49,840 nt of DNA from Spirochaetia bacterium (GTDB lineage Bacteria > Spirochaetota > UBA4802 > UBA5550), in assembly GCA_009885955.1 (NCBI GenBank), contig VFJS01000011.1, positions 1 to 49,840 on the forward strand, in the 5' to 3' direction. The notes below the pieces were generated by a model that was not told the origin of the DNA, ran no database searches, and was given only the letters and a program-made list of their open reading frames with translations. This document shows positions 1 through 49,840 of this stretch, one piece after another. Every line of letters starts with the position of its first letter. The first letter of the stretch is position 1. A program made the position numbers and the translations under genes.

Positions 1-1
1 G

Positions 2-100
2 CTGCCATATGCAAAAACGGAAGAAGAAATGAGGGTTTTGCTCCCGAATGTTATTGATGTTGAAATTATTCAAGAATTTCGGAAGGGTGCAGGTAACTGA
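2..100 (+). CDS. C-terminal end of an unknown protein, cut by the window edge
   Basis: The frame starting at base 2 is open to a TGA at 98-100 and encodes the last 32 residues of a protein, ending in EFRKGAGN. It looks coding rather than a chance shadow: it is acidic and hydrophobic in alternation and ends where the next frame takes over. The family cannot be told from so little. The stop lies inside the next reading frame, so the two genes probably formed a translationally coupled pair. Confidence 0.5.
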   Translation: MPYAKTEEEMRVLLPNVIDVEIIQEFRKGAGN

Positions 101-281
101 ACGCTTACATAGGAAGAGTGGCAAAACATATGATGAAAAAAGTTTATCAGTTGAGATTATTGATATTCCCTTTGAAATGCTTGTAGCTGTTGCCGAATCA
201 ATAGCAAAAGAATTTAATCAAAAAGAAGTATTAGTTAAAAGTTATGATAATGGTAGAATTATCTTAGTAGATAGAAATTAA
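48..281 (+). CDS. Small hypothetical protein
   Basis: This frame encodes up to 77 residues and I do not recognise the family. The first 13 codons overlap the end of the upstream gene and look non-native, so the GTG at 87 (64 residues, starting VQVTERLHRK) is an equally good start that shortens the overlap to 14 bases. A GGAAGG run directly abuts that GTG, so neither start has an ideal ribosome site. The protein is mixed alpha/beta with no membrane segment or cysteine cluster. It is separated by 16 bases from the paralogue array that follows. Confidence 0.6.
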   Translation: MLLMLKLFKNFGRVQVTERLHRKSGKTYDEKSLSVEIIDIPFEMLVAVAESIAKEFNQKEVLVKSYDNGRIILVDRN

Positions 282-297
282 AATAACGGTAATCTTA

Positions 298-909
298 ATG
301 AAAAGATATAGAAGTAAAATAACTGAAAATAAAATTAAAAAATATGTCTATGAAAAATATGGTCATAAATTATTTGAACATTCTTTTTCTCGTATATGGC
401 AGCATAGATCAAATGGATTTTTTATTATATCTGCCTTTCGTGGAAAATACACTGATGATGAAAATATAATAAGACATGAAAAATTAAAAAATCATTTAAA
501 ACAGAATAAATTAGGATTCTTTGAAGTTGATGGAGTCTATATTTATGATGATGGAACTAAGGATTCTGAATTAAGTTTATTTGTTCCCTTTATAAGTAAA
601 GAATACAGTTCAGACCAAATAAAAGATATTGCAATGAAAGCTGGTAAAATAATTAATCAAGAAAGTATTTTATTCAAGTACCCCGAATATGAATCAAATG
701 AGTACGTGTATTTATATCCGAATAGTAATAAAATCCAAATTGTAGGTAATAAGTTAGATTTTGATACAGTTAAGAAAGCATATTCACAATTAAGAAAAGG
801 TAGTCATGCAGGAAGAAAAGTTGCATTTGATTATGTTATGGAAGGAGTGAGATTACCGAATAATCATATTGATGCCGGTTCAATGCTGGCTGAAGGTATT
901 TTATTTTAG
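298..909 (+). CDS. DUF3293-like protein, first member of a five-paralogue array
   Basis: A 203-residue soluble protein. Residues about 40-120 follow a pattern shared with the next four genes: a strand with a small-residue turn (FIISAFRG), an Asn/Arg-rich helix (ENIIRHEKL), a strand ending in DGVYIY, and ExSxFVP. This order resembles DUF3293 (AFiTAwNP, N-x-x-R-x-x-x-L, G, E-S), but the match is by eye only. A C-terminal stretch containing KKAYSQLRKG is shared with the second and third members. The function is unknown. It is followed after 26 bases by its closest neighbour paralogue, so the array is probably co-transcribed. The gene ends in TAG, which shows that UAG is an ordinary stop here. 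Confidence 0.75.
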   Translation: MKRYRSKITENKIKKYVYEKYGHKLFEHSFSRIWQHRSNGFFIISAFRGKYTDDENIIRHEKLKNHLKQNKLGFFEVDGVYIYDDGTKDSELSLFVPFISKEYSSDQIKDIAMKAGKIINQESILFKYPEYESNEYVYLYPNSNKIQIVGNKLDFDTVKKAYSQLRKGSHAGRKVAFDYVMEGVRLPNNHIDAGSMLAEGILF

Positions 910-935
910 ATGGAATTATTAAAAAGGTTACAGTA

Positions 936-1625
936 ATGGAAAGATATAAAAAACAATTTCTTGAGAAATATTCCAGTGGGAACTTTTATGATGGTAAGTA
1001 CTGGAATTATGAGAGTCTCTTTAAAAAATCATTGAGCAAGGTTTATCAACACTTTGCTGATTCGGGATTTATTATTGGTTCAGCATTTAGACCTGTTGTT
1101 GTTGATCCTATTATACGAGAAAAAATTAATGGAGTCGAATTTGATGATGAAAATTTACGTAGACATAAATTTCTTTTGAAATGGTTAAAAAGTTTAAAAT
1201 TAGTATTTATAGTTATTGATGGGGTATGGAAAGATATAAAGACAGGTATAAAAGCTTCAGAGTTATCTGTAATGGTTCCTTACTTTGCAAAGTATACCTC
1301 TGATGAATTTTTAAACATTGCTTTACATTGGACTGCAATAGGAGAACCGGAACAAGGACATTTTTGTCAGGATGCGGTATTGGTAAAAGACCCTGATCCT
1401 AATTATGGTAAATTATTTTTACTTTCTAAAGATGAATCAACAAAAACTATTAAAGGAATCTTCAAGCCTGATCAAATTGCTGAATTTTATTCACAGTTTA
1501 AACAAAAGAATGCTAAACATATAAGTAATCATTCAGGAAGGACTTTTGTGTTTGAGGGAGTCCAGACATATGATAGATTTTATAGTAGAGATATTTTACT
1601 TCGTGAAGGACATACTTTTGTATGA
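936..1625 (+). CDS. DUF3293-like protein, second array member
   Basis: A 229-residue protein with the same plan as the first array member: FIIGSAFR, then DDENLRRHKFLLKWL, IDGVW, ASELSVMVP, and a C-terminal EFYSQFKQKN block. It carries an insertion of about 15 residues between the first strand and the Asn/Arg helix, and another (GEPEQGHFCQ) before the QDAVLV strand that in DUF3293-like proteins would carry a conserved Gln-Ala. The ribosome site is AAGG eight bases before the ATG. There is no signal peptide or membrane segment. Biochemical function is unknown; paralogy with its neighbours is the safe statement. Confidence 0.75.
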   Translation: MERYKKQFLEKYSSGNFYDGKYWNYESLFKKSLSKVYQHFADSGFIIGSAFRPVVVDPIIREKINGVEFDDENLRRHKFLLKWLKSLKLVFIVIDGVWKDIKTGIKASELSVMVPYFAKYTSDEFLNIALHWTAIGEPEQGHFCQDAVLVKDPDPNYGKLFLLSKDESTKTIKGIFKPDQIAEFYSQFKQKNAKHISNHSGRTFVFEGVQTYDRFYSRDILLREGHTFV

Positions 1626-1638
1626 TATAGAGAATTTT

Positions 1639-2229
1639 ATGAAAATTGACAATAATGAATATAAACGAAAATCAATAATATGGTATCATATAAATAATCC
1701 AGAAATATGGTTTGGGGTCATATCAGCTTATAACCATGCAAAATATTCAAATACGAAAAATAAAGAGAGGCATGATCAATTAATACAGGATGTGAATACC
1801 ATTAAGGAAATGAAATACCTCTGTATAGAACAAAGAATTACTTATAATCAACAAATTGAAAATGAAAGAAATTCTTCAACAAAGGAAGAGCTAAGCTTGT
1901 TTATCCCCCAGATTTCATTTGAAAATTGCATGAAATTATGCAAAAAATATCAATTGAGATCATACATTTACAAGGATGAAAATGGACTTGGATTGTATGA
2001 TGGAGAATCAGGATCATTAATCGAAAAATTTAAAGATTTCGAAGGGCCTCAAATCCTCAGCCAAATAGATATCGAAAAAGCCTACTCCCAATGGATCAGG
2101 GCGAAATTCAGTGAGACGATTATATTCATCGCTGTCCATGAATATTATATCCCATCCAGGCTCGCTGCCTATAGAGCTATGAAAACCAGAATACTTCCAT
2201 CAACGGAGTGGATCAGGATAGAAGGATAA
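1639..2229 (+). CDS. DUF3293-like protein, third array member
   Basis: The frame is open from 1546, but the ATG at 1639 is preferred because it clears the previous gene (stop at 1625) and gives a 196-residue protein beginning MKIDNNEYK. Shared features are GVISAYNHA, KERHDQLIQ, EELSLFIP and IEKAYSQW. It has lost the Gly between the second and third strands that its relatives keep. The last 60 codons are visibly richer in GC than the first part, as in the next gene, which hints at a recombination seam inside the array. Four bases separate its stop from the next start. Unknown function. Confidence 0.7.
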   Translation: MKIDNNEYKRKSIIWYHINNPEIWFGVISAYNHAKYSNTKNKERHDQLIQDVNTIKEMKYLCIEQRITYNQQIENERNSSTKEELSLFIPQISFENCMKLCKKYQLRSYIYKDENGLGLYDGESGSLIEKFKDFEGPQILSQIDIEKAYSQWIRAKFSETIIFIAVHEYYIPSRLAAYRAMKTRILPSTEWIRIEG

Positions 2230-2233
2230 GGCT

Positions 2234-2851
2234 ATGAAGAAAGACTTTTGCCAATCAAAAGAGCTTTCATTGCCAGAATTATGGGCATTGAATATGGTAC
2301 ATGATTGTGGAGCCATTACTTCTTACACGAAAATGGATAATAGCCCCGGGGGAGAGGGCCGTTTATTTTCTGAAAAAGAAAACCAGCAGAGAGATAAGAC
2401 CCTGCGAATAAAACTGATAAATCTGGAATATCTTGTTGTTGAGGTTCGAGGGACTATGCCAGGGTGTGAAGTGGGGTCTCCAGTTTCCTGTTATTTCGTT
2501 GCCGATCATCACGATCGGGGTGAGCTTAGTTGGGACATAACAGCGTTGGGAGAATATTTCTATCAGGGTTCTGTATTACTTGTACCCAAAAGTGGAGTGA
2601 ATAATGTTGGAGAAGGTGCATACCTTTATGGCACCAGTCATAGCATCGGTAATAAAATCGGTTATGGAGAAAAGTTTTTTCTGGATAAAAATCAATGGGG
2701 GGGTGAATCTACAATATTAACCGGATGTATAAATGGCAATCCCCTTATCTTTGATCAAGTACAAAGAATATATGGCATGCCCGGAACAGGATATGGTGTT
2801 TGGGGGCTAAGGGTGTTGGCACAAATGGACTGGTGGGAGATAAAAGTATAA
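2234..2851 (+). CDS. DUF3293-like protein, fourth array member
   Basis: A 205-residue protein aligned with its neighbours through GAITSYTK, NQQRDKTLRIKL, LEYLVVEVRG and the strand GSVLLVPKSG. It has the array's general layout but very low identity to the other members, and a Gly/Trp-rich C terminus (YGVWGLRVLAQMDWWE). It starts four bases after the previous stop, with AAGG in the intergenic bases, so it is translationally close-coupled. No catalytic motif can be picked out. The function is unknown. Confidence 0.72.
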   Translation: MKKDFCQSKELSLPELWALNMVHDCGAITSYTKMDNSPGGEGRLFSEKENQQRDKTLRIKLINLEYLVVEVRGTMPGCEVGSPVSCYFVADHHDRGELSWDITALGEYFYQGSVLLVPKSGVNNVGEGAYLYGTSHSIGNKIGYGEKFFLDKNQWGGESTILTGCINGNPLIFDQVQRIYGMPGTGYGVWGLRVLAQMDWWEIKV

Positions 2852-2870
2852 CAGTATTGGAAAGAATATC

Positions 2871-3428
2871 ATGAAAAAAAGATTTAAATTAACCAAGTTA
2901 CCGATGGTAGTTCGGATGATGCTTGGATTTATTCCAACAGTCAAAACCTTCGGAATCATAACTGGAAAAAATCCATTGGGTGTAAAGCTGTCAGTAGAAG
3001 ATAACGAGTTGCTGAACAGGGAGCTATTCTATTATCTGAGAAGTGCACATCATTCTTTCATCAAGCCTGATGATGTAATATTTGAAGATTTAGAATCCCC
3101 TTTTTTTATTGTGAATGTTGCTTTGGATGAAATGAAGGATATTGCCGTTAAGTATGAACAAAGAGGGTTCATCTTTGGGGAAAATAAAGGTCCCGGACCT
3201 TCTGTTTTTCATTATATTCAAGCAATCATTAATAATGATATGCCCCTAAAATCGTCTGATTATACAATAAACCATATCCAAATGATATTTCAAGGAACCC
3301 GATATATGGAAGATCGGTTCAATGAAAATACGAGTGAAAAATTCATTGTTCCAGTTTTAGGTAAAATCTTGAGAGTACCGAGTTTAGTTAGTACTTTTAA
3401 CTCTTGTTTTTGTCAATTTGTATTTTAA
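2871..3428 (+). pseudogene. N-terminal part of fifth array member, interrupted by the insertion sequence
   Basis: Codons 1-166 belong to a DUF3293-like paralogue (GIITGKNP, NRELFYYLRS, FFIVNVALDE, EQRGFIFG). From base 3368 the frame runs into the left end of the insertion sequence and picks up 19 unrelated residues before a stop at 3428. Removing bases 3368-5238 and one 7-bp target copy joins 2871-3367 to 5246-5501 in frame: 497 + 256 = 753 bases, a 250-residue protein. The insertion therefore looks recent, because the two halves show no further damage. The truncated product may still be made but lacks the last third. Confidence 0.85.
3361..3380. repeat. Left end of the insertion sequence: target duplication plus terminal inverted repeat
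   Basis: Bases 3361-3367 (GTAAAAT) are the left copy of the target duplication. Bases 3368-3380 (CTTGAGAGTACCG) are the left terminal inverted repeat, an exact reverse complement of the right end. Beyond 13 bases the match between the two ends becomes poor. Confidence 0.92.
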
Positions 3429-3714
3429 GAATCGATAATTCGATGCTCAAGTCGATCCATTGCTCTACCAATCGTTTGAACTTTTTATAGGCTGCAATCT
3501 GCCTGCGGGCTTCCCCCACCTCTTCCAGCCGGACATAGGCGGTATGACTTTTCATTTTGCGGGTATAGCTGATCTGCCAGTAGGAACCTTCGCCCTTCCG
3601 GGGATTCTTGTACTGGCGGGTCAATGACCCCGGCCGGAACAGACCGATTTCCCCCAACTCCTGTTTTATTTTACCGATTTTTCGTTCAATGTACTGTATC
3701 CTTTTTTTTCTCAT
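3397..3714 (-). CDS. DUF6788-like accessory protein of the insertion sequence
   Basis: A 105-residue basic protein. It shows the DUF6788 pattern: an N-terminal helix with YIERKIGKIKQEL, then RPGSLTRQY, a short turn, SYWQISYTRKMKSHTAYVRLEE, and a C-terminal helix rich in Arg/Lys (ARRQIAAYKKFKRLVEQW). The Cys pair seen in many relatives after the PGSL-x-x-QY block is absent. Such proteins are often found beside transposases; whether they regulate or assist transposition is not known to me. It is divergent from the transposase, its C-terminal end lies 17 bases from the left inverted repeat, and both promoters must share the 3715-3803 gap. Confidence 0.75.
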   Translation of the reverse strand: MRKKRIQYIERKIGKIKQELGEIGLFRPGSLTRQYKNPRKGEGSYWQISYTRKMKSHTAYVRLEEVGEARRQIAAYKKFKRLVEQWIDLSIELSILKIQIDKNKS

Positions 3715-3735
3715 CGCCTCTCCTTTTTTTGTTGC

Positions 3736-3759
3736 AGTATAGCATATACATGCTATACT
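3736..3759. promoter_or_regulatory. Perfect 10-bp-arm palindrome in the divergent IS promoter region
   Basis: AGTATAGCAT and ATGCTATACT are exact reverse complements separated by four bases (ATAC). The palindrome sits midway between the starts of the DUF6788-like gene and the transposase. It is a strong candidate operator for a dimeric repressor controlling both genes, possibly the DUF6788-like protein itself. This role is inferred from position only. Confidence 0.6.
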
Positions 3760-3803
3760 AACGGAAGAAAAATGTCAACAAAAAAACAATAGGAGAATAA
3801 ACA

Positions 3804-5207
3804 ATGATGCTCTGGAGACATTGGTGGCGGCTCGCCAGTCAACTGCACGGCGCCTGCTCGCGAACACGAACTTTTCTGTGGATGGTTATCTGCATGGCGG
3901 GAATGACGATCCGTGTGGAGTTGCTCGGCGTGACAAGCCTCGTACGCGCCCTGGGGCTAAAGCCGGCCTGTTATGACCGGATGCTGGATTTCTTTCACAG
4001 CCCGGCTTTGAATATCCAAAAGCTCACCCTGGCCTGGCGCAAGCTGGTCTTCAAACATCATCCAGGCATTCTGCGTATCGGGGGCCGACCTGTGCTCGTC
4101 GGTGACGGGATCAAGGTTGCCAAGTCCGGTCGAAAAATGCCGGCTGTCAAAAAACTCCATCAACAGTCGGAATCGAACACCAAACCAGAGTACATCTTCG
4201 GCCATTCCTGTCAGGCCGTCGCCGTACTGGCCCAGGCCTTGTTCAGCGTCGTCGCCATACCGCTGACCTGCCGCATCCACGAGGGCGTAGTTTTTTCCAA
4301 TCGCGACCGGCGAACGCTCCTGGATAAGATGATCGCTCTGGTTGACTCGCTGGACATTAGCGAATCGTTCTACTTTGTCGCCGACGCCTACTACGCCTCC
4401 GGCAAAATCGTTCGTGGGCTGCTTGACAAAGGGAACCAGCTAGTCACCAGAGTCAAGCGTAACGCGGTGGCCTATTGGCCTGCTCCGGCCCAGGGCGCGC
4501 TTCGGCACAGAGGACGTCCGAAAACATACGGCAAAAAAATTAAAGTCGTATCGTTGCTCAAGGACCAAAGCGCAATGACTGAAGCCGCCAGCCCCATTTA
4601 TGGTGAAAAAAATGTAGTCCTCCAATTCCGGACAGCCGACCTGTTATGGCGGCCGGTCGGAATTCTCGTTCGTTTCGTGGCGGTCATCCATCCGCAACGG
4701 GGCTCGATCCTGCTGATGAGCACGGACCAGAATTTGTCGCCACTGCAGATCATTCAAATCTACGGCCTGCGGTTTAAGATCGAGGTCTCCTTTAAACAAG
4801 CGCTGCGAGTCGTCGGCGCATATGCTTATCACTTCTGGATGGCCGCCATGACGCCGCTCCGACGCAAAAGCGGTAACCAACATCTACATCGAAAACCGGC
4901 AAATTACCGCGATGGTGTGCGACGAAAGATCGCGGCATATCACCGTCACATTCAACTGGGCCTGATCGCTCAGGGATTGCTTCAGATACTGTCCGCTACT
5001 GTTCCGCAGTTGGTTTGGTCCTCGTTTGGCTCCTGGCTGCGAACCATCCGTCCCGGGTTGGCTCCCTCGGAATTGGTCGTGGCGATCTCCCTGAGAAATA
5101 CGCTGCCGGAATTTCTCGCGGATACCGCGGATGCTGAAAACTTGAAGAAATTCATGCAAAAAAACATCGATCCCGCCAGGGCGGAGGGATTCCGTCTGAT
5201 CTCATGA
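3804..5207 (+). CDS. DDE transposase, IS4 superfamily-like
   Basis: A 467-residue basic protein. Candidate catalytic residues are the Asp in VLVGDGIKV (about residue 102), the Asp in FVADAYYASG (about 194), and the Glu in YGLRFKIEVSFKQ (about 330). That last block has the Y-x-x-R-x-x-x-E spacing of the IS4 YREK signature. The order of motifs, the large insert between the second Asp and the Glu, and the length fit a DDE_Tnp_1-type enzyme. The ribosome site TAGGAG lies ten bases before the ATG. Codon use is GC-rich and unlike the surrounding genes. The frame is intact, so the enzyme is probably active. It cuts and joins DNA at the 13-bp ends and duplicates 7 bp of target. Confidence 0.9.
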   Translation: MMLWRHWWRLASQLHGACSRTRTFLWMVICMAGMTIRVELLGVTSLVRALGLKPACYDRMLDFFHSPALNIQKLTLAWRKLVFKHHPGILRIGGRPVLVGDGIKVAKSGRKMPAVKKLHQQSESNTKPEYIFGHSCQAVAVLAQALFSVVAIPLTCRIHEGVVFSNRDRRTLLDKMIALVDSLDISESFYFVADAYYASGKIVRGLLDKGNQLVTRVKRNAVAYWPAPAQGALRHRGRPKTYGKKIKVVSLLKDQSAMTEAASPIYGEKNVVLQFRTADLLWRPVGILVRFVAVIHPQRGSILLMSTDQNLSPLQIIQIYGLRFKIEVSFKQALRVVGAYAYHFWMAAMTPLRRKSGNQHLHRKPANYRDGVRRKIAAYHRHIQLGLIAQGLLQILSATVPQLVWSSFGSWLRTIRPGLAPSELVVAISLRNTLPEFLADTADAENLKKFMQKNIDPARAEGFRLIS

Positions 5208-5225
5208 CAAGAATCCGTCTGAAAA

Positions 5226-5245
5226 CGGTACTCTCAAGGTAAAAT
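5226..5245. repeat. Right end of the insertion sequence: terminal inverted repeat plus target duplication
   Basis: Bases 5226-5238 (CGGTACTCTCAAG) are the exact reverse complement of the left end. Bases 5239-5245 (GTAAAAT) are the second copy of the target duplication. The final ATG-G of this duplication lets the downstream gene fragment start with an ATG at 5244. Confidence 0.92.
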
Positions 5246-5501
5246 GAAAGAGGCTATATTCAAAGACTGGTTTTTAATTGAAAGAAAATCCGGTAAAAAA
5301 ATTTATTATTATCAAGAAGAAGATGTTACTTTAGATATGAATGAAGTAGAGAAAGAGGTTTTAGAGAGGATTGAGGAAATTATCCCGGAAAACAGGACGG
5401 GGAGGTCCAGATGGGAAAGCAGGGGGATCATAAACCACCAATACAGTTATTTTAATGATGATTGGAAATCAAAAGATATTAACAAGGGGAAAAAGTTATG
5501 A
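5246..5501 (+). pseudogene. C-terminal part of the fifth array member
   Basis: This is the continuation of the gene begun at 2871. It encodes about 85 residues beginning KEAIFKDWFLIERK, very rich in Glu, Lys and Tyr. An ATG formed across the target duplication at 5244 could allow separate translation, but no ribosome site lies before it, since the preceding bases are the insertion sequence end. Read alone it would pass for a small hypothetical gene; the in-frame reconstruction shows that it is the lost third of its array paralogue. Confidence 0.85.
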
Positions 5502-5556
5502 ATCGATACTTCCTACACGTCATATTGGGAAGACTGGAATTACAGGAGAGTATTAA

Positions 5557-6081
5557 TTGAAAAACAAAAGAAAGAATGATTTCAATGATGATATACCCTC
5601 TCTCTTCGAGAAATGGCTTTCAGTCAACCGGGAGAGATTTATCCATAAACCTATAATAATGGAAAAAACTAAAGAAGGGATATCAATTAAATACGATGGG
5701 ATCATTCCTGAAATAGAGGCCTATATAAATTCGGGTGGCATGATAGTAGAAGCGAAGTTTCCCGATGATGCGATGTGGGACATGTTAAGGGACATAGATA
5801 TAGGTATAGATATAACTGATTCCGGAGAATATTTTTGTACCTGGTGTATAAATGAACATCAAAAATTATATCCAACTATTGAGGCCCTCGTATATGAACA
5901 CCTTTTTGAGGATTTTCTCCAGTGGTCCAATGAAAAAATATCAACTGAAAAATATCTTATACTTTGCAGTGTGGGGAACGGTACAACATGGGCTAAAATT
6001 ATCGATGCAGATGAAAATATTGACACAAAAAATGTCGTGGCCTTATTCTCTATGGATGAATCGTATCGGAAATGGGAGTGA
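5557..6081 (+). CDS. Unknown soluble protein, paralogue of the gene at 40944
   Basis: A 174-residue acidic protein starting at TTG, chosen because AGGAG lies eight bases upstream and because the paralogue begins at the same residue. The two copies are alike over their whole length, roughly four residues in five by eye, with invariant blocks such as FEKWL, NRERFIHKPIIM, GDIDITDSGEYFCTWC-like segments and SMDESYRKWE at the end. Four Trp and two Cys are conserved. I do not recognise the family. Its stop lies four bases from the stop of the convergent deiminase-like gene. In the second locus the same gene is directly followed by a DUF6915-like gene; here the corresponding gene is 6.5 kb away. Confidence 0.8.
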   Translation: MKNKRKNDFNDDIPSLFEKWLSVNRERFIHKPIIMEKTKEGISIKYDGIIPEIEAYINSGGMIVEAKFPDDAMWDMLRDIDIGIDITDSGEYFCTWCINEHQKLYPTIEALVYEHLFEDFLQWSNEKISTEKYLILCSVGNGTTWAKIIDADENIDTKNVVALFSMDESYRKWE

Positions 6082-6085
6082 AGTG

Positions 6086-7078
6086 TCAATATGTCCAGCT
6101 GAAGCAATTCAAAGCCCCGCCAAAATGTGACAGAGGACCTGCTTCAACCGGTATTATTTTAACATCAGGAAGATATTTATTAAACAACTCCAGTGCCTTT
6201 ATATCGGAAGGGATTCCATATACAGGCATAAAAAGACATTCTCCGGTTCGAAGAAAGTTTATATGGTTACCGAAGATCGATGGGATATGATCGATTACTT
6301 CATCAATTAGTATTGCTCCAGGAATTTTAATAATATTGAATTTATCATTGGACTGTTCTTTTATCGTTTTAACTATCCGGCTCAAATAAAAATTCTCTTT
6401 TTTCATTATGATATGAAAGCTATTAACTGCGATGGTAGTGGGAGATATAAAGCGCACATTCCCATCAATATGGCCAGTGGGGTCTTCCGGGTCTTCTTCG
6501 ATGATGATCAGATTGTTGATGCCGAGTTTTTCTTTGAAAAGCGACATTATTTCATTCTTTGAATAACCGGGATTGTCATGGAGCACCCTTGAAGTCATGA
6601 TGGCCCAGCCATTCCCGTTGTGGGTCATATTCCCGCCATCGAGTACAATGGGGATGTTGAACATGGGCTTACTTAGAATGCCGGCAATGGACCTGCCTAT
6701 GTTGTCTGATGATAGGGATTCATCTTTATGGAGATACGAGGGATTGTAGATGAATTTTACGAGAACATCCCGGCCTGTTTTGTCAACTGCATTCATTGGA
6801 GCGAAGTCCCGTATCCATATATCATGAATATCAGGATTATGTATTATCCTGAAATTGGAATTGATCTTCCCAATTTCATTATCTGGAACTGGATGCCTTG
6901 AAAAAATCATGAGCTCTTTTATTGCAGGTATTTTGCTGACAATATCTTTATAGACGGGCAAGATATTGATTCCCTGATAATACTTGTCAATACCTCCAGG
7001 CCAAACAAGGGAAATGCCGTTTTTTAATTCCCAATCCGGGAGCAGGCGTAATGGATATTTAACATTATCTTTTTCCAT
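6086..7078 (-). CDS. Agmatine deiminase / peptidyl-arginine deiminase family protein
   Basis: A 330-residue enzyme of the PPAD/agmatine deiminase family, which hydrolyses a guanidinium group (agmatine to N-carbamoylputrescine in true AguA enzymes). Family motifs in order are DIWIRDFAPM, LDGGN, DPTGHIDGNVRF and, near the C terminus, GGALNCFSW, whose Cys is the expected nucleophile. The His of TGHIDG and the acidic residues are present, so the site looks intact. The ATG at 7078 is preferred over the longer frame because GGAGG lies seven bases upstream and the family begins near there. No polyamine genes are adjacent, so the physiological substrate is uncertain. Confidence 0.88.
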   Translation of the reverse strand: MEKDNVKYPLRLLPDWELKNGISLVWPGGIDKYYQGINILPVYKDIVSKIPAIKELMIFSRHPVPDNEIGKINSNFRIIHNPDIHDIWIRDFAPMNAVDKTGRDVLVKFIYNPSYLHKDESLSSDNIGRSIAGILSKPMFNIPIVLDGGNMTHNGNGWAIMTSRVLHDNPGYSKNEIMSLFKEKLGINNLIIIEEDPEDPTGHIDGNVRFISPTTIAVNSFHIIMKKENFYLSRIVKTIKEQSNDKFNIIKIPGAILIDEVIDHIPSIFGNHINFLRTGECLFMPVYGIPSDIKALELFNKYLPDVKIIPVEAGPLSHFGGALNCFSWTY

Positions 7079-7339
7079 CAAGGTCCTCCAGTCATCTCCA
7101 AAGTATACTCGGAAGTTATAATAAAAGGTAACCCCCCAAGGGAGAGGTGGATGTTCTTTTATGATGTATAATACAATCATAAAGATGTAGATGAATAATC
7201 ATGATTCAAATCGTGGAATTTTATCGGTCACTGAATTCCAGGAAATTATTATTAGTATTTGAATAAATCACCATTTGTGTTGAAAAGTAAAAAAATTGAA
7301 TAATAATTATCTTTAACATAAATTATCAAAGGAGTTGCC

Positions 7340-8023
7340 ATGGATGCAAAAAATATTGAACTTGTTGATACAGTTATTAATCAATTCATTAAAAATTATC
7401 CCCATGAAAGATATTTCAGAGAATCTGACATTGTCTGGACGATTCAAAAGAAACTGCAGGAGAAACTTAAAGCCCCCTATAAAGTTTTCCATGAATACCC
7501 GATCAAACTGTTATACCCGATGAAAATGACATATAAAAAATGGAACGATATCATCGAATTGACTGGGTATGAAAATGATTTAGATATATATTATCATGAT
7601 GAATCCAAAAATAAAGTTCTCAATGAAGAAATCGATATAGATGAATTGAAAAGATTATTTTCAAATATTGAAATGGATGGGTCATATTTTGAGCCCTGTT
7701 ATACAGATTTATCAATCGTTAATAATAAAGCTGAATCAATTGATCTTGACAATAAACCTGAAATAGTCATCCAATGTAAATTTGAACCTGATATAAAAAA
7801 CCGCAGAGGCTTTGATTTTAGGAATAACATAAGCAACGGGATCAATAAGAAAAAGGATATACTATATGATATGAAAATCATTGATCATTGCATTAGCCAA
7901 AAATTGGTAAAATGCGGGTATTTAATAATGGTCGATGAGAGTAATAAATTTAATGAAATCTTATCCGGCAAATTTGAAAGAAGAGAGAATAATGTTTGGA
8001 TATATAAAAAATCTATGAAATAA
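7340..8023 (+). CDS. PD-(D/E)XK-like protein, paralogue of the gene at 8694
   Basis: A 227-residue protein with AGGAG five bases before the ATG. The centre has YTDLSIV (Asp) followed about 20 residues later by PEIVIQCKFE, which fits a PD-(D/E)XK core with the ExK position occupied by Gln-Cys-Lys. The paralogue at 8694 has the better motif ECK. An N-terminal block, SDIVWTIQKKLQEKL then YKVFHEYPI, is shared with the paralogue, as is the late strand GYLIMVDE. The replaced acidic residue may mean this copy is inactive or uses another ligand. It could act as a nuclease subunit or a DNA-binding partner. Confidence 0.7.
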   Translation: MDAKNIELVDTVINQFIKNYPHERYFRESDIVWTIQKKLQEKLKAPYKVFHEYPIKLLYPMKMTYKKWNDIIELTGYENDLDIYYHDESKNKVLNEEIDIDELKRLFSNIEMDGSYFEPCYTDLSIVNNKAESIDLDNKPEIVIQCKFEPDIKNRRGFDFRNNISNGINKKKDILYDMKIIDHCISQKLVKCGYLIMVDESNKFNEILSGKFERRENNVWIYKKSMK

Positions 8024-8136
8024 GTTATCAATATATTGCAATATTCTTCTTTCCCTTGAATGACTTTGGTCTTTATAATGATTATACATGGTTTTTTTAT
8101 GAGATATTCTAATAATGAATGTGGCAGGTAATAAAA

Positions 8137-8691
8137 ATGAGAAAACCCGTTTATCATCATCCAGATTTTGTCACAGAAGTTGATATGAAAGGTGATAATG
8201 AAAAACGATATTGGCTGAAACTGACTTTTGATCCGGGGGAAAGGAATAGTATTATTGTAATATTGAAAAACCCCAGCAGGGCAACTAAGGAAGTTTCGGA
8301 TAAAACGATTTACACCGTGACAAAATATATCTATTTGAAGCGAAATACAAAATTATTTAAGGACATTGGTTCCATTATCATTTTGAACCTGATCCCATAT
8401 TATGAAACTAACTCTGTAAAATTGATCAGATATGGAAATATTATTGACAAAGCCAATATCGATACAGTCAGATTATATACAAGTAAGATTTCCAGAGTGA
8501 TAATTGCCTGGGGGAATCCTCCTAATGGATTGAAAGCTGAATATGAAGAATTGAAGAGTTCAGTATTTTGTATGCTGAGAGAATATAAAAACGACATCCA
8601 TTTTATAGATAAATTGTCAAAGCTTGGGAATCCTAAGCATGGACAGGTTTGGACATATAATGATTCTATCAAAAAAATGGATAAGGAATGA
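8137..8691 (+). CDS. DUF1643 family protein
   Basis: A 184-residue protein. The DUF1643 signature is clear: IIVILKNPSRAT, then an Asp-x-Thr (SDKTIYTV), a strand leading to NLIPYYETN, and the terminal strand VIIAWGNPPN. The function of DUF1643 is not established; members are common on phages and genomic islands. The ATG at 8137 is preferred to the upstream ATG because AGG lies nine bases before it and the family begins close by. It lies between two PD-(D/E)XK-like paralogues, and its stop overlaps the start region of the second, so the three are probably one unit. Confidence 0.82.
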   Translation: MRKPVYHHPDFVTEVDMKGDNEKRYWLKLTFDPGERNSIIVILKNPSRATKEVSDKTIYTVTKYIYLKRNTKLFKDIGSIIILNLIPYYETNSVKLIRYGNIIDKANIDTVRLYTSKISRVIIAWGNPPNGLKAEYEELKSSVFCMLREYKNDIHFIDKLSKLGNPKHGQVWTYNDSIKKMDKE

Positions 8692-8693
8692 AT

Positions 8694-9446
8694 ATGATTG
8701 GAAAATTTGAAGAATGTATTGATAATTATTTTAAAAAGGAATTATGTAATAATTATGGTAAAGGTGATAATCAATTTTTTCAAGAAAATGATATTGTATG
8801 GACATTACACAAAAAACTAATTAAAGAAGTTCCTTTGCCTTATAAAGTATATAATGAATATCCAGTACTTCCTTTAGTGCCACTTATACTTAGTAGTAAA
8901 AAAGTTGAATTAATTAAAGATAATTTTAAGGATATGAATTTTGAACAATATTATGATGAAATTGGAGATAACTACATTTTAAAAAATTGGAAATTCGACT
9001 GCTGTAAACGAGAAATATTTTCATCTGTTTTTGAATCTTTAAATGCTTCAAAATTTAAAAATTATACAAATTATTTTGAACCAAAATACTTTGATCTTGT
9101 TATTGCAAAGAATCATCAATCGGAAAGACATGATTTAGAAATTTATCCAGAAATTGTAATTGAATGTAAATATGAAATAGATGAAGGTAGAAAAGGGAAG
9201 GATGTCAGATTAAGTATTGATCTTCCAAAAAATAAAATTAGTCCAATTTTAAACGATATTAAGAATGTTTGGAGTTTCTGTCAATCGCATGAAAAAAAAA
9301 TTGGATATTTTATTTTAATTGAAGAAGTAAGTTTAAAATTGATTAATCATAATAAAATTAAAGATTTAATAGAAATGCTTAATGTTAAAAGTGAAAAGTT
9401 TCATTGTAAGGATTATAATGCTATGATAATTAAAATAATGAATTAA
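8694..9446 (+). CDS. PD-(D/E)XK nuclease-like protein
   Basis: A 250-residue protein. FDLVIAK supplies the Asp and PEIVIECKYE the ExK of a PD-(D/E)XK core, and GYFILIEE is the following strand. The N-terminal region (NDIVWTLHKKL, YKVYNEYPV) matches the paralogue at 7340. An ATG six bases earlier overlaps the DUF1643 stop, but AAGGA is seven bases from the ATG at 8694, which is therefore preferred. Its codon use is more AT-rich than that of its sister gene, so the pair are old paralogues. A restriction or repair-type nuclease role is inferred. Confidence 0.72.
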   Translation: MIGKFEECIDNYFKKELCNNYGKGDNQFFQENDIVWTLHKKLIKEVPLPYKVYNEYPVLPLVPLILSSKKVELIKDNFKDMNFEQYYDEIGDNYILKNWKFDCCKREIFSSVFESLNASKFKNYTNYFEPKYFDLVIAKNHQSERHDLEIYPEIVIECKYEIDEGRKGKDVRLSIDLPKNKISPILNDIKNVWSFCQSHEKKIGYFILIEEVSLKLINHNKIKDLIEMLNVKSEKFHCKDYNAMIIKIMN

Positions 9447-9469
9447 CAATTATAGAAATAATCCCCCCA

Positions 9470-9523
9470 CCTCAACCTTCCGAGTTTAGGTCATTCCCAT
9501 ATTCAGTATATATTAGATCATAC
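9470..9523 (+). promoter_or_regulatory. Promoter-like element shared with other orphan genes
   Basis: It begins CCTCAACC and ends about 50 bases later in ATATTCAGTATATATTA-GATCATAC. The same two blocks in the same order occur on the other strand at 30819-30764, before the gene starting at 30720. It lies 100-150 bases before the DnaB-like gene. It is proposed as a promoter or operator for the DnaB/DnaE-like pair. Confidence 0.4.
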
Positions 9524-9622
9524 GTAATGTAAATGATGGGTCATCCCATTCCCAGAATTATTAATATTCTTTCTCACTGGGAAGAAATATGAGAGCTTCA
9601 ATTATTTTGGAGGATTGATATT

Positions 9623-10348
9623 ATGAGCAGCAATGATAAAATTATTGAAACTGGATACTTCGAACTGGATGATCTCACAAAGATCTTTCAGCCTTCTGAT
9701 CTGGTAGTTATAGCAGCAAGAGATCCCATGAGAATGTCTGAGTTTGTTCTGAAAATAGTAAATCAATTTATACTAAATGAAAATAAGTCTCTACTATTTT
9801 TTTCACTCAGCATGCCTGCAGTTAATTTCTGTTTACAAATGTTGGGTTGTGATGGAGAAATAAAAACAAAAGATGAGCTTGAGACAATTTTCAAGTTTTC
9901 TAAAAAAATTTCAAATGCGCCTTTGTTTGTTGATGATACATATCCAATAAATCTTGATCAATTGATAGAAAAAGTTAAAAATTTTAAACAAAAAAAATCA
10001 GTCGATATGGTTATTATTGATAACCTGCAACGTGTTACTTATAATAATTTGTCAGAAATAAATCATGGGAATGACCATATTCCAATAAAACTCAAGGAAC
10101 TTGCTATTGAACTCAGCATACCAGTTCTTGCTTTAGTGCAACTCCCGTTGGCTGTTGATATGGATGTCTTAAAGATACCAATACTTGCAGATTTAATGGA
10201 GTTCGGTAAAATCGAAATTAATGCTGATGTTGTAATTTTTGTTTATCATGAAAATATTATAAAAAGTGAACATGATAAAACAAAACCCACAAAAGTGATT
10301 GTGGCAAAAAACAGAAAGGGACCTACAAATACATACCACTTGCGATGA
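9623..10348 (+). CDS. DnaB C-terminal-domain homologue with inactivated ATP site
   Basis: A 241-residue RecA-fold protein covering only the C-terminal domain of replicative helicase DnaB. It starts TGYFELDDLTKIFQPSDLVV, the counterpart of TGFxxLDxxxxGxxPGDL. Where DnaB has AARPSMGKT, this protein has AARDPMRMS (residues 31-39), so the P-loop Gly-Lys is gone. Where DnaB has FSLEM, it has FSLSM, so the catalytic Glu is gone too. Other features are kept: MVIIDNLQ (Walker B), PVLALVQLP, LADLMEFGKIEINADVVIFVYHE and VIVAKNRKGP. It should hold the fold, and perhaps form rings, without hydrolysing ATP. There is no N-terminal primase-binding domain. Twelve bases separate it from the DnaE-like gene, so the two are probably co-expressed. 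Confidence 0.85.
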   Translation: MSSNDKIIETGYFELDDLTKIFQPSDLVVIAARDPMRMSEFVLKIVNQFILNENKSLLFFSLSMPAVNFCLQMLGCDGEIKTKDELETIFKFSKKISNAPLFVDDTYPINLDQLIEKVKNFKQKKSVDMVIIDNLQRVTYNNLSEINHGNDHIPIKLKELAIELSIPVLALVQLPLAVDMDVLKIPILADLMEFGKIEINADVVIFVYHENIIKSEHDKTKPTKVIVAKNRKGPTNTYHLR

Positions 10349-10360
10349 GGTTTATAATCC

Positions 10361-12565
10361 ATGGACTTCGTTCATCTCCACACCTATTCACAGAATTCAT
10401 TTTATGAGAGCACCATCGGATGGGGCTTGCACCATGTATGCAAAAAAAATAAGTTTAGATCAATAGCTCTTACAGACTATGAGCACCTGTATGGTATTGT
10501 TGATTTTAATAATACCTGTAAGAGGAATCATATAAAACCAATTCTTGGCCAGGTCTTCAATATCAGGTCGTTGATTAGTGAAAATAATCCTGAGCGATTA
10601 TTCAGGATACTTCTCCTGGCATCAACAGATGAAGGATATCAAAATCTCGTTAAGTTATCATCACTGAGTTGGAAATTAGATAGAAAAATTCCCTACATTG
10701 AACTTAAGCATATTTCACTTTATAATAAGGGGCTCATATGCCTCACTTCCGGCCTGGAGAGTGAAATATCCAATTATATTTTACAAAAGAACATGAAGGA
10801 GGCGGAAAAAGGAGCGTGGATGCTGAAGGATATCTTCCCAAGGGATCATATTTATCTTGAATTACAAGATCATGGACTTGCCATGGAACATGAAATGAAC
10901 AGGGGGCTGCTATCCTTATCAGTACAGCTTGATATTCCCCTAGTTGCCACGAACATGTGCAGATATCCTTACAAGGAAGATTATGAAAAATTTATCATAT
11001 TACAGAAGCTAAGGAATCCGGGCATTAATACATACAACCTTCCCAATGAATATTATGTAAAATCATCCAATGAAATGAAATATTTATTCAAGGATATTCC
11101 TGATGCCATAAGTAATACCCTGAAGATCAGTTCCATGATCGATTTTAACCTGGATGGTTTTTATTCTGATGTATTGAGAAGTGCAGAATCCATACCAGTG
11201 CTGAAAGAGAAGAAAATAGATATTAACGAAGATGATAAATGGGGACTATATTTCAGGGAACAAGTTTTCATTGAGCAGGAATTAAATAAACGGGTTATGG
11301 AAGGGGCTCGCCAGAGATATGGGAATGATATATCCGATGAAATAATATTCCTCATTGAAAAAGAGTTATCACTTTATAATTCAGATGTGGTTCGCAAAGA
11401 TATTCTCCTGCTTCACGAAATAATACAAAAGTATAAAGATAATCATTATATCCCTGGGCCCGGCCGTGGAGCCTGCCCATCCTCGATTATATTTTATTGC
11501 CTTGGCTTAACTGATGTTGACCCTGTTGCCCATGGCCTGATTATTGAACGCTTCATCAATATCAACAATTTGAAGGATTTTGATACAATTTTTTTGAACA
11601 TCAGCACCAGGGGTTGCAAGTATTTTTATGAATATGCATATGAAAAGTATGGGGAAGATTTTATATGCTCAATTCCGTCCCTGACCGATATGAAAGATCA
11701 AAAGAATATCATTGATGTCTTGTTATGGGATTTGAAATTTATACCCCACTCCCTTACTGCCCTCCCCAGGGGGTTTTATTTTTATCATAATGTGTCCTTT
11801 CCGACTTTCGAATCTAAAATCTGGAACTGGAGAATTTGCCAGTTTAATCCAGGTTCTGTTTCCGGTTTTAATAATTTACTTATGGATTTTGAATATTTGA
11901 ATGAACTTTCTGTAATAGAAACCACTATTCTGTACATCAATGAAAAGTCACCGGGATTTACTGTAAGTCATATCACAATGGAAGATGAGAAAACCATCCA
12001 GGTATTCAGGACCGGAAACACAACAGACATTTTCCAGTTTGACGATCCAGCAGCCATGGATTTTTTACAAAGGCTTAGCCCGGAAAACTTCAATGACCTC
12101 CATGCGCTTGTTTCGCTCAACAGGCCAGGCCCCATCAGCCAGGGTTGGCTTGAAAAGTTTATTCACCACAGGCATAATCCTGAGAGCATTATATATCCCC
12201 ATGATTCATTGAAAGAATTCCTCGAAAATACCAGGGGGATGTTGATTTATCAGGAACAGTTCATGCATATCGCCCATGAAATTTGCGGGCTCTCTTTAAC
12301 CGAGGCTGACAGGTTTAGAAAAGCAGGAGGGAAAAAAATATCAGCAATTACTGATTACTTTGTAAAGATCTGCATGCATCATATGATTTCGATGGGCTAT
12401 AGCAGGGATGATGCTGATAAAATTATTCAGTGGATGATATATTCTGCTGAATATCATTTTCAGAAAGCCCATGCAGTTGGTTATACCATGATATCATGGT
12501 GGATGGCATATCTGAAAGCCCATTATCCCAATGAATTTTTGAAGGCAAAGGAGATGTGCAGATAA
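10361..12565 (+). CDS. Compact DnaE-like DNA polymerase III alpha subunit homologue
   Basis: A 734-residue homologue of bacterial replicative polymerase DnaE, usually about 1,100-1,200 residues. An N-terminal PHP domain (FVHLHTYSQNSF, ALTDYEHLYG) has Tyr where two of the usual metal-binding His residues stand. The palm has PGPGRGACPSS (365-375), DFD at 406-408 where DnaE has the catalytic DFDxD, and MDFEYL with Asp509 for the third carboxylate. The fingers follow with DLHALVSLNRPGP, IYQEQFMHIAHE and FQKAHAVGYTMISWWMAYLKAHYP. The protein stops just after the fingers, so the helix-hairpin-helix, clamp-binding and OB domains are missing. Polymerase chemistry is plausible; proofreading by PHP and clamp use are doubtful. 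Confidence 0.87.
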   Translation: MDFVHLHTYSQNSFYESTIGWGLHHVCKKNKFRSIALTDYEHLYGIVDFNNTCKRNHIKPILGQVFNIRSLISENNPERLFRILLLASTDEGYQNLVKLSSLSWKLDRKIPYIELKHISLYNKGLICLTSGLESEISNYILQKNMKEAEKGAWMLKDIFPRDHIYLELQDHGLAMEHEMNRGLLSLSVQLDIPLVATNMCRYPYKEDYEKFIILQKLRNPGINTYNLPNEYYVKSSNEMKYLFKDIPDAISNTLKISSMIDFNLDGFYSDVLRSAESIPVLKEKKIDINEDDKWGLYFREQVFIEQELNKRVMEGARQRYGNDISDEIIFLIEKELSLYNSDVVRKDILLLHEIIQKYKDNHYIPGPGRGACPSSIIFYCLGLTDVDPVAHGLIIERFININNLKDFDTIFLNISTRGCKYFYEYAYEKYGEDFICSIPSLTDMKDQKNIIDVLLWDLKFIPHSLTALPRGFYFYHNVSFPTFESKIWNWRICQFNPGSVSGFNNLLMDFEYLNELSVIETTILYINEKSPGFTVSHITMEDEKTIQVFRTGNTTDIFQFDDPAAMDFLQRLSPENFNDLHALVSLNRPGPISQGWLEKFIHHRHNPESIIYPHDSLKEFLENTRGMLIYQEQFMHIAHEICGLSLTEADRFRKAGGKKISAITDYFVKICMHHMISMGYSRDDADKIIQWMIYSAEYHFQKAHAVGYTMISWWMAYLKAHYPNEFLKAKEMCR

Positions 12566-12582
12566 ACTCTGGATCATCTTAT

Positions 12583-12870
12583 ATGAAATACGAAGATCAC
12601 TGTAAAGAATCAATCAGAATCCTGGGCAGGCCCCATGGAGAAGTCCACCAGTGGCTCGACGCCTTTGCCGGATCCAGGTCCTACGGAATGAAGCACCGTA
12701 AGAAGCGTCATCACCTGAGAGGGGTTGAAGAAGCCCGTGAATTTTTCGGCGATGAAGGAGCCAAGGCAGCCCGTCTCCATATCATATCTGACTTAAAAGA
12801 AGAGGGATGGACTGAGAAAGACCGGTTCCCAGTTGATGAAGAGGACTATGTGAGGATGGGGCTCTTTTGA
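12583..12870 (+). CDS. DUF6915-like small protein, intact copy
   Basis: A 95-residue protein with the pattern H-Q-W-L-D, then MKHRKKRHHLRGVEE, EFFGDE and HIISDL. This recalls DUF6915 (HxWxD, RHRxxxHHxxG, FG), a family of unknown function found on phages and islands. The ATG at 12583 matches the start of the second copy at 41475, which is interrupted by UAG. The many His and Arg residues suggest metal or nucleic-acid contact. It begins 17 bases after the DnaE-like gene, and the C-terminal loss in that polymerase falls just before this boundary. Confidence 0.72.
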   Translation: MKYEDHCKESIRILGRPHGEVHQWLDAFAGSRSYGMKHRKKRHHLRGVEEAREFFGDEGAKAARLHIISDLKEEGWTEKDRFPVDEEDYVRMGLF

Positions 12871-12914
12871 TATCTGGTAAATACAGGTTTTTATCATACA
12901 CACTCCACAAGCAT

Positions 12915-12935
12915 ATAGGACATTCGCTGTCCTAT
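12915..12935. promoter_or_regulatory. Perfect 8-bp-arm hairpin/operator before the small-protein/metallopeptidase pair
   Basis: ATAGGACA and TGTCCTAT are exact reverse complements around TTCGC. There is no T-run after it, so it is not a good intrinsic terminator for the preceding gene. A TATATT box follows ten bases later at 12945-12950, which makes an operator overlapping the promoter of the gene at 12979 more likely. Confidence 0.5.
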
Positions 12936-12978
12936 CAACGATGTTATATTATACTTGAAACAGAGGAGAGGAGGATTT

Positions 12979-13224
12979 ATGGGAAAGTGGTCAGAAACAT
13001 CGGAAAATATAACACGGGAAGTGCTCTGCGATTGGCCTGTCGTGAGCTTCATGAGGGATAACAAGTGTATTCTCAAAAACATGGACGGAAGTTTCGGCGC
13101 TATAAGCCTGAACGACGCCATGGAGTACAGGTATATCATACACTATCTCCTGAAAAGGGAAGGGGAGACGATAACTTATGACTCCATTGACGACCTCATT
13201 GAAGCCGGCTGGGTTGTGGATTGA
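12979..13224 (+). CDS. Small unknown protein coupled to a metallopeptidase
   Basis: An 81-residue protein. The ATG at 12979 follows a strong GAGGAGG site, so the longer frame from 12955 is rejected. The sequence (MGKWSETSENITREV, then NMDGSFGAISLNDAMEYRY, ending IEAGWVVD) is compact alpha/beta and I do not recognise it. Its stop TGA overlaps the TTG start of the metallopeptidase gene by four bases, so the two are translationally coupled. It could be a partner, inhibitor or substrate of the peptidase. Confidence 0.72.
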   Translation: MGKWSETSENITREVLCDWPVVSFMRDNKCILKNMDGSFGAISLNDAMEYRYIIHYLLKREGETITYDSIDDLIEAGWVVD

Positions 13225-13823
13225 ATGTGGACTTTAAAAAGTTATTGTCCGTTCCAGGAATTAAGGCATCAAAGCCGGATTATTCATCTGCCGGATACAA
13301 TGATATCCTGATAGAATGTTACAATTATCGTGGGATGTTATTTGTACCCCCGGGTATGATTATTGATCTCATGAACAAGATCCTACCGGAACATTACAGC
13401 GGCCTCAAACAGGTAGTATACGAACCGCAGCTTTATAATCCATTTCCGAAAAACAGCAAAGAATATAAAATCGGAGGGAAATTTTTTAGGGCAGACAAGT
13501 CTATAAACATCGGCATGGTAATCAATGAGAACGAATTGAAATCAACTTTTTATCACGAAATGGGCCATTTGATTCATGTGACTGGAAATTCCGGAATCAA
13601 GCTCAGTGAATGGCTGGCCATATCCGGTTCATCTCAAGGGTATGTCAGTGAATATGCCAAAAGCAGTGCCTTTGAAGATTTCGCCGAATCATATTCGACC
13701 TATCTTATTGCGCCAGATAAGCTTAGAACAGTATCAGAAAAAAAATATCAATTTATTCATGCACTATTCAGGGGATATCATGAAGACACAAATACGATTA
13801 TTCATAAGGGATGGATTGGCTGA
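13221..13823 (+). CDS. Zinc metallopeptidase-like protein (HExxH)
   Basis: A 200-residue protein with TFYHEMGHLIH, in which His112, Glu113 and His116 form the zinc-binding HExxH. About 40 residues later FEDFAESYSTYL offers a Glu third ligand, the arrangement of gluzincins such as the lethal-factor-like (ATLF) peptidases. There is no signal peptide, so it acts in the cytosol unless exported by other means. The start is TTG at 13221, overlapping the upstream stop; GTG at 13227 is an alternative. A regulator-cleaving role like that of ImmA/IrrE is conceivable given the small coupled partner, but it is not shown. Confidence 0.75.
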   Translation: MNVDFKKLLSVPGIKASKPDYSSAGYNDILIECYNYRGMLFVPPGMIIDLMNKILPEHYSGLKQVVYEPQLYNPFPKNSKEYKIGGKFFRADKSINIGMVINENELKSTFYHEMGHLIHVTGNSGIKLSEWLAISGSSQGYVSEYAKSSAFEDFAESYSTYLIAPDKLRTVSEKKYQFIHALFRGYHEDTNTIIHKGWIG

Positions 13824-14064
13824 TTGGGGGCTGACGACCTCATTGTAGTCAGATGGGTTGTTGTTTGAATTGTAAAGAGAACTTCAATGTATGAAAAAGA
13901 GTTGCAAAATATCAGCAACCTTTCTATCACTGTAACAAGCAAGAGCAGATTTTGTAGATACTACTTTATGTGAAATCTGAATATTCGAGGATACATCGAA
14001 ATTATCATGAGACAATCATATCCAGCTCACCCTGGTTTTACGATTGAAGGGCGGTTATAGTCAA

Positions 14065-16002
14065 ATGGCAATACTCCATCCCGAATCCCTGTCCCATCTT
14101 CCCGATGAATTTTCCGCGGAAAAAACCGTATTTGAAAAGCTGAAGGCCCTGAGCAACGAGTTCCATGTGTTTCATTCCATAACATGGAACGAAGGGCATA
14201 AAGACGGCGAGTGTGATTTTGTCATCTTACATAAGCTCAATGGATTCCTTACCCTGGAGGTTAAGGGGGGTATGATAGAATTCAGCGGGTCACAGTGGAC
14301 TTCAACCAACAGGAACAGGGAAATCATTCCAATAAACGATCCGGTGAAGCAGGCGAAGAGTTCCATGTATGCCTTCCGCGATTACTGGAGAAAAAAACAT
14401 GGCCAGGATGTACCGTGCAACTACGGCTGGGCCGTCTGTTTCCTGGACGGTGCCTGGGACAACGCTTACGCAACAACGGAGCTGAAGGAAACTCATGTCA
14501 TCGATTCCCGGGCCCTGGAGAATATCGCCCCATGGATCGATGAATATTTTAACAGGCTCACGGCATCATTTGGAAGAAGGGTCCTGTCCGATAAGCAGGC
14601 TGAGAGCTTCATCTCCATGTTCAACCGGGACCTCAAGGTAAATCTCTCCCTGGCAAAGGTCATCAATGAGCAGGAAGCGGAGCTCCGGCAGGTGAATGTC
14701 CTTCAAGATTACATGCTCGACCTCTTCGATGGGAAGAACAAGATAGGGTTCCGGGGTGCTGCAGGCACCGGGAAGACATGGCTGGCAATGAAAAAGGCCA
14801 GGAGGCTCGCCGGTTCGGGTAAAAGGGTCCTCTTCCTCTGTTATAACAGCGGCCTTGCTCATTTCATAAGTGATAGATTATCGGATGAGGATAAAATCTC
14901 TGTCTCTACCTACCATTCCTTTGCCATTGACATTGTGAAGAATTACCTGGCATCAGAAATCGAAAAGAGCGGAAAGGAAAAAGAATTCTGGGCCATGACT
15001 TCAGGGATTTTCGAGCTGGGCCTGAAAAAGGAAGATAAAAAGGAAGGTGAAACTGCCCGGGATAAAGAGAAAAAGGAGAAGGGCCTTGTACAGAAACTCC
15101 AGGGAGTGCTGTTTCTCTTCGGGGAGCTGGAATACGGTAAGGGATATTCACAGGCCATCGGGAAGTTCCGCGGCGTCATCCCGGATTCCATCCTTGATGT
15201 TATAACCATCCTATGTCCTGAAAAAATTGAAACGGGTCAGGGGGAGGGGAGATATCTCTTCAGCGAGGGGATCCCCCTTGCCATCATGCAGATACAGGAT
15301 ACCGTTGATAAACCCGACACAATTTATGATGCCCTCATCATCGATGAAGGCCAGGACTTTGACGAGAACTGGTGCAGCAGCCTGGAGAAGATTTTCCCTG
15401 ATTTCCGGGACCGCATTGTCTACATCTTCTATGATGATAACCAGTCCATTTTTATCAGGAAGAAGGAGCTCCCGGTAAAGCGGCTTCTCAATCCTTCCGG
15501 TTCTGTGACCTACCAGCTCTTTGACCTCCACGACAACCTGAGAAATACAAGGAACATCCATGACCATGCCAAATCCATGACAGGCCTGGGGAGCACAGCC
15601 AGGTCTCTTGATATTATGGGCATAGATCCGGAAGAAAAGAAATTCAATGATCACGGGAAGGCCAGGGAATTTGTGGGATTGAAGATCAATGAACTTGTTG
15701 CGATACATAATATTCCCAATGAAAAGATTGCTGTCATTTCTAACCGTTCCATTGAAAATTCTATTTTCACTGATAAAACTGCGGGTGATTATACCCTGAC
15801 TCATACGGGCAAGGGGAACAAGGGGAAGAACATCAAGTACCGGACCATTCAGCAATTCAAGGGGCTTGAGTCTGATGTGGTTATCCTGGTGATCCATGAA
15901 AGAGAGGAGGATCGGGAAGAGGAGAGGCATCTGTTGAATGAGGTCATGTATGTGGGGTATACCAGGGCCAAGCACTTGCTGTTTGTGGTCAGGGTGGGTT
16001 GA
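14065..16002 (+). CDS. NERD-domain nuclease fused to UvrD-like superfamily 1 helicase
   Basis: A 645-residue fusion. The N-terminal NERD domain (residues about 10-110) has GECDFVIL and TLEVKGG, giving the Asp and ExK of a nuclease core. The helicase part carries GAAGTGKT (Walker A, about 231-238), ALIIDEGQDF (Walker B), the motif III-like FYDDNQSIF, QQFKGLESDVVILV and MYVGYTRAKHLLFVV (motifs V/VI). This architecture is common in defence islands. The ATG at 14065 gives a NERD-proximal start with AAGGG upstream; a TTG at 14044 would add seven residues. The gene is richer in GC than its neighbours. It stands alone, with 240 bases before it and about 150 after it. Confidence 0.88.
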   Translation: MAILHPESLSHLPDEFSAEKTVFEKLKALSNEFHVFHSITWNEGHKDGECDFVILHKLNGFLTLEVKGGMIEFSGSQWTSTNRNREIIPINDPVKQAKSSMYAFRDYWRKKHGQDVPCNYGWAVCFLDGAWDNAYATTELKETHVIDSRALENIAPWIDEYFNRLTASFGRRVLSDKQAESFISMFNRDLKVNLSLAKVINEQEAELRQVNVLQDYMLDLFDGKNKIGFRGAAGTGKTWLAMKKARRLAGSGKRVLFLCYNSGLAHFISDRLSDEDKISVSTYHSFAIDIVKNYLASEIEKSGKEKEFWAMTSGIFELGLKKEDKKEGETARDKEKKEKGLVQKLQGVLFLFGELEYGKGYSQAIGKFRGVIPDSILDVITILCPEKIETGQGEGRYLFSEGIPLAIMQIQDTVDKPDTIYDALIIDEGQDFDENWCSSLEKIFPDFRDRIVYIFYDDNQSIFIRKKELPVKRLLNPSGSVTYQLFDLHDNLRNTRNIHDHAKSMTGLGSTARSLDIMGIDPEEKKFNDHGKAREFVGLKINELVAIHNIPNEKIAVISNRSIENSIFTDKTAGDYTLTHTGKGNKGKNIKYRTIQQFKGLESDVVILVIHEREEDREEERHLLNEVMYVGYTRAKHLLFVVRVG

Positions 16003-16148
16003 GGAGGGAATTTATTGATTTCATAATTATTGAGAAATATAATTGACCATATTAGTATTGTTAGTATTGTTTTGACATATTAACACAGTATTTCGGTTAT
16101 AGCATGGTATGACGCCATGTTTTAAATATTTATTTGAAAAGGTTTTAT

Positions 16149-16763
16149 ATGAACTTACAAGACCAAGAAGAAAAATTAAGATATATCTTGGATTTTTCGT
16201 GGGAAATATATATTGAACGATTAATCTCAAGTAAGATCTCATTAAATTTAGAATCATCTATGCAACTGCACTATGCTTCGATTATCAATAACTTAGGAGA
16301 ACTTTTAATTGTTAAGCCTGATGAAATATTCAATGTAGAACTTGAACATGCATACGAAAATACATCTAAATATATTGATATTCAATGTTCATATAATAAT
16401 GTAAAAGCTGCTTTAGAATTAAAATGTTTCAGAAAAGGATCTAACAGGGCCAAAGACATTGATATGTATGATGCTTTAAAAGATATTGAAAGACTCGATA
16501 GTTTTAAAGCTCATAAAATTAAGAAATTCATTTGTTTATCTGATGATATTTCTTATCTAGATGGAAAGCATACTGGTCACGCAGGAATAGTTAGCATAAA
16601 AGATGGAAGAAAGATCGCATCTGGAACGAAAATTGTACCATCATGGATTGGAAAATGGAAAAACAAGTCACGCGATAATCCAATTGTAATTAAAAATGAT
16701 ATCCACTTTAAATGGATTCGCAAAGATAAATGGTATTATGTAATTATTGACTTGTATAGTTAA
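16149..16763 (+). CDS. PD-(D/E)XK nuclease-like protein
   Basis: A 204-residue protein. KYIDIQCSYNN gives the Asp and, 15 residues later, ALELKCFRKGS gives the ExK; the next helix (RAKDIDMYDALKDIERL) carries acidic residues, as in many restriction-type folds. The ATG at 16149 is preferred to a TTG five codons earlier because AAGG is six bases upstream. It is AT-rich and immediately followed by a GC-rich intergenic element with attC-like ends. A restriction endonuclease-like role is inferred; no partner methyltransferase of its own is visible. Confidence 0.65.
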   Translation: MNLQDQEEKLRYILDFSWEIYIERLISSKISLNLESSMQLHYASIINNLGELLIVKPDEIFNVELEHAYENTSKYIDIQCSYNNVKAALELKCFRKGSNRAKDIDMYDALKDIERLDSFKAHKIKKFICLSDDISYLDGKHTGHAGIVSIKDGRKIASGTKIVPSWIGKWKNKSRDNPIVIKNDIHFKWIRKDKWYYVIIDLYS

Positions 16764-16770
16764 ATGCGAG

Positions 16771-16862
16771 GCGTCTAATATCGACTATATCGCATCGTGC
16801 TCGGACTACGGCACATTCGGCTTGGCCGAATATCGCATATTCGCGGTACGTTATATGAATGC
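16771..16862. repeat. attC-like structured intergenic element
   Basis: This GC-rich stretch stands out from its flanks. It starts GCGTCTAAT and ends ACGTTATATGAATGC, which resemble the outer core boxes of integron attC sites. Its centre holds the inverted repeat ATTCGGC-TTG-GCCGAAT (16815-16831). The arms outside the centre pair only weakly, so identity as a functional attC is not proven. The rest of the 318-base gap up to 17081 holds no gene that I can support. Confidence 0.35.
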
Positions 16863-17080
16863 AGTGCGCTTACTGGTTACGGATCAACGGCGGAGATGCG
16901 GGTGTCCTGCCAGCCTTAATAGTAGAATAGAAATAAGTTAAAAAAGGATGAGACATATCATCTACCAATTGAAGCTAAAAAGTTTCGGTTTCAAAAAAAT
17001 ATTCTGCCCTGAGCTGAATAAAAGACAATTACAGACACATTAAGTATTTAGTTAAAAACAAATAAAAACGGAATAAAATA

Positions 17081-18643
17081 ATGACAAAAGAACAAGAACG
17101 CGATGAATTACACCGTACTATATGGCAAATAGCCAATGACTTACGAGGAAGTGTAGATGGTTGGGATTTTAAATCGTATGTATTAGGTCTATTATTCTAT
17201 AGGTTTATTTCTGAAAATCTAACTTCTTTTCTTAATAAAGAAGAACAGCGTGCCGGTAAAAAAGATTTTGATTATGCCAAACTCTCTGATAAAGATGCCG
17301 AATTTGGCAGAGCCGATACCGTAAAAGAAAAAGGTTTTTATATTTTGCCCTCCGGATTATTTGAAAATGTACGACAAAATGCTAAAAACGATGCCAATCT
17401 CAATGAAACATTGAGCAATGTTTTCAAGAACATCGAGAACTCTGCCAAAGGAACTGACAGCGAAGATGATCTAAAAGGATTGTTCGATGACATTGATGTA
17501 AACAGCAATAAGCTCGGTGCTACCGTAGCAAAACGAAACGAACTGTTAGTCAAACTAATTGAATCAATCGGAGGCTTAGAACTTGGTGATTATCAGGACA
17601 ATACCAATGATACATTTGGTGATGCCTATGAGTATCTGATGACCATGTATGCAAGTAATGCGGGTAAATCGGGAGGTGAATTTTTTACCCCGCAGGAGGT
17701 TTCCGAACTGCTTGCCGAAATTACAGTTGTTGGAAAGAAACAGGTAAATAAAGTGTACGACCCTGCATGCGGCTCAGGTTCGCTCTTGCTTAAATTTGCC
17801 AAAGTGCTTGGGAAAGAAAATATACGGCAGGGTTTTTATGGGCAGGAAACCAGTCTTACTATTTACAACCTTTGCCGCATCAACATGTTTCTGCACGATA
17901 TTAATTACGAAAAGTTTGATATTGCCCACGGCGACACCCTGCTTGAACCCAAACATTGGGACGATGAGCCTTTTGATTGCATTGTTTCCAATCCTCCTTA
18001 CTCCATAAAGTGGGATGGGGATGCAAACCCTTTATTGATTAATGACCCCCGATTTTCACCTGCCGGGGTGTTAGCTCCAAAGTCAAAAGCCGACCTTGCC
18101 TTTACCATGCACATGCTCTCATGGCTTTCCACTTCCGGTACAGCTGCCATTGTTGAGTTTCCCGGTGTACTGTATCGCGGTGGGGCAGAGCAGAAAATAC
18201 GCAAATACCTGATAGATAATAATTATGTCGATGCCGTCATTCAGTTGCCGCCCGATTTATTCTTTGGCACAACCATTGCCACCTGCGTTATAGTACTTAA
18301 AAAAAGCAAGAAAGACAATGCAGTGCTGTTTATTGATGCGTCGGCTGAATTTGTACGCGGCGGCAGCAAAAACAAAATTACTGAAGCCAACCGCAAAAAA
18401 ATACTTAATGGTTTCATTAATCGTAAAGACATTGATCATTTTGCAAAGCTGGTACTCAACAGCGACATAGCCGAAAACGATTACAATATTGCCGTAAGCA
18501 GTTTTGTTGAACAGGAAAACACCGCCGAAGATGTGGATATCCTGAAGCTCAATGCCCACATTGCAGAAATAGTAATCAAGCAAAATAAACTACGCACTGC
18601 TATTGACGAAATTGTGGCCGATTTGGAAGGAAGCGCAAATTGA
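17081..18643 (+). CDS. hsdM: Type I restriction-modification system, methyltransferase subunit
   Basis: A 520-residue N6-adenine methyltransferase of a type I system. The N-terminal HsdM helical domain (WQIANDLRGSVDGWDFKSYV) is followed by GGEFFTPQEV, the AdoMet motif DPACGSGSLL starting at residue 227, and the catalytic NPPY at 304-307. It modifies host DNA in complex with HsdS and, with HsdR, permits cleavage of unmodified DNA. Its stop overlaps the TTG start of rhuM. The hsd operon uses more GC-balanced codons than the flanks, which suggests that it was acquired as a block. Confidence 0.95.
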   Translation: MTKEQERDELHRTIWQIANDLRGSVDGWDFKSYVLGLLFYRFISENLTSFLNKEEQRAGKKDFDYAKLSDKDAEFGRADTVKEKGFYILPSGLFENVRQNAKNDANLNETLSNVFKNIENSAKGTDSEDDLKGLFDDIDVNSNKLGATVAKRNELLVKLIESIGGLELGDYQDNTNDTFGDAYEYLMTMYASNAGKSGGEFFTPQEVSELLAEITVVGKKQVNKVYDPACGSGSLLLKFAKVLGKENIRQGFYGQETSLTIYNLCRINMFLHDINYEKFDIAHGDTLLEPKHWDDEPFDCIVSNPPYSIKWDGDANPLLINDPRFSPAGVLAPKSKADLAFTMHMLSWLSTSGTAAIVEFPGVLYRGGAEQKIRKYLIDNNYVDAVIQLPPDLFFGTTIATCVIVLKKSKKDNAVLFIDASAEFVRGGSKNKITEANRKKILNGFINRKDIDHFAKLVLNSDIAENDYNIAVSSFVEQENTAEDVDILKLNAHIAEIVIKQNKLRTAIDEIVADLEGSAN

Positions 18644-19725
18644 AAAAGAAAAGTTCGATCAATAAAACCGTGATTTCAAAAGAGGTTACTATCCGCAGTT
18701 CCGCTGCCGAATACCTCACGTTTGTTGCCGCAGCCGGAGATAATCCCGATAGTATTGAGATGCGTTATGAGGATGAAAATGTATGGCTGACCCAGAAAAT
18801 GATGGCTGAACTTTATGATGTTTCTATACCGGCAATCAATCAACACCTGAAAACAATTTTTGATGATAATGAGTTACAGGAAGATTCAGTTATTAAGTAT
18901 TACTTAATAACTGCAAAAGACGGGAAGCAATACAACACAAAGCACTATAACCTGCAAACTATTATTGCTATAGGTTTTAAAATCAACAACCAACGGGCCG
19001 TTCAATTCCGCAAATGGGCAAACACCATTGTAAAAGAATACACCATACAAGGCTGGTCAATGGATGTTGAGCGTCTAAAAAATTCCGGAACTATTCTTAC
19101 CAAAGATTATTTCGAAAAGCAGCTTGAAGTAATCCGCGAAATACGATTATCAGAGCGGCGATTTTACCAAAAAATTACCGATATATATTCTACAGCTTTA
19201 GATTATGACCAAAATGCCAAAACCACAATTGATTTTTTCAAGAAGGTTCAAAACAAACTGCATTGGGCAATACACGGGCACACGGCATCCGAACTGATTT
19301 TTAAACGTGCCAATGCAAATATGGACAATATGGGTCTGCAAACATGGGAAGCGGCGCCTGCGGGAAAAATAAGAAAATCGGATGCGATGGTTGCGAAAAA
19401 CTATTTAGAAAAAGATGAAATCCATGCGTTAGAGCTTATTGTTTCCGGTTATCTCGATTTTGCCGAACGCCAGGCTCAACGAAACATACCAATGACTATG
19501 GAAGATTGGGCAAAACACCTCGACCGTATTCTAATGGCTACCGAGCATGAATTATTGACTAATGCCGGTAAAATCTCAATGGAGATAGCAAGGCAGCATG
19601 CTGAAACAGAGTGGGAAAAGTACAGAATTGTGCAGGATCGTCTGTTTGAAAGCGACTTTGACCGGTTTTTGCAGTTAGATACTTCGGTTAAAGCAATTGA
19701 TAAGAAAAAAAAGGATAAGCAATGA
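18640..19725 (+). CDS. rhuM: RhuM family protein within the type I operon
   Basis: A 361-residue RhuM-type protein. Recognisable blocks are ENVWLTQKMMAELYDVS (helix-turn-helix-like N terminus), INQHLKTIFDDNEL, YNLQTIIAIGFKINNQRAVQFRKWA and the Fic-like terminal half with FFKKVQNKLHWAIHGHTA and MTMEDWAKHLDRIL. Such genes often sit inside hsd operons; their biochemical job is unsettled. The start is TTG at 18640, overlapping the hsdM stop by four bases, and its own stop overlaps the hsdS ATG, so it is fully embedded in the operon and in phase with its expression. Confidence 0.9.
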   Translation: MKKKSSINKTVISKEVTIRSSAAEYLTFVAAAGDNPDSIEMRYEDENVWLTQKMMAELYDVSIPAINQHLKTIFDDNELQEDSVIKYYLITAKDGKQYNTKHYNLQTIIAIGFKINNQRAVQFRKWANTIVKEYTIQGWSMDVERLKNSGTILTKDYFEKQLEVIREIRLSERRFYQKITDIYSTALDYDQNAKTTIDFFKKVQNKLHWAIHGHTASELIFKRANANMDNMGLQTWEAAPAGKIRKSDAMVAKNYLEKDEIHALELIVSGYLDFAERQAQRNIPMTMEDWAKHLDRILMATEHELLTNAGKISMEIARQHAETEWEKYRIVQDRLFESDFDRFLQLDTSVKAIDKKKKDKQ

Positions 19726-20843
19726 ATAAAGTAGAGGAACTCATTGAACAGCTTTGTCCGGAAGGGGTGGAGTTTACGGAATTGGGGGAAGTATTAGATT
19801 ATGAGCAACCTACCAATTACATTGTAGAAAGCACAAAATATGATAATAGTTATGCGACACCCGTATTGACTGCAGGGCAAACTTTTATACTTGGCTATAC
19901 TGCAGAAACAGAAGGTATTTATAAAGCGAGCAAGAATAGCCCTGTTATTATCTTTGATGATTTTACAACTTCATTCCATTGGGTTGACTTTGATTTCAAA
20001 GTTAAATCTTCGGCTATGAAAATGCTTCGTCCCAAAGAAAATAAAAAAATAGTTTTCATGTTTATTTATTATGCGATGAGATGTATTCCATATTCACCCC
20101 AAGACCATGCTCGACAGTGGATTTCGCAATATGCAACATTTACCATCCCCATCCCCCCGCTCCCTATCCAACAAGAGATAGTAAGCATCCTCGACAAGTT
20201 CACTCAACTGGAGGCAGAGCTGGAGGCAGAACTTGAGGCGCGCAAAAAGCAATATGAATATTACCGGGATGAGTTATTAAATTTTGAGGGGAAGGATGTT
20301 GAGTGGAAGACGTTGGGGGAAGTTTGCACACTTAAAGCCGGGAAATCAATTTCAGCTTATGATATTTCAAGCGTAAAAAAAGAAAACTATTTCTATCCAT
20401 GTATAGGTGGGAATGGTTTACGCGGTCATGTAAAATCTTTTTCTCATAATGGAAATTTCCCTATTATTGGAAGACAAGGTGCTTTATGTGGTAATATTTG
20501 TTTTGCAGAGGGTAAGTTTTATGCAACGGAACATGCAGTAGTAGTTTCACATAATGATCAATTTGTTTCTCGTTTCTTGTATTACCTTTTAGTTTCAATG
20601 AATTTAAATCAATATGCAACTGGTGGAGCACAGCCAGGTCTTGCTGTTTCAAAATTAGAAAAACTTTCTATCCCTCACCCGCCCCTTGTCGAACAGGAAC
20701 GCATTGTCGCAATCCTCGATAAATTCGATATGCTGGTCAATGATATATCAATTGGCTTGCCTGCTGAAATATCGGCACGCCGCAAACAGTACGAATATTA
20801 CAGAGGGAAATTATTGGATTTTAAGAAGGCAGCCAATGGATAA
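19722..20843 (+). CDS. hsdS: Type I restriction-modification system, specificity subunit
   Basis: A 373-residue HsdS with two target-recognition domains, each followed by the conserved helix region: IPIPPLPIQQEIVSILDKF with RKKQYEYYRDELL in the middle, and IPHPPLVEQERIVAILDKF with RRKQYEYYRGKLL at the end. The two conserved repeats are nearly identical, as expected for domain shuffling by recombination. It determines the bipartite DNA target. An AELEAELEAR heptad-like repeat follows the first domain and may set the spacer length. The ATG has AAGGA six bases upstream and overlaps the rhuM stop. Confidence 0.95.
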   Translation: MNKVEELIEQLCPEGVEFTELGEVLDYEQPTNYIVESTKYDNSYATPVLTAGQTFILGYTAETEGIYKASKNSPVIIFDDFTTSFHWVDFDFKVKSSAMKMLRPKENKKIVFMFIYYAMRCIPYSPQDHARQWISQYATFTIPIPPLPIQQEIVSILDKFTQLEAELEAELEARKKQYEYYRDELLNFEGKDVEWKTLGEVCTLKAGKSISAYDISSVKKENYFYPCIGGNGLRGHVKSFSHNGNFPIIGRQGALCGNICFAEGKFYATEHAVVVSHNDQFVSRFLYYLLVSMNLNQYATGGAQPGLAVSKLEKLSIPHPPLVEQERIVAILDKFDMLVNDISIGLPAEISARRKQYEYYRGKLLDFKKAANG

Positions 20844-23800
20844 ATACACTATTGTAGCCGAAAACCCTGAAAGTACTGTTGTCGCAGAATACCAATCGCC
20901 CTACGGCAGGGAGACTACTTTCCAGTCAGAAGCAGATCTCGAAAAAGCATTTATCAAACAGCTTGAAACCCAGGCCTACGATTATTTGCCAATCACTACC
21001 GAACAGGAATTAATTGCCAACCTGCGTAAGCAATTGGAAATTCTGAACAGCTATCAGTTTACCGATTCTGAATGGGAGCAGTTTTTCAAAAATAAAATAG
21101 CCAATCAAAACAGCGGCATAGAAGAAAAAACAGCCATTATCCAGGAAGACCATGTTCAACTCCTCACCCGCGAAGATGGTACGGTAAAAAACATCTATAT
21201 CATTGACAAGGCAAATATCCACAACAACCGATTGCAGGTAATTAATCAATATATTGTCGATAATGGCCAAAGGTCAAATCGTTACGATGCTACCATCCTT
21301 GTAAACGGCTTACCGCTTGTTCATATCGAACTCAAAAAACGCGGTGTGGACATTAAAGAGGCTTTTAATCAGATAAACCGTTACAATCGAGAATCATTTT
21401 GGGCAGGCTGCGGTCTGTTTGAGTATGTGCAGCTATTTGTCATTTCAAACGGCACCTATACAAAATATTACAGTAATACCACTCGGTTTACGCATATCAA
21501 AGAAATGGGCGACAGCATCGTACGCAAAGGCAAACGCACCAGCAACAGTTTCGAATTTACCTCGTGGTGGGCAGATGCTAATAACCGTCCTATTATCGAC
21601 TTGATGGACTTTGCCCGTACATTTTTTGCCAAACATACCCTGCTGAATCTGCTTACAAAGTATTGTGTTTTTACTTCCGACAAACTGCTGCTCGCAATGC
21701 GCCCTTATCAGATTGTTGCAACCGAACGAATTTTGGGACGGATTAATGTTTCATACAATTACAAAACATTTGGGACCGTCGAAGGCGGTGGCTATATCTG
21801 GCATACCACCGGCAGCGGTAAAACACTCACTTCGTTCAAGACTGCACAATTAGCAGGTAAATTGGAGTTTATCGGAAAAGTATTGTTTGTGGTAGATAGA
21901 AAAGATCTTGATTATCAGACAATGAAGGAGTATGACAAGTTCGAGAAAGGCGCGGCAAACAGCAATACAAGTACCGCCATTCTCAAAAAACAACTCGAAG
22001 ATCCCAGGTCCCGCATTATCATTACCACCATTCAGAAACTGGCGGTGCTTATTAAAAAAGAAAAAAAACACTCTGTCTTCAGCCTGCATATCGTAATTAT
22101 TTTCGATGAATGCCATCGCTCACAATTTGGCGAAATGCACACAGCAATTACAAAGACATTTAAAAAGTATCACCTGTTCGGTTTTACAGGCACACCCATT
22201 TTCGCTGTCAATTCAAGCAGCAGCAGCCGTGCCGATTTGAGAACTACTGAACAGGCTTTTGGAGCCAAACTGCACACCTACACTATTGTAGATGCAATTA
22301 CCGATAAAAATGTACTGCCGTTCCGTATCGATTATATCAGCACCATGCATGAGCAGGAAAATATACAGGATGAAAAAGTTTGGAACATTGACAGGGAACG
22401 AGCATTAGCTGCACCGGAGCGAATCAGCAATATTGTAAAATATATCTGCGTGCATTTCGACCAAAAAACAAAGCGCAATAGTTTTTACCAGTTGAAAGAC
22501 CGTCGCTTGGCGGGTTTTAATTCCATTTTTGCAGTCTCTTCTATCGATGTCGCAAAAAAATATTACACTGAGTTCCAAAAACAAATGGCTGTTTTGCCAG
22601 GCGATAAACAGCTGAAAGTTGCTACAATATTTAGCTTTGGCGTTAATGAAAGCGACCCTGAAATAGATGGAATCATCGAAGATGAAAACCTCGAAGATAC
22701 CAGCCGTTTAGACCAAAGTTCACGCGACTTTCTGGATAGCGCCATAGAGGATTACAATAAGATATTTAAAACCAATTACGACACTACGAGCGACAAGTTT
22801 CAAAACTACTATAAGGATGTTTCCCAACGAGTAAAAGACCGTGAAATTGATTTGCTTTTAGTGGTCAATATGTTCCTGACGGGGTTCGATGCAACAACTT
22901 TGAATACGCTTTGGGTAGATAAAAACCTGCGTTTACATGGCCTTTTACAAGCTTATTCACGCACCAACCGTATTCTTAATTCAATCAAAACCTTTGGTAA
23001 TATTGTTTGCTTTCGCAACTTGGAAAAAGCAACCAACGAAAGTATTGCGCTTTTTGGAGATAAGGAAGCCGGTGGTGTTGTTTTACTGAAAACTTTTGAG
23101 GAATATTACAACGGTTACAAAAACGGCGATAAAGATGTTCGCGGCTATGCCTCGTTGATAGATGAATTGCAAAAAAAATACCCTGTGGGTGAGCAAATTA
23201 TAGGCGAGCAGAACCAAAAAGAATTTATCATGTTATATGGTGCCATTTTGAAAGTGAAAAATATTCTTTCAACCTTTGATGAGTTTGCCGGTAATGAGTT
23301 GTTGACTGAGCGCGATGTACAGGATTACCACAGCATGTATATCAACATATATAATGATTTCCGAGGTAAAAACAAGGGCGACAACGAAAATGTAAATGAT
23401 GATATAGTATTTGAAATGGAACTAATCAAACAAGTTGAAATCAACATAGACTATATTTTGGCACTTATTAAAAAATATCACGAAGGCCATTTGCAAGACA
23501 AGGAAATTGTAATAAGTATCAGTAAAGCTATTGATTCCAGTGTGGAACTACGTAACAAAAAAGACCTTATCGAACAATTTATTAATTCTTTAAATCCGGC
23601 AATGAATGTTGATGACGACTGGCATTCTTTTGTTGATGCCAAAAAAATAGAAGAGCTAAACCGTATTATTTCAGAAGAAAACCTGGATAAAAGCGAAACA
23701 TACAATTTCATCAGTAACGCTTTTCGCGATGGATATATACAATCTACAGGTACTGCAATCATCAGAGTATTACCACCGGTATCACGCTTTACACAAGACG

Positions 23801-23898
23801 GTGAACGGACAAAGAAACGTGAAACGGTTCTCGAAATACTCAATGCATTTTTCAATAAGTTCTGGGATATATCAGGGGGCAAGTTTTTACGACAGTAA
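20836..23898 (+). CDS. hsdR: Type I restriction-modification system, endonuclease/translocase subunit
   Basis: A 1,020-residue HsdR. The nuclease core has Asp151 in RYDATILVNG and Glu165-Leu-Lys in VHIELKKRG. The motor has TGSGKT (Walker A, 326-330), DECH at 424-427, FGFTGTP and the late TGFDATTLNT and RTNRIL motifs. It cleaves unmodified DNA after ATP-driven translocation. The frame is open from 20686, but the ATG at 20836 is chosen because it fits the family N terminus and overlaps the hsdS stop by eight bases, the usual arrangement. The gene is intact. Confidence 0.95.
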   Translation: MDKYTIVAENPESTVVAEYQSPYGRETTFQSEADLEKAFIKQLETQAYDYLPITTEQELIANLRKQLEILNSYQFTDSEWEQFFKNKIANQNSGIEEKTAIIQEDHVQLLTREDGTVKNIYIIDKANIHNNRLQVINQYIVDNGQRSNRYDATILVNGLPLVHIELKKRGVDIKEAFNQINRYNRESFWAGCGLFEYVQLFVISNGTYTKYYSNTTRFTHIKEMGDSIVRKGKRTSNSFEFTSWWADANNRPIIDLMDFARTFFAKHTLLNLLTKYCVFTSDKLLLAMRPYQIVATERILGRINVSYNYKTFGTVEGGGYIWHTTGSGKTLTSFKTAQLAGKLEFIGKVLFVVDRKDLDYQTMKEYDKFEKGAANSNTSTAILKKQLEDPRSRIIITTIQKLAVLIKKEKKHSVFSLHIVIIFDECHRSQFGEMHTAITKTFKKYHLFGFTGTPIFAVNSSSSSRADLRTTEQAFGAKLHTYTIVDAITDKNVLPFRIDYISTMHEQENIQDEKVWNIDRERALAAPERISNIVKYICVHFDQKTKRNSFYQLKDRRLAGFNSIFAVSSIDVAKKYYTEFQKQMAVLPGDKQLKVATIFSFGVNESDPEIDGIIEDENLEDTSRLDQSSRDFLDSAIEDYNKIFKTNYDTTSDKFQNYYKDVSQRVKDREIDLLLVVNMFLTGFDATTLNTLWVDKNLRLHGLLQAYSRTNRILNSIKTFGNIVCFRNLEKATNESIALFGDKEAGGVVLLKTFEEYYNGYKNGDKDVRGYASLIDELQKKYPVGEQIIGEQNQKEFIMLYGAILKVKNILSTFDEFAGNELLTERDVQDYHSMYINIYNDFRGKNKGDNENVNDDIVFEMELIKQVEINIDYILALIKKYHEGHLQDKEIVISISKAIDSSVELRNKKDLIEQFINSLNPAMNVDDDWHSFVDAKKIEELNRIISEENLDKSETYNFISNAFRDGYIQSTGTAIIRVLPPVSRFTQDGERTKKRETVLEILNAFFNKFWDISGGKFLRQ

Positions 23899-23930
23899 AT
23901 CTCAATAAACGTGAAGTTTAAACGTTTCCA

Positions 23931-24230
23931 TTGTTAATCGATAATCTGTCAAAAAAATTATCTCAAAATCTCTTAAAATTAGGGAAGTCATTGCTCAAGA
24001 ACCTACAAGAAAATTCATATTATCAAGGTGTATACTATAAAAAATATGGTCAGCTTAAAATGCAAGTATTTCAACCTCGTTTAAGCAAAGCACTTTGTGA
24101 TAATGTTGATAGTAACTTAAGTGTTCATTATTTGATTACCCAAGAAGAGCTCAACTTCATCATCAACTACGACATCAAATACCGCATGGGCAAGGAGCTG
24201 GATAACGGGGAGGAGGAAGGCAATGATTGA
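23931..24230 (+). pseudogene. C-terminal relic of an Eco57I/PglX-type adenine methyltransferase
   Basis: The last third of this 99-codon frame reads EELNFIINYDIKYRMGKEL, a characteristic ending of large N6-adenine methyltransferases of the type IIG/BREX PglX group. No catalytic NPPY or AdoMet motif is present, and the first part is low-complexity with a TTG start and no ribosome site. It is best read as the tail of a deleted gene. A shorter second copy of the same tail lies at 25746-25810, on the far side of the AlbA_2 gene. The attribution to PglX rather than another large methylase is uncertain. Confidence 0.6.
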
Positions 24231-24235
24231 CAATA
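24171..24235 (+). repeat. Left copy of a 65-bp direct repeat
   Basis: Bases encode the tail DIKYRMGKELDNGEEE of the methyltransferase relic and run on into ATGATTGACAATA. The copy at 25746-25810 differs at five positions. The two copies bracket the AlbA_2 gene exactly, which suggests that it entered by recombination or duplication at this point. Confidence 0.85.
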
Positions 24236-24277
24236 TTATGAGTACAAGAGACCGGGCTTGAAACCAGGGGCATGACT

Positions 24278-25696
24278 ATGGAACTATATATAGATAAAAT
24301 TATAAAATCAGGTGAAGGACGCCGGATTGAGTTCAAGTCGGCATTGCCGGACGGCAATCAGATTGCTGAGACTGTCATTGCCTTTGCTAATGGTGTCGGG
24401 GGCGAGCTTTTTATCGGTATTGAAGATACTTCGAGAACAGTTGTCGGAGTTGCTGACAGCGATATTTTTAAGATGGAAGAGATGATATCGCAGATGATTT
24501 TTGATAACTGCTCGCCGCTCATCATTCCCGATATAACCATTTATCCGCATAAAGAAAAGAATATACTCTGTGTAAAGGTCTACCCAAGTAAAAACGGGCC
24601 GTATTTTATTAAAAGCAAAGGAAAAAATAAAGGAGCATACATCAGAGTGGGCTCAACAAACAGGACCGCTGATGAAGCGATTCTGGCCGAGCTAGAGCGG
24701 AGACATCGTAATATTTCTTTTGACTCGCTGGTTGTGTATGATGTACCGCTTGACGGATGTGATCTGGAACAGTTCAGGCAATTTTATCGGGAAAAATCCG
24801 GTAAACAAATTGGAAACGAACAGTTTGTCTCACTTGAGCTTGTTAAAACAGACCGTGATGGGAAGCTGTTGACCAACACCGCCATACTTCTCGCAACGAA
24901 TCAGATTAAAAAACAGCTATTCCCTTATGCAAAAATAGAATGCGCGCGGTTTAAAGGGCAGTCAACATCAGTCATGATCGATCAGCAGACGATTGAGGGC
25001 CCTGTTTTTATTCATCCCGAAGAGGTGATGAAGTTTATTATGCGTAATATCTCTCAGGGCTCTTCGTTAGACCTTGTGTACCGCAAAGACCGGTGGGAGT
25101 ATCCGCTGAAAGCCATTCGAGAAGCGGTCATCAATGCGGTTGTTCATCGTGACTATTCAATATTGGGAAGTGATATTAAAATTGCGATTTTTGACGATAT
25201 GCTTGAGATTACCAGTCCAGGTGTCCTGATGCCTTCGGTATCTCCGGACTCCCTGGTGAATACCCCGTCTGAGATCCGCAACCGGATTCTTGCGCCGTTA
25301 TTTAAGGATTGCAAACTCATTGAACAGTGGGGCTCGGGATTCCAGAAGATATATAATGAGTTGAAAGAATACACAGAAATAGCGTTGAAAATAAATGAAC
25401 CCGGACTCTCTTTTCAAATGCAGTTTAATAAAACCGGTTATACATCTGAAAATAATCCGCCAAAAAATATTGATGGCGGATTAAATGGCGGATTAAATGG
25501 CGGATTAAACGAGAGTTTACAACAGCTGTTTCAGGCAATCAAAGAGACTCCCGGAATTCAGATTAAAGATCTGGCGGAAAAATTGAACCGCTCCGTAGAT
25601 ACGCTTGATAAACAGATCAGGAAACTCATAAAATCCGGCCTGATAGAACGGCGGGGCAGTAAAAAAACCGGCGGATACTGGAAAGTTATAAGCTGA
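24278..25696 (+). CDS. AlbA_2 (Schlafen-like) domain protein with RecG-like ATPase-type and winged-helix regions
   Basis: A 472-residue protein. The N-terminal AlbA_2 domain is clear: GEGRRIEFKSALPDGNQIAE, then AFANGVGGELFIGIED and KGAYIRVGSTNRTAD. The middle has REAVINAVVHRDYS and LEITSPGVLMPS, the pattern of the family once annotated as RecG-like HATPase_c_4. The end is a winged helix (KDLAEKLNRSVDTLDKQIRKL). It probably binds DNA or RNA and regulates or defends. The ATG at 24278 has AGGGG seven bases upstream and is preferred over the ATG at 24272. A 12-bp repeat encodes three GGLN units in its linker. It lies between two direct repeats. Confidence 0.85.
   Translation: MELYIDKIIKSGEGRRIEFKSALPDGNQIAETVIAFANGVGGELFIGIEDTSRTVVGVADSDIFKMEEMISQMIFDNCSPLIIPDITIYPHKEKNILCVKVYPSKNGPYFIKSKGKNKGAYIRVGSTNRTADEAILAELERRHRNISFDSLVVYDVPLDGCDLEQFRQFYREKSGKQIGNEQFVSLELVKTDRDGKLLTNTAILLATNQIKKQLFPYAKIECARFKGQSTSVMIDQQTIEGPVFIHPEEVMKFIMRNISQGSSLDLVYRKDRWEYPLKAIREAVINAVVHRDYSILGSDIKIAIFDDMLEITSPGVLMPSVSPDSLVNTPSEIRNRILAPLFKDCKLIEQWGSGFQKIYNELKEYTEIALKINEPGLSFQMQFNKTGYTSENNPPKNIDGGLNGGLNGGLNESLQQLFQAIKETPGIQIKDLAEKLNRSVDTLDKQIRKLIKSGLIERRGSKKTGGYWKVIS
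25475..25510 (+). repeat. Three tandem 12-bp units encoding GGLN
   Basis: GGCGGATTAAAT occurs three times without gaps, the last unit ending in C. It is in frame and lengthens the flexible linker before the winged helix of the AlbA_2 protein. Unit number could change by slippage without breaking the frame. Confidence 0.9.
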
Positions 25697-25745
25697 TGTG
25701 TGTTTTTTAGATCATATCCATCGCAAGCTGGAAAAGGACATCGAT

Positions 25746-25810
25746 GACATCAAATACCGTATGGGCAAGGAACTGGATAGCGGTGAGGAGGAAAGCAATG
25801 ATTGACAATA
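25746..25810 (+). repeat. Right copy of the 65-bp direct repeat
   Basis: This copy encodes DIKYRMGKELDSGEEE at the end of a 35-codon frame from ATG 25696 and contains, at 25798, the ATG that starts the DinD-like gene. It is about 92 percent identical to 24171-24235 by direct comparison. Confidence 0.85.
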
Positions 25811-26552
25811 GCCTGGCAGTTTTTGAAAATTATAAAATTCGTCGTTTTTTCGATGAGCAAAACGAGACATGGTATTTTTCTGTGATTGATATTTTACAGG
25901 TTCTTATACAACAGCCGGATTATCAGGCGGCACGGAACTACTGGAAAGTTTTAAAAAACCGATTGAAAAAAGAAGGCAGTGAGTCGGTTACAAAATGTAA
26001 CCGACTGAAAATGGAAGCTGCTGACGGGAAAAAATACCTGACTGATGCCGCTGATCCTGAAACATTGTTAAGGCTCATTCAGTCTGTTCCGAGTCCCAAA
26101 GCGGAACCAATAAAATTGTGGTTGGCAAAAGTCGGATACGAACGTCTGCAGGATATGAACGATCCCGCGCGCTCCCTTGACCGGGCCCGTGAATACTGGC
26201 AGCAGCACGGCAGGAGCGAGAAGTGGATACAACATGGAGCGGTGTTTCAGTCAAAAAACATAAGGCCATTAAAAAACTTAAAACACAGAATCTACGCGAC
26301 CACATGAGTGAAGCGGAATTGATTTTCACCGCCCTTGCGGAACTTTCAACGCGGCAGATTGCCGAAAGCGTAAATGCTACCGGCATGATAGAAAATGCGG
26401 ATGCAGGGAAAAAGGGCGGAAAAATCGCGAAAAAAGCACGATTGGAATTGGAAGAAAAAACCGGTAAAAGTGTCATCACTTCCGAAAACTATCTTCCCCC
26501 GGCGAAGAAACAAAAGAAATTAAAAGCGACCGAGAAAAAGGAAAAAGAATGA
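25798..26552 (+). pseudogene. DinD / BRO-N family gene broken by an internal deletion and frameshift
   Basis: The first frame (ATG 25798) reads as a DinD-like BRO-N protein: WYFSVIDILQVL, YWKVLKNRLKKEGSES, KYLTDAADPETLLRLIQS, SPKAEPIKLWLAKVGYER and YWQQHGRSEKWIQ. Immediately after WIQ it leaves the family sequence. The remainder of the family resumes in another frame from 26223: WSGVSVKKHKAIKKLKTQNLR, MSEAELIFTALAELSTRQIAES, ending in SENYLPP. About 35 residues expected between the two parts are missing, so a deletion removed them and shifted the frame. The product is unlikely to work. Confidence 0.8.
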
Positions 26553-26741
26553 TTTCCTCCTCGCTCGGCAATAAAGATATTCTCAATCTGCGAAAGAGCC
26601 CGGTGCGATAGTTCCGAACGCCGGGATCTGCGCGGGGGCCGTCGGGTAACCGGCAGTTCTACCGTGACTTTGCCATGATAAACGTTGAAATTATTTTTCC
26701 ATTTGTAACTTTTTTTATGCATAATAATTTCTATATTATTC

Positions 26742-26772
26742 TTGACAATGTAGTCAATATATGACTACATTG
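26742..26772 (+). promoter_or_regulatory. TTGACA promoter overlapped by an 11-bp-arm palindrome
   Basis: TTGACA at 26742-26747 is a good -35 box. CAATGTAGTCA (26746-26756) and TGACTACATTG (26762-26772) are exact reverse complements around ATATA. The palindrome covers the spacer and the likely -10 region (TACATT at 26766). It sits directly before the toxin-antitoxin pair and is most simply the operator for autoregulation by the antitoxin. The preceding gap 26553-26741 holds no supported gene. Confidence 0.65.
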
Positions 26773-26776
26773 GTTT

Positions 26777-27040
26777 TTGTTCACAGTAAGTGTTAAGAAA
26801 AAAGTTTTCAAAAGTATTGAAAAAATGCCTTTGAAAATTCAAGAAAAAATGGTCTTACTTTTAAAAGATTTAAGGAACAAAGGGCCAGTACTTTCAGAAT
26901 GGCCGAATTACAGTAAGTTAAATGAGAACCAATACCATTGCCATTTATCTCTCAAGTGGGTTGCTTGCTGGAAACATGAAAAGAATAGTATAATCATAGA
27001 GGTATATTATGCAGGCTCACGTGAAAACGCCCCATATTAA
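26777..27040 (+). CDS. RelE/HigB-type toxin
   Basis: An 87-residue basic protein of the RelE/ParE fold: FTVSVKKKVFKSIEKMPLKIQEKM, then a central LRNKGPVLSEWPNYSKLNENQYHCHL, and the strands KWVACWKHEKNSIIIEVYYAGSREN. These toxins usually cut ribosome-bound mRNA. The start is TTG at 26777, the only codon that preserves the first strand; no ribosome site precedes it and the transcript start must be very close, so the message may be nearly leaderless. The antitoxin gene overlaps its last 32 bases, giving the toxin-first HigBA order. Confidence 0.8.
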   Translation: MFTVSVKKKVFKSIEKMPLKIQEKMVLLLKDLRNKGPVLSEWPNYSKLNENQYHCHLSLKWVACWKHEKNSIIIEVYYAGSRENAPY

Positions 27041-27377
27041 AATTGATATTGAAGGTGAGATCCATCCTAAAATACTTACAGTATTAAAAGAAATCTATGG
27101 AAAAAAAGTAAAATTTGTTAAAGACGACAATGATGAAGTTGTTGATATATTTAAATCTGAATGGTATAAAAAAATTAATTCTCAAATGATTCCGGGTAAA
27201 TGCGTAAAAATTTATCGTGAGAATTTTAAGATGACACAAGAAGAATTAGGAATAAAACTTGGCGGCATATCAAAACAAAATATTTCACATATGGAAAGAG
27301 GAATTAGACCAATTAGCAAAAAGAATGCTAAGTTATTATCAAAAATATTTAATGTTCCGGCAGATAGATTTATATAA
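27009..27377 (+). CDS. XRE-family antitoxin
   Basis: A 122-residue protein. The N-terminal half is a charged toxin-binding region; the C-terminal half is an XRE helix-turn-helix (VKIYRENFKMTQEELGIKLGGISKQNISHMERGIRPISKKNAKLL). It should neutralise the toxin encoded just upstream and repress the promoter at 26742 through the palindrome there. Translation coupling is likely because its ATG lies inside the toxin gene. Its last eight bases overlap the end of the convergent nuclease gene. Confidence 0.85.
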   Translation: MQAHVKTPHIKIDIEGEIHPKILTVLKEIYGKKVKFVKDDNDEVVDIFKSEWYKKINSQMIPGKCVKIYRENFKMTQEELGIKLGGISKQNISHMERGIRPISKKNAKLLSKIFNVPADRFI

Positions 27378-28863
27378 TTTCCACCTGTCTATCCCCCTCC
27401 AACACCTCAAAAATCCTCACCATCCCCAGGGTGTCCATCTTACAGTATGCCAGTAGATGCCTGATAATCCGCTTCGTCTTCCTTGTATTCTGTATATACT
27501 GCAGTTCCTCATAGGCATTCATGGCCATCCCGCCATTTGATATGGACAAATTATTATAGCTCAAATCCGGTACAAGGATAGGGAGCACAGCCTTGATGGA
27601 ATAGCTCCCCTTCATATCCGGGGTATAATACCATTTGTTCTGAAAGGGGATCATCAGATCCTTAATTCTTAAAATAATATTTTCAAGTTCTAGAGAATAT
27701 TCCGGGAAATCCCTTGCCAGCTCTTTTAATCTTCCCGATTCAAAGGACTTATTATAAACAAGAATATCTCCATTGCCCCATAGATCTTTAATCAGCCTGA
27801 TAATAAATTCCTTCCGGGGATCCTTTCCTGGTTCCCCTAAAAATTCATAATGTTTCAGCCTGCTTTTTTTTGACTTTTTATAGTGCAGGGAGTATTGAAA
27901 GGTGATCTGCTGATAGGGCCTTGATCCGTCAAAGAGAGGGAGGGCAGGATTAAAAGTTTCGAAATCAAGAAAGTAAATAGGGTAATGGATTCCCTGGACA
28001 AAATCCTGGATTTTTTCTTTGTCTATGACACTGGTATTATTTATATGGCTGTTAATCTGAATACGCTGTTTGCTGCTCAATGGGTAATCGTCGGGGATAT
28101 CTTTTATTAAAATGATCCCTTTTCCATAGAGCTCAAATTTCTTTGGGCTTTTCAGATTGGATACATCAAACACCGAGTCATCGGGAATATGGCTCCAGCA
28201 GTGTCCGGAAAAATCACATTGGTAGGGGACATTGCAATGCTCCCCGATATCAATCTCCGGGATAATCCCGGTTTCTACAACATTTTTTAACCTGACGATT
28301 TCATTCTGAATAAACCCCCGCTTCTCATTAACCCGGGAGAAAATAGACTCAATGTTGAAGAGAGAATGGATATCAATATCCCCTGATCTTATATACTGAT
28401 TATTGATATTAACAATAAAAAAATCAACAAGGTCAATCCCCGATTCAGTAATGATATAATTCTGGAGTGAACAATCAGTAAAATAGACTTCATGAACCCC
28501 GGTTCCCGATTTTACCTCATACCCCTTCCAACCATCCTTATCTTTAACAAGAATATCAAGGGCACACATGACCTTTTCATGCTGAAAGGTCGCTTCATAA
28601 ATAACTTTTTCCCCTTTATCTATGAGGCTTTTCGTCAGTATCACCGATTCCTGGTATTGATAGGATGTTTCCGGGCTTGCGTCAACACCTCCGGGGAAAA
28701 GTTCTCTGGCAAGCATTCCGATATCAGTGCCCCTGGAAAATACCTCCTGCTGTTTTTCGCTGATTTCATCCTTCAACTCTGGCTTTAATTTATAAAGCAT
28801 CAATGATTTTGTGCATTGAAGGCCCCTCATGAAGGTCGATTTGCTTAATATGTGTGTTTCCAT
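27370..28863 (-). CDS. Cas4-like nuclease fused to DUF2779 (RNase H-fold exonuclease-like)
   Basis: A 497-residue protein in two parts. The first resembles Cas4/Dna2-type nucleases: Cys17 in RGLQCTKSL, CALDILVKD and YEVKSG (Asp and ExK), and a late cluster HCNVPYQCDFSGHCW whose three Cys complete a probable iron-sulphur site with Cys17. The second is DUF2779: YFLDFETFNPALPLFDGSRPY with the Asp-x-Glu of a DEDD-type fold, ILVYNKSFESGRLKEL and YCKMDTLGMVRI with the final Asp. A DNA-processing role in repair or defence is likely. Upstream on its strand is a TATTATCATAC block also seen near other genes here. Confidence 0.85.
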   Translation of the reverse strand: METHILSKSTFMRGLQCTKSLMLYKLKPELKDEISEKQQEVFSRGTDIGMLARELFPGGVDASPETSYQYQESVILTKSLIDKGEKVIYEATFQHEKVMCALDILVKDKDGWKGYEVKSGTGVHEVYFTDCSLQNYIITESGIDLVDFFIVNINNQYIRSGDIDIHSLFNIESIFSRVNEKRGFIQNEIVRLKNVVETGIIPEIDIGEHCNVPYQCDFSGHCWSHIPDDSVFDVSNLKSPKKFELYGKGIILIKDIPDDYPLSSKQRIQINSHINNTSVIDKEKIQDFVQGIHYPIYFLDFETFNPALPLFDGSRPYQQITFQYSLHYKKSKKSRLKHYEFLGEPGKDPRKEFIIRLIKDLWGNGDILVYNKSFESGRLKELARDFPEYSLELENIILRIKDLMIPFQNKWYYTPDMKGSYSIKAVLPILVPDLSYNNLSISNGGMAMNAYEELQYIQNTRKTKRIIRHLLAYCKMDTLGMVRIFEVLEGDRQVEII

Positions 28864-28911
28864 TTTACTCTTTCTATGTATGATAATATAAGATACAATA
28901 CAAATTAACTT

Positions 28912-29661
28912 TTAGAAAATTTGATTTTCTTCATTCCAATCAGGGTCAAAGCTTGCAAATATGACGGCATCAAATATGCAGGGATAAAGTTTAGCTTTTT
29001 GACATAGGATAATAATGCCGTCCATGATAAAATTATAATAATTCTTATCTGCTAATGCATTAGAAGATAATTTCAAAGGAAATCCAAATTCATTGAGCCA
29101 TTTCGTAATACGGGAATCTATTGGTATTTCAAATTTTGAAACACCTAATATCTGTAATAAATTTCTTGATTGCTTGGGGCCGAATCCTTTAAGAAGATCA
29201 TCTATCTTCTCAGATAGCTTTCTCTCCTGTAGTTGATTTTCCTTTGAATTATAATGTTTAATAATTAAATCAAATATTTGCCAATTTGTTTTTTCTAGAA
29301 TATTTATATTATATTCGAGTTCATTGCCAATTTTTGTGGGGAATCGTATTCCTTTTCGTTTTGTTAGTGCTTGTTCAACAAAGGAATTTAATTTTTTTTG
29401 TTTTAAACAAATATCGAGGGATAGTGGGAATGGATCTTCATGAAAGAAGACAGATATGGCGGAGTTGGGTCCAGATTTCTGTTGAGTTGTCAGGAGACAG
29501 ATTACAATAGCATTCCAGAAAATATCTTTATTTAAATTTACACCTTCACGATTAAGATTTCTTTTTATTCTATGTTGGACAAATGCATTTTCTTTTTGCA
29601 TTTCATAAATTTCATTAACTTTATTCACGTCATTATCGGTTATTTCAAAAGCAATTTTCAT
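28912..29661 (-). CDS. HhH-GPD superfamily DNA glycosylase-like protein
   Basis: A 249-residue protein. FWNAIVICLLTTQQKSGPNSA resembles the first conserved helices, GFGPKQSRNLLQILG is the helix-hairpin-helix with a Lys in the position used by bifunctional glycosylases, and IPIDSRITKWLNEFGFP supplies the conserved Asp region. It probably removes a damaged base; the substrate cannot be told, with 8-oxoguanine enzymes being the closest in feel. The ATG at 29661 is six bases after AGGAG and is preferred over the one at 29676. The gene is very AT-rich. Confidence 0.72.
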   Translation of the reverse strand: MKIAFEITDNDVNKVNEIYEMQKENAFVQHRIKRNLNREGVNLNKDIFWNAIVICLLTTQQKSGPNSAISVFFHEDPFPLSLDICLKQKKLNSFVEQALTKRKGIRFPTKIGNELEYNINILEKTNWQIFDLIIKHYNSKENQLQERKLSEKIDDLLKGFGPKQSRNLLQILGVSKFEIPIDSRITKWLNEFGFPLKLSSNALADKNYYNFIMDGIIILCQKAKLYPCIFDAVIFASFDPDWNEENQIF

Positions 29662-29827
29662 ATTCTTCTCCTGCACATTAGCTTAGTGATAGTTTGAAAT
29701 TTATTTTAAATAATTTACAATTATATTAAAGGTCAACAAGTATATCAATGAATTATATTTAAAGAAGATAAATTCATTATTGATTAAGAATTATCTTATA
29801 ATGAATAAAACATGTTAATAATTTATA

Positions 29828-29859
29828 CGGCTGAATTCAATATAAATCAAATCCAGCCG
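29828..29859 (-). terminator. Stem-loop after the zinc-ribbon membrane gene
   Basis: On the minus strand CGGCTGGATT pairs with AATTCAGCCG (ten pairs, one G-T) around a 12-base loop. It begins 13 bases after the stop of the gene at 29872. The bases after the stem are AT-rich but not a clean T-run, so termination is likely but not certain. The rest of the gap 29662-29871 is AT-rich without a gene. Confidence 0.5.
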
Positions 29860-29871
29860 AATGAAAAAATT

Positions 29872-30204
29872 TTAAACCTTAGGCCTTGTTAATAATGTAA
29901 AGAGACCTAAAATAATATCTCCGGCTACCCATATACCTATGATAAGTATGGCTCCAATACCTGTGCCAATGGCAGCTCCGGCCTGCTCGGCTTGAGAACC
30001 TGTTTTGGTGATTACTTTTGAAGCGCTCGACATTCCGGCTACCATCCACCAGAGCATCAGGATGTTGAAACCGATAAAACAATACTTGACGATTTTCCCA
30101 AATATAGTCCGTTTCGGTTTCCTTAGCTGAAAACCGCATTTCTGGCATTTCAATGCCTTTTCACTGACTTCTGTTTTACATTCCGGGCAGTTTATTAAAG
30201 CCAT
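29872..30204 (-). CDS. Zinc-ribbon protein with two membrane segments
   Basis: A 110-residue protein. It begins with a double-Cys zinc ribbon, CPECKTEVSEKALKCQKCGF, then a basic stretch (RKPKR) and two hydrophobic segments (about residues 38-58 and 78-103). The ribbon should face the cytosol by the positive-inside rule. AAGGAG lies before the ATG. The function is unknown; such small zinc-ribbon membrane proteins are common and poorly characterised. Confidence 0.8.
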   Translation of the reverse strand: MALINCPECKTEVSEKALKCQKCGFQLRKPKRTIFGKIVKYCFIGFNILMLWWMVAGMSSASKVITKTGSQAEQAGAAIGTGIGAILIIGIWVAGDIILGLFTLLTRPKV

Positions 30205-30262
30205 AATACTAACTCCTTTAAATGATTGATATTTTATTTTTTTAAGTTAGCATAGATTCCAG

Positions 30263-30289
30263 GGCATTGGTAGACTTTGAAGGTTGAGG
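30263..30289 (-). promoter_or_regulatory. CCTCAACC...AGTCTACCA element upstream of the zinc-ribbon gene
   Basis: On the minus strand it reads CCTCAACCTTCAAAGTCTAC followed by CAATG. The same arrangement (CCTCAACC, six bases, AGTCTACCA) recurs at 30819-30795 in front of the next gene. It lies about 60-85 bases before the start at 30204, where a promoter would be expected. Confidence 0.35.
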
Positions 30290-30294
30290 AGACA

Positions 30295-30720
30295 TTAATT
30301 TTTATGATTTCCATTCAATTGCTCCTTTTCCTCTTTCCATTTTTTTTCGAAAAACTTCGGCAGGTCAAAATTCATATCCGCGAACAGCCACATAGGGGTC
30401 TTCAATGGTTTTTCCCTTATCTCATTATCAGGAAAGATTTCATAATATAAATTGCAATAATAGGCATAGTATTTTCCGAATTTTACACGATTTGTTGTTG
30501 ATATATGCATATTTCTTATAATGATGCATTTTCCCATGGTCTCTTCCTGCTCTGAAACAAACCAGGGGTCACTGTTATCGAGAATGTAGAAAGGAAATTT
30601 TTTCAAGGGATTTGTATAATTATGCGGCCCAACAATTTGTATGAAGAGGGGTTGGCATATATCATCATCCTGCTCCAATCTTCTGTTTATTTTATCCGAT
30701 GTTTTGATTTTCTTTTTCAT
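30295..30720 (-). CDS. Unknown soluble protein
   Basis: A 141-residue Lys-rich protein that I do not recognise. It has a charged N terminus, a core with FIQIVGPHNY, FYILDNSDPWFVSEQEE and YYAYYCNLYYEIFPDNE, and a Lys/Glu-rich C terminus. There is no membrane segment or signal peptide. AGGAG lies about eight bases before the ATG. It shares its upstream sequence element with the zinc-ribbon gene that follows it, so they may be co-regulated. Confidence 0.65.
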   Translation of the reverse strand: MKKKIKTSDKINRRLEQDDDICQPLFIQIVGPHNYTNPLKKFPFYILDNSDPWFVSEQEETMGKCIIIRNMHISTTNRVKFGKYYAYYCNLYYEIFPDNEIREKPLKTPMWLFADMNFDLPKFFEKKWKEEKEQLNGNHKN

Positions 30721-30763
30721 AAAAGGAGTCCTCCCTTTTTATCATGACTTTTATTACTTCTTT

Positions 30764-30819
30764 GTATGATAATAATATACTATGAATATTGGAGGCATGG
30801 TAGACTTTTGGGGTTGAGG
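30764..30819 (-). promoter_or_regulatory. Promoter-like element shared with 9470-9523
   Basis: On the minus strand CCTCAACC is followed by AGTCTACCATG and then ATATTCATAGTATATTATTATCATAC. Both the first block and the ATATTCA-GTATAT-TTA-ATCATAC block match the element before the DnaB-like gene in order and spacing. TATATT or TATTAT could be the -10 box. Confidence 0.4.
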
Positions 30820-30920
30820 TTGATTGAAAATTGATTCATTTCCAGCTTAGCTTGTGTCTTATTTAGCTGTCAATATGAACATATGTCTATCAATAAAATT
30901 TTAGCATTGTTAAAAAATAA

Positions 30921-30949
30921 TTGACACTGTACAACTTTATTGTTACACA
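30921..30949 (+). promoter_or_regulatory. Candidate TTGACA promoter of the second toxin-antitoxin pair
   Basis: TTGACA at 30921-30926 lies 30 bases before the toxin start. The -10 candidate 17 bases on (TACACA) is poor. An imperfect inverted repeat (TGTACAA and TTGTTACA) overlaps the spacer and may be the antitoxin's operator. Confidence 0.35.
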
Positions 30950-30955
30950 TGGATT

Positions 30956-31348
30956 ATGTTTAAAGAAGATTGCATAGCATATAAAGGAGATTTTTATACC
31001 GTAGAATGGTATTATGATGAATCCGGAAAGAGCCAGGCCCTTGAATACCTGATGAACCTCAAGCCTGAAATGCAGAGAAAGTTATTTTATCTCATTAAAA
31101 GGATTTGCGACAATGGGAAAATCAATGATATAACAAAATTCCGGAATGAAGGAGATAAAATATATGCTTTTAAACCGCAGCCGGACAGGTTTTTATCATT
31201 TTTCATTCAGGGCAAAACGATTATTATTACTAATGCCTTTCAGAAAAAAGGAGATAAACTGCCTGAAAATGAAAAGCTGAAGGCACTAAAATATCGTGAA
31301 TGTTATTTTAAACGTGTCAAGGAAGGGATATATTATGAAGACGACTAA
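30956..31348 (+). CDS. HigB / phage Gp49-like toxin
   Basis: A 130-residue protein of the phage Gp49-like HigB group: YTVEWYYDESGKSQALEYLMNL, a helix with KLFYLIKRICDNGKI, YAFKPQPDRFLSFFIQGKTIII and the hallmark TNAFQKKGDKLPENE. These are mRNA interferases. It keeps the K-K-x-x-x-x-P motif. There is no clear ribosome site before the ATG, as with the other toxin in this window, so toxin translation may be kept low. The antitoxin ATG lies 14 bases inside its 3' end. Confidence 0.85.
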   Translation: MFKEDCIAYKGDFYTVEWYYDESGKSQALEYLMNLKPEMQRKLFYLIKRICDNGKINDITKFRNEGDKIYAFKPQPDRFLSFFIQGKTIIITNAFQKKGDKLPENEKLKALKYRECYFKRVKEGIYYEDD

Positions 31349-31640
31349 ACCAAAAAAACATCAAACAACCTTTGATAAGTTAATGGAGAATCCTGAATGG
31401 AAAAAGGGATTTGAAAAGGGATATGAAAAATTTCTCATTTCTGAATTTTTAATTGAAGCAATGGATGAGAACAAAATATCGGTAAGGAAACTGGCAGAAC
31501 AGGCGGGAGTCTCGCCGACGGTTATACAAAATCTCAGGTCGGGCAAAAAAACAAATATCAGCCTGAATACTCTTACCCCAATTCTTTCAGCATTGCATTA
31601 TAAAATGAAATTTGTTAAAGAAAAGCAAATTAAGGCTTAA
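31335..31640 (+). CDS. XRE-family antitoxin
   Basis: A 101-residue protein. The ATG at 31335 is preferred over the frame start at 31296 because GGAAGGG lies upstream. The N-terminal region (FDKLMENPEWKKGFEKGYEKF) is typical of antitoxins that pair with Gp49-like toxins. The C-terminal helix-turn-helix is ISVRKLAEQAGVSPTVIQNLRSGKKTNISLNTL. It should bind the upstream toxin and the operator near 30921. The gene is convergent with the WYL regulator, 23 bases apart. Confidence 0.87.
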   Translation: MKTTKPKKHQTTFDKLMENPEWKKGFEKGYEKFLISEFLIEAMDENKISVRKLAEQAGVSPTVIQNLRSGKKTNISLNTLTPILSALHYKMKFVKEKQIKA

Positions 31641-31663
31641 ATTTATCAGGGTTAAACACCAGG

Positions 31664-32581
31664 TTACTTGTAAACACTCAATCCCTCTCTGAGCAGTTTA
31701 ATCATCATTTCCCGCAGAGATGCCGGTTCAACGATCTCAACCTTGTTCCCGAAAGCAAAAAGCTGCTTGCATAAATAGGTGTCATCGGAAACACTGAAGG
31801 CCGCCTCGAATCTTTTGCCGTTATCTATCTCCTTGAAACGGGGCTCCAGGATTCCCAAAATCTGTTCCAGGTAACCAAGAATTTCACTGTCAAAACGAAT
31901 TTTTACCTTATAGGTTTTGCCTATATATGAACCCAGGGAATCCTTGAATAAAACTTCACTCTCCTGGGCCTCATTATCAAATAAAGTATTGGTGATAGCG
32001 AGATTTTTGATTTTATTCATAATGAAGAGAATTTCCCTGCTGTCCTCAAATCCACCCACAAGGTAGAGGTTATTGTTCCGGAAAATGAGGTAGTAGGGTT
32101 TGATGAGATAATTCTTCCAGGTCTTTGCCGAATGAGGCTTGTACTGGAAGGTGATTTTTTTCTTTTCTTTGCAGGCAAAATAGATTCTGGCAAGGAGCCA
32201 CATACCTTTTTCAGGATGTTTCCTGAGAAAATTCTTTAGTATGATATTCCTGCCCGAATCATTGATTATGAAGGATGTATAAACATGTGCTATGCGAAGC
32301 ATTCTTTCTTTATCGAGAGGAATGCTCAGGCTGATCCGCTTCGCTCCTTTCTTCTTCTCCACGATAAGGCCCATCTCTTTGATAAGATAGTCGTCGATAT
32401 ATTCACGTATACTCTTGTCTGAGAGGGTGTCCGAGGGATCTTCATCTAATGAAAGGATGCCTGCCAGGTTGGAGGCGTTCCATGTCTCGTCTCCATTCTG
32501 GAGCAGGGCCAGTACATGGAGATACCTCTTGAGAATGTTCAACTGTGTTTCAGGGGAAGGGAAGGTTTCAAGTTTTTTCAT
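31664..32581 (-). CDS. WYL-domain transcriptional regulator
   Basis: A 305-residue protein. The N-terminal winged-helix region (QLNILKRYLHVLALLQ, then SDKSIREYIDDYLIKEMGL) precedes a WYL domain with KKITFQYKPHSAKTWKNYLIKPYYLIFRNNNLYLVGG and a C-terminal WCX-like segment (YKVKIRFDSEILGYLEQ). WYL proteins sense ligands, often nucleic acids or nucleotides, and commonly control defence genes. The ATG at 32581 follows ACAGGT, and the frame start at 32602 is less good. It is divergent from the tandem-AAA+ gene, with about 125 bases between them, and probably controls it. Confidence 0.88.
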   Translation of the reverse strand: MKKLETFPSPETQLNILKRYLHVLALLQNGDETWNASNLAGILSLDEDPSDTLSDKSIREYIDDYLIKEMGLIVEKKKGAKRISLSIPLDKERMLRIAHVYTSFIINDSGRNIILKNFLRKHPEKGMWLLARIYFACKEKKKITFQYKPHSAKTWKNYLIKPYYLIFRNNNLYLVGGFEDSREILFIMNKIKNLAITNTLFDNEAQESEVLFKDSLGSYIGKTYKVKIRFDSEILGYLEQILGILEPRFKEIDNGKRFEAAFSVSDDTYLCKQLFAFGNKVEIVEPASLREMMIKLLREGLSVYK

Positions 32582-32708
32582 TTTTATTACCTGTATAGCC
32601 AATTCAACCCGGAGGGGTTAGGTCTTTTTAAAATGTATGGTATTATGATGATGTAAGGTTCAAATATATATTTTGTCCATCATTAAAATTATATGGGAGA
32701 AAATAATT

Positions 32709-35018
32709 ATGATCGGTTGTAAATCCAGCCCTAAAAGACATATTTTAAGAAAAGGAAAAATTCGATTTAAAGAAGAAATAATGGAAGCAAAGAGTGATTT
32801 CAACTTGAGAGAATATTATCTCAGGTATGCGATAAATCTTGTTGAAATCTTGGATATCAACGATAAAATGATGGAATTCATTTTCTTCATCATTAATCTG
32901 GAAGCAAGAAGAAATATCATAGATTTTATCTACAAAAAAGAAACTCCTGTAAGTGAATCTGATGATCCCAATATAGATAAATACCGGGATAATTATGATG
33001 ACATCATTGCTTCTCTCAGGCAGAGAGATCTATCAATGCATGATTTAATGTATGACATTAACAGATCAAGGGTAAAAATTGATGAGAGAGATCTAAAACG
33101 GTTTATCATCGATGTTCTGAAATCAGAACATGCACCTCTTCCGAAAGTCTCAAATAATAAATTCAAAGAAAGACTGAATGAACTGAAATATATTTTTGAT
33201 CTCGATTCCTATGATTTACAAATAATATCATTCATATACTGCACCTATTATGTAAATGCAACTAAATTCAACAACATCATGGATGATGTTGAATTTAATG
33301 ATTTTCTTCGAATTCTTTCTTCAGCATTGGAAATTCCTGTAAATATTCTTAAAAATAAATTGAAATACAGCGGGAAAATGTATCTCAGCTCCATTATCAG
33401 TAATATCTCTTTGTATAACAGGCGGAGTCAGTTTGTGGATCTTGATGAAGGGATAGCAGATTTTCTATCAGGATTGTCCGACAGGTCTTTGGTTGAGAAA
33501 TATATCAAACAAGATCGTGGAAAATCTATCGGGATAAAGAATTTTTCTATTCCAGATAATCATATCGATATCATCAAATCACTTCTTGCATCGCCTCATG
33601 GAGCGAACATACTCCTCTATGGCAAAGCCGGGACCGGGAAGACGGAGTTTGCCCGTTCCATTTCATCGATATCCGGGGAAAATATTTATCATTTACAATA
33701 TGGAGATGATAAAAACAAGCGGGGGAATAGGGGAAGCACATCAGATGCTGACAACCGGTTAATTGCCCTCACTGTTGCCATAAATACCGTAGAATCGCGG
33801 GATGGGATCCTCATCGTTGATGAGGCAGATTTTCTGCTCAATACAAGATCCATGTTCTTCAATGTCAGTTCAGCAGTTGAAAAAGGCTGGCTGAACAATC
33901 TTCTTGATAAATCCCATGCAAAAATTATCTGGATCACCAATGAAGTGGGTTTGATGGAGGAGTCCACATTGAGGAGATTTTCATACAGTCTCTATTTCGA
34001 TGAGTTTACTGACACTGACAGGTCAAATATATGGATGAATCTCATTAAAAAGCATCCGTGTAAAAAATATATTTCTAAAACTACAATTGAAAAGCTTTCC
34101 ACTGATTATTCTGTCAATGCCGGAGGGATAGCCTCGTCCCTTGATGCAGTTGCCAGGATTTTTTCCGGTAAACATCCGGAGAAAAAGGAGATAGAAACAG
34201 TACTCCGGGATCTGTTAGAAAAGCATGAATCCCTTACCAGGGGGACCTTTGGAGGGAAGAAGAAAGATTCTCTTTTTAAGCTGACCGATAAGTATGACCT
34301 CTCTGCGCTCAATATGAACATGGATAAAGAACGCCTATTATCATCTGTCCAGAAATTTACCCATTCCTTGAAGAATACCAAAGATGCCCAGATGAATATG
34401 AACCTCCTCTTCTGGGGGCCTCCAGGTACAGGTAAGACAGAATTTGCCAAATATATTGCTGAACAATCATCAATGAAACTGATTTATAAGCGCTATTCCG
34501 ACCTTGAATCCCCATACGTAGGAGTTACAGAACAGAACATTGCCCAGGCCTTTAGAAAGGCGTCAGCTGATATGGCCATTCTTTTCATCGATGAGGCAGA
34601 TTCATTTTTTACTTCAAGAGATAGTGCCCACAGGTCCTGGGAAGTGAGCCGTACAAACGAGTTCCTTACACAAATGGAAAATTTCACTGGAATTCTTATC
34701 TGTTGCACCAATCTCCTCGCCACTCTGGACAGCGCTGCCATGAGGCGTTTTACATGGAAAGTGGAATTCAAGTATCTATCCAATGATGCAAAAATTAGTC
34801 TTTACAGAAAATACTTTAATATCGCGGGAGTTGCCCTGCCTGATGAACTGAAGAAGAGAATTATGAACATCCCCAATCTAACTCCCGGAGATTTTAAAGC
34901 TGTATGGCAGAAATTCAATTATATGCCTGAAGAGGGATTATCGCATGATGAAATAGTTTCTGAGCTGGAGAATGAAGTATCATATAAGTCTAATGAAAAA
35001 GCCATAGGGTTCAGTTAG
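32709..35018 (+). CDS. Tandem AAA+ ATPase
   Basis: A 769-residue protein with an unrecognised helical N terminus of about 280 residues and two AAA+ modules. Module one has GKAGTGKT (305-312) and ILIVDEADFLL; module two has GPPGTGKT (570-577), LFIDEADSFF and an arginine-finger-like AAMRRF. Both sites look complete. The arrangement recalls Cdc48/ClpA-type ring remodellers, but there is no protease motif. The ATG at 32709 has GGGAGA upstream and is preferred over the frame start at 32673. It ends in TAG. With the divergent WYL regulator it makes a plausible, poorly described regulated unit. Confidence 0.85.
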   Translation: MIGCKSSPKRHILRKGKIRFKEEIMEAKSDFNLREYYLRYAINLVEILDINDKMMEFIFFIINLEARRNIIDFIYKKETPVSESDDPNIDKYRDNYDDIIASLRQRDLSMHDLMYDINRSRVKIDERDLKRFIIDVLKSEHAPLPKVSNNKFKERLNELKYIFDLDSYDLQIISFIYCTYYVNATKFNNIMDDVEFNDFLRILSSALEIPVNILKNKLKYSGKMYLSSIISNISLYNRRSQFVDLDEGIADFLSGLSDRSLVEKYIKQDRGKSIGIKNFSIPDNHIDIIKSLLASPHGANILLYGKAGTGKTEFARSISSISGENIYHLQYGDDKNKRGNRGSTSDADNRLIALTVAINTVESRDGILIVDEADFLLNTRSMFFNVSSAVEKGWLNNLLDKSHAKIIWITNEVGLMEESTLRRFSYSLYFDEFTDTDRSNIWMNLIKKHPCKKYISKTTIEKLSTDYSVNAGGIASSLDAVARIFSGKHPEKKEIETVLRDLLEKHESLTRGTFGGKKKDSLFKLTDKYDLSALNMNMDKERLLSSVQKFTHSLKNTKDAQMNMNLLFWGPPGTGKTEFAKYIAEQSSMKLIYKRYSDLESPYVGVTEQNIAQAFRKASADMAILFIDEADSFFTSRDSAHRSWEVSRTNEFLTQMENFTGILICCTNLLATLDSAAMRRFTWKVEFKYLSNDAKISLYRKYFNIAGVALPDELKKRIMNIPNLTPGDFKAVWQKFNYMPEEGLSHDEIVSELENEVSYKSNEKAIGFS

Positions 35019-35105
35019 AATAATTTGAAATTAAAAATTTAATCAATAATATAAAAATGATAAATCAATGAAAAATATCAAATTTTTTATTATGCCGCTG
35101 TCAAA

Positions 35106-35567
35106 TCAAATATATCTTTGTTTCATAACTATTTGAGCATACCCATTCGGATTTTCTTTAAACCAGGAAAGTAATTTTTCTTTACCTAATCTACGATCTG
35201 CTGCGATAAGGATTTGAATTAAATCATTTTCAGCCTGTTCCATAAAAGGCGAGCCATATGTAAATTTACCAATTTCAGTTTTCATTCCTAAAATTTTCTC
35301 AACCGGACAATCGATATAATTTCTTATAACCTGTGAAAAATCCATTTCAGAAGCCCAGCCATGAAAACTTTCAGGTTTAGTGTCATAATACTTTGGGAAA
35401 TCCCAGCAAATATTTCGGTTTATTGAAATATAAAAACGAGGAATCGTATTCCCGTGCTCTCCAATGGGATATGCATTACAATAAATTTTCATTTTCAATT
35501 CTGGCACAAAAAGTTTTTCAATTTCTTTTTGCAACTTGCTCCAGCGTTTTTTCGGTTGTTTGAACAT
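35106..35567 (-). CDS. SF0329-like protein
   Basis: A 153-residue protein. RWSKLQKEIEKLFVPELKMKI, then FYISINRNICWDFPKYY, MDFSQVIRNYIDCPVEKIL and LIAADRRLGKEKLLSW resemble the SF0329 group (WSKLKxxIE, ITIDGKExF, DFYEALExYLN, ALAMLDRRVGKRxL). Its function is unknown. It is very AT-rich. No good ribosome site precedes the ATG. It begins a run of minus-strand, independently spaced genes reaching to 38.8 kb. Confidence 0.65.
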   Translation of the reverse strand: MFKQPKKRWSKLQKEIEKLFVPELKMKIYCNAYPIGEHGNTIPRFYISINRNICWDFPKYYDTKPESFHGWASEMDFSQVIRNYIDCPVEKILGMKTEIGKFTYGSPFMEQAENDLIQILIAADRRLGKEKLLSWFKENPNGYAQIVMKQRYI

Positions 35568-35623
35568 TAATTCAATTCATTAATTATTTTATTGATTTAG
35601 TGGAGACTGATGTGAAAATATTT

Positions 35624-36336
35624 TTAAACGAAATTGGATTCCTTGTTTTCAAATCTATCTATATAACTATTTTTTTGTTTTAATAAATTATCAAGGTATA
35701 CCTCTTTTGAAATAAGTCCTGCTTGAAGTTTCCATATTAATTCTTTTTCATTGATTTTTATTTGTATATTTGCCTGGGAGCTATAATGTAATAATGTTGT
35801 AATTTTTTTGATTTTATTTTTGTTAATAATTTCATTTTTAATATAAAAATTATTAACATTTTTATGAGCTTCTTTGCCAATACAAAATATGTATTCAGGG
35901 TCAATAATATTTATTTCATTCAGTAAAAATTTTTTTGAGCAATTATCATATCTTTTTTTAAGAACTGATTTATCCTTTTGTTTATAAGCACCACATTTAA
36001 TTAAATCAGTAAAATATGGGATTGTTTTAAAATTATTTCTAAAAAAAATTAATAAATTTTCAAAATTTCCTTTTTTTTTTCTTCAAAAAATTTCTCAAAA
36101 TGTCCACTATAAAAAACTCCAATACCTTCTGCTGAACTTGGAGCCTCTGCAATTAACATTACATTGGTGTTAGCATCACCGAGAAAAGGAGAATAGGATG
36201 GAGTAGTTTTTATATCATATTTACATTCCTTTTTACAATTACATATAAATTTTTTAACTATATTTTTTTTATCAAGCCATTCGCCCTCTGCAAATTCTTT
36301 TTTAAATAAGCTTCTAATTTTATCATTTTTATTCAT
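35624..36336 (-). pseudogene. Uracil-DNA-glycosylase-like gene split by a one-base shift in an A10 tract
   Basis: The first frame (start 36336) gives SPFLGDANTNVMLIAEAPSS and then FYSGHFEKFFEEKKK before a stop at 36049. A -1 shift in the A10 tract (plus-strand T-run 36071-36080) opens a second frame to a TAA at 35624-35626. It continues with IPYFTDLIKCGA, YDNCSKKFLLNEI, PEYIFCIGKEA and LLHYSSQA, which is the second half of a UDG-fold protein. The total is 713 bases, one short of 238 codons. The coding strand reads GAAG-A10-GG, containing A-AAA-AAG, a classic slippery sequence. This may therefore be simple decay, transcript slippage or programmed frameshifting. Confidence 0.75.
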
Positions 36337-36370
36337 AAAAATATCTCCATGTCACTATCATAAAATTATT

Positions 36371-37111
36371 TTAGAATGAATACTTAATTGGATTTGCAGC
36401 TCCTTTTTGCCTGTATTTATCAGGGACTCTTTTCCCTAAATATAATTCTTTAATAGGATTATCTGCCTCTCTTCCAATAAATCCATATCTTCCAGGTATA
36501 TCCTCATGAAACTCAGGAAAATTCACAAGTGTTGCTTCTTTCCATTCTGTTGGAATAAACACACCTTTAATAATACCTTGTTTTATAGATAAGACATATT
36601 CAGCATTTTCAGCTCTTTTTTTATCAATCTTCCATGCAAAACGAGTAGCATGATAAATAGATCTATCTGAAACACTTTTATTAATTGTAATCATCAAAAC
36701 TTTATTTTCAAACTTTGCTTCTTCGGCTTTATATTTATTTATAATTTCCAAAGCATTCATTGGGCCATAATCACTGCTCCCATATCCACCAATTTCATTC
36801 TTAACTTCTGGATAAGCATCTATTAAAGCTGCTTCAACTTCTTCTGCGGTATCTTTATCCATTCCATGTCGATGAATTACATGAATTACATTTAATCCTG
36901 CTATTCTTATTTCTCGAATTGTTTTAATTTTATCAGTAATAATATCATCTTTGTTTTTTAATTCACATTTCATATGCTGAAATACTCTATTCCCTGTTCC
37001 TCTTCCTACATAAAAGGTTTCTCCATTTCTGGGATCAATCAAACGATAAACATAGTTATTGATTTCATCTATTACTTCTTTTGGAAATTCAGATATTTCA
37101 TTTTGATTCAT
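36371..37111 (-). CDS. GIY-YIG nuclease-domain protein
   Basis: A 246-residue protein. The N-terminal part has NYVYRLIDPRNGETFYVGRG with the two strands and Arg of a GIY-YIG nuclease, then RIAGLNVIHVIHRHGMDKDTAEEVEAALID with the conserved Glu, in the LEM-3-like arrangement. The C-terminal 120 residues (TRFAWKIDKKRAENAEYVLSIKQGIIKGVF and GRYGFIGREA) look like a separate domain of unknown role. AGGAG lies before the ATG. It is a probable DNA endonuclease, possibly for repair or defence. There is no obvious operon partner; both flanking gaps are about 100 bases or less. Confidence 0.82.
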   Translation of the reverse strand: MNQNEISEFPKEVIDEINNYVYRLIDPRNGETFYVGRGTGNRVFQHMKCELKNKDDIITDKIKTIREIRIAGLNVIHVIHRHGMDKDTAEEVEAALIDAYPEVKNEIGGYGSSDYGPMNALEIINKYKAEEAKFENKVLMITINKSVSDRSIYHATRFAWKIDKKRAENAEYVLSIKQGIIKGVFIPTEWKEATLVNFPEFHEDIPGRYGFIGREADNPIKELYLGKRVPDKYRQKGAANPIKYSF

Positions 37112-37209
37112 TTAATTCTCCTTTTAGGATTATTTTAAATATTTATAACAGGATTGACCGCTATTAATATTTCTCTATAAAAAAGTTTTATCCCTATATT
37201 GTGTTGTAA

Positions 37210-38061
37210 TTAGTCGGGATTTTCTTTTTCTTTGAATCTAATATTTGTTATATCAAGGAAAAGTTTTTTTTTGTTTTTTACAATTTCTGAATCTATATTT
37301 AAAACAAAATCTTTATAACGGTTATAAGTAAAATCAATACTTTCTTTATTTAATAATTCTTTAATCAAATCAACTTTTTCATCATCTTTTACAGAAAAGA
37401 GTAAAAGGGTTGTCGGTTTTGTTCTTTTATCAAAAGCATATGCTTTTTTTCCTTCAATAACTATACTGATATAACTCTGTGTATAATTCATACTTTTTTT
37501 AGGGGTTTCAATTAATTCAAAGAATTCTTTTGCTGTACTTACTGTCCAAGGAGATTTTTCTTTCCAGGTAGTATCACCGACAGGTTTTTCATCTTCATTG
37601 TCTTCTGGTTCAATATAAACATCTAAAATTTTAGTGAAATTTAAAATATATTCTTTGTTAACTTCCAGTAAGTCGGCCTGTATTGCAATCATTGGAATAT
37701 TTAGACTTAGTAGCTGAACAACATTGAAATATCTGCGATCAAAAGATTCAGCTATCAAAACAGCAAAGTGTTGTCTTTGAGGATATTTTCTTTTCTCATT
37801 ATCCCAATATTCAATGCTTCTAATTATATGAGAGGGGTCGGTTTCTCCCAACATCACCTCGACTTCATACATTGTATTATCTTCTTGATCCTTTAGTAAA
37901 ATATCAAGTCTCCCACCACTTGATTGAGTTTTTTCCTTATTTACAGAAATTAAATCCCCAAGGCCAAGTATAGATGGGTTTTCGTAGATTATTTTCTGGA
38001 GCCAAAATTCATCTTTCCCTGAATTTCTTATAAAAACTTTTTTTCCGTATTTTACATCCAT
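37210..38061 (-). CDS. PD-(D/E)XK-fold protein of unknown function
   Basis: A 283-residue protein. GGRLDILLKD and MYEVEVMLGETDPSHIIRSIEYWDNEKRKYPQ are the core of a nuclease-like family in which the usual ExK Lys is not in place (EVEVMLG). HFAVLIAESFDRRYFNVVQLL and PMIAIQ follow, as in other members. The C-terminal 120 residues end with KVDLIKELLNKESIDFTYNRY. The missing Lys means that catalysis is doubtful unless a neighbouring residue substitutes. A role in nucleic-acid binding is inferred. Confidence 0.72.
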   Translation of the reverse strand: MDVKYGKKVFIRNSGKDEFWLQKIIYENPSILGLGDLISVNKEKTQSSGGRLDILLKDQEDNTMYEVEVMLGETDPSHIIRSIEYWDNEKRKYPQRQHFAVLIAESFDRRYFNVVQLLSLNIPMIAIQADLLEVNKEYILNFTKILDVYIEPEDNEDEKPVGDTTWKEKSPWTVSTAKEFFELIETPKKSMNYTQSYISIVIEGKKAYAFDKRTKPTTLLLFSVKDDEKVDLIKELLNKESIDFTYNRYKDFVLNIDSEIVKNKKKLFLDITNIRFKEKENPD

Positions 38062-38212
38062 TTATTTATATCCTTTTTTCCAGGGTATTTTAAAAATAAA
38101 ATTATTTTTAGGTCAATAATATTTTAATTTAATAAATATATTATTGTTTATGTATAGGAAATTAAAATTATCATTTTACGTATTTTAAAAAATCTTAATA
38201 ACTCATTTTCTA

Positions 38213-38533
38213 TTATTTATCAATAACTTCAAAATAGACACATCCTATCAAACCCTTCCTCTCTTCGAGTTGATAAGTTGCACCATTAAAATTGATTGAA
38301 TGATAAATATTCCCATATCTTAACTCATTTTCCTCCAGCATATCTTCTTTACTAAAAGTTGATCTACCAGGTTCGGGCCAATTATCATATCCGATATATC
38401 TCAACATGCGATTGCAGATTCTTCGTTGAAATACATCTTTATTCAATTCAGGATTTAATATCTTAACGACAGCATTGAAATCTGAAAAACGATATAATTT
38501 ACTGTGAATTTCATTATGAAGCCATAAATCCAT
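38213..38533 (-). CDS. Unknown protein
   Basis: A 106-residue protein beginning MDLWLHNEIH. AGGAAG lies nine bases before the ATG at 38533, which is preferred to a TTG 30 codons upstream. Visible features are LNKDVFQRRICNRMLRYIGYDNWPEPG and a C-terminal strand GLIGCVYFEVIDK. I do not recognise the family. The 30 codons upstream are open and Lys/Phe-rich and may belong to an older, longer gene together with the small frame at 38639-38803. Confidence 0.6.
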   Translation of the reverse strand: MDLWLHNEIHSKLYRFSDFNAVVKILNPELNKDVFQRRICNRMLRYIGYDNWPEPGRSTFSKEDMLEENELRYGNIYHSINFNGATYQLEERKGLIGCVYFEVIDK

Positions 38534-38638
38534 TATAATAGCTTCCTTTTCAAAATATTTTATATGTTTTAAAAAATTCGGTTTTGAAAATTTATTGAAA
38601 ATTAAATTTTTAAATCTATACAATTCAAATCTTAACTT

Positions 38639-38803
38639 TTATAATATGCCAAATAAATCAGGAAAAATAAGTTTTGAAATAGTTATTAAATCATTATAAT
38701 TTTTCAATCTTTTATTAGTATCTTCATTTTCCCAACACTTTCTTAGAAATTCCTTTTTTTTAGATATATTGATACTTTTATTTTTTAATAAATGTTTTAT
38801 CAT
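38639..38803 (-). CDS. Small open reading frame or gene remnant
   Basis: A 54-codon frame from an ATG at 38803, reading MIKHLLKNKSINISKKKEF and ending IFPDLFGIL. It has plausible protein composition (FLRKCWENEDTNKRLKNYNDL) and lies 15 bases before the extended frame of the next gene. It may be the N-terminal part of one gene with 38213-38623, separated by an in-frame or frameshifting stop. It has no strong ribosome site, so a relic is as likely as a gene. Confidence 0.35.
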   Translation of the reverse strand: MIKHLLKNKSINISKKKEFLRKCWENEDTNKRLKNYNDLITISKLIFPDLFGIL

Positions 38804-38968
38804 AAATATTAGTCCAAAATTAAATATTCTAATAGTTCTTTAATTAAAAATATCAAAATTTCAGAAATAACCTCAACCTCAAAGGGTTATCATAAATTAA
38901 ATATTGGTTTTATATTAAAATCTCAACACGATAAACATTTATATATATCATGCAATAAGGAGACTGCC

Positions 38969-39766
38969 ATGACTTTACTCAAAATGGATGATAATATTAC
39001 TATCAAGGACCTGCAGAGGTTTTTTAAAATTGAAACAGGATTAAATATATCATTTTTTTATGATGGAAAAGAGATAGATAAGAAACAGACTTTCTGTGAA
39101 TTTCGTAGGAAGATTGATCATTATTTGACAATGATGATGCTACGCAGGCCCTTTGATTTTCACTGGCCCTCTCCTGGTAGGGTATTCCCACTAGAATACT
39201 GCATGGAGGTTCAGGAGATTGCCATTGTGTTCAAATATTACTATGAGGTTGACATAAGGATATTTGATGCAAATGGAAAAGAGGCTAAAGCCAATAAGCG
39301 ATTGAAAGACCTTATTCCAGATGAAATCATGAATCGTACAATCGATATTGACCGTGTTAATGAAATCAACAATAGATTGATTCAGATAGAAAAGGATATA
39401 TATAATCAATGGATGGAAATTGACCCACCCCTGGATAAAAAAATTCAGTGTAAAGATAATTGGCTGAATGATTATGAACTTGAAGTAAAGTTATCCTATC
39501 ATCTCAGGGAGGATGATCCTCTTTTTACCGAGGATTCTGATAATATTATATATATTCAGAAACAACATATATTCAAAGGAGATTGGGAAAAAAATCCTGT
39601 TGCAGACGGTGAGAACCATAGTGAAGATCCTAAAAGAAAAATATTCCATTGCTATCTTTTCCATGATCTCTATGACCATTGCGGAGTCCGTTATGATATT
39701 ATTCAGAGAATTGGTCTTATATGGGTTGATTTTAATGTTACACGGCAGCATTTTTATGAAGATTAA
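38969..39766 (+). CDS. Unknown soluble protein
   Basis: A 265-residue protein, ATG preceded by AAGGAGA. It opens with ITIKDLQRFFKIETGLNISFFYDGKEID and continues through FDFHWPSPGRVFPLEYCMEVQEIAIVF, with many aromatic and charged residues and no membrane segment. The end is VDFNVTRQHFYED. I do not recognise the family. Upstream, at 38873, CCTCAACCTCAAAGGG resembles the CCTCAACC element seen elsewhere. It opens a plus-strand run of four orphan genes. Confidence 0.7.
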   Translation: MTLLKMDDNITIKDLQRFFKIETGLNISFFYDGKEIDKKQTFCEFRRKIDHYLTMMMLRRPFDFHWPSPGRVFPLEYCMEVQEIAIVFKYYYEVDIRIFDANGKEAKANKRLKDLIPDEIMNRTIDIDRVNEINNRLIQIEKDIYNQWMEIDPPLDKKIQCKDNWLNDYELEVKLSYHLREDDPLFTEDSDNIIYIQKQHIFKGDWEKNPVADGENHSEDPKRKIFHCYLFHDLYDHCGVRYDIIQRIGLIWVDFNVTRQHFYED

Positions 39767-39854
39767 TGACATGAAGTCAACTCTCATTTAAGTGTTTTTT
39801 TTATCAACCTTTGAGGTAAAGGAGACTGTACAATTTTTATGATATTATCTTAAA

Positions 39855-40322
39855 ATGAAAAATCCTGGGCATAGCTTCCGATTAGTTTCTATTCCAAAAG
39901 ATGAAGCCTATTGGATTATAACTGAAGGTATGTTTTTAACTGTATCCTCTAATCATGTAGTTACAGTTATAGATTTCCCTGAACTTTTTGGAATGTCTTT
40001 GCTTGAAATTCAAAAAATATATAATGCAGAATCTGAAGAATTGGGTACCGAAGGGAAGGCAAGGGAGAGAATCATCCTGTCCCTGGTAATGAAAGGATTT
40101 ATCAGGATAAGGTATTACAGGAAAAGGAGCAGTTGGACTATCAATGTCCATAAACTTTCTAAAAATAAATCAAACATTATTAGGGACTGGGCGGTGCAAA
40201 TGCTTGAGTATGGTTATCCTGGCTTGGATTCTGTCATAATCGATATGCCGGACAGAAGGATAGAAGAAACTCTTTCAGGCGTTTCATCTGATAATGCCAT
40301 GAAAAATATAAGGAATGAATAA
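39855..40322 (+). CDS. Unknown protein, co-transcribed with the next gene
   Basis: A 155-residue protein of unknown family. It contains HSFRLVSIPKDEAYWIITEGMFL, SSNHVVTVIDFPELFG, RIILSLVMKGFIRIRYYRKRSSWTINVH and a Lys/Asn-rich tail. There is no signal peptide. It ends two bases before the next ATG, so the two are one unit. Confidence 0.65.
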   Translation: MKNPGHSFRLVSIPKDEAYWIITEGMFLTVSSNHVVTVIDFPELFGMSLLEIQKIYNAESEELGTEGKARERIILSLVMKGFIRIRYYRKRSSWTINVHKLSKNKSNIIRDWAVQMLEYGYPGLDSVIIDMPDRRIEETLSGVSSDNAMKNIRNE

Positions 40323-40324
40323 CT

Positions 40325-40837
40325 ATGAAAGTCCATGAGATAGAATATTTTCCTGAATCATTATCCATCATGTTCAATCATTTCAAAAAGTTTGATATAA
40401 AGTCAAGTTTAACACCGGTTGATGATTACAATGCATTGTACCTGGCAATTATGAACAGTGAATTCCATCACTATCAATATATTGATTCTTTAAATGATTA
40501 TTCTATAAATTTTCATCTTGAAGAAATATCCTTTGTCGATAAGGTCTATTACTTTTTATGTAGAAAACAAAATGAAGAATCAAGCTTCAACCTGCTCATC
40601 GACTTCGTGAGAGGACCCGGGATAAGTTTTTTGAAATTTACATCTTCCTTAGATAATCATCCCCCGTTCACCAAGGGGTTTCTTGACAGTAAGGGGAATA
40701 TCATGATTTCAACCCTTAATGAACGGGAAGAAATTCAGTATGTATCCCATTCAGAAATCCTGTCCCTATCATCCTTTGAGAAGTTAATCGATGTTTATTC
40801 TTCTCCTGACAAGCTGGTCATAGTTGAGCTAGAATGA
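40325..40837 (+). CDS. Unknown protein
   Basis: A 170-residue acidic protein. AAGGA lies nine bases before the ATG and partly inside the previous gene. It contains VDDYNALYLAIMNSEFHHYQYIDS, LLIDFVRGPGISFLKF and SHSEILSLSSFEKLIDVY. No family is recognised. The size, acidity and solitary orphan character recall immunity-type proteins, but nothing here proves that. Confidence 0.65.
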   Translation: MKVHEIEYFPESLSIMFNHFKKFDIKSSLTPVDDYNALYLAIMNSEFHHYQYIDSLNDYSINFHLEEISFVDKVYYFLCRKQNEESSFNLLIDFVRGPGISFLKFTSSLDNHPPFTKGFLDSKGNIMISTLNEREEIQYVSHSEILSLSSFEKLIDVYSSPDKLVIVELE

Positions 40838-40943
40838 ATATTATTAAAGAGAGGGGAAATGGGGAAATTAGTTGTTTTTTTAGATGATCTTAAATAATTA
40901 AGGATTATGTTTCAATTGATAATTAGAATTTGGATGCCCATAA

Positions 40944-41465
40944 ATGAAAAAATCGAAAAAAAATTTTAATGATGATATAATTTCACTGTTTGAAAAATGG
41001 CTTCCTGTCAATCGGGAGAGATTTATCCATAAACCAATAATAATGAAAAAAAGTAAAGACGGCATAAGTATTAAATATGAAGGTATTATTCCTGAAATAG
41101 AGGCTTATGTAAATTCAGGGGGCATGTTAGTAGAAGCAATGTTTCCCGATGATACAAATTGGGACATGTTACGGGACATTGATATTGGAATCGATATAAC
41201 CGATTCCGGAGAATATTTTTGTACCTGGTGTATAAATGAACATCAAAAATTGTATGCTACCATTGAGGACCTTGTATATGAACATCTATTTGAAGATTTT
41301 CTTGATTGGTCCAATAAAAAAGTTTTAGCAACGAAATATCTTATGCTTTGCAGTGTGGGACATGGTACAACATGGGCTAAAATTATCGATAAAGATGATA
41401 ATATAAATTTAAAAAATGTTGTAGCCTTCTTCTCAATGGATGAATCATACCGGAAATGGGAATAA
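40944..41465 (+). CDS. Unknown soluble protein, paralogue of the gene at 5557
   Basis: A 173-residue protein matching the gene at 5557 end to end, including NRERFIHKPIIMKKSK, WDMLRDIDIGIDITDSGEY, FCTWCINEHQKLYATIE and SMDESYRKWE. It uses ATG where the first copy uses TTG. Nine bases separate its stop from a DUF6915-like gene, so in this locus the two relatives of distant genes (5557 and 12583) sit side by side. That adjacency is probably the ancestral order. The function is unknown. Confidence 0.8.
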   Translation: MKKSKKNFNDDIISLFEKWLPVNRERFIHKPIIMKKSKDGISIKYEGIIPEIEAYVNSGGMLVEAMFPDDTNWDMLRDIDIGIDITDSGEYFCTWCINEHQKLYATIEDLVYEHLFEDFLDWSNKKVLATKYLMLCSVGHGTTWAKIIDKDDNINLKNVVAFFSMDESYRKWE

Positions 41466-41474
41466 TATAAAAAA

Positions 41475-41762
41475 ATGAAATACGAGGATCATTGTAAAGA
41501 ATCAAACAGAATCCTTGGCAAGCTCCATGTGGAAGTTCACCAATGGCTCGATGCCTTTGCCGGGTCCAGATCTTATGGTATGAAGCACAGGAAGAAACGA
41601 CACCACCTGAAAGGAATTGAGGAAGTTCGGGAACTTTTCGGTGATGAAGCGGCTATAGCAGCAAGGATCCATATAATTTCTGATTTAAAAGAAGATGGAT
41701 AGTCTGAAAATGATCACTTCCCCATTGACGAAGTGGATTATGTTAGAATGGGACTGTTTTAA
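41475..41762 (+). pseudogene. DUF6915-like gene with an internal UAG
   Basis: This is the second copy of the gene at 12583. The frame matches it for 75 codons, then has TAG at 41700-41702 where the first copy has TGG (Trp). After the stop the frame continues with SENDHFPIDEVDYVRMGLF, again matching, to a TAA at 41760-41762. The full length, 95 codons, is identical to the intact copy. UAG is used as a normal stop elsewhere here, so this is most simply a recent nonsense mutation. A truncated 75-residue product could still fold, since the His/Arg core lies before the stop. Confidence 0.82.
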
Positions 41763-41856
41763 TATTAATTTCATTAGCTCTTCTCAGTTTCATTCATATT
41801 GAATTTAAAATTATCATCCCATGGAATACCTTTAAGAATAAATCAAATAAATAATA

Positions 41857-41965
41857 CCCCGCCCGCCCTTTAAAGGTAAAAAATGAACTTCCTACAGCCA
41901 TCATAAATGTTCACAATCCTAAACCAGCTCCTCCCATTCCGTCGGCCTGCGCAGGTTTTTTTGTT
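41857..41965. repeat. Mosaic intergenic repeat, copy A
   Basis: It shares with copy B the run CCCTTTAAAGGTAAAAAATG, the AAACCA-CTCC-TCCATTCCG block and CTGCGCAGG. Read on the minus strand, 41960-41919 gives K-N-L-R-R-P-T-E-W-E-E-L-V-stop. The remaining bases of the 351-base gap 41763-42111 hold no supported gene, apart from the promoter at 42052. Confidence 0.75.
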
Positions 41966-42051
41966 CTAACGCAAGTTAAAAAATGTCGGGATATGGAAGG
42001 GGGATCAAAAAAGTTAGAGTTTAAAAAAAATATCATCAGGAATTAAACTTC

Positions 42052-42066
42052 TTGACATAAAGTCAA
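42052..42066 (+). promoter_or_regulatory. TTGACA promoter with short palindrome before the PIN-toxin pair
   Basis: TTGAC-ATAAA-GTCAA is a perfect 5-bp-arm palindrome whose left arm is the -35 box TTGACA. It lies 46-60 bases before the antitoxin start. The same overlap of a TTGACA box with an inverted repeat occurs at 26742 before another toxin-antitoxin pair, so it is a likely autoregulatory operator. Confidence 0.45.
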
Positions 42067-42111
42067 TCCATCTAAATATTTTATTAATAATTTAATTCAA
42101 AGGATTGCATA

Positions 42112-42327
42112 ATGAAACATACTGCTGCAAAAAAATCTACCGATATTCTTGGTCAAATTAAAACCATGGAAAAGGATATATTGAATCTCAAATTATCCGT
42201 ACTGAAGCGGTTTGCCTCATCTGGTAAAAAAAATATAAAACTTCAGGGCATACTCAAAGGCATTGACATTACAGATAAGGACATACTTGCAGTTAAAAAG
42301 TCTCTCAACAATAAAACACAAATATAG
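42112..42327 (+). CDS. Putative antitoxin of a PIN-domain toxin
   Basis: A 71-residue basic protein with a helical N-terminal half (TDILGQIKTMEKDILNLKLSVLKRFA) and a C-terminal GILKGIDITDKDILAVKKSL. Its size, its charge and its position two bases before a PIN-domain toxin gene mark it as the antitoxin. The second half (LKGIDITDKDI) resembles the toxin-binding tail of several VapB-like antitoxins. It probably also binds the palindrome at 42052. No defined DNA-binding fold can be named from sequence alone. Confidence 0.72.
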   Translation: MKHTAAKKSTDILGQIKTMEKDILNLKLSVLKRFASSGKKNIKLQGILKGIDITDKDILAVKKSLNNKTQI

Positions 42328-42329
42328 TA

Positions 42330-42719
42330 ATGAATTTTGTAACAGACACCCATGCTCTTATCTGGTGGTTTACCAGCAGTCCCAGAATAAGCCCAAAGGC
42401 AGTGGAAATTTATAATAGATGCGAGTTGGGCGAGACAGTAATTTTTATCCCTTCTATTGTCATTGCCGAAGCTTTAAGCCTTTTCGATAAAAAGCGAGTC
42501 TCCTTCGATTTCAAAAAACTATTTAGAAAAATCTACGAAAGTGAAAATTTTATAATTATTCCCCTTGATTACTCTGTCCTCCAGAAAATGGTCACTTTGA
42601 AAGATATTCCTGAATTGCACGACAAAATTATTGTTTCAACCGCGAAGTATCTTAATGTTCCGCTTATTACCAAAGATGAGATTCTTAGAAAATATATTGG
42701 CATTAAAACAATTTGGTAA
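42330..42719 (+). CDS. VapC-like PIN-domain toxin
   Basis: A 129-residue PIN-domain ribonuclease. Acidic residues expected in the active site are present: Asp6 in NFVTDTHALIWW, Glu in PSIVIAEALSL, Asp in PELHDKIIVSTAKYL and the late TKDEIL. VapC toxins cut tRNA or rRNA. It starts two bases after the antitoxin stop. The order antitoxin-toxin is opposite to the two RelE/HigB pairs in the window. Confidence 0.88.
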   Translation: MNFVTDTHALIWWFTSSPRISPKAVEIYNRCELGETVIFIPSIVIAEALSLFDKKRVSFDFKKLFRKIYESENFIIIPLDYSVLQKMVTLKDIPELHDKIIVSTAKYLNVPLITKDEILRKYIGIKTIW

Positions 42720-42775
42720 ATACTCTCTGTTTTTTATAAACAATATAATCATATATAATTTCTAATATTAAACCT

Positions 42776-43045
42776 CTCCCCCCGCCCACCCTTTAAAGGT
42801 AAAAAATGAACTCCCTTCAGTCCTCAGAAACAATCACTATCCTCAAACCAACTCCTTCCATTCCGCCGGTCTGCGCAGGATTTTTCCACTCCGGCCATCT
42901 CTCTTATAGTGACATGTTCATTTTTTTTATCTACCCCAGGTTGTATCATAAATAATATTCGTCGCAGTCCAGACTTTGAGCCCTCTATATTTGTAAAACC
43001 CATAAAAGTTAAAAACATATAGTATCATATCCCTGCAAAAAATTT
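42776..43045. repeat. Mosaic intergenic repeat, copy B
   Basis: The first half matches copy A (CCCTTTAAAGGTAAAAAATG, CCATTCCG, CTGCGCAGGA). The second half matches copy C (CCCCAGGTTGT-TCATAAA, TTCGTCGCAG-CCAG, AACCCATAAAAG, TATCAT-CCCTG). On the minus strand 42884-42843 reads K-I-L-R-R-P-A-E-W-K-E-L-V-stop. A 64-codon minus-strand frame in this stretch uses a different phase and is not supported as a gene. The rest of the gap 42720-43315 is AT-rich, with one more inverted repeat. Confidence 0.75.
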
Positions 43046-43204
43046 ATTTTTACTCGGAATATACTATTTGATTTAAAAAATATCTTGACTACTTGTTATA
43101 AACATAAATTATAAAGTAAAGTTAGTGCTTTTACAATTTGATTTTTCATTAATAAAATATGGTTTCCCATGAAAATATATATTAAAAAGCACCGAATAAA
43201 GCAC

Positions 43205-43247
43205 AGTCCCGTTTCCTAATAATTTAAATTTATCCGGTCACGGGACT
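43205..43247. repeat. Inverted repeat AGTCCCGT / ACGGGACT
   Basis: Eight-base exact arms enclose 27 AT-rich bases. It lies about 70 bases before the HEPN gene and is followed by an A-run, so on the minus strand it would look like a terminator preceded by Ts. It could also be a regulatory site for the HEPN/MNT pair. The function is not clear. Confidence 0.4.
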
Positions 43248-43315
43248 AGAAAAAAACTGCATAAAATTAGCTGTTAAAAATAGCTTAGAGTACATTTTGT
43301 CTGGTCAGGTGTAGC

Positions 43316-43705
43316 GTGGATGATAAAATAAAATTTTGGATAGAATCATCACTTTATGACTATGAAGTAGCTCAATCTCTTCTTGAAAATAAACACTACA
43401 TTTACGTGGCCTTTATGTGTCACCAGAGTATTGAAAAGATGCTCAAGGCAATATATGCACAAAAATTTCAAGAACTGCCTCCAAAAATTCATAATCTGCC
43501 AAAACTGGCAGAATTGACAGACATTGTTGATGATTTATCTGAGGAATAGGATGATTTTCTTTATGATATGGACCCTATGAATATTGAAACCAGATATCCG
43601 GATTATAAAAACAAGTTGAGGAAATTATTGACAAAAACTAAAACAGAAAAGATGTTATCGCAAACTGGAGGATTTTTAAAATGGTTAAGAACAAAAGTGA
43701 ATTAG
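43316..43705 (+). pseudogene. HEPN-domain gene with an internal UAG
   Basis: The GTG start at 43316 opens an HEPN protein: FWIESSLYDYEVAQSLLENKHYIYVAFMCHQSIEKMLKAIYA. A TAG at 43547-43549 stops it after 77 residues. The same frame continues with DDFLYDMDPMNIETRYPDYKNKLRKLL and GGFLKWLRTKVN to a TAG at 43703-43705, which is the normal HEPN C terminus. A CAG-to-TAG change is the likely lesion, because relatives have Gln or Glu near this point. The lost part includes the IETRYPDY region, so toxin activity is probably gone. The MNT gene starts inside the readthrough frame. Confidence 0.8.
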
Positions 43706-44010
43706 ACAGTATTATTAATAAATACATCGATTCTATTAAAAATGAAATTAAAATAAATTATGCTATACTCTTTGGCTCATATGCAAAGGGTAATCCACGA
43801 GAAGAGAGCGATATAGATATTGCAATTGTATCTGAAAATTTTGGTAAAGATCATTTAAAAGAGTTGCAATATCTATCCAGAAAAAGAAAGCATTCTGATA
43901 CATCAATAGAGGCACTGGCATTCAGTCTTGAAGATTTCAAAAACCGGTCAAAAGGTGATCTGCTTACAGTAATTTATGAAAACGGAGTTATCATAGAGAG
44001 CATTAGGTAA
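43681..44010 (+). CDS. MNT-type nucleotidyltransferase antitoxin
   Basis: A 109-residue minimal nucleotidyltransferase. INYAILFGSYAKGNPREESDIDIAIV gives the G-S and D-x-D of the active site. A later acidic residue (EALAFSLEDF) could be the third. In HEPN/MNT modules this protein transfers nucleotides to the HEPN toxin and silences it. AGGAGG-like ACTGGAGGA lies before the ATG. It remains intact although its HEPN partner is interrupted, which is the expected order of decay for a toxin-antitoxin pair. Confidence 0.87.
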   Translation: MVKNKSELDSIINKYIDSIKNEIKINYAILFGSYAKGNPREESDIDIAIVSENFGKDHLKELQYLSRKRKHSDTSIEALAFSLEDFKNRSKGDLLTVIYENGVIIESIR

Positions 44011-44092
44011 TATATGCTCCTTTATAAATAATGCTTCATAATAAAAATTGAAGTTATAGAACAATAAAAAAAACCGCTCGGCCAGCTGCTCA

Positions 44093-44292
44093 TGCAGTGG
44101 CATATTCATTTTTCTTATTTGCCCCAGGTTGTGTCATAAACTGTTTGTGTCTTAAAATCATCTTCATCCTAAAAGCCCGCCCACCCCTTTAAATGTAAAT
44201 TTCTTCGTCGCAGACCAGCCTTTCTGTCTCCAAAATATTCAACACCCATAAAAGATAAAACAAACTGTATCATGCCCATCCCTGGCGGGTAG
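44093..44292. repeat. Mosaic intergenic repeat, copy C
   Basis: It shares TATTCATTTTTCTTATTTGC-CCCAGGTTGTGTCATAAA, TTCGTCGCAGACCAG, ACCCATAAAAGATAAAA and TATCATGCCCATCCCTGG with copy B. It has CCCGCCCACCCCTTTAAATG, like A and B, but between its other blocks rather than before them. An internal stem (GCCAGCTGC-TCAT-GCAGTGGC) lies at its left end. The remaining bases of the 413-base gap 44011-44422 hold nothing that I can name. Confidence 0.7.
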
Positions 44293-44422
44293 GGCAGGGG
44301 AGTTAACCTTCATCATTTGTAACATAGAATAGGCTGTAATCGTGGGATAAAAATTATTAAAACCTGCTGGACTGCTTCTCAGAAATTTTTTGTCGCCCGT
44401 AGTGTAGAGTTATACTTAATAA

Positions 44423-44704
44423 TCACTTTATATAATAATCAATATTATTTCTTTTATAAAATTTGTCCCGCCATTCTATTTGTTTTTTATAGTCCCATCT
44501 ACTATATTCTAACCCATACTCTTTGATTATTTCTTCAGCCCTCTCGATTAGACCTGCTTTTCCCATTTCATAAACCACTCGATCCATTATTCCTTTTTCA
44601 AGCTCAACCATTTTTTCAATTATTATTTGATCACATTCTCCAACATTAATTTTAAATTTTTCTCTCAGATTTATTTCCCATTCACCCATTTCGTTATATT
44701 CCAT
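44423..44704 (-). CDS. Unknown small protein
   Basis: A 93-residue highly charged protein with long predicted helices (KINVGECDQIIIEKMVELEKGIMDRVVYEMGKAGLIERAEEII) and a Trp/Tyr-rich tail. I do not recognise it. It follows the HerA-like ATPase gene by 12 bases on the same strand, with AAGGAC before the ATG-proximal region, and is likely co-transcribed. It could be a small partner of that ATPase. Confidence 0.6.
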   Translation of the reverse strand: MEYNEMGEWEINLREKFKINVGECDQIIIEKMVELEKGIMDRVVYEMGKAGLIERAEEIIKEYGLEYSRWDYKKQIEWRDKFYKRNNIDYYIK

Positions 44705-44716
44705 AGCAAGGACCTC

Positions 44717-45934
44717 TTAATTAAAAACTGCCTCCAGGCTTTCTCCTGGTACGATAACCGAGCCATTCACTGCTGCACCGATCCTGCTCACAGGTGGTAT
44801 TATCATGGCTTTTTCTGTTATTGCAGGGCTCCCGTCCTCTTGTAAAAATGAGACAAGGGCCTCGCCTGTTTTAAGCTCTTTAATGGCTGTCTCGATATCC
44901 AGGGTCGGGTTTATCCTGAATGTTTGGGCAATTGTATTTATGGCTTTTTGTTCTTTCGGTGTAAAAGCCCTCATAGAATGTTGTACCCTGTTTCCCAATT
45001 GAGCCAGGACATCATCAGGTATATCTCCTGGATTCTGCGAAACAAAATATATTCCAACACCTTTCGAACGCATAAGCCTTACCATTTTGCTGATTTTTTC
45101 TTTGAGAACTGCCGGTGCATCTGTAAACATAAGGTGTGCTTCATCAAAGAATAATACCAGACTTGGTTTATCCATATCGCCAACTTCGGGGAGATTTTGA
45201 TACAGCTCGGTCATGAGCCATAGCATTAGAGTGGAGTATAGTTTCGATGAATTGATAAGTTTTTCAGCAGAGAGAATGTTAATCACACCCCTGCCATCCG
45301 GAGCTTTACAGAATAATTTATCTGTGCTAAATGAAACATGATCAAATAGGACATCTTCTCCATCATATTCCAGCTGAAGAAGACTCCTTTGAATAGTTCC
45401 AAGACTCATTTTTGATATTCTTCCGACTTTAGGTTCAAGTTTATCACTATTTGCTTCAACCGTTTGTATTAGAGATACTACATCGTTTAAATTATGCATC
45501 AAAATATCATATATATTGCATATCTTGTACAACTGCAGGAGTGTCCCTTCCTGTGCAGGGCTCAAATTAAGGAGCCTGCTTAACAGCATGGGCCCAACTT
45601 TGTGGACTGAGGTTTTAAGAACAGAACCTTTTTGCCCATACACATCCCACATGGCAACAGGGTTTCCTGAATAGAAAACATCATTTATCCCCATAGAAGT
45701 GAAACGTTCTGTTACCTTAATGTTATTCCCGCCTGTCTCCCCTAAACCAGTGAGATCTCCTTTGATGTCTGGCATGAATACAGGGACACCGGCCCTGCTG
45801 AAATTTTCAGCCATAACCTGAAGCGTTACGGTCTTTCCGCTCCCTGTACTGCCGGCAATGAGGCCATGCCTGTTGGCCATGCCATATAATAATTTCAGTT
45901 CTTTATTCCCCTTTTTTGCTATCAACATGGACAT
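44717..45934 (-). CDS. HerA/FtsK-superfamily ATPase, DUF853 (YjgR)-like, short form
   Basis: A 405-residue ATPase. RHGLIAGSTGSGKTVTLQ carries Walker A, VPVFMPDIKGDL and the SLVLFFDEAHLMF Walker B follow, and FVSQNPGDIPDDVLAQLGNRVQHSMRAFTPKEQKAI is the DUF853 signature. It ends shortly after PPVSRIGA, so the C-terminal 80-100 residues of YjgR-type proteins are missing or reduced. The family is related to HerA translocases, but its cellular role is unknown. ATG is preceded by GGAGGGA. A membrane-anchored small gene lies upstream and a helical small gene downstream on the same strand. Confidence 0.87.
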   Translation of the reverse strand: MSMLIAKKGNKELKLLYGMANRHGLIAGSTGSGKTVTLQVMAENFSRAGVPVFMPDIKGDLTGLGETGGNNIKVTERFTSMGINDVFYSGNPVAMWDVYGQKGSVLKTSVHKVGPMLLSRLLNLSPAQEGTLLQLYKICNIYDILMHNLNDVVSLIQTVEANSDKLEPKVGRISKMSLGTIQRSLLQLEYDGEDVLFDHVSFSTDKLFCKAPDGRGVINILSAEKLINSSKLYSTLMLWLMTELYQNLPEVGDMDKPSLVLFFDEAHLMFTDAPAVLKEKISKMVRLMRSKGVGIYFVSQNPGDIPDDVLAQLGNRVQHSMRAFTPKEQKAINTIAQTFRINPTLDIETAIKELKTGEALVSFLQEDGSPAITEKAMIIPPVSRIGAAVNGSVIVPGESLEAVFN

Positions 45935-45948
45935 GTTATTCCCTCCGG

Positions 45949-46191
45949 TTATTTGAAACAGACTAATGCTAAAATGATAATAAAACCAACACAGATAATA
46001 AACGATGGAAGAAGGCTGCTTATGAAGGCCCGTACAAAAATATTCCCGTTATGAATAACGGCTTCTTTTAATGTATCAACCCCATTGTCCCATTGAGGAG
46101 TTCGGCTTTTTTCCTCTGCCTGCTCAAGGATCATCTTTTTGTATTCTTCCTGGTTCCCCTGTTCCAGGGTTAGCTTATTTGATTTTATCAT
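45949..46191 (-). CDS. Small tail-anchored membrane protein
   Basis: An 80-residue protein with a charged N-terminal 50 residues (LTLEQGNQEEYKKMILEQAEEKSR) and a single hydrophobic C-terminal segment (about residues 58-78, LPSFIICVGFIIILALVCF). AGGAGG lies nine bases before the ATG, an excellent site. It is 14 bases upstream of the HerA-like ATPase gene and may anchor or regulate it. No family is recognised. Confidence 0.75.
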   Translation of the reverse strand: MIKSNKLTLEQGNQEEYKKMILEQAEEKSRTPQWDNGVDTLKEAVIHNGNIFVRAFISSLLPSFIICVGFIIILALVCFK

Positions 46192-46309
46192 GCAGCTCAG
46201 CCTCCTTAAAATCTTGTAATGTATAATATACAGACACAGGTATTGGGAATTTTATCGAAATTTATCATTTTTTACCATAGCTTTGGGACTTTAATTTTTA
46301 AGAAATAAA

Positions 46310-47053
46310 TCATTGAGCCTTACAAGCTACTTTTTTTGATCTTAAAATATTCATCATAACCTCAAGGCAGGGATCCTGTATTTTAGAATTTGTAACATTC
46401 TCAATTAAAGGATATAATTTTCTAACAGTAATATCCTTAGAATCTTCAACATTATATGTTTTAAATGGATATTTTGAAGCTCCTAATATTCTAACAAAAT
46501 CTCCATCAACAAATCTAAAAGTTTCACATACCTGTTTTAAATCTTTAACCAGATATCTTTCGAAAATATCCGGTTCTATATGATAGAATCCGAGGATAAT
46601 TGAGTTATCAGATACTTTTTCCCTGGTATGTATAAATCTTGTTGATAGCACTGCATCTAAACTCTTATTGTACTTCATACCTGGTGATAACTTTCGTATT
46701 TTATAATAGTCAGAAGTATCAATTTGCTCTTTTACATATAAAGCATAGAGTCCGGCTCTTTCTTCTCCGTTTGCCCCCTCCCATGGAGTAAAAAGTTTAT
46801 CTGACGTGCAATCAGTATCAGCCTGGCCCATGAGATAGGGATCAAATTCACCATTATAATAATGAAAATAAATTGGATTCCACTCCTCTGGCGGAAGTTT
46901 GCTGAAATGGGATAATATCAATACAGAGTTACTGGGATAAAATTGCAATAATGCGAAATGCATCTCTGTACAAAGATCAATTCCAGGATAAATTTCTTTC
47001 CATAAATTAAATTTTTTTTTATAATCAATTATATTTACTACATAATTACTCAT
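46310..47053 (-). CDS. Unknown protein, tandem paralogue of the next gene
   Basis: A 247-residue protein. It shares with the gene at 47163 the blocks EEWNPIYFHYYNGEFDPYL, LFTPWEGANGEERA, REKVSDNSIILGFYHI, ERYLVKDLKQVCE, DGDFVRILGASKYP and the C-terminal PCLEVMMNI. The conserved Trp, Tyr and charged residues suggest an enzyme or binding fold, but no known motif fits. AAGGTG precedes the ATG. There is no signal peptide. Confidence 0.75.
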   Translation of the reverse strand: MSNYVVNIIDYKKKFNLWKEIYPGIDLCTEMHFALLQFYPSNSVLILSHFSKLPPEEWNPIYFHYYNGEFDPYLMGQADTDCTSDKLFTPWEGANGEERAGLYALYVKEQIDTSDYYKIRKLSPGMKYNKSLDAVLSTRFIHTREKVSDNSIILGFYHIEPDIFERYLVKDLKQVCETFRFVDGDFVRILGASKYPFKTYNVEDSKDITVRKLYPLIENVTNSKIQDPCLEVMMNILRSKKVACKAQ

Positions 47054-47162
47054 ACTAACACCTTGAAAATTAACCTGTTTTATCGAATCTTTAAATACCA
47101 GAACATATAAATAAATCTGAAATATTCATCTGAAATGTGTTTAACTATTATACTTGAAAATA

Positions 47163-47915
47163 TTAATTTCTAAAATTAACTTGATGTACATTCGTAAAGT
47201 TACTATTTGCTCTGAAAATATCCATCATGGCTGCCACACAGGGATTATATATTTCAGTATCTGTGACATTATCTATTAATGGCAGGGATTTTTTTATCTT
47301 TTCCTCTTCTGATTTGATATTAAATCTTCTTTTCGGATATTTTGATGACCCTAATATTTTCACAAAATCCCCATCACTTTTTCTTAAGATTCTACAATAT
47401 TTTTTTAAATCTTTAATCAGGTATCTTTCATACGTTCCGGCAGCTATATGATAGAATCCCAGGATTATTGAATTATAAGATACCTTTTCCCTGGTAAATA
47501 TAAATCTTCTGAACAGTAATGAATCCAGACATTCATAAGGGAATTCTATTGATAATATACTTTTTTTAAAATAATCAGATGAATCTATTTGATTCTTTAC
47601 TTCCTCTGCATAAACCCTGGCTCTCTCTAATCCATTAACCCCTTCCCAGGGAGTAAATAATTCTTCAGACCTCTGGTCCACATCATCCAAACCCCTCATA
47701 TAGGGATCAAATTCTCTATAATAATGTATATAAACCGGATTCCATTCCGGTGGCGTTTCTTTAATCTGTGCAGGGACTACTCTTAGCCAGTCAGGGGGAT
47801 AAAATTGAGTAATGGCAAATTCAAATAAATCCTGGAGTGGGATTCGAATAAAAACCTTTTTCTCCAGATTAACTTTATTTTCGATAGTATTTAAAATCGT
47901 TATTGCCTTTTGCAT
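47163..47915 (-). CDS. Unknown protein, tandem paralogue of the previous gene
   Basis: A 250-residue protein from the ATG at 47915. The frame is open to 47972, but the sister gene has no counterpart for those 19 residues, and CAGGC lies before this ATG. Shared blocks are PPEWNPVYIHYYREFDPYM, LFTPWEGVNGLERA, REKVSYNSIILGFYHI, RYLIKDLKKYC and DGDFVKILGSSKYP. The divergence from its neighbour is large, so the duplication is old. The function is unknown. Confidence 0.72.
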   Translation of the reverse strand: MQKAITILNTIENKVNLEKKVFIRIPLQDLFEFAITQFYPPDWLRVVPAQIKETPPEWNPVYIHYYREFDPYMRGLDDVDQRSEELFTPWEGVNGLERARVYAEEVKNQIDSSDYFKKSILSIEFPYECLDSLLFRRFIFTREKVSYNSIILGFYHIAAGTYERYLIKDLKKYCRILRKSDGDFVKILGSSKYPKRRFNIKSEEEKIKKSLPLIDNVTDTEIYNPCVAAMMDIFRANSNFTNVHQVNFRN

Positions 47916-48000
47916 TTTTTTGCCTGAAATTTTAAGATTAACATTTATTGATAACAAAATATTAAGAGGCAAAACAAAAGAATTGCCTCTTAATTATTAG

Positions 48001-48312
48001 TTATTTTAATTTCAATTTATCTTCTAACTGTTTCCCAGTTGGCTCATCATCAACAATTCCATGATGAATCATGTTCATTACCCTGATGTAGTTCGGGTCG
48101 TTATCCAGATAGGCAAAACGGCTAATGTCTACCTTCGGATGCTTCTTAATCTTATTAGGAAGAACAGCATCAGGTAAGAAAGTCTGAAGGAGTATCTTAA
48201 TTATCGCTGCCAACGGAGCCACGAACAAATTGATAAGGATCCACTGAAGCAACGCTACCACTATGAATACTATTGAACCTGTTTTAAATGCCTGTGATAA
48301 ATTGTTACTCAT
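48001..48312 (-). CDS. Small membrane protein, duplicated with the gene at 48382
   Basis: A 103-residue protein: a hydrophobic segment (residues about 12-45, IVFIVVALLQWILINLFVAPLAA), then LPDAVLPNKIKKHPK and an acidic tail ending GKQLEDKLK. The gene at 48382 has the same plan (SAAFKSGSIFFIVFSLIHFIL, LPDALLPNHLKRHPK, GRQLENKLR). Both probably sit in the inner membrane with the charged tail in the cytosol. The function is unknown. Confidence 0.75.
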   Translation of the reverse strand: MSNNLSQAFKTGSIVFIVVALLQWILINLFVAPLAAIIKILLQTFLPDAVLPNKIKKHPKVDISRFAYLDNDPNYIRVMNMIHHGIVDDEPTGKQLEDKLKLK

Positions 48313-48316
48313 CTCA

Positions 48317-48370
48317 CTACCTCCCCGCCATTGTATTTATGAAGAATTTTACTAACTGCCACCAGCCCAT
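48317..48370 (-). pseudogene. Truncated copy of the small glycine/tryptophan-rich membrane gene
   Basis: On the minus strand an ATG at 48370 opens 17 codons, MGWWQLVKFFINTMAGR, matching the C terminus WGWWQLVKFFINSTKGW of the gene at 48713. The rest of the gene is absent. It lies directly before the membrane gene at 48312, just as the intact copy lies before 48708. It is a remnant of a tandem duplication of the two-gene unit. Confidence 0.7.
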
Positions 48371-48381
48371 ATAGATTTGTA

Positions 48382-48708
48382 CTATCTCAATTTGTTTTCA
48401 AGTTGTCTTCCAGTAGAAATAGATTTTTGTTTCTCACTAAAAGTTAATATTGATGCTACCACTGGGTCTTTCATCATTTCTTCCCTAATTTCCCTTCTCC
48501 TTTCATCAGTCATTTCCGGCTCGAATGATTTCGGATGTCTTTTGAGATGATTAGGAAGCAAAGCATCAGGAAGAATAACACTCAAAATAACCCCTAGTAT
48601 TTTTGCACCGGTACCTATAATTATATCATTGAGTATGAAATGTATCAATGAGAACACTATAAAGAAAATTGACCCACTTTTAAAAGCTGCACTTAAATCT
48701 GTTTTCAT
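48382..48708 (-). CDS. Small membrane protein, paralogue of the gene at 48001
   Basis: A 108-residue protein with one or two hydrophobic segments (residues about 12-48), the shared LPDALLPNHLKRHPK turn and a longer acidic tail (MTDERRREIREEMMKDP). Its ATG lies five bases after the stop of the small gene at 48713, with AAGAAG in between, so the two are translationally coupled. The function is unknown. Confidence 0.75.
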   Translation of the reverse strand: MKTDLSAAFKSGSIFFIVFSLIHFILNDIIIGTGAKILGVILSVILPDALLPNHLKRHPKSFEPEMTDERRREIREEMMKDPVVASILTFSEKQKSISTGRQLENKLR

Positions 48709-48712
48709 CTTC

Positions 48713-48883
48713 TTACCATCCTTTTGTTGAATTTATGAAAAACTTTACTAACTGCCACCAGCCCCATGCTACCAGCCCATATATAAAGAGCTTTCCTATT
48801 ATGGAGCCTATCAACCATCCGCCCATCCATGTTCCCATGAACTCAGAATATCGTTCGCTTAATTTTTTATCTTTCTCTATCAT
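48713..48883 (-). CDS. 56-residue Gly/Trp-rich membrane protein
   Basis: A short gene with an excellent site (AGGAG nine bases before the ATG at 48883). It encodes a charged start (MIEKDKKLSERYSEF) and one hydrophobic segment rich in Gly and Trp (GTWMGGWLIGSIIGKLFIYG, then LVAWGWWQLVKFF). A partial second copy at 48317-48370 shows that the reading frame is conserved as protein. It forms an operon with the paralogous membrane gene downstream. A role in membrane assembly is a guess. Confidence 0.75.
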   Translation of the reverse strand: MIEKDKKLSERYSEFMGTWMGGWLIGSIIGKLFIYGLVAWGWWQLVKFFINSTKGW

Positions 48884-48908
48884 TTATAATTTCTCCTAAA
48901 AATATATA

Positions 48909-49544
48909 TCAATATGTTCTTCTTTTGCGTCCTGTGCCAGTCCAGGAATTATGTGCATATCTAACAAATGATTGGGTTGGAGAAGAGATTACTGCAATTT
49001 CTCTTTTATTTTTTTTACTATTGTTAACAGTTTTAGGAATATATTTTTTACGATAAACAATACTTGGGGCTTCAATATATTTTTTCTTTCTTAATGGTTG
49101 ACCCACAAATTTAATTTTCTTTTTATAATCATCAAAAGTGCCATCATATTTTTTCATTGCATCGAATAGGGTCATATTCATTGTATCACCTTTCATATCT
49201 ATGCAAAAAACTTTATACTCATCACATACTAAAGTTAATCCATTATTAAAGTTTTTTACTTTATTATATTTGTAATTTATCACAAGCTCACCTTTCCAAT
49301 TAATAAAACCCCATTTATCGTTGAGCTTAACAGCTGCTAGTCCTTCATGAAAAGGACGTACATCCTGAAACATTACTTTAATTACTTCATTCCCATTACC
49401 ATTAATCAATCCCCATTTTCCATTAAGGCTTACCCTAAAATAACCATTATTATAACCACCAACATATTCATATTGCGGATATTTATCCTTCCTAGTAAAC
49501 CCCCACTCACCACTATACTCATGAAATATGTCATTTATGTTCAT
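48909..49544 (-). CDS. WG-repeat protein
   Basis: A 211-residue protein from the ATG at 49544 (GGAGG upstream; the ATG at 49556 is less likely). It has WG repeats GEWGFTRKD, NGKWGLINGNGNEVI and NDKWGFINWKGELVI, each about 30-40 residues apart, folding as short beta units. The last 80 residues are Lys/Arg-rich (RKKKYIEAPSIVYRKKYI, then GRKRRTY) and likely disordered or nucleic-acid binding. There is no signal peptide. WG-repeat proteins generally mediate binding; the partner is unknown. Confidence 0.82.
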   Translation of the reverse strand: MNINDIFHEYSGEWGFTRKDKYPQYEYVGGYNNGYFRVSLNGKWGLINGNGNEVIKVMFQDVRPFHEGLAAVKLNDKWGFINWKGELVINYKYNKVKNFNNGLTLVCDEYKVFCIDMKGDTMNMTLFDAMKKYDGTFDDYKKKIKFVGQPLRKKKYIEAPSIVYRKKYIPKTVNNSKKNKREIAVISSPTQSFVRYAHNSWTGTGRKRRTY

Positions 49545-49733
49545 AATGTCCTCCATGAAAATTATTTATTCTATGTAAATAACAGACTAAAATATTAAAT
49601 TATTTTTGATTTTTTTGATTTAAATTTTATTTTTTGCGGTTATATTAATTAACCAATGCTATGTACAGACTGGATAAAAATATTTATTTTCGATGTTTTT
49701 TTAAAATGACAGGTTGGATTGGAAAAATTTAAT

Positions 49734-49750
49734 TGTAAGCGCTCGATAAA
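49734..49750. promoter_or_regulatory. LacI/GalR-type half operator
   Basis: TGTAAGCGCTCGATAA contains the left half and centre of a LacI-family operator (TGTAAGCGCT); the right half is degenerate. It lies about 65 bases before the partial gene at 49813. No LacI-family regulator is visible in the window. Confidence 0.25.
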
Positions 49751-49812
49751 CCCCATCTTCCCATAAGTCAAAATTCATGCAATAATCCCTCAAAAATATT
49801 TTTTGGAGGGAC

Positions 49813-49840
49813 ATGATGAAAACAAACAAGAAATTTAAAC
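49813..49840 (+). CDS. Start of a gene cut by the right window edge
   Basis: GGAGGG (49805-49810) precedes two consecutive ATG codons at 49813 and 49816. The visible residues are MMKTNKKFK. The basic start is compatible with a signal peptide, but too little is present to say more. The 256-base stretch before it is AT-rich and without another gene. Confidence 0.55.

Follow-up and report, generated by a model that had tools for sequence, protein, structure and literature searches.

Two genes encoding replication-type proteins stand next to each other on the forward (+) strand of the window, the whole stretch of 49,840 nucleotides analysed here, which is contig C58 of a 4.77-Mb draft genome (completeness 98%). 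As the earlier note had pointed out, 12 bases separate their open reading frames (9623-10348 and 10361-12565). The first encodes a relative of the replicative helicase DnaB (named DnaB') and the second a relative of DNA polymerase III alpha (named DnaE'); the same genome encodes a complete DnaB, on contig C25, and a complete DnaE, on contig C31. The features of the locus are as follows:

9609-9614, +, ribosome-binding site GGAGGA of the DnaB' gene (read in the sequence)
9623-10348, +, DnaB', DnaB motor (C-terminal) domain only, 241 aa, ATP site dead (ORF, Pfam, AlphaFold, Foldseek)
9713-9739, +, degenerate Walker A AARDPMRMS, in own DnaB ASRPGMGKT (alignment)
9809-9811, +, Ser63 codon in place of the catalytic Glu, FSLEM to FSLSM (alignment)
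10361-12565, +, DnaE', truncated Pol III alpha relative, 734 aa (ORF, Pfam, Foldseek)
10361-11155, +, PHP domain of DnaE', 7 of 9 metal ligands lost (alignment)
11276-11665, +, first palm segment of DnaE', GPGRGS to GPGRGA, D406 and D408 kept (alignment)
11666-11881, +, region of DnaE' without thumb and part of the palm, residues 436-507 predicted disordered (alignment, AlphaFold)
11882-12547, +, fingers segment of DnaE', 36 of 53 canonical-invariant residues kept, D509 present (alignment, AlphaFold)
12583 to about 12870, +, small DUF6915 gene 3' of DnaE' (Pfam; second copy at 41475-41765)

The DUF6915 gene is probably a separate cassette outside the pair, because a second copy of it is found in the window (12583-12873 and 41475-41765, 79% DNA identity). 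Small genes are likewise duplicated at 5554-6077 and 40941-41461 (83% DNA identity), and 40941-41765 forms a two-gene cassette whose members are also found on their own, in one case immediately 3' of DnaE'. The pair lies in an accessory region rich in defence-type genes. The window carries a type I restriction system with a RhuM gene, a NERD-helicase, an AlbA_2 protein, a WYL regulator, S-AdoMet-lyase-like genes and a double AAA protein with an IetA-like match (32673-35018, 781 aa, two AAA domains, similar to IetA in part), and a transposase is present in the region. No PADLOC model was matched by DnaB' or DnaE' at 1e-5.

Other gene groups of the window deserve mention in their own right. Five successive short genes of similar size occupy 298-3428, the first two matching the S-AdoMet lyase family PF23780 and the fifth, weakly, DUF3293; possibly the five arose as a tandem array and encode related proteins. 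Just upstream of DnaB', a DUF1643 gene is flanked by two genes (7340-8023 and 8688-9446) for related, uncharacterized proteins, in each of which a PD-(D/E)XK-like E-x-C-K stretch can be seen by eye. Two pairs of adjoining paralogous genes are found at 46310-47972 and 48001-48708.

DnaB' and DnaE' compared with complete DnaB and DnaE

The earlier note had proposed that both proteins be searched with HMMs and that the structure of DnaB' alone be predicted, and both were carried out here. DnaB' matches Pfam DnaB_C (1.7e-49). In an alignment with 11 DnaB sequences of the family, the GMGKT of the P-loop has become PMRMS and the catalytic Glu has become Ser, so that the earlier description of the protein as dead at its ATP site is borne out. 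In the same alignment DnaB' has lost the Tyr of VDYLQ and nine further residues by deletion, SRAVE reads PLAVD, with loss of the arginine, and RESGAIEQDAD is mostly changed, to MEFGKIEINAD; the lysine and the arginine of the AKQR motif are retained. The N-terminal collar/primase-binding domain is missing from the open reading frame, and no remnant of it was found upstream. The AlphaFold model shows a RecA-like fold (mean pLDDT 77, pTM 0.80), and Foldseek returned DnaB structures for it. The claim that the rest of the fold is conserved therefore holds for the RecA-like fold but not for the absent N-terminal domain, the nine deleted residues or the two invariant stretches that have changed.

DnaB' is 38% identical to the DnaB of its own genome, which it matches at 150 bits as against 120 bits or less for phage and plasmid proteins among the matches listed, and this fits descent of DnaB' from the host lineage. 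It falls below the cut-off of the NCBIfam DnaB equivalog TIGR00665 (170 bits vs 385), and neither the Walker A sequence GxxGxGKT nor the catalytic Glu by which a DnaB helicase is recognised is found in it. The search for further copies covered the family of 20 genomes and phage, plasmid and viral-contig collections: no other DnaB' was found in the family, where all remaining DnaB matches were canonical genes, and no close relative was found in the collections. Conserved adjacency of the two genes, the lack of which the earlier note had named as a refutation, thus failed, DnaB' being present in no other genome searched.

DnaE' matches Pfam PHP, part of DNA_pol3_alpha (positions 1-147 of 260) and DNA_pol3_finger, all over cut-off, and Foldseek placed its model with Pol III alpha (1e-39). 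It is 33-38% identical to spirochaete DnaE, scores above TIGR00594 (450, cut-off 434) and lies below the equivalog PRK05673 (475 vs 1002). In the PHP domain seven of the nine metal ligands are changed (D16E, H41Y, E66V, H90R, C140G, D208M and H210R, own-DnaE numbering), and the sequence does not follow the motif HHDHEH[C/H]DH of the PHP nuclease/proofreader (PMC12926913). The nucleotide-binding Ser of the GS motif is lost (GPGRGS to GPGRGA), and D406, D408 and D509 align with E. coli D401, D403 and D555, so that all three catalytic Asp are retained. E. coli residues 438-537, which we take to be mostly thumb (thumb 433-510), are replaced by about 47 residues; AlphaFold predicts PHP and fingers confidently and residues 436-507 as disordered. 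The protein ends immediately past AYLKAHYPNEF, and therefore the (HhH)2, OB and C-terminal domains are absent; no C-terminal DnaE remnant was found downstream, and a pattern search of DnaE' found no clamp-binding motif. What the earlier note had called a compact DnaE polymerase is thus a DnaE relative, but one that has lost the PHP site, the GS Ser, the thumb and the C-terminal half. Because of these losses we expect DnaE' to be without polymerase or nuclease activity, a prediction from sequence and model; some residual polymerase activity is conceivable, the three Asp being still aligned.

A 2013 survey of the C family found D401, D403 and D555 to be absolutely conserved, and PHP and (HhH)2 to be nearly universal, having excluded sequences without an intact active site (PMC3919608). 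In a 2026 survey, strongly diverged or truncated sequences were discarded before trees were built (PMC12926913). The view that the C family always keeps its catalytic residues may stem from such surveys dropping broken or truncated sequences.

Truncated DnaE copies in other spirochaetes

Close relatives of DnaE' were absent from 59 related genomes, from 46 genomes of the order and from phage, plasmid and viral contigs, and single-protein scans of viral and genome contigs gave no matches. Among 393 genomes of the phylum, two DnaE' relatives were found (L101 and L103), with a third copy (L104) as a partial match. Several candidates were set aside: the DnaE matches in viral-contig alignments retain the thumb, judged by their lengths, the short DnaE frames in G005, G036, G064, G070 and G080 are contig ends, and that in G195 probably reflects a canonical gene whose frame is broken.

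Four other spirochaete genomes hold DnaE copies that are dead or heavily damaged. Those of L101 and L103 have 725 and 708 aa, and that of L209 has 793 aa and is followed, with an ATGA overlap (translational coupling), by a 426-aa copy made up of PHP plus a fragment. The fourth begins on L104 (L104:13415-15271), with its likely end on L213 (L213:1-675), which we infer from the contig overlap to be one gene; a complete DnaE is encoded close to it on L104. The later part of this copy is, in the stretch seen, identical to the complete dnaE, pointing to gene conversion or to a break of the assembly at a repeat. All five copies, that of the window included, terminate just past the fingers motif. The Ser of GPGRGS (replaced by A, N, F, P or T) and H41 are lost in all five, and D16, H90 and D208 in four of five each (D16 is kept in L103, H90 in L209 and D208 in L101). 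All three polymerase Asp are lost in L103, and D401 in L209. L209 and L104 still have the thumb region, which has been deleted from the copies of the window, L101 and L103. The neighbours differ in every genome, so no conserved system is visible: L103 adjoins a WYL regulator, a RecT-like gene and a Mu Gam-like gene, L101 an AAA/DUF4143 gene, and the coupled L209 copies (7021-10679) lie 29 bases upstream of genes for a PD-(D/E)XK protein and a UvrD-type helicase (AddB/AddA-like, 1219-6992).

Where their origin can be placed, the copies resemble the DnaE of their own lineage. L103 and L209 are closest to the DnaE of their own family (54-55% for L103), the L104 copy to the neighbouring DnaE (65%) and L101 to the DnaE of its own order (44-48%). 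The window copy stands on a very long branch. A single common origin of all DnaE' is rejected by AU tests (p 6e-69 for a clade of all five), as are groupings of the window copy with L101 and L103 (p 3e-4), of the window copy with L103 (p 0.02) and of L101, L103 and L209 (p 0.003); sisterhood of the window copy and L101 is not rejected (p 0.44). By these sequence comparisons, at least three separate derivations of DnaE' from resident DnaE are needed, and the data support the view that dead, truncated DnaE copies recur as a class.

A second locus in the genome and signs of selection

Contig C44 of the same genome (L036) encodes a 239-aa PHP-only protein, 45% identical to the PHP domain of the window DnaE' and sharing with it several derived changes (HLHxYS, SFYxS, QVFNI and C to G). 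Downstream, at a distance of 68 bases, lies a gene for a protein consisting of DnaA domain III only (DnaA'), near which no remnants of other DnaA domains were found. DnaA' is 75% identical to the host DnaA, closer than any other DnaA found in 44 genomes. Its Walker A and B motifs are intact, and at what we take to be the Arg-finger position R has become Q. Pairwise comparison with host DnaA gives a dN of 0.17 and a dS above 1, and 43 amino-acid changes fall on the DnaA' branch as against 8 on the DnaA branch; judged from these substitutions, DnaA' is under relaxed, not absent, constraint. No promoter common to this locus and the window pair was found, and the genome holds no extra copies of the clamp (DnaN). 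The two DnaE'-bearing contigs also have in common an HTH gene (93% identical; C58, 26961-27391, and C44, L036:6524-6954), and C44 carries a type III CRISPR Cas10/Cmr2 gene at L036:3657-5879.

The earlier note had argued for selection rather than decay, and three lines of evidence agree with it. In neutral simulations, in which canonical genes were decayed to the observed identity (over the DnaE region, for DnaE), mean stop counts were 17-32 for the five DnaE' frames, with a minimum of 11, against none observed, and 6.4 for DnaB', again against none (chance of none about 0.005); these figures are rough owing to the simple mutation model, and the margin is large. The PHP domains of the window and of C44, both already dead, differ by 0.33, 0.25 and 0.59 at codon positions 1, 2 and 3, and this third-position excess indicates that protein constraint persisted after the active site was lost. 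Dead DnaE copies, finally, occur in parallel in other lineages. On this evidence from sequence comparison, DnaB' and DnaE' appear to be kept by selection and not to be decaying.

Possible roles and comparison with known systems

Because similar broken polymerase copies are kept independently elsewhere, DnaB' and DnaE' probably act by binding and not by copying DNA; with a preserved fold and lost catalysis as the constant features, function by binding is the simplest reading. The explanation towards which we lean, giving it somewhat less than an even chance, is that the two proteins are selected pseudoenzyme mimics of replisome parts, most likely decoys or titrants. Own replication proteins would have been copied, stripped of catalysis and cut down to their folding and binding parts, and their DnaB-like and Pol III alpha-like surfaces would draw off phage or mobile-element hijackers and inhibitors of the replisome; alternatively, the copies would titrate replisome partners. 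Phage proteins that bind a host replication factor are exemplified by the helicase-loader inhibitor of S. aureus (PMC4887207). Decoying or titration of proteins that capture DnaA, DnaB or Pol III alpha would account for the copying of three different replication proteins, for the shortness of the copies and for their accessory location. We infer binding, its targets and any protective benefit alike, and the replisome decoy or defence role already raised in the earlier note is compatible with the evidence. The type I restriction system and other defence-type genes of the window speak for it; against decoys speak the variable neighbours of DnaE' (DnaB', DnaA', a WYL regulator, AAA/DUF4143, UvrD with PD-(D/E)XK) and the fact that defence genes are common in any accessory region.

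The copies might instead be functionless relics, partial duplications of dnaB, dnaE and dnaA in slow decay. An ortholog of the pair is absent from the other genomes searched, the branches are long and constraint is relaxed, the C44 copy is reduced to a PHP domain and neighbours are never alike, all of which relics would explain; yet frames of 241, 734, 725, 708 and 793 codons hold no stops where neutral means are 6-32, two dead PHP copies show the third-position excess, the same cut point and lost residues recur across separate lineages and the tandem L209 copies are translationally coupled, so that we consider decay rather unlikely. We also think it unlikely that the truncated proteins are internal regulators that join or titrate host complexes, in the way that the DnaA-domain-III-like Hda does with DnaA, and so tune initiation or fork progression, even though the three copied proteins are all host replication factors, DnaA' is a domain-III core with intact Walker motifs and an altered Arg-finger position, and both the lysine and the arginine of AKQR are still present in DnaB'. 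A core regulator would not be expected to be so patchily distributed, to lie in accessory regions and to evolve so fast, DnaA' scores below the Hda model cut-off, and DnaB' lacks the N-terminal collar as DnaE' lacks the clamp- and tau-binding parts.

A weapon of a phage or mobile element, whose dominant-negative replisome parts would block the host's replication to the element's advantage, agrees with the RecT-like and Mu Gam-like genes beside L103 and with the accessory, transposase-bearing region of the window. We regard it as improbable: DnaE' copies of placeable origin derive from the DnaE of the resident lineage, searches of phage, plasmid and viral contigs gave no close relatives, and no phage structural genes were recognised within the window. 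Least credible of all is the module resembling ImuA-ImuB-DnaE2 that the earlier note had suggested, in which an active, mutagenic DnaE' would work with DnaB' as a scaffold. A RecA-fold pseudo-ATPase does adjoin a DnaE-type protein in which D401, D403 and D555 align, but that protein lacks the GS Ser, thumb, (HhH)2, OB and C-terminal domains and, by pattern, a clamp-binding motif; it scores 252 bits against a DnaE2 model cut-off of 939, no DnaE2 was found in the genome, the window has no ImuB- or ImuA-like neighbours, and the partner is a relative of DnaB, not of RecA. A mutasome or active polymerase is therefore not supported.

Should decoys be the right explanation, spirochaetes might repeatedly convert dnaE, dnaB and dnaA into non-catalytic proteins that absorb phage and mobile-element proteins targeting the replisome, a generalization we hold to be doubtful. 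If true, it would describe a general decoy strategy in bacterial immunity, rebuilt in each lineage by truncation and loss of the active site, and DnaE' copies protecting against hijackers would lead straight to the phage proteins by which the replisome is attacked; if the copies regulate replication instead, they would add a further level of control not described before. Among polymerases, inactive relatives are known for the Y and X families. The present copies argue that C-family pseudoenzymes exist as well and arise repeatedly from resident DnaE, the same features being lost each time; in the literature searched, whose coverage is incomplete, we met with no account of inactive, truncated DnaE copies like these.

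Among known systems, the split-intein DnaE of cyanobacteria also has an N-terminal DnaE piece, with an end near residue 775, but its split lies about 28 residues earlier, within GFNKSH, and the DnaE' locus has no intein or separate C-half. We rejected a split-intein origin on these grounds and because a complete DnaE is encoded elsewhere in the genome. The ImuA-ImuB-DnaE2 mutasome likewise sets a pseudoenzyme beside a DnaE-type protein, but the present pair is without ImuB, its pseudoenzyme is a DnaB copy and its polymerase is not competent by domain content. Hda, like DnaA', corresponds to DnaA domain III without the DNA-binding domain; DnaA' differs in having been copied late from the resident DnaA (75%), in its changed Arg-finger position and in scoring below the Hda equivalog cut-off (114 vs 194.8). 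With the replicative helicase DnaB, DnaB' shares the RecA-like motor domain, and differs in its altered loops and in the loss of the N-terminal domain, P-loop and catalytic Glu. Finally, DnaE' has the PHP-palm-fingers order and the aligned catalytic Asp of Pol III alpha (DnaE1, C family), from which it departs in its broken PHP site, in the loss of the GS Ser and the thumb, and in its truncation past the initial part of the fingers, before (HhH)2, OB and the C-terminal domain.
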